Under the pieces are notes generated by a model. It was given only the letters and a program-made list of their open reading frames with translations, had not been told where the DNA came from and searched no databases. Made by a program: the position numbers and the translations under genes. 32,222 nucleotides of DNA from Bacillota bacterium (GTDB lineage Bacteria; Bacillota; TC1; UBA5767): the NCBI GenBank assembly GCA_007121025.1, contig SKMO01000012.1, positions 1 to 32,222 of the forward strand. The letters are read 5' to 3'. Positions 1-32,222 of this stretch are shown here, piece by piece; position 1 is the first letter of the stretch; every line of letters starts with the position of its first letter.

Positions 1-51
1 TTCCAGGAGGTGGGAGGGTGGGGATGGCCCGGCTCCTTTCAGAAACGGCGA

Positions 52-80
52 TTGACAGTGCTGAACCGATGGTGTATCAT
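52..80 (+). promoter_or_regulatory. sigma-A-type promoter of the dehydrogenase-like gene
   Basis: There is a perfect -35 hexamer TTGACA at 52-57, a 17-bp spacer, and a near-consensus -10 TATCAT at 75-80. The predicted start is near 87, which leaves a leader of about 220 nt before the gene at 310. A palindrome begins only a few bases downstream of the predicted start, so repression by a bound protein is plausible. The promoter is inferred from sequence only. Confidence 0.7.
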
Positions 81-90
81 CTTGCTAGTG

Positions 91-114
91 ATTATAATGT
101 TATATCATTATAAT
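91..114. promoter_or_regulatory. 24-bp perfect inverted repeat, candidate operator
   Basis: ATTATAATG at 91-99 is the exact reverse complement of CATTATAAT at 106-114, with a 6-nt spacer. It is AT-rich in an otherwise GC-rich window and spans roughly +5 to +28 of the promoter at 52-80. Each arm also contains a TATAAT, so secondary -10 elements are possible. The half-site spacing does not fit the usual PerR or Fur 7-1-7 box. The binding protein is unknown. Confidence 0.6.
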
Positions 115-309
115 GCAACTGGGGCATATCATCGTTTTCCATGAAGGAGTTGAGAAAACGCTACGATATGACGGCGGTCGCAAAGGAGAAAATGGAAGAT
201 TGGTGTTGTTGCAAACTGGATTCAAGAAAAGGATTGGCAAGGAACTGCATTTTAAGCAGTCGGGTAACTGATGCATGTGATCTGGGTTTGAAAGGAAATG
301 GTGCAGAGA

Positions 310-1272
310 ATGGCAAAAATTTTGATTTCAGATGGTTCAGAACTGAAAGTGACGATTCAATGGGAATCCCTGGACAAGTTGCTGATGGAAAAATTGCAAC
401 AACTGGGTCACGAGGTTGTAGTGGAACATTATGAACCGGAAGTACTCAAAGACCAGATCAAAGATTTTGATGCGATCATTATCGGCAACACCACAATCAT
501 GGATGCCGAAATGATTGATGCTGCCGCAGAAACCGGGAAATTGAAACTGATCATAAAGGCCGGGATCAGTTTGGACAACGTGGATTTGGCCTATGCCCAA
601 AGCAAGGGAATGATCGTCAAGAACACCCCGGAATGCAGCCGCAATGCCATTGCAGAACTGATTATCGGGCACATGGTTTCCGTTTCCCGGTTTCTGTTCG
701 ATGCATTTATTACCATGAAAAGAAACCAATGGGAACAGTCCTCTTACACCGGGATTGAGCTGACGAACAGAACGTTGGGTCTGGTGGGGTTTGATGAAAC
801 CGCAAGGATTCTGGCCCGGAAAGCAGCGGCGCTTGGTTTGACAGTGCAGTATTATGATGAGAAGGGGCCCGCCGAAGGTTATGAGGACTATCAGTATATG
901 AGTTTTGAGGATGTCCTGAAAAGTTCGACGTTTCTTTCCCTCCATGTCCCCTATGATCCCCAAAAAGGGTATTTGTTCACCGAAAAAGAACTGATGTCCA
1001 TGGAAAAAGGGGGGAACCTGATCAACACGTCCGATGGCAGACTGGTGGACGAACAGGCCCTCATAAAGGCCTTGGGGCCATCCATGGCAGAACTTCATCT
1101 CTTTGGGGCCTGTCTGGATGTGTACGAGCAGGAACCGACCACAAACCGGGAATTGCTGGCCCATGATCGCGTTTCGCTGACGCCTCATATTGGACACGAA
1201 ACCTATGAGTCCAACACCCAGCGGATTGAGGAAGTGGTAGAGATTATCAAGACACAATGGGTCGGCGCATAA
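310..1272 (+). CDS. D-2-hydroxyacid dehydrogenase family protein with an altered active site
   Basis: This 320-residue protein has the full length and architecture of the NAD-dependent D-isomer-specific 2-hydroxyacid dehydrogenases (the SerA/LdhA/PGDH fold). The substrate-binding stretch KAGISLDNVD is at about 83-92, and NAIAEL at 112-117 matches the conserved AVAEL segment. The catalytic Glu (CLDVYEQEP, E273) and His (TPHIG, H293) are present. Two hallmarks are not. The Rossmann GxGxxG is GFDETA at 160-165, and the usual NxxRG catalytic Arg is Asp (NTSDG, D242). It may therefore be a non-classical enzyme, a binding protein or a degenerating paralogue. An in-frame ATG at 298 exists, but the AGGA at 293-296 sits almost against it; ATG 310 gives the family-typical MAKILISDG start. 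The gene stands alone between its own promoter and terminator. Confidence 0.85.
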   Translation: MAKILISDGSELKVTIQWESLDKLLMEKLQQLGHEVVVEHYEPEVLKDQIKDFDAIIIGNTTIMDAEMIDAAAETGKLKLIIKAGISLDNVDLAYAQSKGMIVKNTPECSRNAIAELIIGHMVSVSRFLFDAFITMKRNQWEQSSYTGIELTNRTLGLVGFDETARILARKAAALGLTVQYYDEKGPAEGYEDYQYMSFEDVLKSSTFLSLHVPYDPQKGYLFTEKELMSMEKGGNLINTSDGRLVDEQALIKALGPSMAELHLFGACLDVYEQEPTTNRELLAHDRVSLTPHIGHETYESNTQRIEEVVEIIKTQWVGA

Positions 1273-1298
1273 TTAGAGTGGTTTTGGAGAAAAGGAAT

Positions 1299-1340
1299 CT
1301 GAACACTGGCGCATCAGCCGCCGGTGTTCGGATTTTTCTT
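1299..1340 (+). terminator. intrinsic terminator after the dehydrogenase-like gene
   Basis: A 13-bp stem with two G-U pairs (arms 1299-1311 and 1319-1331) is followed by ATTTTTCTT. It lies about 27 nt after the stop codon at 1272. Confidence 0.85.
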
Positions 1341-1592
1341 TGCTTGCTGGAGGCATTGACAGGGGTTCCACAGCCTGTTCACAGAGGAAGGGCACCAGTT
1401 GTCCCGCTGGAGAACCAAGCAGGAAGACTAGCCCTCTGCAATCAGCGCATCTTCATCGCGACCAACTTCACCGCTCTGGGCGCTTCATGCAAAATTCGCA
1501 CGCGGATCATGGAAACCATCAAAAAGACAAGGAAAAAAATGGTAGAATGGGTATCACAGAGCAGACCGTTTCACCAACAGAGAGGAGTCCTT
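1341..1592. other. intergenic stretch with no recognisable gene
   Basis: Together with the terminator before it, this forms a 320-nt gap. An open frame extends back from the 1593 gene to 1257, but it has no ribosome site and crosses the terminator hairpin. TTGACA occurs at 1356-1361 without a matching -10. TAGAAT at 1543-1548 could be a -10 for the downstream gene but lacks a good -35. I see no RNA gene. Confidence 0.4.
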
Positions 1593-1826
1593 ATGGAAAA
1601 AACAAATGCAATGAAAGAAGAAGCCCGGGCGGATATTACCCGGTTCATTGAAGAGAGAGTGAAAGCCGGCAGGATTGCAGGGTCATACCCGGTTGGAAGG
1701 GGTGACGGACTCAATGAACGGGAGATGATCGGCGAGATTCAAAAGAACCCGTTTGTGCAGACGGTCAAGCCCGATCTGGATGAGATGACAGGGAACCTTA
1801 AACACATCGTGTTTTTCTTGAAATAG
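1593..1826 (+). CDS. small protein of unknown function (77 aa)
   Basis: The ATG at 1593 is preceded by AGGAG at 1583-1587 with 5-nt spacing, so translation is well supported. The protein is charged, probably soluble and mostly helical. A Glu/Arg/Lys-rich N-terminal half (EEARADITRFIEERVKAGR) is followed by a Gly/Arg turn (GSYPVGRGDG) and a hydrophobic C-terminus ending HIVFFLK. I see no signal peptide, cysteine or known domain. The open frame extends upstream to 1257, but the ribosome site and lack of other signals favour the short form. The next gene has its own promoter, so this is probably monocistronic. No function can be assigned. Confidence 0.6.
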   Translation: MEKTNAMKEEARADITRFIEERVKAGRIAGSYPVGRGDGLNEREMIGEIQKNPFVQTVKPDLDEMTGNLKHIVFFLK

Positions 1827-1857
1827 TGTTTCAGGGCGTGAGGATTGCAGGACCCAC

Positions 1858-1871
1858 TGAACCGGCGTTTG
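1858..1871. promoter_or_regulatory. possible degenerate SOS (LexA) box
   Basis: TGAACCGGCGTTTG has the GAAC-N4-GTT core of the Bacillota LexA box (CGAACRNRYGTTYC) but mismatches the 14-base consensus at three positions. It abuts the -35 element of the promoter of an SRAP gene, a family often linked to SOS genes. The context is suggestive and the match is weak. Confidence 0.3.
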
Positions 1872-1900
1872 TTGACCCCGGTGTTGCCTGAGAGTATTAT
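1872..1900 (+). promoter_or_regulatory. sigma-A-type promoter of the SRAP gene
   Basis: TTGACC at 1872-1877, a 17-bp spacer and TATTAT at 1895-1900 each match consensus at five of six positions. The predicted start near 1907 gives a leader of about 66 nt before the ATG at 1973. Confidence 0.7.
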
Positions 1901-1972
1901 TGCACAACTGCGGTTTGCAGATGGTGGCACCGGTTGAGGCCATAGCGAGAAACAAGACTGGGAGTGAAGACC

Positions 1973-2557
1973 ATGTGCGGGCGATTTCAACTGCTGACCA
2001 CGCAGGAACTCGAAGAGGTCAAATGGATTCTGGACAATCTGGACAGAGAGCAGGCACAGAAGATCATGACGGGGGAGATTTACCCCACCAACGTGGTGCC
2101 GGTGCTCATGGTCCGGGATGGCAGGATCCGTCCTTGGGCCATGACCTGGGGATTTCCGCATTTCAAGGGCAGCGGTGTGATCATCAACGCCCGTTCAGAG
2201 TCGGCGTCAGAAAAACCGCTGTTTGCGGGTAGTGTCAGGCAGTCCCGGTGTGTCATTCCGGGGACCGGTTTCTTTGAGTGGAAGAAAACCGGTGGCCAGA
2301 CCAAAGAAAAAATTCTGTTTCGCCTCCCGGATGAGCCTGTGCTGTACATGGCCGGACTGTACCGCAATGACGGGGATGAGAGCCGGTTTGTGATTCTCAC
2401 CACGGCCGCCAACACATCGGTGGCCGGGGTTCACGACCGCATGCCGTTGATTCTTCGAAAGCCTGAGATCCGCAGGTGGATGGAAGATGAACCGTCTGCC
2501 CGGAAATTGCTTGCGCACCATCCGCAAAGGCCGGCATTAACGGCAGAGGCGGTCTGA
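1973..2557 (+). CDS. SRAP domain protein (YedK/HMCES family)
   Basis: This 194-residue protein is an SOS-response-associated (SRAP) protein. The family crosslinks to abasic sites in single-stranded DNA through the N-terminal cysteine, shielding them from strand cleavage during replication. The hallmarks are all visible: MCGRF at the N-terminus (Cys2 is the nucleophile after Met removal), NARSE at 72-76, GFFEW with Glu102, and GVHDRMP with His154. A GTG at 1964 would add three residues, but that would block Cys2, so ATG 1973 is the start. GGAGTGA at 1961-1967 lies 5 nt upstream. Length is within the family norm (about 190-230). It has its own promoter with a possible SOS box. A stem at 2582-2594 after the gene lacks a T-tract, so no terminator is evident. 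Confidence 0.95.
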   Translation: MCGRFQLLTTQELEEVKWILDNLDREQAQKIMTGEIYPTNVVPVLMVRDGRIRPWAMTWGFPHFKGSGVIINARSESASEKPLFAGSVRQSRCVIPGTGFFEWKKTGGQTKEKILFRLPDEPVLYMAGLYRNDGDESRFVILTTAANTSVAGVHDRMPLILRKPEIRRWMEDEPSARKLLAHHPQRPALTAEAV

Positions 2558-2793
2558 TCAGAAAAGGGTCTTAAGAACAGGGGACCTTGTCCCTACTCAG
2601 AGGTGACAGTCTGTGATCGGTCAAACACCAAGGACATCAATGAGCACGCTGAGCTGAACAGGGCGGGGGACCGGCTTGAGGCGAACGGAACAAGAGTTGA
2701 TGGAACGGTTGAGAAGGACGGTTGTCGTTCAAAGGATCTGCGTGCCAGGACCAGAGGTGGCCGAATTATCTGTGTTGTTTGGCCTATCGCATC

Positions 2794-2800
2794 GAGGAGG
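2794..2800 (+). promoter_or_regulatory. ribosome binding site deciding a TTG start (fbp)
   Basis: GAGGAGG lies 8 nt before TTG 2809. Neither the first in-frame codon of the open frame (2722) nor ATG 2824 has a comparable site at proper spacing, so TTG is favoured. Confidence 0.65.
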
Positions 2801-2808
2801 TGTTTCGT

Positions 2809-4770
2809 TTGGATCAGCACTACATGAGACTCTTGGCCCGGGAATACCCCACCCGGGAGGCAGCGGCCGCCGAGGCCATCCGGTTGGGGGGGATTTTGCG
2901 GCTGCCCAAGGAGACCGAGTATTTTTTCAGTGATCTGCACGGGGAGTTTGAGGCGTTTTCCCATCTGCTGCGTTCGGCGTCCGGGTACATCCGGCTGAAA
3001 CTTGATGAGTTGTTTGGCAGCACGCTGACCGAAAAGGAACTGGACTGGCTGTGCAATCTGATCTATTATCCTGAAACGGAGAGCCACCGGTTCAGGCATG
3101 AGGCCGGGGGAGATCTGACAGTCTACCGGACGGTGGTCGACCAACTGATTGCCCTGATCAACGCCATTTCGGCCAAGTACACCCGGTCCTATATGCGCAA
3201 AAAGCTGCCTCCCGACTGGGCGGGCATGATCGATGAGCTTCTGCATGGCAATGAGGAGTACAAATCGGGCGCCATTCAGGAGACCGTCCGGGGAATCTAC
3301 CAAAGCGACATGATGCCCGAATTTCTCCAGAGCCTGGCCCTGACCATACAGCGGCTGGCCATCGACCGGATTCATATTTTGGGAGATGTTTACGACCGGG
3401 GGCCCCGGCCCGATAAGATCATGGACGCTCTGATGGGGTTCCAGGAAGTGGACTTTCAGTGGGGGAACCACGACATTCTCTGGATGGGAGCGGCCGCCGG
3501 AAGCCGGCCCTGTATGGCCAACGTGGTGCGCCAGGGGGTTAAATACAACAACTTCGATGTGCTGGAGGGCGGCTATAACATCAACCTCAGGCCACTGGCC
3601 GTCTTTGCCCAGACCGTTTACGGGGACGACCCCTGCACCCATTTCTGGCCCAAAAAACTCTACCGGAACCGCTACAATCCGGTGGACGCCGAACTGGCGG
3701 CCAAAATGCACAAGGCCATTTCGGTGATCGGGTTCAAACTGGAAGGGCAGCTCATGAACCGACACCCGGAATACGGGATGGCAGACCGGCGCCTCTGGGA
3801 ACAGGTGGACTGGACGCGCCGCAGCCTGACTCTGGACGGGAACGAAGTCTTTCTGCGGGACAGCTTCTTTCCCACGGTCGACCCAGCCGATCCCCTGGCC
3901 CTGACGGACGAAGAGGGCCAACTGGTGGAAACGATCATCACGTCGTTTCGCCATTCCCAGAGGCTGAAGAACCACGTCCGGTTTCTCCACACCCATGGAT
4001 CCATGTACCGGGTGTACAACGGCAATCTGTTGTATCATGGATGTGTTCCCCTGAATCCTGACGGGACCTTTGCCGCCATGGAGGTAGAGGGACAGACGGT
4101 GTCCGGCCAGGCGCTTCTGGACGCCATGGAAACTGTGGTCCGCCGGGCCCACTGGGCCCCGGCCCACACCCCGGAACAGTACAAGGCCCGGGACTTTCTG
4201 TGGTATCTGTGGTGTGGACAGCATTCCCCCCTGTACGGGAAAGACCGGATCACCACCTTTGAGCGTACGTTTCTGGAGGACAAACAGACCCACAAGGAGC
4301 AGATGAATCCCTACTACGGTTTTCTGGACGACCGGGATGTGATCCGTCAGATCCTGGGTTCCTTCGGACTGGATCCGGAGCAGGCCCACATTATTAATGG
4401 TCATGTGCCGGTCAGCGTCCGAAAGGGACAAAGCCCCGTCCGTGGAGAAGGCCAGCTGTTCCTGATTGACGGAGGGATCTCCAAAGCCTACCAGGAGACC
4501 ACGGGAATCGGGGGCTACACGCTGATCTACAATTCCCGGTACCTGGCCCTGGCTGAACACGATCCGTTTGTCCGGGACACGGCGGACCGACCGGTGGATC
4601 TGACTCCCCGGACCACGATTGTTCACCGGATGAAGAAGCGGGTGACCGTCGGGGACACCGACGATGCCCGGGAAATCCTCCGTGAGAAACAGGCTTTGGA
4701 AGAACTGGCCGAAGCCTACCGGACCGGTGGCTTGCGGGAGTTGAGCTATCCGGCCCGGGGACGGCGGTAG
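2809..4770 (+). CDS. fbp: fructose-1,6-bisphosphatase, class III
   Basis: It hydrolyses fructose-1,6-bisphosphate to fructose-6-phosphate in gluconeogenesis; class III is the calcineurin-like metallophosphatase form typical of Bacillota. From the TTG start the protein has 653 residues, within the family's usual 640-670. The metal-site motifs occur in order: SDLHGE (D42, H44), GDVYDRG (192-198), GNHD (219-222) and GHVPV (531-535). The N-terminal segment from LLAREYPT through LPKETEYFFSDLHGE aligns closely with characterised Fbp proteins. The frame stays open back to 2722, but the added residues are Cys/Trp-rich and unlike the family, and the best ribosome site serves TTG 2809. The 250 nt upstream hold only a weak candidate promoter (TTGAGA at 2709). 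A terminator follows, so the gene is probably monocistronic. Its product would feed the sucrose-forming genes near the window end. Confidence 0.95.
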   Translation: MDQHYMRLLAREYPTREAAAAEAIRLGGILRLPKETEYFFSDLHGEFEAFSHLLRSASGYIRLKLDELFGSTLTEKELDWLCNLIYYPETESHRFRHEAGGDLTVYRTVVDQLIALINAISAKYTRSYMRKKLPPDWAGMIDELLHGNEEYKSGAIQETVRGIYQSDMMPEFLQSLALTIQRLAIDRIHILGDVYDRGPRPDKIMDALMGFQEVDFQWGNHDILWMGAAAGSRPCMANVVRQGVKYNNFDVLEGGYNINLRPLAVFAQTVYGDDPCTHFWPKKLYRNRYNPVDAELAAKMHKAISVIGFKLEGQLMNRHPEYGMADRRLWEQVDWTRRSLTLDGNEVFLRDSFFPTVDPADPLALTDEEGQLVETIITSFRHSQRLKNHVRFLHTHGSMYRVYNGNLLYHGCVPLNPDGTFAAMEVEGQTVSGQALLDAMETVVRRAHWAPAHTPEQYKARDFLWYLWCGQHSPLYGKDRITTFERTFLEDKQTHKEQMNPYYGFLDDRDVIRQILGSFGLDPEQAHIINGHVPVSVRKGQSPVRGEGQLFLIDGGISKAYQETTGIGGYTLIYNSRYLALAEHDPFVRDTADRPVDLTPRTTIVHRMKKRVTVGDTDDAREILREKQALEELAEAYRTGGLRELSYPARGRR

Positions 4771-4828
4771 GCCGGACCGGGCGGTTTGCCTTCCCTCATT
4801 GGATCTTCTTTAACTCATTTTTGAATTG

Positions 4829-4866
4829 AACGCCTCTGTTTGCTTGGCAGAGGCGTTTGTTTTGTG
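4829..4866 (+). terminator. intrinsic terminator after fbp
   Basis: A perfect 10-bp stem (AACGCCTCTG at 4829-4838, CAGAGGCGTT at 4848-4857) with a 9-nt loop is followed by the T-rich TGTTTTGTG. It lies about 60 nt past the fbp stop. Confidence 0.9.
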
Positions 4867-4872
4867 TAAGAT
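4844..4872 (+). promoter_or_regulatory. candidate promoter of the lipoprotein operon
   Basis: TTGGCA at 4844-4849, a 17-bp spacer and TAAGAT at 4867-4872 form a plausible sigma-A promoter embedded in the fbp terminator. Just downstream, ATTGTT at 4889-4894 and AACAAT at 4898-4903 form a small inverted repeat that could be an operator. The -10 is only a partial match. Confidence 0.45.
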
Positions 4873-4957
4873 GAGAGAAATGCAATGCATTGTTTTCAAC
4901 AATCCTTTTCCGGCCTGGACAGAATAGCGGGAAAGGACCAAAGGGAGGTCCGATCAG

Positions 4958-5527
4958 GTGGCGGAAGGAAGATGCTGCAGAAGAAACGCAAGGAGGATGA
5001 GGGTCCTGCTGGTCGGCCTGCTGGCTGGTCTGCTGGTGTGTCCATTGACCGGCTGCAATAATCCATCGGGAGACGAACCGGTCGGATTGGACGGTTTTTC
5101 CGGCACGACAGACGGGATCTACATTGAGGTGACAGAGGGACAGTTGGCTGAGATGATGGCCTACCGGCTGGAAACAGGGGACGTCTATCTGGCCAACGTT
5201 CAATTCTTGGATGAATTCGGTCCGGCCAATGAAGGGAACGTGACTCTGCGGGAAGGGGTATTGACCTTTTCCATGATCCGGGCCACCGGATCGGTTACCG
5301 GGGCAGTGGACGGCCCGCAGGTGATCTTCCGGGTGGATCTGGCCTCCCGCACAGTCCTGGACACCCTGTTTGAGCCTGCTCCCGATTATGAGGCATTGGG
5401 ACTTGATGCATTTGCCGCCGACAGCCGGCGGGTCATCACACTGGAGGACAGCCGGATCCTGGAGATCGCCGATTTGTTCGCGGTGATCCTGGAACGCTTT
5501 GACGAACTGGCCCGGGAACTGGCCTGA
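4958..5527 (+). CDS. lipoprotein of unknown function
   Basis: This 189-residue protein has a lipoprotein signal: an Arg-rich N-region (residues 5-15), a hydrophobic core VLLVGLLAGLLV (16-27) and a lipobox LTGC with Cys33 as the lipidated residue. The mature protein should sit on the outer face of the membrane. The rest is acidic and looks beta-rich, with a helical C-terminus (LEIADLFAVILERFDELARELA, about 168-189). I do not recognise the domain. The GTG at 4958 is served by AGGGAGG at 4942-4948. The ATG at 4997 has its AGGAGG directly abutting it, which is unfavourable. The next gene starts 52 nt later and encodes a membrane protein, so the two probably form an operon and may act together at the envelope. 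Confidence 0.75.
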   Translation: MAEGRCCRRNARRMRVLLVGLLAGLLVCPLTGCNNPSGDEPVGLDGFSGTTDGIYIEVTEGQLAEMMAYRLETGDVYLANVQFLDEFGPANEGNVTLREGVLTFSMIRATGSVTGAVDGPQVIFRVDLASRTVLDTLFEPAPDYEALGLDAFAADSRRVITLEDSRILEIADLFAVILERFDELARELA

Positions 5528-5579
5528 GGAGAGGGCCGCCAGGCGGCCGAGATGAACGAACCCCAGAGAGGAGACAACC

Positions 5580-6452
5580 ATGGGGAGGACAACAGTACGA
5601 AAAATGTTCAGGGGTCTGGCGGGGGTCCTGGTGGTTAGGTATCTGGTCGTCCCGTTTCTGGGCCCTGTCCTGACGCCGGACCCGGGACACTACGTCCTGA
5701 CCGGGGCTGGTCTGGCCCTGCTGGTGATGCTGGCCTGGAAGAGACCCCGGGAGGAGGCAAACGCCCTGTTTCTGGCCCGGTGGGAGAGAATCCGTTCCCG
5801 GGGGACCGGTCTTGCTCTGGCCCGGGAAACCGGCCTGAGCGTCCTTCGGCTGCTGCTGGTGACCGGATTTCTGGTGCTGGCCACGGAAGGGGGAATGCCC
5901 CTGCAGGACACCCCGCCGGACATCCGGCGGCAAATCCTGATGGAACGGCTGGTCTGGCTTCTGTTTCTGGGGTGCATTGGCGGGTTGGCCCTGTGGAACG
6001 GGCAGGAACGACGGTTTCAGAAACTGACCGGTGGACATGGGAATGATGACGGAAAGCCCGGCGGTTCGTCCGGTGGCCGGAACGGGTTATGGCGGGGGAA
6101 ATACCGGCTGTACATTGTGACCGGTCTGTTGATTGCGGCTCTGCTGTCCTCTGCCGGACTGTTGTGGTACGCACTGCCGGATGAAGAACACCCGTTCCTG
6201 ATGGGGGAAGCCATCCTCCGGCTGGAATTGTCCCGCTGGCAGGTGGTGGCCCTCCGGGGCATGGAGGGCCAGTATCTCCGGTTTCCGGTGGAATCGGTTG
6301 AACTGCTGATTCACAATCAGAGCAGAGACGGGTGGACGTTCCGGGAACAGCTGGGCAACAGTCTGTTCTTTGACCGCGACGGAGAGGTGAAGGTGGTCAC
6401 CACGCGGATGGTGACCCGGCGGCATCAGCTCATGACGTTTTCTGATCACTGA
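5580..6452 (+). CDS. polytopic membrane protein of unknown function
   Basis: This 290-residue protein has about five hydrophobic segments, near residues 12-31, 37-53, 84-103, 121-139 and 176-199. A Gly-rich linker (about 150-172) precedes the last one. The C-terminal region of about 90 residues after the last segment looks soluble and beta-rich (LRLELSRWQVVALRGMEGQY and following). Which side it faces cannot be fixed, but basic residues before the last segment suggest it lies outside. I do not recognise a family. AGAGAGGAG just upstream of ATG 5580 is a good ribosome site. It follows the lipoprotein gene at 52 nt with no terminator between. The adjacent PucR gene appears to have its own promoter. 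Confidence 0.7.
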   Translation: MGRTTVRKMFRGLAGVLVVRYLVVPFLGPVLTPDPGHYVLTGAGLALLVMLAWKRPREEANALFLARWERIRSRGTGLALARETGLSVLRLLLVTGFLVLATEGGMPLQDTPPDIRRQILMERLVWLLFLGCIGGLALWNGQERRFQKLTGGHGNDDGKPGGSSGGRNGLWRGKYRLYIVTGLLIAALLSSAGLLWYALPDEEHPFLMGEAILRLELSRWQVVALRGMEGQYLRFPVESVELLIHNQSRDGWTFREQLGNSLFFDRDGEVKVVTTRMVTRRHQLMTFSDH

Positions 6453-6477
6453 CCGGGGGATGTTTTGGCATCAGGCC

Positions 6478-6506
6478 TTGACCGGGCTTTTCACCCGTGG
6501 TATGAA
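6478..6506 (+). promoter_or_regulatory. candidate promoter of the PucR-family gene
   Basis: TTGACC at 6478-6483, a 17-bp spacer and TATGAA at 6501-6506. The predicted start is near 6513, giving a leader of about 63 nt before the gene at 6576. The -35 is good and the -10 is moderate. Confidence 0.55.
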
Positions 6507-6575
6507 TTAACGAATGGAAACACCGGACGGCCGCTGCCGGCAAAGGGGCGCTGAACCGGGGAAGGAGCACCGGGC

Positions 6576-8207
6576 ATGGGCATGACCATCAGGGAGCTGT
6601 TGAATGAAGAGTATTTTTCCGGGATGCGGGTGATTGCCGGACAGGAAGGCACGGGCCGTCAGGTCAGTGGCCTGGCGATTCTCGACGCACCGGACGGACT
6701 GGACTGGGCTCGGGGAAGCGAGCTGGTTCTGAGCTCCGGCTATGTGTTTGCGGCCCGCGAGGGTCTGTTTGATGAACTGATCCGGCAGAAAAAGCTGGAG
6801 CGCATCGCGGCCCTTGGCATCAAAATGCGGTTTTTCGACCGTATCCCGGACCACGTGCTGGCCTATTTCAATCAACAGGACATTCCTCTGCTGGTTGTCC
6901 CTGAAGAATGCTCCTGGCCGGAAAGCATCTTTCAGTTCAACATGCTGGTATTCAACAACGCTCTGCACATGTTTGACATTCATGAGGGGGAAATCTCCGC
7001 GTCCAAAACCAGTCCTTACGATGAGGGTAAAATTGCCCGGATTCTCTCGCGGATCGAATACGCCACCAAACGGCCGGCGATGCTGTACGACCGGCTGACG
7101 GAAGAACAATACCACAGTTCCAGCAAATTCAAGAAGCGAAGTCTTTTTGCCCGTCCGGAAGACTATGTGAATGATTCTCTGAGGATTCAGAAGGAAACCC
7201 TTAGCGTGCGCGGCCATATGAGCATCTACGAAATGCCGGGAAGAGGGACGGAAGATCCGGTCCGCTGGATGGTCTCTCCTCTGGTGGTCAACAACCAGAC
7301 GGACGCCTACCTGATCGTCCTGCAGGGACGGGAGCCACTGAACAGCATTGACCGGATGACCCTGCGGGTGGGGCAGTCGCTTCTTCGAAACATCTATGAG
7401 CGCAAACGGTTTTCCATCCTGCTTCAGGACACGCATTTCCGGAATCTGGTCCATGACTGCATCGACAGCAAAGGGGTGGCCAGCAAGAAGATCCTTGCTC
7501 TGTCGAAAGAATACGCGATCTCCCTGTATGGACAGTATTGTCTGGTGTATATGGAACAGCCTGGTGCAGGTCTGTCGCCCGACGACTTACGGCGTGTCAA
7601 AGCACACCTGGCTCCCCTTGGTGCCAGGCAGGTCCAACTGGGGGAACTAAGCTGTCTGTTTCTGATCCCCGTGGGAGACGATTCCCGCCGGGTTGAACAG
7701 ATCAAAGAGCTGGCCGGCCAACTTCCGAAACGGACAGAGGCATCCCAGCAGACCGCCCCGGTGCAGTTCGGTGTGGCCCTGATCCCGGAGCCTCTTCTGA
7801 ACACCGGCGAAAATCTGGCCCGCTGCCGGCGGAGCGTGTCTGTCGGGCGGAGGCTGACGGCAGACCGCTGCGTGCATTTCTATTCGGATTTGGGACCGTT
7901 TGCCTGGATTGACGTCCATGAAGAGATGATGGAGTCGCTGGTCCGTGACCTTCGGGACTCGTTGCCGCAGCCCGAGGATGCAGACGAGCTGCTCCATACC
8001 CTGAAAACCTATCTGGCCTGCCGGATGAACTATTCACTGACGGCCCAGGAGTTCTTTGTGCACATCAACACGGTCCGCAAGCGGATTGAGACAGTCCGGG
8101 CGTTCATTTCCTATGATCTGGACAACCCATTCGACCGGCTTAAACTGGAACTGATCCTTGCGCTGTTTGACGGAGATTCGCTTCGCGGGAAACAAGGCTC
8201 AACATGA
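6576..8207 (+). CDS. PucR family transcriptional regulator
   Basis: This 543-residue protein has the PucR/CdaR architecture. An N-terminal PucR sensory domain (about 5-125; TIRELLNEEYFSGMRVIAGQ, then GSELVLSSGYVF) is followed by a long middle region. The C-terminal PucR-type helix-turn-helix covers about 472-535 (LLHTLKTYLACRMNYSLTAQEFF, then HINTVRKRIETV and DNPFDRLKLELILAL). Such proteins usually activate neighbouring catabolic genes in response to a metabolite; the founding member controls purine use. The ATG at 6576 has AAGGAG at 6562-6567; a second ATG at 6582 is too far from it. A terminator follows, then two direct repeats upstream of a transporter-amidohydrolase operon. That operon is its most likely target. 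The effector is unknown. Confidence 0.9.
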   Translation: MGMTIRELLNEEYFSGMRVIAGQEGTGRQVSGLAILDAPDGLDWARGSELVLSSGYVFAAREGLFDELIRQKKLERIAALGIKMRFFDRIPDHVLAYFNQQDIPLLVVPEECSWPESIFQFNMLVFNNALHMFDIHEGEISASKTSPYDEGKIARILSRIEYATKRPAMLYDRLTEEQYHSSSKFKKRSLFARPEDYVNDSLRIQKETLSVRGHMSIYEMPGRGTEDPVRWMVSPLVVNNQTDAYLIVLQGREPLNSIDRMTLRVGQSLLRNIYERKRFSILLQDTHFRNLVHDCIDSKGVASKKILALSKEYAISLYGQYCLVYMEQPGAGLSPDDLRRVKAHLAPLGARQVQLGELSCLFLIPVGDDSRRVEQIKELAGQLPKRTEASQQTAPVQFGVALIPEPLLNTGENLARCRRSVSVGRRLTADRCVHFYSDLGPFAWIDVHEEMMESLVRDLRDSLPQPEDADELLHTLKTYLACRMNYSLTAQEFFVHINTVRKRIETVRAFISYDLDNPFDRLKLELILALFDGDSLRGKQGST

Positions 8208-8252
8208 TCCGTGAGATCCAGAAGAACATACAACGTCATCCTGAAGGTCACG

Positions 8253-8282
8253 GGAAGCGGTTCATGCCGCTTTCTTTTTTTG
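8253..8282 (+). terminator. intrinsic terminator after the PucR gene
   Basis: AAGCGG at 8255-8260 and CCGCTT at 8267-8272 enclose a 6-nt loop, followed by TTTCTTTTTTT. It separates the regulator from its presumed target operon. Confidence 0.85.
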
Positions 8283-8291
8283 GTTCCCTGC

Positions 8292-8333
8292 AAAAATGTT
8301 TTCTTTTGGGTGCGAAATTGTAAAAATGTTTTC
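8292..8333. promoter_or_regulatory. two 12-bp direct repeats, candidate activator sites
   Basis: AAAAATGTTTTC occurs exactly at 8292-8303 and again at 8322-8333, a 30-bp period (about three helical turns). Each copy is a near-palindrome (AAAA-TG-TTTT). Their centres lie at about -72 and -42 from the predicted start near 8370, the classic positions for an activator at a promoter with a poor -35. The PucR protein encoded just upstream is the obvious candidate ligand. Confidence 0.65.
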
Positions 8334-8357
8334 ATACCCTGCGGTTCAGTGCCGTTG

Positions 8358-8363
8358 TATACT
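8358..8363 (+). promoter_or_regulatory. -10 element of the membrane protein-amidohydrolase operon
   Basis: TATACT matches five of six consensus positions. The sequence 16-18 bp upstream (around 8334-8341, ATACCCTG) has no recognisable -35, which is typical of activator-dependent promoters and fits the direct repeats next to it. Confidence 0.55.
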
Positions 8364-8406
8364 GCAACCAAAGAAACGCCAAATTTGAGTTTATGGAGGG
8401 AAATCA

Positions 8407-9105
8407 ATGGATTATCTTGTGATTGCGAACAGCGCCCCCATGTGGATTGCCGCGGGTCTGGGAGTGGCTCTGGTGCTCTTCCAGTCCATCCTGTTCACCA
8501 AAAAATCAGTGGCCGCCGGAAAGAACATGGGACTGACCGACAAGCAGATGCGCAGTGCCATGGTCAGCAGTTTCATTACGTCCATCGGACCGACCATGGT
8601 GATCCTGACCGCGCTGCTTGTTCTGATCGTCAATCTGGGTTCACCGACCGCCTGGATGCGGTTGTCGTTCATCGGATCGGTGATGTTTGAGATGATGGCG
8701 GCTGGCTTTGGGACCGGGGCCCTGGGGCAAACCCTGGGTGTGGACCAGATCAGCAACACCGCGTTTGCCAACGCCCTGTGGACCATGGCTCTGGGTTCCA
8801 TCGGCTGGACCCTGGTGTCCGTGCTGACCGCCGACAAGATGGGCAAAGCCCAGAAAAAGCTCACCAAGGGTGATCCCGGCATGATGAAAGTCATTTCCAT
8901 CGGAGCTCTGGTGGGGGCGTTCGGGGCGCTTTTGCCCCCGCATCTGCTCAGTATGAACCGCAACACCGTGGCGGCCATTTCCGGTGGGGTGATCATGGCC
9001 GTCATGATTCTGATTTCCAAAAAATTCAGCCACAGGACCTGGATCAAAGAATGGTCGCTGGCCTTTGCTCTGTTTGGCGGCATGATCGTTGCCGCCATCG
9101 TGTAG
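8407..9105 (+). CDS. DUF5058 family integral membrane protein
   Basis: This 232-residue protein is highly hydrophobic, with about six membrane segments (near 12-31, 55-78, 85-102, 124-142, 161-178 and 185-230). It begins MDYLVIANSAPMWIAAG, which I recognise as the DUF5058 pattern; the family has no assigned function. GGAGGG at 8395-8400 gives 6-nt spacing to ATG 8407. The gene is first in a three-gene operon, 24 nt before a second membrane protein and then an M20 amidohydrolase, all behind a PucR-type regulator. The context suggests that the two membrane proteins together form a transporter for the substrate that the amidohydrolase cleaves. That is inference; no transporter signature is visible. 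Confidence 0.75.
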   Translation: MDYLVIANSAPMWIAAGLGVALVLFQSILFTKKSVAAGKNMGLTDKQMRSAMVSSFITSIGPTMVILTALLVLIVNLGSPTAWMRLSFIGSVMFEMMAAGFGTGALGQTLGVDQISNTAFANALWTMALGSIGWTLVSVLTADKMGKAQKKLTKGDPGMMKVISIGALVGAFGALLPPHLLSMNRNTVAAISGGVIMAVMILISKKFSHRTWIKEWSLAFALFGGMIVAAIV

Positions 9106-9129
9106 GCGCCGGGAAAGGGAGGAAAAACC

Positions 9130-9828
9130 ATGGAAAGACAACAAGCTGATCAAATCTATACAGAACAGTATCTGCCCGGGATTATCCGTTGGGGAAAAAT
9201 CACCAGCTGGCTGGCCATCCTGATTGCGTTTGGACCGGCCCTGGTTCTGGCTCTGGTCTACAAGACCGTTCCGCCGGTCAGTGCAATCGTGACCGGATTC
9301 GTGTCCATCGCTTCGGTGGTCGGGGTGATCTGGGTGGTGGAGCCGGTCTCCTACTTCCCGATCGTCGGGGTTCCGGGAACCTATATGTCCTTTATCTCCG
9401 GAAACATTTCGAATCTGCGGATTCCCTGTGCCACCGTGGCCCAGAAGGTGGCCGAGGTTGAGCCGGGGACCAGTGAAGGAAACATCATTGCAACCCTGGG
9501 GATTGCCATCTCAGTGGTCTCCAATGTCATCGTCATGACGATCGGCGTTCTTCTGGGAACGACCATCCTGACCATGGTGCCCCAGGGCATACTGGACGCT
9601 CTGAACTATCTCCTGCCGGCACTGTTTGGCGCCCTGTTCGTGCAGTTTTCCTTTGCCAAACCTGAACTGGCCCCCTTCGGCCTGGGGTTGGGACTCCTTC
9701 TGACTCTGGGTGTCCGGGGCGGCGTGCTGCCCTTCTGGACCACAACCCTGGGCGCTGTGGTGGGGACCATCCTGATCGGCGTCTGGTTCTACAAGCGAAA
9801 GCAGACGGGGGAGGACAGCGATGACTAA
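9130..9828 (+). CDS. integral membrane protein, probable partner of the DUF5058 protein
   Basis: This 232-residue protein has six or seven hydrophobic segments, near 24-46, 50-73, 75-95, 117-145, 150-177, 180-200 and 202-222. The soluble N-terminus and a Lys/Asp-rich C-terminal tail are probably cytoplasmic. A Gly/Pro/Ser-rich stretch at about 75-100 (VSYFPIVGVPGTYMSFISGN) resembles a re-entrant or substrate-facing segment. I cannot name a family. It has the same length as its neighbour, so a two-subunit transporter is plausible. GGGAGG lies just upstream of ATG 9130. Its last codons overlap the start of the amidohydrolase gene by 8 nt, implying translational coupling. Confidence 0.7.
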   Translation: MERQQADQIYTEQYLPGIIRWGKITSWLAILIAFGPALVLALVYKTVPPVSAIVTGFVSIASVVGVIWVVEPVSYFPIVGVPGTYMSFISGNISNLRIPCATVAQKVAEVEPGTSEGNIIATLGIAISVVSNVIVMTIGVLLGTTILTMVPQGILDALNYLLPALFGALFVQFSFAKPELAPFGLGLGLLLTLGVRGGVLPFWTTTLGAVVGTILIGVWFYKRKQTGEDSDD

Positions 9829-11218
9829 ACGGGAACTTCTCGAATTTCTGCAGTCTCTGGAAGATGAAGTCACCGGTTACAGCCAGGCCCTTTGGGATCA
9901 TCCGGAAACCGCGGGCCAGGAGATGGCCAGCGCAGATCTGTCCAGACAGATGCTGTCGAAACATGGGTTTTCCATCCGGGACGTGCCGGGCATGGACAAC
10001 GCCCTGATCGCAGAGTTTGGGGAAGGGGCCCCGGTGATCGCCATATTGGGTGAATACGACGCACTGCCCGGGTTGTCCCAGGCCAGAGTGGCAGAGAAAA
10101 AACCCCTCATATCCGGTGGACCGGGTCAGGGTTGTGGGCACAACCTGCTGGGAGGAGCGGCCTTCGGGGCCGCCCTGGCCCTGAAGGAATACCTGGTCCA
10201 GGAAAGCCTGTCGGGGACCGTCCGGTTTTACGGGTGTCCGGAGGAAGAATCGCTTTCCGGGAAAGTCAAAATGCTGAAGGCCGGCGTGTTCAGTGACTGC
10301 GACATTGCCCTGAGCTGGCATCCCCTGACGATCAATGCAGCCCTCAACGAAGCCTTTCTGGCCAACAATTCCGTGAAATTCCGCTTTCACGGCCGCACGG
10401 CACACGCGGCCTTTGCCCCGGACAAAGGGCGGTCGGCCCTGGATGCGGTGGAACTGATGAACGTGGGGGCCAACTATCTGCGTGAGCACATCACGTCTGA
10501 TGCCCGGATGCATTACACCATCACGGAAACCGGCGGTGTGCCCAACATCATTCCGGATCTGGCAGAATCCTGGTATTACGTCCGGGCTCCCCGGCGCCGG
10601 GACGTGGAGGACATCTCCAAACGCCTGATGAATGTGGCCGAGGGTGCCGCCATGATGACCGATACAACCGTGGAAGAGGACTTTATCTGCGGAACGTACG
10701 AGTTTCTCCCCAATGACGTGCTGTTCGGAGTGACCCACCAGAACATGGAGGAGGTCGGAATACCGGAGTACACCCCTGAAGAACTGGCTTTTGCAAAGGA
10801 GCTGCAGAAGGCACTTTCCCCGGAGGCCATTCGGGCTGAGGTGACCCGGACTGCCTCGATGACCGGCCGGGAAGACCCGGTGATTTCCCAGGGACTTTAC
10901 GACCCTGAAAAGCCATGTGGAAACATGGTCAACGGCTCTTCGGAGGTAGGCGATGTTTCCTGGAACATCCCGACCAGTCTTTTTGTGACAGCCACCTGGC
11001 CGGTGGGAGTCCCGCCCCACACCTGGCAGGCCACCGCTGCTTCCGGTTCGTCCATCGGGTACAAGGCGATGCACTACGCAGCCAGGATCATGACGGGGAT
11101 CGGCTACGATCTTCTGAACAATCCCACCCTGGTCGAAGAGGCCAACCAAGAGCTGCAGGTGAGAACCCGCGAGCAGCCATACGTGAACTCCCTGGACGCG
11201 GGCATCTCCAAAGAATAG
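9821..11218 (+). CDS. M20 family amidohydrolase, AbgB-like
   Basis: This 465-residue protein is an M20 metallopeptidase/amidohydrolase, closest in pattern to AbgB, the p-aminobenzoyl-glutamate hydrolase subunit. The di-metal motifs appear in order: ILGEYDALPG (E78, D80), GCGHNLLGGAA (C105, H107), the general-base pair PEEES (E141, E142) and SWHP (H167). The dimerisation (lid) domain begins near HGRTAHAAF (about 190-198). A C-terminal HTWQATAASGSSIGYKAM completes the site. AbgB-type enzymes cleave amide bonds of acyl- or aroyl-amino acids, but the actual substrate here is unknown. It overlaps the upstream membrane gene by 8 nt, with GGGGGAGG upstream of its ATG. I infer intracellular hydrolysis of an imported amide or peptide under PucR control. 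No AbgA or AbgT gene is present. Confidence 0.9.
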   Translation: MTKRELLEFLQSLEDEVTGYSQALWDHPETAGQEMASADLSRQMLSKHGFSIRDVPGMDNALIAEFGEGAPVIAILGEYDALPGLSQARVAEKKPLISGGPGQGCGHNLLGGAAFGAALALKEYLVQESLSGTVRFYGCPEEESLSGKVKMLKAGVFSDCDIALSWHPLTINAALNEAFLANNSVKFRFHGRTAHAAFAPDKGRSALDAVELMNVGANYLREHITSDARMHYTITETGGVPNIIPDLAESWYYVRAPRRRDVEDISKRLMNVAEGAAMMTDTTVEEDFICGTYEFLPNDVLFGVTHQNMEEVGIPEYTPEELAFAKELQKALSPEAIRAEVTRTASMTGREDPVISQGLYDPEKPCGNMVNGSSEVGDVSWNIPTSLFVTATWPVGVPPHTWQATAASGSSIGYKAMHYAARIMTGIGYDLLNNPTLVEEANQELQVRTREQPYVNSLDAGISKE

Positions 11219-11233
11219 ACAGTGATGCAGTGC

Positions 11234-11281
11234 ACCCGGCCAAGTCATCTGTGTGGATCTGGCCGGGTGTGTTCTGTTTTC
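11234..11281 (+). terminator. intrinsic terminator after the amidohydrolase
   Basis: A 9-bp stem (ACCCGGCCA at 11234-11242, TGGCCGGGT at 11260-11268) with a 17-nt loop is followed by the T-rich GTGTTCTGTTTT. Confidence 0.8.
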
Positions 11282-11321
11282 CCGGAACGACCGCAGCCCG
11301 GCAACCCACGGGTGAACGGCT

Positions 11322-11352
11322 GACTGAGCCCAAGTGGTGGCTCAGTCGTTTT
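11322..11352 (+). terminator. second hairpin, probable backup terminator
   Basis: A perfect 9-bp stem (GACTGAGCC at 11322-11330, GGCTCAGTC at 11339-11347) with an 8-nt loop is followed by GTTTTAC. It sits 41 nt after the first terminator. Confidence 0.7.
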
Positions 11353-11368
11353 ACATGAGGAAAAGGAT

Positions 11369-11414
11369 CACGCCCAACGGGACCTGAGAACACTCTCAGG
11401 TCCCGTTGGGCGTG
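11369..11414 (-). terminator. 21-bp perfect hairpin, aldolase terminator
   Basis: The arms 11369-11389 and 11394-11414 are exact reverse complements over 21 bp with a 4-nt loop. On the - strand the hairpin is followed by ATCCTTTTCC, about 30 nt past the aldolase stop, which fits intrinsic termination. On the + strand no T-tract follows. The stem is unusually long for a terminator. Confidence 0.8.
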
Positions 11415-11443
11415 TGTGGTTCAGTGAATGAGGGCTGATCAGA

Positions 11444-12331
11444 TCAGCGGACTGATGCCTGGTAGATCTGCTCAATGGAGTCGCCGAGCATCTGGTTGAA
11501 TTCGGCGTCGGTCTGTTCTGCGTGGAGACCTTCCAGAAGGGCCCGCGAGAAGCTGGCAATCAGGCCGGGGTTCTGTTCGAGCAGTCTGCAGGCTTCATCC
11601 CGGCTGTATCCCCCTGACAGGGCGACCACCCGCAGTACGTTTGGGTGAGCAATCAGATCAGCATAGAAATCCGGTACTGTGGGGAGGGAAAGTTTCAGCA
11701 TGATCCGGTGGCCTTTGGGCAGAGTCGCCAGGTGTTTCATAATCACCGTTTTCAGCAGCTCTTCAGACTGTGTTTTGTCCGGACTGCCAATGTCCACCTC
11801 GGGCTCCAGAATCGGGATCAGTCCGGCCTCCAGAATAACCGTGCCCCATTCAAACTGCTGCTGAACGATGGCCGCGATTCCCGCGGGATCCGCTTCGCTG
11901 ATGACCGAACGCATTTTCGTTCCAAAAACATTCCGTTCAATGGCCCGCTGGAGGAGTTGGTCCAAATCGGGGTTTGGTTTCATCAACCGGACCCCCCGGT
12001 CTTCCGGGGCCAATCCTTTGTCCACCTTCAGAAAGGGGACGATTCCCTTTTTCTTCCAGAGATAGTCTGCCGTGTGCAGATCCCCAACGGTCCGGTCCAT
12101 GGTCTGTTCAAACAGGATGGCCCCCAGAACACGTTCATTTGTAAATGCGGGGCTGGTTACGACCCGTGTTCTCATCTGATGGATCAGCTGAAACATTTCG
12201 TCCTCACTGTCGTACGCTTCCCGGCCCACCCCGTAAGCCTTCAGGGCCTTGGGGCTGCTGCCGCCGCTTTGATCGAGGGCTGCAACGAACCCGGGGTTAT
12301 GGGCCATGATGTTCATTTGTTTTTCAAACAA
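11444..12331 (-). CDS. fructose-bisphosphate aldolase, class I
   Basis: It cleaves or forms fructose-1,6-bisphosphate by Schiff-base chemistry. The protein closely matches the staphylococcal-type class I aldolase (about 296 residues): AALDQSGGSSPKALK near the N-terminus, GAILFEQTMDR, VPFLKVDKGL, IPILEPEVDI, the Schiff-base region MLKLSLPTVP (Lys213 from the TTG start), and the phosphate-binding VVALSGGYSRDEA. The frame is open to a GTG at 12340. An AGAGG site at 12344-12340 overlaps that GTG and lies 8 nt from TTG 12331, so TTG is preferred (295 residues). ATG 12316 is too far from the site. With class III FBPase it could supply gluconeogenesis. Promoters lie upstream on the - strand, and a 21-bp hairpin follows the stop. 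Confidence 0.95.
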   Translation of the reverse strand: MFEKQMNIMAHNPGFVAALDQSGGSSPKALKAYGVGREAYDSEDEMFQLIHQMRTRVVTSPAFTNERVLGAILFEQTMDRTVGDLHTADYLWKKKGIVPFLKVDKGLAPEDRGVRLMKPNPDLDQLLQRAIERNVFGTKMRSVISEADPAGIAAIVQQQFEWGTVILEAGLIPILEPEVDIGSPDKTQSEELLKTVIMKHLATLPKGHRIMLKLSLPTVPDFYADLIAHPNVLRVVALSGGYSRDEACRLLEQNPGLIASFSRALLEGLHAEQTDAEFNQMLGDSIEQIYQASVR

Positions 12332-12339
12332 GATGGGCA

Positions 12340-12344
12340 CCTCT
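12340..12344 (-). promoter_or_regulatory. ribosome binding site favouring a TTG start (aldolase)
   Basis: AGAGG on the - strand lies 8 nt before TTG 12331 and overlaps the alternative GTG at 12340, which would then have no site of its own. Confidence 0.5.
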
Positions 12345-12397
12345 TTTCATCAGAAAACATGTGTGGCATCAGAGCAACAGTTTGCTTAAACAGCGTG

Positions 12398-12426
12398 ATT
12401 GTCCAGTGGGCATCAAAATGTGTCAA
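12398..12426 (-). promoter_or_regulatory. sigma-A-type promoter of the aldolase gene
   Basis: On the - strand a perfect TTGACA (12426-12421), a 17-bp spacer and GACAAT (12403-12398) give a predicted start near 12391. A perfect TATAAT (12436-12431) just upstream could serve a second promoter, but its -35 is poor. Confidence 0.6.
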
Positions 12427-12436
12427 TTCCATTATA

Positions 12437-12745
12437 ACGCAGTCTTCTTTTTTCTTCCAGGAAGGGACATGGCGTTGACCATCCCTCTGGATATTGCCCC
12501 TAACATACCACAATCCGGTGTACGCTGTGTTTGTTGGGGTATCTCATTGTTCTGGCAAACAAAACACCGGGACGGACTGTTCATGATGCCACACATTGGG
12601 TCAACGGCTAAACGTGTGCCAAGAACGGTTCTCGAACGGCGTTTTCGGAGCCATTGGTGCCGGGAAAAAGGGTTCTGGCCCTGGACGTGGAATGAATGAG
12701 ATAATCGACAAAAGTGGAGTTTGAAAGGATTGCGAGGTGATGCAT
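12437..12745. other. divergent intergenic region with clustered short repeats
   Basis: This stretch separates the aldolase (-) from the ADP-ribosylglycohydrolase (+). It holds AACGG at 12603-12607, an 11-bp palindrome AGAACGGTTCT (12622-12632) and then CGAACGGCGTTTTCG (12633-12647), with GAACGG repeated 11 bp apart. An extended -10 (TGA plus GATAAT) at 12697-12705 could serve the downstream operon, but no clear -35 is seen. I see no gene here. Confidence 0.4.
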
Positions 12746-13726
12746 ATGTCAGAACTGCGAGATGGGATCATGGGCTTGTGTGTGGGTGACGCACTGGGCG
12801 TTCCGGTGGAGTTTATGGCAAGAGAGGACCTTGCGGAATACCCTGTGACCGGAATGCGGGCTTACGGAACCCACCAGCAGCCGGCAGGGACCTGGTCAGA
12901 TGACACCAGCCTGACGCTCTGTCTGCTGGACAGCCTCAGCCATGGGCTGGATCTCCGGGACACCATGGAGCGTTTCGCGGACTGGTTTGTCCATGGGGCG
13001 TATACGCCCCATGGGGACGCGTTTGACATCGGGACGGGCACCCGGATGGCCATTGACCGCTTTTTGAAGGGGGCGGACCCTCTGGAATGCGGGGGCCGGG
13101 GTGAACATAACAACGGGAACGGTTCCCTGATGCGGATCCTGCCGCTGGTGTTCTACCTGCGGGCCACCCATGGAGAAGGGCTGGCCGGGCGGATCCACCA
13201 GGATTATCGGATCATGGAGGTGATCCATGACGTGTGCCGCCTGACCCATGGTCACCGGCGAAGCCAGATTGCCTGTGGGATCTACGTTTTGATTGCCGAG
13301 CAGCTGATTGGCGCTCAGGACCGGGAGACGGCTGTGCGAAAGGGTCTCCAGAAAGCGGCTCAGTGGTACGAAGAGCATCCGGGCTACGCTGAAGAGCTGA
13401 CGGTATACAGCCGGCTCTTGGATCCGGATTTTGCCAATCTTTCGGAAGAACAGATCAGCAGTGGAGGCTACGTGGTCCATACCCTGGAGGCAGCACTCTG
13501 GTGTTTTCTGGGGACGGACAGGTACCGGACCTGTGTTCTGAAAGCGGTCAACCTGGGAGACGACACGGACACGGTGGCCGCTGTGGCCGGCGGCCTGGCG
13601 GGGCTGTTTTATGGGTCGGAGGCCATTGCGCCGGAATGGCTTGAAACGATTGTCCGCCGGGAGTTTGTGGAGGATCTTTGCGGGAACGCCCAGCGGGTGT
13701 TTCAGCGGAGGCGCCAAAATGGATAG
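12746..13726 (+). CDS. ADP-ribosylglycohydrolase family protein (DraG/ARH type)
   Basis: This 326-residue protein belongs to the family that removes ADP-ribose from proteins or nucleic acids using two Mg ions. The signatures are GLCVGDALGVPVEF (10-23), WSDDTS (50-55, Mg-binding Asp52 and Asp53), GNGSLMRI (124-131), THGH (167-170) and LGDDTDTVAAVAGGLAG (270-286, Asp272, Asp273 and Asp275). Length is typical. In-frame GTG 12737 and ATG 12740 precede ATG 12746. GAGGTGA at 12734-12740 is best spaced for 12746. It ends inside an ATGGATAG overlap with the AddB-like gene, so the two are translationally coupled. That links de-ADP-ribosylation to DNA-end processing in this genome. The target is unknown, and no ADP-ribosyltransferase is visible in the window. 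Confidence 0.9.
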   Translation: MSELRDGIMGLCVGDALGVPVEFMAREDLAEYPVTGMRAYGTHQQPAGTWSDDTSLTLCLLDSLSHGLDLRDTMERFADWFVHGAYTPHGDAFDIGTGTRMAIDRFLKGADPLECGGRGEHNNGNGSLMRILPLVFYLRATHGEGLAGRIHQDYRIMEVIHDVCRLTHGHRRSQIACGIYVLIAEQLIGAQDRETAVRKGLQKAAQWYEEHPGYAEELTVYSRLLDPDFANLSEEQISSGGYVVHTLEAALWCFLGTDRYRTCVLKAVNLGDDTDTVAAVAGGLAGLFYGSEAIAPEWLETIVRREFVEDLCGNAQRVFQRRRQNG

Positions 13727-16517
13727 GTCTGTGCTGAGGGAAGGAAACGGGTGTGTCATGAACATTGTCTTTGGGTTTGATTTGGATGGGGTCTGCTGGT
13801 CGGAACGGCCTGCGGCGATTGGCCAGGTCCGGACCGGACCCCTGGGACTTCTGGGGATTCTGGAGACCCGCCTGGGGTTGGGCAGACCGGACATCCATCC
13901 GGTCCATCGGATAGATGCCACGGTCAGGCGGATCCAGTCGACCGACTGGGAATCCGCCTACTACGGGGCGTCCTTCCGGGCAGATGCCTGGTCGACGGCC
14001 CGGCAGCTGTTGTCCTGGCGGGACGAGCTGATGGAAGCCGGATGGGATGGCCGGCCCTTTGAAAACGGCTCCCCGCGGCTGGACGGGCTGGCCGCCCTTG
14101 AACAGGCCGGCGTACGTCTGCCCTCCGGCCGGGCAGATCGTCTGCAGGCACTGCTCAGCAGTCTGCGGGAAGGGGCCCGGGTCGACGGCCTGAAGGTCCG
14201 CATGGCCGACCCACCCGGGTTTCTGCCGCAGGTCTGGCAGGAGCTGTTCCTGCGGCTGGAAGAACAGGGAGCGTCAGTGGAGACGGTCCCGACACCCGGG
14301 GTGCCGGACGACGACCGGGAGCCCGGCAATCTTGGTGTTGTCCAGAAGGCCCTGTCGGGACAAGAGAATTCCCGGGAGCTTTGTCCTTCGGACGATTCCC
14401 TGGTCCTTTTGAGGGCTGAAAACGAATGGGAGGCGGCAGAACAGCTGGCTTTGTGGCTGGCTGCCGGCCAGCAGGAAAACCAGGGGGTGACCATTGTCTG
14501 CGGGATGGACACCAGTGTGCTGGACGGGGTCCTGCACCGGCAGGGGCTGCCCCGGCTGGGGCGGTCCGAACCCTCCCGCTGGCGGGAACTGCAACAGGTG
14601 CTGCCGCTTCTTCTGGCCAACGGCTGGGCGCCGCTTGACATCCGGTTGCTGGCGCAACTGTTGTCCATGAGCAACCCGGTGTTTCCCCGCTGGATGTGCC
14701 GGCGGCTGTTACGCGCGATGGGCGAGGAGCCGGGGACCGGGGGACGGGCCTGGGAAAAGGCCGTCGACGGGATCCGGGAAACGATTGAGAAGGACCTGCG
14801 TGAAAAGGGTGTGGCCGATGCCTCCCGGCAGGCAGACGACACTGTCGGGCAGTTGCAGGATCTGCTGGTCGGGGACCGTTTTGATCCGAACACAGGCATT
14901 CCGGAGGAAAAACTGCGGGAGCGCTGCGACCGGCTGATTTACTGGTTCGGCTGGCAGGCAGACGACGACCCGATGCTTCGTGAAGTGGTCCACCATGCCC
15001 GGGAACTGCAGGCGCTTTCAAAAGGCAAAGGGCACATTTCCCGGGTGGCTCTTGAGCGGATGCTCGATACGATCATCGGGGCGGGGAGCCGGGCGCCGGA
15101 CCGCCCGGAAGAGGTGGCTCCCTGGCAGGTGGTCGACCACCCGGCACAGGTGATCGACCCCTGTGACGTGGTGGTCTGGTGGGGTTTTAACGATCCGCTG
15201 TCCATGCCACCCACCTGGTGGAGTGACAGCGAACGGACTGTGCTGGAAGCGGCCGGAGTGCTTGTGGAGCACTCCGGGGCGTTTCGCCGCCGGGAAGCCC
15301 GGGGCTGGTCCCGGGGGATTCTGGCCGCCCGGAAACAGTTTATCGGGGTCACCGTCCAGCAGCTCGACGGGGAGCTGGCCTACCATCATCCACTCTGGGA
15401 CGCCATCTGCCAGGCGGCTGCCCGGGCCGACGGGGGACGCAGTGAAGCCGACGTGGAGGCGGTGCTTGTCAGGGACTGCCGGCCCGATGACGGATCGGAA
15501 GAAGGACTCTTTGCCGGCCGCCAACACCCAAAACGGGCGGTGACACCGGCGTTGCCGGTTGTCCGGGAGGCGGTCCGCCGGGTTCAGGCCGGGACGATCG
15601 CCCGGCCGCAAAAGATGTCCTACAGCCAGATGAGCACGCTGATCGGTTGCCCCATGAAATGGGCTCTTCAGTATCATGGGGGCCTAAAGGTTCCCGGGGA
15701 ACAGGATATTCCGGAGGGAAACCGGATGATCGGTACTCTGTGCCACCGGATTGTCGAAGAGCTCTATGGGGAGGGGGGGAGACACTGGTTGCCGGATGAG
15801 GCCCGGAACGAGGCCTTTATACTCTATGACCGGCTGGTTCCCGCCCTGGCCTCCGAGCTTTTGCTGGACGGGCGGCACATCGAGAACCGCCGCTGCCGCC
15901 AGGCGGTTGCCGGTGCCATCGGGCATCTGGTGACGGCCATCAACCGATACCGGCTGCAGGTGGAAGCCGCGGAGATCCCTCTGGAACGGGCGCAGAGCGG
16001 TCTTGTGTTTGCCGGATTCGCTGATCTGCTCCTGCGGGACCCGCAGGGTCACCCGTTTATCCTCGACCTGAAATGGACGACATCGGCGAAGTACCGCCAC
16101 CAGGAGGTCGAGGACGGCCAGGCCCTGCAGCTGGCAGCGTATGCCTGGATGCTCCGGGGGAAAGAGGCAGAGGCGGACCGGATTCACACCGGGTATTTCA
16201 TGCTGGCCCAGGGCCGTCTTCTCAGTGACAGTCCGCTTCTGGGTGAAGACGCACTGACACCGGCCTGTTCCCAGGAGGACACCTGGACACGGGGAATGGC
16301 CGCCATGGAGGACGCCCTTGAACGACTGGCCGGCGGGGTGGTCGAGGCCCGGGGCGTTGAAGAGTTTCAGGTGCAGCAGGACACCGGACAGAAGGACGAC
16401 AGACTGCGCCGGCAGTTGTCCGAGGCGGTTTGGCAAAAAGGCCTGCTTTACCAAAGGCCGCCCTGCGGGTTCTGTGATTTCGGGACCCTTTGTGGCCTGA
16501 CAGGAGGACACTCATGA
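13719..16517 (+). CDS. AddB/RexB-like PD-(D/E)XK nuclease subunit
   Basis: This 932-residue protein is the likely AddB-like partner of the AddA-like helicase that follows. The C-terminal nuclease domain shows H676 (GTLCHRIVE), D769 (GFADLLL), the catalytic pair D783 and K785 (LDLKWT), then QALQLAAYAW. It also carries the AddB iron-sulfur staple: Cys644 (LIGCPMKW) and the C-terminal cluster Cys916, Cys919 and Cys925 (CGFCDFGTLC), with the spacing known from AddB. The N-terminal region resembles the inactivated helicase part and lacks a Walker A motif. It is shorter than AddB (about 1,160). ATG 13719 has GGAGG at 13707-13711 (7-nt spacing). ATG 13758 is a weaker choice, and the open frame reaches back to 13611 inside the previous gene. 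It overlaps the upstream gene by 8 nt and the downstream gene by 4 nt. Confidence 0.85.
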   Translation: MDRSVLREGNGCVMNIVFGFDLDGVCWSERPAAIGQVRTGPLGLLGILETRLGLGRPDIHPVHRIDATVRRIQSTDWESAYYGASFRADAWSTARQLLSWRDELMEAGWDGRPFENGSPRLDGLAALEQAGVRLPSGRADRLQALLSSLREGARVDGLKVRMADPPGFLPQVWQELFLRLEEQGASVETVPTPGVPDDDREPGNLGVVQKALSGQENSRELCPSDDSLVLLRAENEWEAAEQLALWLAAGQQENQGVTIVCGMDTSVLDGVLHRQGLPRLGRSEPSRWRELQQVLPLLLANGWAPLDIRLLAQLLSMSNPVFPRWMCRRLLRAMGEEPGTGGRAWEKAVDGIRETIEKDLREKGVADASRQADDTVGQLQDLLVGDRFDPNTGIPEEKLRERCDRLIYWFGWQADDDPMLREVVHHARELQALSKGKGHISRVALERMLDTIIGAGSRAPDRPEEVAPWQVVDHPAQVIDPCDVVVWWGFNDPLSMPPTWWSDSERTVLEAAGVLVEHSGAFRRREARGWSRGILAARKQFIGVTVQQLDGELAYHHPLWDAICQAAARADGGRSEADVEAVLVRDCRPDDGSEEGLFAGRQHPKRAVTPALPVVREAVRRVQAGTIARPQKMSYSQMSTLIGCPMKWALQYHGGLKVPGEQDIPEGNRMIGTLCHRIVEELYGEGGRHWLPDEARNEAFILYDRLVPALASELLLDGRHIENRRCRQAVAGAIGHLVTAINRYRLQVEAAEIPLERAQSGLVFAGFADLLLRDPQGHPFILDLKWTTSAKYRHQEVEDGQALQLAAYAWMLRGKEAEADRIHTGYFMLAQGRLLSDSPLLGEDALTPACSQEDTWTRGMAAMEDALERLAGGVVEARGVEEFQVQQDTGQKDDRLRRQLSEAVWQKGLLYQRPPCGFCDFGTLCGLTGGHS

Positions 16518-19500
16518 AACAGATTGAAGTGATCAACGCCAGTGCGGGGTCTGGAAAAACCTACAGTCTGACCGCCCGGGTGGTGGCAATACTCAAGGAA
16601 GGGATGGCTCCGGAAGCCCTGATGGCGACTACCTTTACGAACAAGGCGGCCGCCGAACTGCGGGAACGGATCCGGGTGAAGCTTCTGGAAAGCGGGGACA
16701 CAGAACAGGCAGAGCGGGTGGGCGACGGGTTTATTGGCACCGTCAACAGCATCTGTGCCCGGCTTCTGCGGGAATACGCCCTGGAGGCCGGACTGTCCCC
16801 GGCCGTCGTTGTGATGCCCGAAGAAGACAGCGAGCGGCTGTTCCAGATTGCCATTGACGCAGTGATTGCGGCTCATGGGGACCGGATGGAACCGCCGGCC
16901 GCCCGGATGAGTCTGGATGGAAGCGGACAGGGGTACGCGAAGACCGGGGACTGGCGCAGCGATGTGAAGGCTGTTGTCGATCTGGCCCGGAGCAACCTGA
17001 TTGGCCCCGAAGACCTGCGGGTCTGCGGTGAGGTTTCCTGGGCGTCTTTGCAGCGTCTTCTGGGGGACCCGGGGGAGACGCATCCTGACGATGCACTCAG
17101 GAAGGCTCTGATTCTGTCCATCGGCGAACTGGACGGACAGGAAGGGCTGACCAAAACCACAGAAAAAGCCCTGGAGACAATGAAAACCGCCTTGCAGGCC
17201 ATGGAAAAAGGAGACCTTTCCTGGGTGGACTGGGTGCGTCTGTCCAAGCTGAAGGCGGCCAAAGACGGAAAGGTCGCGGTGGAACGGGTCCAGGCACAAG
17301 CCGGTGAGGTTCTGCGGCATCCGGGACTGCAGGCGGATCTTCGGGAAATCACCGTGGGGGTGTTTGACTGTGCGGCCGGTGCCCTGGAGGAGTATCAGGC
17401 TTACAAGGCGGCCCAGGGGCTGATGGACTTTGCGGACCAGGAAACCAGTGTGCTGGATCTGGCCCGTCACAATCCGGGGTTTCGGAAGTCCATGGGCGAG
17501 AGGCTGGACATCCTGATGGTCGATGAGTTTCAGGACACCAGTCCGGTCCAGCTGGCCCTGTTTCTGGCCCTGGGGGAGCTGGCCGGGCGTTCGGTCTGGG
17601 TGGGTGATCCCAAGCAGGCGATCTATGGGTTCCGGGGGACGGATCCACAGCTGATGAACGAAGTGGTCCGGCGGATTCCGGACACCGGGGTGCTTGATTA
17701 TTCCTGGCGGTCCAGAGAGAACCTGGTCCGGTTCACCAACGGGGTGTTCTCTGAAGTGTTCCATGCCCTGGGCCCGGAGAAGACCTGTCTGAAGATCCCC
17801 CCTCAGCGCCGGGAGGCGGCCCGGGGGGGTACCCTGGAAGCCTGGCATCTGGAAGCCAACCGGGCAGAACAGGAAGCCGGGGCGGTGGCAAACGGCGTTG
17901 TGGATCTGCTGGAGCGCAATCCGGCGGTCCGGCCGGGGGATGTGGCAGTGCTCTGCCGGACCCGGCAGCAGATCGGGCAGATTGCCTCTTCCCTGGAACA
18001 ACGGGGGATCCAGGTGTCCGTGTCTCAGGGCGAACTGACCGATGCACCGGAGTGCCGGCTGGCCCTGGCCGGGCTGCGGTACATGAACAACGGGGAAGAC
18101 GAGCTGGCCCTGGCGGAAATCATGTGTCTGGATCCCCGGGCCGGGAACCGGAAGGACTGGCTGGCCGATCTGCTGGCCGATCCGGCGGGAGCCAAAGAAC
18201 GCTGGCGGAAGGATCCTCTGGTGGCCGGGTTGCAGGACGGCCAGGGACACATGAAATACTGGACCCCCCTGGAAGCTCTGGAGGAGGCCATCTTTCGGAC
18301 GGGTCTTCTGGAAGTCGTCCGGTTGTGGCCAGACCCCCGGCGGGCCCGAAACAATCTGGATGCCCTGCGGGGGGCCTGCAACCGGTACATTGAACAGTGC
18401 CAGTCGCACCGCAGTGCCGCAACGGCCAGCGGATTTATCACCTACATGCAGCAGACCGGCGGCGAAAAGGCCCAGGGCACCGGGGAACGGACGGTCCAGC
18501 TTCTGACCTACCACGGAGCCAAAGGATTGGAGTGGCCCTGGGTGGTCCTGACCGGACTGGATTCCCGGCGGGATCCGGAGGTGTTTGGCGTCCATGTGGA
18601 ACCGGCAGCGGTGTTTCGTCCCGAGGAGCCCCTGGCCGGCCGGTCGATCCGCTACTGGCCCTGGCCCTTTGGCACCCAGGGCCAGGTGCCCACTCTCAGT
18701 GAGTCCATTCAGGCATTGCCGGTGTTCGCGGCGATCCGGGACATGGAAGAACAGGAAGCCCGGCGCCTTCTCTATGTGGGGATGACCCGGGCCAGAGACG
18801 GACTGGTACTGGCTGTCCGCAAGACGTCCGGAAAGGCCGGGGTGAGCCTGAAAACCGGATGGCTGGACACGCTGAGGGACAAAGAGGCTCACCCGGTACT
18901 GGACCTGATGGGGCCGGAAGGAGACTGGGAGATGCTGGCAGGGACGCAGCCGGTCACCCTGAACATCCGGACGTACAGTCCCGATTCTGCGGTTGTGTTG
19001 AGAAGGGAGGCACCGTCGGTTGTGTACGGCCCCGTTCTTCCGGACGAGGTGCCGGAATATCTTCCCGCCACCGTGGCGCCCAGTGCCACGGACCTGGATG
19101 AGGAAGAAGAGCGGCTTTGGGACTGGACCACGGTGGCCCGGAGCGGACACCGGATGGCCATCCGGGGGAAGCCGGACATGGCCTGTATGGGAAACGCGGT
19201 TCATGGCTACCTGGCTCTTCAGAGGGACGGATGGTCCCGGAAGGACAGGGTGGAGACGGCGGCAACCATCCTGAAGCACTGGGGTCTGGAGACCGTTCTG
19301 GAGGCGGAGGACCTGGTGACGGCGGCCGGCCATTTTTGGACGTTTGTGGACGAACGCTACCCAGAGGCCCGGGCGTTTCCGGAGTGGCCGGTGTCCTGCC
19401 GAAACGACCGGGGACAGCGGGTGGAGGGGTGGATTGACCTGCTGCTGGAAACTGCGGATGAGATCGTGATCATTGACCACAAGTCGTACCCGGGAACCGA

Positions 19501-19666
19501 TGGCCGGGAGCAGGCGATGCGCTACACGGGACAATTGCTGACCTACCGGGAGGCTGTGGAACGGGCCACCGGGAAACCGGTCACCGCCCTGTTGATTCAC
19601 CTGCCGGTCTCCGGACAGGTGCTGCAGTTGGGGAAACGGTCTCAGTCCCCTGACCCCCGTATTTAG
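16514..19666 (+). CDS. AddA-like UvrD-family helicase-nuclease
   Basis: This 1,050-residue protein is a superfamily 1A helicase fused to a RecB-type nuclease, as in AddA, which processes double-strand breaks for RecA loading. The helicase motifs occur in order: Walker A NASAGSGKT (8-16), TTFTNKAA, DEFQDTS (about 337-343), VGDPKQAIYGFRG, YSWRSRENLV, LLTYHGAKGLEW and LLYVGMTRARDGL. The C-terminal nuclease domain shows H897 (GNAVHGYL), D975 (GWIDLLL) and D988 with K990 (IIDHKS), then YTGQLLTYREA. It is shorter than Bacillus AddA (about 1,230). AGGAGG at 16502-16507 sits 6 nt before ATG 16514, which overlaps the AddB-like stop as ATGA. The order (B then A, after an ADP-ribosylglycohydrolase) indicates one operon. 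Dual nucleases with one active helicase favour AddAB over AdnAB. Confidence 0.92.
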   Translation: MKQIEVINASAGSGKTYSLTARVVAILKEGMAPEALMATTFTNKAAAELRERIRVKLLESGDTEQAERVGDGFIGTVNSICARLLREYALEAGLSPAVVVMPEEDSERLFQIAIDAVIAAHGDRMEPPAARMSLDGSGQGYAKTGDWRSDVKAVVDLARSNLIGPEDLRVCGEVSWASLQRLLGDPGETHPDDALRKALILSIGELDGQEGLTKTTEKALETMKTALQAMEKGDLSWVDWVRLSKLKAAKDGKVAVERVQAQAGEVLRHPGLQADLREITVGVFDCAAGALEEYQAYKAAQGLMDFADQETSVLDLARHNPGFRKSMGERLDILMVDEFQDTSPVQLALFLALGELAGRSVWVGDPKQAIYGFRGTDPQLMNEVVRRIPDTGVLDYSWRSRENLVRFTNGVFSEVFHALGPEKTCLKIPPQRREAARGGTLEAWHLEANRAEQEAGAVANGVVDLLERNPAVRPGDVAVLCRTRQQIGQIASSLEQRGIQVSVSQGELTDAPECRLALAGLRYMNNGEDELALAEIMCLDPRAGNRKDWLADLLADPAGAKERWRKDPLVAGLQDGQGHMKYWTPLEALEEAIFRTGLLEVVRLWPDPRRARNNLDALRGACNRYIEQCQSHRSAATASGFITYMQQTGGEKAQGTGERTVQLLTYHGAKGLEWPWVVLTGLDSRRDPEVFGVHVEPAAVFRPEEPLAGRSIRYWPWPFGTQGQVPTLSESIQALPVFAAIRDMEEQEARRLLYVGMTRARDGLVLAVRKTSGKAGVSLKTGWLDTLRDKEAHPVLDLMGPEGDWEMLAGTQPVTLNIRTYSPDSAVVLRREAPSVVYGPVLPDEVPEYLPATVAPSATDLDEEEERLWDWTTVARSGHRMAIRGKPDMACMGNAVHGYLALQRDGWSRKDRVETAATILKHWGLETVLEAEDLVTAAGHFWTFVDERYPEARAFPEWPVSCRNDRGQRVEGWIDLLLETADEIVIIDHKSYPGTDGREQAMRYTGQLLTYREAVERATGKPVTALLIHLPVSGQVLQLGKRSQSPDPRI

Positions 19667-19877
19667 TGGGTGACAATCCAACTGTTTCCTGAAAGGAAGG
19701 GGCGTGGTGTGAGCTGGAAGGAGACCGGAATAACAGCGGTTACAGGAGTCGTTTAAAGAAGAAAATTGTAATGAATGCAGGAAGTGAGAGCTCCCGTGTT
19801 GAACTATGTATGTTGAATCGTACAGAGCCAACCGTTGCGGTGCTGCAACATGGGTTGAAGCCGTCGGTGCTGGGCCG

Positions 19878-19892
19878 TTCCCGTAACGGGAA
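19878..19892. promoter_or_regulatory. 15-bp palindrome upstream of the PlsY-like operon
   Basis: TTCCCGT-A-ACGGGAA is a perfect inverted repeat centred on one base, 17 nt before ATG 19910. It could be an operator or a small hairpin near the ribosome site. The rest of the 243-nt gap after the AddA-like gene shows no terminator and only a weak promoter candidate (TTGAAC at 19799), so read-through from the upstream operon is possible. Confidence 0.4.
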
Positions 19893-19909
19893 GAAAGAGA
19901 GCAGGCAAG

Positions 19910-20536
19910 ATGACAAACCAGTTCAGCCTCCTGTGGGTCGTTCTGGGAGCAGGGACCTACCTACTGGGGGCCCTGCCTCTGGGCTACTGGCTGACCCGCC
20001 GGGTGACAGGAATCCAATTGGATCGTTTTGCGACGGGAAACACGGGGGTGGCCAATGCTTTCCGGGCAGGTCCGCCCTGGCTTGGCGGAACCATTGTGTT
20101 GCTGGACATTCTGCGGATGCTGGGGTTCCTTCGGCTGGGAGAACGTTATTGGGCACTGTCCCGGGAAGCCCTTTATTTTGGGCTCCTGATGATGGTCGCC
20201 GGCAACATGCACTCCGTCTTCCTGTCGTTTCGGGGCAGCAAGGGCAGAACCCTGAGCCTTTGGGGCATGCTGTATCTGCAGCCGCTGGTTCTTCTGGTGC
20301 TGACAGGGATCTGGGGACTGGGGTTTGCCGTGACGGGGCGGTCCCGGAAGGCTGTCTGGTGGATGCTTCCCCTGATTGCCCCTCTGGTGGGCTATGCTGA
20401 GGGCAGTGTTCCGGTTTTTCTGATGGCGCTGGGGCTGACCGCTCTGTATGCCGTGAACAACGGGGAAAACCGGGATGATTTTGCCTACCAGATGGAGCTG
20501 ATCCGCGAGCGCAGAAAACAGGCCGGTGAGCGCTGA
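19910..20536 (+). CDS. divergent PlsY-like (glycerol-3-phosphate acyltransferase family) membrane protein
   Basis: This 208-residue protein of about five membrane segments resembles PlsY, which transfers the acyl group of acyl-phosphate to glycerol-3-phosphate. The first PlsY motif is clear: GALPLGYWLTRRVTGIQL, then TGNTGVANAFRAG (20-54) and GGTIVLLDILR (59-69). The second is altered: the usual GHxxPxFLxFKGGKG is GNMHSVFLSFRGSKG (98-112). The third, near the C-terminus (normally RLxxGTE), is absent. A change of substrate or loss of activity is therefore possible. The ribosome site (AGG at 19903) is weak. It starts a tightly packed operon, with its stop overlapping the next ATG by one base. 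As the first enzyme of a cluster with a hydrolase and a methyltransferase it hints at lipid or amphiphile chemistry. That is inference. Confidence 0.7.
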   Translation: MTNQFSLLWVVLGAGTYLLGALPLGYWLTRRVTGIQLDRFATGNTGVANAFRAGPPWLGGTIVLLDILRMLGFLRLGERYWALSREALYFGLLMMVAGNMHSVFLSFRGSKGRTLSLWGMLYLQPLVLLVLTGIWGLGFAVTGRSRKAVWWMLPLIAPLVGYAEGSVPVFLMALGLTALYAVNNGENRDDFAYQMELIRERRKQAGER

Positions 20537-21450
20537 TGGACGGCCTCCCGATCCTGGCCCTGGTGCTGGTCCCGGCCGTGGGGTTCCTGCCGGCTGCCGA
20601 CCTGATGACTTTTCTTCGGTGGTGGCCCCGGCTGCGGCCATCGGTGATGCGGGACCGGCACAGCGTTGTGTCGCCCTATGGAAGGCTGTCGTATGTTATG
20701 CGTGGCAGGGGACCCCGGGCACTGGTTCTCATCCATGGGTTTCTCGAATCTGCCGAGCAGTGGCGTCCGGTGACGGACCTGCTGCCGGAAGGGCTCCGGG
20801 TGATTGCCGTGGATCTCAATTCGTTTGGGTTCAGTGTACCGGCAAAAGGTGTGAGCCTGAGCAAGCAGTCACTCAGTGAGGCGCTGCACTGGCTGCTGAA
20901 CAGCCTGGAGGTGTCGGATGCGGTGGTCGCCGGGCACTCCATGGGGGCAGAAGTGGCCGGGATGCTGGCCGTCAACCATCCGGAGACCGTTGGAGATCTG
21001 ATTCTTTTGGCACCCGGTGGGTTGCGCAGCCGGGGTTTTCCGGTGATTCCCACACCCCTGGTGACCCTGCTGTTCAAGAACATCCTGGTGCAGAGACGGT
21101 TCAGCAGACTGGACTGGTCTCAGGCCTCCCCGGAACAGCGGGAGCGGTTTGCCGTTCAGTATGTGATCAACCGGCGGATTCCCGGGCGGTTTCTGCACCG
21201 GTTTCAGCGGGACGATGACACGGGCAGCCTGGAAGTCATTCTCCCCCGGATCAGGCAGAAAACGCTGGTTGTGTGGGGAGACAGGGACCGGGTGATCCCT
21301 CCGGAAGACGGACAGAAGGTGGTGAGGCTTCTGCCCGGGGCAAGTGCAGTGGTGATACCAGGGGCCGGGCACGATCTGCCGGCTGCCCATACCGGTGATG
21401 TGGTGCGCCTGATCCAGAGGGTTATTGACGAGAGAGAGGACATAAGATGA
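20536..21450 (+). CDS. alpha/beta hydrolase, probably membrane-anchored
   Basis: This 304-residue protein has an alpha/beta hydrolase fold with a complete catalytic triad: nucleophile Ser135 (GHSMGAE), Asp251 (GDRDRVIP) and His279 (GAGHDLP). An oxyanion-hole motif, LIHGFLES, is at 65-72. Residues 4-23 (LPILALVLVPAVGFLPAADL) form a hydrophobic N-terminal segment that may anchor it to the membrane. The family covers esterases, lipases, haloperoxidases and C-C hydrolases, and nothing in the sequence fixes the substrate. The start ATG overlaps the previous stop (TGATG) and the end overlaps the methyltransferase start (ATGA), so translation is coupled on both sides. Confidence 0.88.
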   Translation: MDGLPILALVLVPAVGFLPAADLMTFLRWWPRLRPSVMRDRHSVVSPYGRLSYVMRGRGPRALVLIHGFLESAEQWRPVTDLLPEGLRVIAVDLNSFGFSVPAKGVSLSKQSLSEALHWLLNSLEVSDAVVAGHSMGAEVAGMLAVNHPETVGDLILLAPGGLRSRGFPVIPTPLVTLLFKNILVQRRFSRLDWSQASPEQRERFAVQYVINRRIPGRFLHRFQRDDDTGSLEVILPRIRQKTLVVWGDRDRVIPPEDGQKVVRLLPGASAVVIPGAGHDLPAAHTGDVVRLIQRVIDEREDIR

Positions 21451-22274
21451 ACAACACAGTGGCAGCAATCCGTTCCTTTATGTGGAACGATGATTATCAG
21501 GAGGTGTTGGCCCGCAATGTTCTGCGTCTCCGTGAGGGGCAGACCGTGGCGGATGTGGGCTGTGGAGACGGGTATCTGTCCCGGACGTACTATCCGTATG
21601 TGCATCCGGGAGGATCCTTTACAGGGTATGATGTGGACCGGGAGGCGCTGTCCATGGCGGCGGGCCTGTTGGACGACCATCCGGACTGGAACCTGTCGTT
21701 TGAGGAGGCGGATGCGTACGCCCTGCCGGCAGAGGATGGGTCGGTGGACCGGGTGGTCTGCCAGACCCTCTTGATGCATCTGGCAGAACCGGAAAGGGCC
21801 ATCGATGAAATGCTTCGGATCTTAAGGCCCGGGGGATGGATCGTCTGCATGGAGCCGGACATGCTCCTGTCGTCCCTGAGCCGGTACTATCCTGACGACA
21901 CCGACGAGCAGTGGCTGGACAAAGCCGGCCAGCGGCTGCGCCAGTTTACGGCCATGCAGGAGGCAGGACGCGGCGACTTTCGAATCGGCCGGAAGCTTCC
22001 AGACATCTTTTCACGAAAGGGCCTTCGGAACGTGGAGATGCGCCTCAACGATGCGGTCTACCAGCTGATTCCACCTTATGAACCCCGGCGGGAACGGGGC
22101 TACAGGAAATTTATGGAACAGTCCCTGAAGCCCTCCGGGGGGACGGGACCCTTTGGCCAGCAGGGGGCGGAGGCAGACGGCGCCCACTGGGAGCAGCTCA
22201 AAGAGCAGACTTTGTTGACTCATGTGACCAACATGTTGTACATTGTCAGTGGACAGAAGGAGAACCATTCATGA
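21447..22274 (+). CDS. class I SAM-dependent methyltransferase
   Basis: This 275-residue protein has a class I methyltransferase core (Methyltransf_11/25 type). Motif I is VADVGCGDGYLS (34-45), the acidic residue after strand 2 is in FTGYDVDREALSMA (about 58-71), motif post-II is ADAYALPAEDGSVDRVVC, and motif III is LRPGGWIVCMEPD. The C-terminal 120 residues are variable and presumably bind substrate. The best general analogy is to UbiE-like small-molecule or lipid methyltransferases. It overlaps both neighbours by 4 nt (ATGA). AGAGAGGA precedes its start. The substrate is unknown; the operon context points to a small molecule handled together with the hydrolase and the ECF importer. Confidence 0.9.
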   Translation: MNNTVAAIRSFMWNDDYQEVLARNVLRLREGQTVADVGCGDGYLSRTYYPYVHPGGSFTGYDVDREALSMAAGLLDDHPDWNLSFEEADAYALPAEDGSVDRVVCQTLLMHLAEPERAIDEMLRILRPGGWIVCMEPDMLLSSLSRYYPDDTDEQWLDKAGQRLRQFTAMQEAGRGDFRIGRKLPDIFSRKGLRNVEMRLNDAVYQLIPPYEPRRERGYRKFMEQSLKPSGGTGPFGQQGAEADGAHWEQLKEQTLLTHVTNMLYIVSGQKENHS

Positions 22275-22807
22275 AACGATTCGGAATCAAGGAGATTATT
22301 TTTGCAGCCATCGTGTCTGTGGGCATGAACGTGGTCAGTTTTATCGCAGTGCCATTGGCCACGGCGATTCCCGTTCCGGGAGCCCGGACGCTGTTGATCG
22401 CTCCATTTTACGGGGTCCTGATGGTCATCGCCATTCTCAAGGTGCCCCGGTTTGGCATGCCGACGCTGGTGGCCGTTTTCACGGGAGCCGTGATGCTGTT
22501 TATCAGCCCGACGATCTTCTTTTTCCTCACGACCAGTGCGGTGCTGTCAGAATTGATCACGTTTGTTGTGTTCCGTGGCTACAGGGCAAAGTGGGCTCCT
22601 GTGGTCCTGTCGGGGCTTTACTGCGGGTTCCAGGTGCCCTTTGGTGTGTTGTTCGGGTCCATTTTTGTGGGTGACTATGTGGCGGCCTTCGTGGTGACGG
22701 TCCCGGTGATGACCGGAATGTTCCTGGCGGCATTTCTGCTGGGAGCCCTGGGAGGCATGGTGGGCCGGAAAATCGGGGCGGAGTTAAGGGAGATCGGTAA
22801 ACTGTGA
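22271..22807 (+). CDS. ECF transporter S component, MptD-like
   Basis: This 178-residue protein has about five membrane segments (near 8-29, 38-58, 62-92, 95-125 and 132-165). It is followed directly by EcfT and a fused EcfA, so it should be the substrate-binding subunit of a dedicated (group I) ECF importer. The C-terminal pattern GALGGMVGRKI and the overall size recall the MptD/Trep_Strep class, whose substrate is not known. I see none of the signatures of the biotin, riboflavin, thiamine, folate or cobalt S components. It overlaps the methyltransferase by 4 nt and EcfT by 4 nt (GTGA). Confidence 0.75.
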   Translation: MKRFGIKEIIFAAIVSVGMNVVSFIAVPLATAIPVPGARTLLIAPFYGVLMVIAILKVPRFGMPTLVAVFTGAVMLFISPTIFFFLTTSAVLSELITFVVFRGYRAKWAPVVLSGLYCGFQVPFGVLFGSIFVGDYVAAFVVTVPVMTGMFLAAFLLGALGGMVGRKIGAELREIGKL

Positions 22808-23499
22808 TCGGCAGAGGGTTCAGCGAAAAAAGCGGCGGTTTTCTGGACAGGATCCATCCGCTGCTCACATTGGTCCTGTCCCTGGCCATTGTGATCAATG
22901 GCCTGTTGTGGCGGGAACCGGGAAGTCTGGCGGCTTATTTTGGGGTGATTGTCACCATTATGCTGTGGTCGCGGCTGGGAAAACCGATGGCCCGGATGGC
23001 CCGGTTCATTCTGCCACTGGCCCTGTTTATCGGGATGGTCAATTACCTGGGCTTCCGGGATCCGGTCACGGCGTTTTTGTCGGGGATCCGGATCTGCCTG
23101 TTCGGACTGTCGTACGTTTTCTTCAGTGCGACCACCACTCCGGCAGAACTGGTAGGGGCCCTGGGCGGACGGGTTCCGCCCAAAATGGCCCTGGGTCTGA
23201 TCATTGCATTTCGGTTTATTCCGGTCATGCTCAAAGAGCTTCAGGATATCAGAACAGCGTCCCTGCTTCGGCCGGTTCGGTCGTCGGCGCCGGTCTGGGA
23301 CAGGGTATACCGGGCCGTTTTGGTGCCCTTTGTGTTTCGCCTGGTATCCATCAGTGATGAGATCTATGCGGGCATCGTGACCAGAGGGTTTTGCGATGAA
23401 TGCACCAGAAGTCAGTACAGGGAGTTTCCCTGGCGGCGGATTGATGTTGGGGCGGTGCTCTTTGTGGTGGCCACCGTGTCATTGGCGGTGATCCTATGA
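22804..23499 (+). CDS. ECF transporter T component (EcfT, CbiQ family)
   Basis: This 231-residue transmembrane coupling subunit begins with a short cytoplasmic segment and DRIHPLLTLVLSLAIVI, typical of EcfT. It has four to five membrane helices and the coupling helices that contact the ATPases (ELQDIRTASLLRP, and DEIYAGIVTRGF with a TRG in place of the usual ARG). Length is normal for small EcfT proteins (about 230-270). The start is GTG, overlapping the S-component stop. The stop overlaps the ATPase start as ATGA. Confidence 0.88.
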   Translation: MIGRGFSEKSGGFLDRIHPLLTLVLSLAIVINGLLWREPGSLAAYFGVIVTIMLWSRLGKPMARMARFILPLALFIGMVNYLGFRDPVTAFLSGIRICLFGLSYVFFSATTTPAELVGALGGRVPPKMALGLIIAFRFIPVMLKELQDIRTASLLRPVRSSAPVWDRVYRAVLVPFVFRLVSISDEIYAGIVTRGFCDECTRSQYREFPWRRIDVGAVLFVVATVSLAVIL

Positions 23500-24878
23500 G
23501 TGGCCCCATTCTTCAAATCGACAACCTGGAGGTGCGCTACCCCAATACCACCGTGGCGGCACTGGGGCCGGTGAACCTGACCATTCGCCGGGGGCAGCTG
23601 GTCCTGATCCATGGACGAAGCGGCTGTGGGAAGTCCACCCTGTTTAAAGTCCTCAACGGTCTGATCCCCCAGGTGGAACCGGCTACAGTGACAGGGTCCG
23701 TGCTGATGGATGGCCGGGAACTGGGGGAAAGCAGTCCCCAGCTGATCTCACGGACCGTGGGCAGTGTGTTTCAGAACTTCGAAGCGCAGATCATCCAGAC
23801 CACCGTGGGGGATGAGCTGGTCTTTGGGATGGAAAATCTCAATGTGGAGCGACAGGAAATGAGCCGGCGATTGCTGGGCTCTGCCTTTGTGTCCTCTTGG
23901 CCGGAGAATACCCCGGTGGACCGGCTCTCCGGAGGAACGAAACAGAAACTCATTCTGGAAGCGGTGCTGGCCATGCAGCCGGAAATGTTGATTCTCGATG
24001 AGCCGTTGTCCAACCTGGACGCCGACAGCAGCCAGTCTCTCCTGGTCCAGCTCAGAAAGCTGGCCGATCAGGGAAAGACGGTGATCATGATTGAGCACCG
24101 GGTGGATCTGGTGGAACAATGGGCCGACCAGGTGGTCAATCTGGGCAGGTACAGTCCGGGCGTGAAGAACCAGGTAAGGAAGGGAACTGAACCGGCGGAC
24201 GCCGTGCTGGATGTCAGCGACCTGCGGTTTTCCTACGTCCCCGGCCAACCTGTGCTTCAGGGGGCTGATCTGACACTGGCCCGGGGGGCATCAACCGTTC
24301 TCATGGGGGACAATGGCTCGGGCAAGTCGACCCTGTTCCGGGTCCTGGCCGGTCTGGTGCCCTATCAGGGGGGATCCGTCCAGTTGCTGGGACGGGAACT
24401 GCGGGCCTGGAAGCGCAAACGGTTGCGCAACGTGCTGGGTTACGTTCTTCAAAACCCCAACCACCAGCTCTTCATGAAATCGGTCCGGGAGGAGATCATG
24501 ATGGGCGCGGCCTCGGAAGATGATGTGGGGTGGATTGTGGACACAGCGGGGATCGGGGACCTGTTGGACCGGCATCCGTTTTCTCTGAGTGAGGGGCAGA
24601 AACGACTGGTGGCCTGTTGCGCCGTCCTGGCGGGCCGGCCCCAGGTGCTTCTTCTCGATGAACCGACGATCGGCCAGGACGACCAGAGTCTGGACAGCAT
24701 GCTTCACCTGGTGCAGGACATGATCAGGCAGGGGCAGACTGCGGTTCTGTCGGTGACCCATGACAGCCGGGCGGCACAGGCTTTGGGCTCAGTGATTTAC
24801 CAGCTTGAGGGTGGAAAGACCGTCCTGCATTCCGGGATGGTATTGACCGGACAGACATTGACAGAGCGGCCGTTGTGA
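23496..24878 (+). CDS. ECF transporter ATPase, fused EcfA-EcfA' (two ABC domains)
   Basis: This 460-residue protein has two complete ABC ATPase domains in one chain. Domain 1 has Walker A GRSGCGKST (40-48), a Q-loop FQNFEAQ, signature LSGGT (normally LSGGQ) and Walker B MLILDEPLSNLD. Domain 2 has Walker A GDNGSGKST (about 272-280), Q-loop VLQNPNHQLFM, signature LSEGQ and Walker B VLLLDEPTIGQD. The first-domain signature deviates, so the two sites may be functionally unequal. It powers the ECF importer with the S and T subunits just upstream. A 27-nt gap follows before the dikinase-like gene, with no terminator. Confidence 0.92.
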   Translation: MSGPILQIDNLEVRYPNTTVAALGPVNLTIRRGQLVLIHGRSGCGKSTLFKVLNGLIPQVEPATVTGSVLMDGRELGESSPQLISRTVGSVFQNFEAQIIQTTVGDELVFGMENLNVERQEMSRRLLGSAFVSSWPENTPVDRLSGGTKQKLILEAVLAMQPEMLILDEPLSNLDADSSQSLLVQLRKLADQGKTVIMIEHRVDLVEQWADQVVNLGRYSPGVKNQVRKGTEPADAVLDVSDLRFSYVPGQPVLQGADLTLARGASTVLMGDNGSGKSTLFRVLAGLVPYQGGSVQLLGRELRAWKRKRLRNVLGYVLQNPNHQLFMKSVREEIMMGAASEDDVGWIVDTAGIGDLLDRHPFSLSEGQKRLVACCAVLAGRPQVLLLDEPTIGQDDQSLDSMLHLVQDMIRQGQTAVLSVTHDSRAAQALGSVIYQLEGGKTVLHSGMVLTGQTLTERPL

Positions 24879-24905
24879 GCCGCAGACCAGAACAGGGAGG
24901 ATACG

Positions 24906-27152
24906 ATGACACGATTAACCCCGATCAACCGCCTGCGCTCGGCAAAAACGGCCGGTTCCAAGGCGTACTCTCTCCAAAAGCTGCAACGGGCAGGTCTGCG
25001 GATCCCGGAGTCCTGGGCCATAGACTTTGCAGCCTGGAACGAGTACCGGAAGGACCCTGATGCGGTGCTTCTTTCCCTGGAAGAGGCACTGCGTGTTCTG
25101 CCGGAAGACCGCCTTTATGCAGTCCGGTCTTCCGCCAGTCTCGAAGACGATGCGGAGCGTTCGTTTGCCGGCCAGTACCGGTCTTTTCTGCAGGTTTCCG
25201 GAAGGGATGGCCTCCTTCAGGCGGTTCAGGGTGTCTGGGACAGTGCCCGGGACCCGGAGCTCACCCGGTACCTGGGCGGGGGAACAGAGACAGATGTGCA
25301 GATGGGGGTGATCGTTCAGGAACAGATCGACGGGGTGTACTCCGGGGTGCTGTTCACCCGCAACCCGCTGACCGGGGGAGCGGAGATGATCGTGGAAATG
25401 GTGGCCGGTTCCGGGGAAGGGCTGGTCCAGGACGGTAAAACGCCCCTTCGTTACGTGGACAAGTGGGGGCTGTGGACGGAAACGCCGGTCGCGGGTTCCG
25501 AGGAGACAAGAGCCATTGCGGAGACTGTCCGTGACGAGGCGCTCCGTTTCCGCAAACGGTTTCCCGGAGACTGGGACCTGGAGTGGGTTTGGGACGGCGG
25601 TGCCCTGTACTGGGTGCAGGCCCGCCCCATCACCGGCCTGGAGAAGCTGCGGTATTACTCCAGCCGGGCGTCCCGGGAGTTTTTGCCCGGCATGATCAGC
25701 CCGCTGGTCTGGTCCACCAACACGCCACTAGTCAATGGTGCCTGGCAGACCATCCTGACCCGGCTGGTTGGACGCCGCTCGGACATCCGGACAGACGCTC
25801 TGACCAAGGCCTTCTATTACCGGGCGTATTTCAACATGGGGCTGATCGGGGACGTGCTGGAAACTCTGGGTCTGCCCAGGGAAACCCTGGAACTGCTGCG
25901 GGGCAACGAACGACCGGGCCCCAGGCGGCCGCGGTTTCGGCCGACGTTCCGTTCGCTTCCCCATGTGCCACGGGTGTTTTCGTTCCTGCGGGAAGTCCGT
26001 TCGTTTCCGAAGGAGGCGTCAGCCTATCTGGACGGAAACCGTGAGCGGTTCAGGCGGCGGTTGGAGGAGGTTTCCAGGCAGCTGCCTGATCTGTCGGACC
26101 GGGAGATTCTGGAGGTCATCGACGGGCTGACCGAAGACATGCACCCGGCGGCGTACTACAATGTGATGACACCGCTGATCCGGAATGCGCGGACCGCCAT
26201 GCTGAGAAAACAGATGAAGCGCGCGGGAATCCGGTTTGAAGGACTGGTTCCTCCCCGGGGGCATTTCGAGCAGTTGCGGGAGGATGACCCTACTGTGCGG
26301 ATGCGTGAACTGTCGATTCTCCGACAGGAGCAGGGACCGGAAAGCCCGGCATACCGGGACGGGCTGAAACGGTTTGTGAACATCTTCGGGCATCTGAGCG
26401 CGAACAACAATGATTTTTCGGTGGCTTCCTGGCAGGAGGATCTGCCGGCGCTGGATGCATTGATCGCCCAGGTACCGGACGTCCCCTCCGGAAGCGTTCC
26501 GGAGATGGGAAACAACCGGCGGCTGAAGACGCTCTACGACAGGGCGGTGTCGCTGAGTCTTCTCAAGGAGAAGATCAGTGCCCATTACCTGCGGGGCTAC
26601 CGGCTGTACCGCAGCTGCTATCTGGAACTGGGCAGACGCTGGACAGAGGCGGGATGGTTTCAGAAGCCGGAGGACGTCTTCTTTTTGTACAGGGATGAGC
26701 TGGCGGGAAGCCACAATGACTGGGCAGAGAAGATCAAGGAACGCCGGGAGGAGTTTCAGGCCTACCGGGACCTGATCCTTCCGGTTGAAATCATCGGGGA
26801 GGATCCGCCCCCCCCGATCACCGAGGTGTCACACCAGTTTTCCGGTGTGCCGGTGTCCAAAGGGGTGTTCCGGGGGCCGGTGAAGGTCCTCCGGTCACCG
26901 GATGACGCTCAGGTGAGTGCTTCCGATGTGGTGGTGATCCCCTATGCGGACATCAGCTGGACACCGGTCCTGATCCGGGCCGGGGCCATTCTTTCCGAGT
27001 CAGGGGGCATGCTTTCCCACAGTGCAATCGTCGCCAGGGAGTTTCGGATTCCGGCGGTCGTCTCGGTACCGGATGTGATGGCCATATCACCGGGGGCTGT
27101 GGTGACTGTGGATGGATCCACCGGGAATATTCTGATCGAAGACCGTAATTGA
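24906..27152 (+). CDS. PEP synthase/rifampin-phosphotransferase-like dikinase
   Basis: This 748-residue protein contains an N-terminal ATP-grasp PPDK_N domain (about 15-245; VRSSASLEDDAERSFAGQY, then TRNPLTGG and WVQARPITG). A central region of about 400 residues follows, then a C-terminal PEP-utiliser mobile (swivel) domain with the phospho-accepting His705 in ESGGMLSHSAIVAREF. The PEP/pyruvate TIM barrel of true PEP synthase is missing, and the domain order matches rifampin phosphotransferase (ATP domain, substrate domain, His domain). It should therefore transfer a phosphate from ATP through His705 to a small molecule bound by the central domain. Whether that is an antibiotic or a metabolite is unknown. 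GGGAGG upstream of ATG 24906 is strong. It closes the operon with the ECF importer, methyltransferase and hydrolase. Confidence 0.85.
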   Translation: MTRLTPINRLRSAKTAGSKAYSLQKLQRAGLRIPESWAIDFAAWNEYRKDPDAVLLSLEEALRVLPEDRLYAVRSSASLEDDAERSFAGQYRSFLQVSGRDGLLQAVQGVWDSARDPELTRYLGGGTETDVQMGVIVQEQIDGVYSGVLFTRNPLTGGAEMIVEMVAGSGEGLVQDGKTPLRYVDKWGLWTETPVAGSEETRAIAETVRDEALRFRKRFPGDWDLEWVWDGGALYWVQARPITGLEKLRYYSSRASREFLPGMISPLVWSTNTPLVNGAWQTILTRLVGRRSDIRTDALTKAFYYRAYFNMGLIGDVLETLGLPRETLELLRGNERPGPRRPRFRPTFRSLPHVPRVFSFLREVRSFPKEASAYLDGNRERFRRRLEEVSRQLPDLSDREILEVIDGLTEDMHPAAYYNVMTPLIRNARTAMLRKQMKRAGIRFEGLVPPRGHFEQLREDDPTVRMRELSILRQEQGPESPAYRDGLKRFVNIFGHLSANNNDFSVASWQEDLPALDALIAQVPDVPSGSVPEMGNNRRLKTLYDRAVSLSLLKEKISAHYLRGYRLYRSCYLELGRRWTEAGWFQKPEDVFFLYRDELAGSHNDWAEKIKERREEFQAYRDLILPVEIIGEDPPPPITEVSHQFSGVPVSKGVFRGPVKVLRSPDDAQVSASDVVVIPYADISWTPVLIRAGAILSESGGMLSHSAIVAREFRIPAVVSVPDVMAISPGAVVTVDGSTGNILIEDRN

Positions 27153-29661
<2,509 letters not shown>

Positions 29662-29710
29662 GGGCATTTGAACGGGCACAGTTGAGACAACCATAGAACG
29701 GAACCATGAT

Positions 29711-29775
29711 CTGACAGCAGGGCCCTCTTCTCCCGGGAGAAGAGGGCCCTGCTGTCAGTGTTTCCGCTTTCTTCC
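29711..29775. terminator. perfect 48-bp palindrome, katG terminator
   Basis: Bases 29711-29734 are the exact reverse complement of 29735-29758, with no spacer. In RNA this would be a stem of about 22 bp closed by a tiny CCGG loop. The following TGTTTCCGCTTTCTTCC is only moderately T-rich. It lies 50 nt past the katG stop, so termination is the likeliest role. The length and perfection are unusual. Confidence 0.7.
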
Positions 29776-29808
29776 GGAGTGCTGTACCAAGGGGGAAATG
29801 GGACTTTT

Positions 29809-29837
29809 TTGCAGGGTTTATGGTTCGTTTGTAGAAA
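29809..29837 (+). promoter_or_regulatory. candidate promoter of the sugar kinase-sucrose operon
   Basis: TTGCAG at 29809-29814, a 17-bp spacer and TAGAAA at 29832-29837, each matching four of six positions. It sits in a locally AT-rich stretch about 45 nt before the ribosome site. The match is modest. Confidence 0.35.
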
Positions 29838-29869
29838 GTCATAGAAAGAACTTGTTTGCAGAAAACGAT

Positions 29870-29875
29870 GGAGGT
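29870..29875 (+). promoter_or_regulatory. ribosome binding site deciding a TTG start (sugar kinase)
   Basis: GGAGGT lies 6 nt before TTG 29882. ATG 29897 would be 21 nt away, and the first in-frame codon (29798) has no site at good spacing. Confidence 0.65.
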
Positions 29876-29881
29876 GGAAAC

Positions 29882-30790
29882 TTGAAGAGAAAAGAAATGG
29901 ACATGGTCGGGTCTCCACTGATCTTCGGTGAGGTGCTGTTTGACCGGTTCGATGATGAGGCTGTGCTGGGTGGCGCGCCGTTTAATGTGGCCTGGCACCT
30001 GCAGGGCTTTGGGCTGGAACCGCTGTTTGTCAGCCGGGTTGGAAACGACCGGCTGGGGGAACGTGTTCTTGAACGGATGACACAGTGGGGCATGGAAACC
30101 ACCGGCGTGCAGACGGATTCCGGAAGGCCAACCGGGACGGTGGACGTCCGGATCCGGGACGGTGAGCCCCGGTATGACATTCTGCCTGAGCAGGCCTATG
30201 ACTACATTGACAGGACGGCCGTCTGTCGTGCCGTGGAGGACCGGCAAGTGTCTCTGCTATACCACGGGACCCTGGCCCTGCGGGGAGCGGCGTCCTGCCT
30301 GTCTTTGGAGACGGTGAGGACCTGCGGTGGCCCGGTGTTTGTGGACGTGAATCTTCGGGACCCCTGGTGGAGCAGGCACTACGTCCGGTACCTGCTGGAT
30401 ATGGCCACCTGGGCCAAGATGAACGGGGATGAACTGTTGACGCTGGTTGAAGAGAACAAAGATGCGGATGTGTCTGACGCAGCAAAGGGTCTGCGCCGGA
30501 AGATGGGGTTGGACGGTCTGATCGTGACGATGGGCGGGCAGGGGGCATATCTGTTTTTGGAAGAGCAGACGCTGTTTGCCAAAGCCGCCCCGGTGGACAC
30601 CGTGGTGGATACGGTGGGCGCAGGAGACGGGTTCAGTGCGGTGTGCATCCTGGGGTTGATCCGGGGATGGGAACCGTCGCTTCTGTTGCAGCGGGCGGCG
30701 GCATTTGCTTCAGAAATCGTGGAACAGCGCGGTGCAACGAAAGCGGACCGGGCGTTCTACCAAAAATACAGAACGAGGTGGACCGAATGA
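29882..30790 (+). CDS. PfkB-family carbohydrate kinase, probable fructokinase
   Basis: This 302-residue ribokinase/PfkB-family kinase phosphorylates a sugar with ATP. An N-terminal substrate-binding motif LGGAPFNVAWHL (29-40) and the C-terminal signature DTVGAGDGFSA, with catalytic base Asp249, are both present. The pattern GEVLFDRF near the start and the length fit bacterial fructokinases. The TTG at 29882 is chosen for the GGAGGT site. The stop overlaps the start of sucrose-phosphate synthase as ATGA, so the two are coupled. Fructokinase genes accompany sucrose-synthesis genes in other bacteria, where the enzyme salvages fructose released from sucrose. Fructose as substrate is inferred from that pairing and from family resemblance. 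Confidence 0.88.
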   Translation: MKRKEMDMVGSPLIFGEVLFDRFDDEAVLGGAPFNVAWHLQGFGLEPLFVSRVGNDRLGERVLERMTQWGMETTGVQTDSGRPTGTVDVRIRDGEPRYDILPEQAYDYIDRTAVCRAVEDRQVSLLYHGTLALRGAASCLSLETVRTCGGPVFVDVNLRDPWWSRHYVRYLLDMATWAKMNGDELLTLVEENKDADVSDAAKGLRRKMGLDGLIVTMGGQGAYLFLEEQTLFAKAAPVDTVVDTVGAGDGFSAVCILGLIRGWEPSLLLQRAAAFASEIVEQRGATKADRAFYQKYRTRWTE

Positions 30791-32222
30791 ACGAGAAAAA
30801 GGAAGGATTGTATCTGCTTCTGATCAGCGTTCACGGACTGATCCGGGGGGAGAATCTGGAATTGGGACGGGACGCGGACACGGGTGGCCAGACAAAGTAC
30901 GTGGTTGAACTTCTGCGGGCACTGGCCGAGAATCCCCAGGTGGATCGGGTGGATCTTCTGACCCGGCAGGTGATCGACAGCAAGGTGGATTCCTCTTACG
31001 GGGAGCCTGAGGAAGAAGTGGCCCCGGGGGCCTATATCATCCGGATTCCCTGTGGGCCAAGACGGTACCTGCGCAAGGAAGTTCTTTGGCCGTACATGGA
31101 CAGTTTCGTCGACAGGACACTTCTGCACCTGCGAAAAATTGGCCGGATTCCGGACTGGATCCACAGCCACTACGCGGATGCAGGTCTGGTGGGTGCCCGG
31201 CTGTCCAATCTGCTGGAGGTTCCTCTGGTGCATACCGGTCATTCCCTGGGCCGGGTGAAAAAAGAACGTTTGCTGGCCAAGGGCATGAAAGAACAGTCCA
31301 TTGAGAAACGCTACAACATTACCCGCCGGATTGAAGCGGAGGAAACCACCCTGGATACAGCATCTCTGGTGGTGGCCAGCACCCGGCAGGAAGTCAACGA
31401 ACAGTACGTACTCTATGACAACTATCAGCCTGAGAACATGGCGGTTTTGCCCCCGGGGACCGATCTGTCCTGTTTCTGTCCTCCGAAGGAGGACGATCCG
31501 CACCCGCCGATTCAGCAGGAACTGAACCGATTTTTTGAAGATCCCACGCTTCCGATCATTTTGGCCCTGTCCCGACCGGATGAACGGAAAAACATTGCCG
31601 GTCTGGTGGATGCCTACGCTCTGACACCAGGTCTTCGGGACAAGGCCAATCTGGTGGTCGTTGCCGGGAACCGGGACAATATTCCAGAACTGGATAAAGG
31701 AGCGCGAACGGTGCTGACGGATCTTCTTCTGCAAATTGACCGGTACGATCTGTACGGGCACATTGCATACCCCAAACACCACAGCCCGGATGACGTACCG
31801 GATTTGTACCGGTTGGCGGCCAAGAGCGGTGGACTGTTCGTGAATCCAGCGCTGACCGAGCCCTTTGGGCTGACTCTGATTGAAGCGGCGGCCAGTGGTC
31901 TTCCGGTGGTGGCCACAGAAAATGGCGGGCCCACGGAGATTCTGGAAAACTGCCAGAACGGTCTTTTGGTGGATCCGTTGGACAGTGAGGCCATCGGGAA
32001 GGTGCTGCTGGACGCCCTGTCCGACCGGAAACGCTGGGAGGAGTGGGCCCGACGCGGCATTCAAGGGGCCTACAAGCATTACGCCTGGTCCGGTCATGTC
32101 AGCAGTTATCTGGAGCTGGCCGGACAGAAATTCACCTGGAAGGAAAAGACCTGGGAAAATGCCCGCAAAACAAAAGGCCAACTTCCGACAATGGACCGGC
32201 TGATCATCAGTGACATTGACAA
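30787..32222 (+). CDS. sucrose-phosphate synthase, partial (probable SPS-phosphatase fusion)
   Basis: It makes sucrose-6-phosphate from a nucleotide-glucose and fructose-6-phosphate. The 478 visible codons contain a retaining GT-B (GT4) fold: LLISVHGLIRGENLELGRDADTGGQ-type start with GGQTKYV (33-39), HSHYADAGLVG, VHTGHSLGR, PPGTDL, LALSRPDERKN, and the nucleotide-sugar E(x7)E motif in TEPFGLTLIEAAASG. The frame is open at the window edge. Its last residues, RLIISDID, look like motif I of a HAD phosphatase, so the full protein is probably a synthase fused to sucrose-6-phosphate phosphatase. The start ATG overlaps the kinase stop. Sucrose is a common compatible solute, so an osmotic-stress role is likely. 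Sucrose synthase is the alternative but lacks such a C-terminal extension. Confidence 0.9.
   Translation, partial: MNEKKEGLYLLLISVHGLIRGENLELGRDADTGGQTKYVVELLRALAENPQVDRVDLLTRQVIDSKVDSSYGEPEEEVAPGAYIIRIPCGPRRYLRKEVLWPYMDSFVDRTLLHLRKIGRIPDWIHSHYADAGLVGARLSNLLEVPLVHTGHSLGRVKKERLLAKGMKEQSIEKRYNITRRIEAEETTLDTASLVVASTRQEVNEQYVLYDNYQPENMAVLPPGTDLSCFCPPKEDDPHPPIQQELNRFFEDPTLPIILALSRPDERKNIAGLVDAYALTPGLRDKANLVVVAGNRDNIPELDKGARTVLTDLLLQIDRYDLYGHIAYPKHHSPDDVPDLYRLAAKSGGLFVNPALTEPFGLTLIEAAASGLPVVATENGGPTEILENCQNGLLVDPLDSEAIGKVLLDALSDRKRWEEWARRGIQGAYKHYAWSGHVSSYLELAGQKFTWKEKTWENARKTKGQLPTMDRLIISDID

Follow-up and report, generated by a model that had tools for sequence, protein, structure and literature searches.

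Whether the seven closely packed genes at 19910-27152 of a Bacillota contig serve one pathway, and what they would do together, is the question raised by this locus. The window, which is the whole stretch of 32,222 nucleotides that was analysed (contig SKMO01000012.1, assembly GCA_007121025.1), was read in the first-pass annotation as carrying a single system for import and modification of one amphiphilic molecule. This idea was half right: the outer two genes of the operon, encoding a PlsY-like membrane protein and a dikinase of the rifampin phosphotransferase (Rph) type, are a conserved two-protein module, while one conserved pathway of all seven genes is not supported.

An ORF check of the window placed seven ORFs in this span, all on the + strand, and the tight coupling described before was found again. 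The PlsY-like gene (19910..20536) overlapped the hydrolase gene (20536..21450) by 1 nt, each of the next four junctions had an overlap of 4 nt, and a 27-nt gap separated the ECF ATPase gene from the start of the dikinase gene (24906..27152). A 243-nt gap after a UvrD/AddA-like gene and a 289-nt gap before katG gave the limits of the seven-gene unit. Promoter and terminator scans of the locus gave no convincing signal, and it is the tight gene coupling which suggests that all seven genes would form one transcript.

The gene families named in the first-pass annotation were borne out by Pfam profile matches. The second gene encodes an alpha/beta hydrolase of 304 aa with an N-terminal hydrophobic segment and a GHSMG nucleophile elbow (PF00561, Abhydrolase_1, 91.7 bits), and the third a class I SAM methyltransferase of 275 aa with a UbiE/MenG-like region (21447..22274; PF08241, Methyltransf_11, 73.2 bits); no equivalog match at cut-off was obtained for either. 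The ECF S, T and two ATPase domains are encoded together. The S component (22271..22807, 178 aa), of divergent MptD/Trep_Strep type, was assigned by position and by weak PF09605/TIGR02185 profile matches, its Trep_Strep/MptD match of 15.6 bits being below cut-off. The T component is a CbiQ-type EcfT (22804..23499, 231 aa; PF02361, 58.9 bits), and the fused double ECF ATPase (EcfAA; 23496..24878, 460 aa) matched PF00005 (ABC_tran) twice with 189.1 bits, both Walker A and signature motifs being present in its two complete ABC domains. A complete three-protein S/T/AA set in one operon is common to ECF importers, from which the window differs in that its S component lies between PlsY-like and dikinase genes.

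The dikinase (748 aa; PPDK_N 115.8 bits, PEP-utilizers 70.2 bits) consists of an ATP-grasp domain, a helical substrate domain and a C-terminal swivel His domain (His705). Its AF2 model (pLDDT 84.1) gave Rph-Lm 5hv1 as the top PDB fold match (E 1.4e-33), in agreement with the Rph-like architecture proposed earlier. His705, the carrier histidine, aligned with Rph His825 and was kept, as were the main residues of the ATP site, and YYRAYFNM was invariant across the dikinase family. The domain order is that of Rph (5hv1, 5fbs), but the window dikinase is about 120 residues shorter, falls in a separate 100/100 clade and has a PlsY-like partner. It scored below cut-off against both the Rph equivalog NF041857 (164.2 vs 999 bits) and PEP synthase TIGR01418 (128.9 vs 739.75 bits). 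PEP synthase (pyruvate, water dikinase), in which a central His domain is followed by a PEP/pyruvate-binding C-terminal domain, was rejected, the His domain here being C-terminal and a C-terminal PEP-binding domain giving no match. An R/K-E pair aligned gap-free with Rph Arg666-Glu667, which is needed for hydroxyl phosphorylation, under one alignment setting and was lost under global alignment, so that it was not used as a firm argument. The ATP-grasp part of the HpeI/HpeH two-component kinase (9goj) has the same dikinase fold, and the kinase acts on a small hydroxy compound, a soluble aromatic substrate; in contrast to the window dikinase, no PlsY-like partner is reported in the part of that source considered here (PMC12167813).

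The PlsY-like protein (208 aa) matched PF02660 (G3P_acyltransf) with 73.4 bits, above the cut-off of 24.1, and was below cut-off for the PlsY equivalog TIGR00023 (39.9 vs 137.2 bits). Its AF2 model (pLDDT 88.8) had PlsY 5xj5-5xj8 as sole significant fold matches, and in the tree it grouped with dikinase-linked or fused proteins (support 100/94) in dikinase-linked clade I. The G3P pocket of PlsY is composed of Ser35, Arg45, Lys104, Asn180 and His177 (PMC5700162), a set found in full neither in the window protein nor in the linked family. When 29 dikinase-linked proteins were compared with 50 unlinked homologues, the phosphate-binding glycine loop was kept in the linked proteins (G102 29/29, G103 27/29, G105 29/29), whereas R45 (5/29 linked vs 47/50 unlinked), K104 (4/29 vs 44/50), N180 (2/29 vs 44/50) and H177 (0/29 vs 44/50) were mostly replaced. 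Position 180 was Glu/Asp in 18/29 linked proteins, and a new conserved Ser/Thr was present at position 107 in 26/29; in A. aeolicus PlsY, N180D leads to loss of >95% of activity. Judging by these residues, the phosphate loop persists in the linked family, whereas the glycerol-3-phosphate clamp is largely gone. The window protein shares fold, length and glycine-rich phosphate-hole loop with A. aeolicus PlsY (5xj5-5xj9), from which it differs by its link to the dikinase and by the lack of His92, Thr41, Ser142 and His177. It has Thr, Arg, Lys, Asn and Asn at 35, 45, 104, 180 and 177, and since R45, K104 and N180 are kept with Thr at 35, glycerol-3-phosphate acylation is possible for this member. 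PlsX and two further PlsY homologues were present in the window genome.

For conservation of the pair, homologous dikinase loci of bacterial and archaeal origin, 32 in all, were compared. The PlsY-like and dikinase genes were directly adjacent in 20/32 and fused in 4/32 (L004, L012, L019, L145), and in one Asgard locus (L142) they enclosed an ABC transporter, as the window pair encloses the ECF importer. Among the 27 loci with enough flank to judge absence, only L006 and L014 had no PlsY-like gene nearby. A PlsY neighbour was found in 0/34 related Rph/PEP-synthase-type loci. In addition, the linked dikinases formed a single clade (support 100/100), the linked PlsY-like proteins formed two clades apart from canonical PlsY, and the distances of the partners were correlated (r 0.447, Mantel p 1e-4). 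Each partner belongs to its own subfamily. Occurrence of the pair as neighbouring genes or as one fused protein across many distantly related bacteria and archaea suggests a hitherto undescribed route by which a phosphorylated molecule associated with the membrane is made or handled; the open-licence literature yielded no description of the pair.

Conserved neighbourhood, which the first-pass annotation had named as the check on a single system, was thus observed for the pair, while in the other dikinase loci none of the window's hydrolase, methyltransferase and S component was found as its neighbour. The five middle genes may instead be a passenger cassette of ECF importer and tailoring enzymes, sharing only transcription with the pair. 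This is possible though doubtful, and compatible with every other reading. At no other locus do the five genes accompany the pair, and S-component relatives (23-37% identity), which occur without the dikinase in a few phylum members, include one that adjoins EcfT, fused EcfAA and NEAT genes. On the other side, the first six genes are all coupled by overlap, and L142 has a transporter at the same internal position. Since an FtsX-type ABC system, with genes in 15/32 dikinase loci, fills the transporter slot elsewhere, the idea of transport plus modification of an amphiphile is still a reasonable inference.

The dikinase family was present in 1/399 genomes of the same phylum, that of the window itself, which suggests horizontal gain or patchy loss; a search for plasmid carriage of the locus gave no match. 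Contamination of the MAG contig, raised by the missing FBPase_2 in 20 relatives, is possible but finds no support; in tetranucleotide composition the contig agrees with the remainder of the MAG. In most archaeal genomes carrying the module the PlsY is dikinase-linked, and PlsX was absent from 12/12 of those searched. That all archaeal PlsY would be dikinase-linked was ruled out by an Asgard survey, with PF02660 in 75/196 genomes and the dikinase family in 10/196.

The reading preferred here, at a probability of roughly 40%, is that a lipid-like molecule, once phosphorylated by the dikinase, is used by the PlsY-like protein, and that the transporter brings in or removes substrate. Phosphate would be moved from ATP to His705 and swung to an amphiphilic substrate held in the helical domain, giving a lipid-like phosphorylated product such as the acyl phosphate of a free fatty acid. 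The PlsY-like protein would receive the product at its phosphate-binding loop, in the membrane half that faces the cytoplasm, and move the group to an acceptor other than glycerol 3-phosphate in most members. An ATP-driven transporter, FtsX-type ABC elsewhere and ECF here, would move substrate or product. In the window, the hydrolase and methyltransferase would be local tailoring additions. The dikinase would thereby parallel FakAB or PlsX in providing a PlsY-type protein with a phosphorylated acyl donor, but it is unrelated to them in protein family, and the supplier role is one that we infer.

In favour of this reading are the fusion, adjacency and shared transporter operon with the absence of the pairing from the 34 other loci; the clade structure with the correlated distances; the donor-side glycines with the lost clamp and Glu/Asp at 180; the archaea without PlsX; and a lipid-type context, with a CMAS-type (lipid-type) methyltransferase after the pair at L013, LolA-like and FtsX genes at L018, and the FtsX frequency and L142 layout given above. 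Against it count the G3P-pocket residues of the window member, the pairless L006 and L014, and the FtsX-type ABC systems, which are common in general. Moreover, we know of no dikinase of the Rph fold shown to phosphorylate a carboxylate, the substrates of Rph and HpeI being hydroxyls.

A hydroxyl substrate would be used if the dikinase were a lipid kinase acting on a lipid alcohol such as isoprenol or diacylglycerol, with the PlsY-like protein as a non-acyltransferase that presents or sequesters the product. This is rather unlikely: it would agree with the lost acceptor clamp beside a retained phosphate loop, with the R/K-E match and with the isoprenoid lipids of archaeal hosts, but that match depends on the alignment setting, and Ser/Thr at 107 speaks for a reaction, kept or altered, and against a passive scaffold. 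It is improbable that the dikinase makes the acceptor, phosphorylating an imported or cytosolic polyol to a G3P-like phosphate which the PlsY-like protein acylates with acyl phosphate from PlsX. The usual acceptor of PlsY is a phosphorylated alcohol, the operon includes an importer, and the window member has R45, K104 and N180 in a genome with PlsX; the clamp is lost in most linked proteins, many with Glu/Asp at 180, and archaeal module hosts are without PlsX. Detoxification, in which a foreign amphiphilic antibiotic would be phosphorylated and so inactivated by the dikinase, with efflux or uptake systems alongside, is very unlikely in spite of the rifampin phosphotransferase fold and of MacB/FtsX-type ABC genes beside many loci, as it leaves the pairing and repeated fusion unexplained, other Rph-type loci are without the pairing, and the window transporter is an importer, not an exporter.

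The preferred reading, lipid phosphorylation by the dikinase with use of the product by the PlsY-like protein, could tentatively be extended to a so far undescribed lipid-modification system common to bacteria and archaea, with a phosphorylated lipid donor made by the ATP-dependent, swivelling-histidine dikinase directly for its fused or partnered PlsY-like transferase, a new acceptor and a coupled transporter. If true, acyl or prenyl phosphates would be formed here by a route that needs neither ACP nor PlsX. In Asgard and other archaea, PlsY homologues have been discussed as possible genes of bacterial-type lipid synthesis (PMC6431249, PMC13400652). Some of these homologues, short of a majority, fall in the dikinase-linked group, where the name G3P acyltransferase is probably wrong, given the rewritten acceptor site. 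The natural fusion proteins allow direct chemistry tests on one branch of the Rph-type dikinase family. This family is large and mostly uncharacterised.

The seven genes proposed by the first-pass annotation were recovered in the window at 19910-27152 (+), with overlaps of 1, 4, 4, 4 and 4 nt among the first six and 27 nt separating the sixth from the seventh, and its gene families were borne out by Pfam and NCBIfam. The first gene (19910-20536) encoded a PlsY-fold protein scoring far under the NCBIfam PlsY equivalog cut-off, and the last (24906-27152) encoded a dikinase with ATP-grasp, helical domain and C-terminal His swivel, which shared its domain order with rifampin phosphotransferase (Rph) but fell far below the cut-off of that family. 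The genes between them encoded a hydrolase, a SAM methyltransferase and all components of an ECF importer, whose S component was divergent. The operon was set off from neighbouring genes by gaps of 243 and 289 nt, and a promoter/terminator scan of it gave nothing convincing. A katG-type catalase-peroxidase gene (27442-29661) followed 289 nt downstream on the same strand.

When the dikinase alone was searched against one genome per species (84,980 species), PlsY playing no part, 26 loci were found with 28-38% identity, in Chloroflexota, Thermotogota, Bacillota, Bacteroidota, KSB1, MAGs labelled Proteobacteria and several archaeal phyla; a PlsY-like gene nevertheless adjoined the dikinase in most of them. 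Six loci from whole genomes were added, and all 32 were checked uniformly by HMM for a PlsY-like neighbour (named loci other than the window are from metagenome-assembled genomes). The two genes were directly adjacent in 20 loci, fused into a single ORF in four (L004, Bathyarchaeota; L012, Lokiarchaeota; L019, Dehalococcoidales; L145, Asgard), and in L142 belonged to a single operon ordered PlsY-like, ATPase, FtsX permease, dikinase. The partner was missing at seven loci, five of them explained by a contig end, and only L006 and L014 lacked it despite about 1 kb or more of flank on both sides. For the contig-end locus L011, the same genome carried its PlsY-like gene on a different contig (L147), grouped with ATPase and permease genes at the contig end, an arrangement that resembles the L142 layout split by assembly; L028 and L150, from one genome, could be fragments of a single locus. 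None of 34 control Rph/PEP-synthase-type dikinase loci from the same searches had a PlsY neighbour within about 1.5 kb. The PlsY-like–dikinase pair is very probably a functional unit (probability about 0.9).

In the tree, the paired dikinases formed one clade (100/100) against 19 other dikinases, with family-specific conserved blocks PGxIxPL, YYRAYFNM, GHxSxxxNDxS and ESGGxLSH. The paired PlsY-like proteins formed two clades, separate from 50 unlinked homologues and A. aeolicus PlsY, only that of L024 grouping with canonical PlsY; the window protein belonged, on a long branch, to clade I (100/94), which held the fusions. Partner distances correlated (r 0.447, Mantel p 1e-4), and since the correlation dropped to 0.228 after removal of close pairs, some swapping of partners is likely. 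The host genome carried two further PlsY homologues and PlsX, which makes the copy in the operon an additional, diverged paralogue. In the Asgard locus L144, two clade II PlsY-like genes, 9152-9931 (+) and 10898-11704 (-), flanked one dikinase, and the Bathyarchaeota MAG G399 had two module versions, one fused (L004:577-3609) and one of separate genes (L149:6103-8684), the PlsY-like protein of the latter falling in the other clade. Many Asgard genomes (e.g. G531, G563, G470) also had PlsY-fold proteins of about 400 residues outside dikinase-linked loci, some in tandem pairs or triplets.

FtsX-type ABC genes lay beside the pair in 15 of the 32 loci; in the Bacteroidota locus L018 an unassigned gene came after the pair, then genes for an ATPase, FtsX permeases and a LolA-like protein, and in L013 (Gudongella) the pair was followed by a methyltransferase of the CMAS-type (cyclopropane-lipid) family. 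These neighbours favour a lipid or lipid-linked substrate.

With the A. aeolicus PlsY structure as reference (PMC5700162), the donor-side glycine loop (G102, G103, G105) was retained in the paired PlsY-like proteins, a new Ser/Thr appeared at position 107 in 26 of 29, and the G3P clamp and His177 were mostly gone. The window protein was less extreme, keeping R45, K104 and N180 with Ser35 changed to Thr, while His92, Thr41, Ser142 and His177 were all replaced; its confident AlphaFold model (pLDDT 88.8) matched PlsY best in the PDB. The window dikinase model, also confident (pLDDT 84.1), matched Rph-Lm best, with low whole-chain TM-scores, as would be expected if mobile domains sit differently. 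Its swivel His705 aligned with Rph His825, and the near-invariant Lys19 and Arg74 are read as counterparts of Rph Lys22 and Arg117.

In the preferred, tentative reading the dikinase would make a phosphorylated lipid-like donor, which would be used by the PlsY-like partner, and the transporter would move substrate or product. This is suggested by the kept donor loop with loss of the acceptor clamp (position 180 often being acidic), by the physical fusions, and by the failure to find PlsX in the 12 archaeal hosts searched. A less probable reading is that the dikinase is a lipid-alcohol kinase with the PlsY-like protein as its platform, and a still less probable one is that it makes the acceptor.

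Among the loci seen, an ECF importer accompanied the pair only in the window, and relatives of its S component were scattered within the phylum. Of these, L171 was the best (33%); it sat with EcfT, fused EcfAA and NEAT-domain genes, a faint pointer to a substrate of the metallophore or tetrapyrrole type. It is about as likely as not that the five intervening genes act on the molecule handled by the pair. A second divergent S-component-like gene (L093:4695-5234, contig C62 of the same genome) was flanked by a nucleoside-type ABC importer on one side and, on the other, by genes reading like 5-methylthioribose-1-phosphate isomerase, purine/MTA phosphorylase and SAH hydrolase.

Elsewhere in the window, a Firmicute-type FBPase (2722-4770; PF06874, 832 bits) was not found in 20 related genomes searched, three of the same family. 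At 6576-11218, genes for a PucR-type regulator, a DUF5058 membrane protein, an unassigned product and an M20 peptidase were consecutive and resembled an operon for import and hydrolysis.
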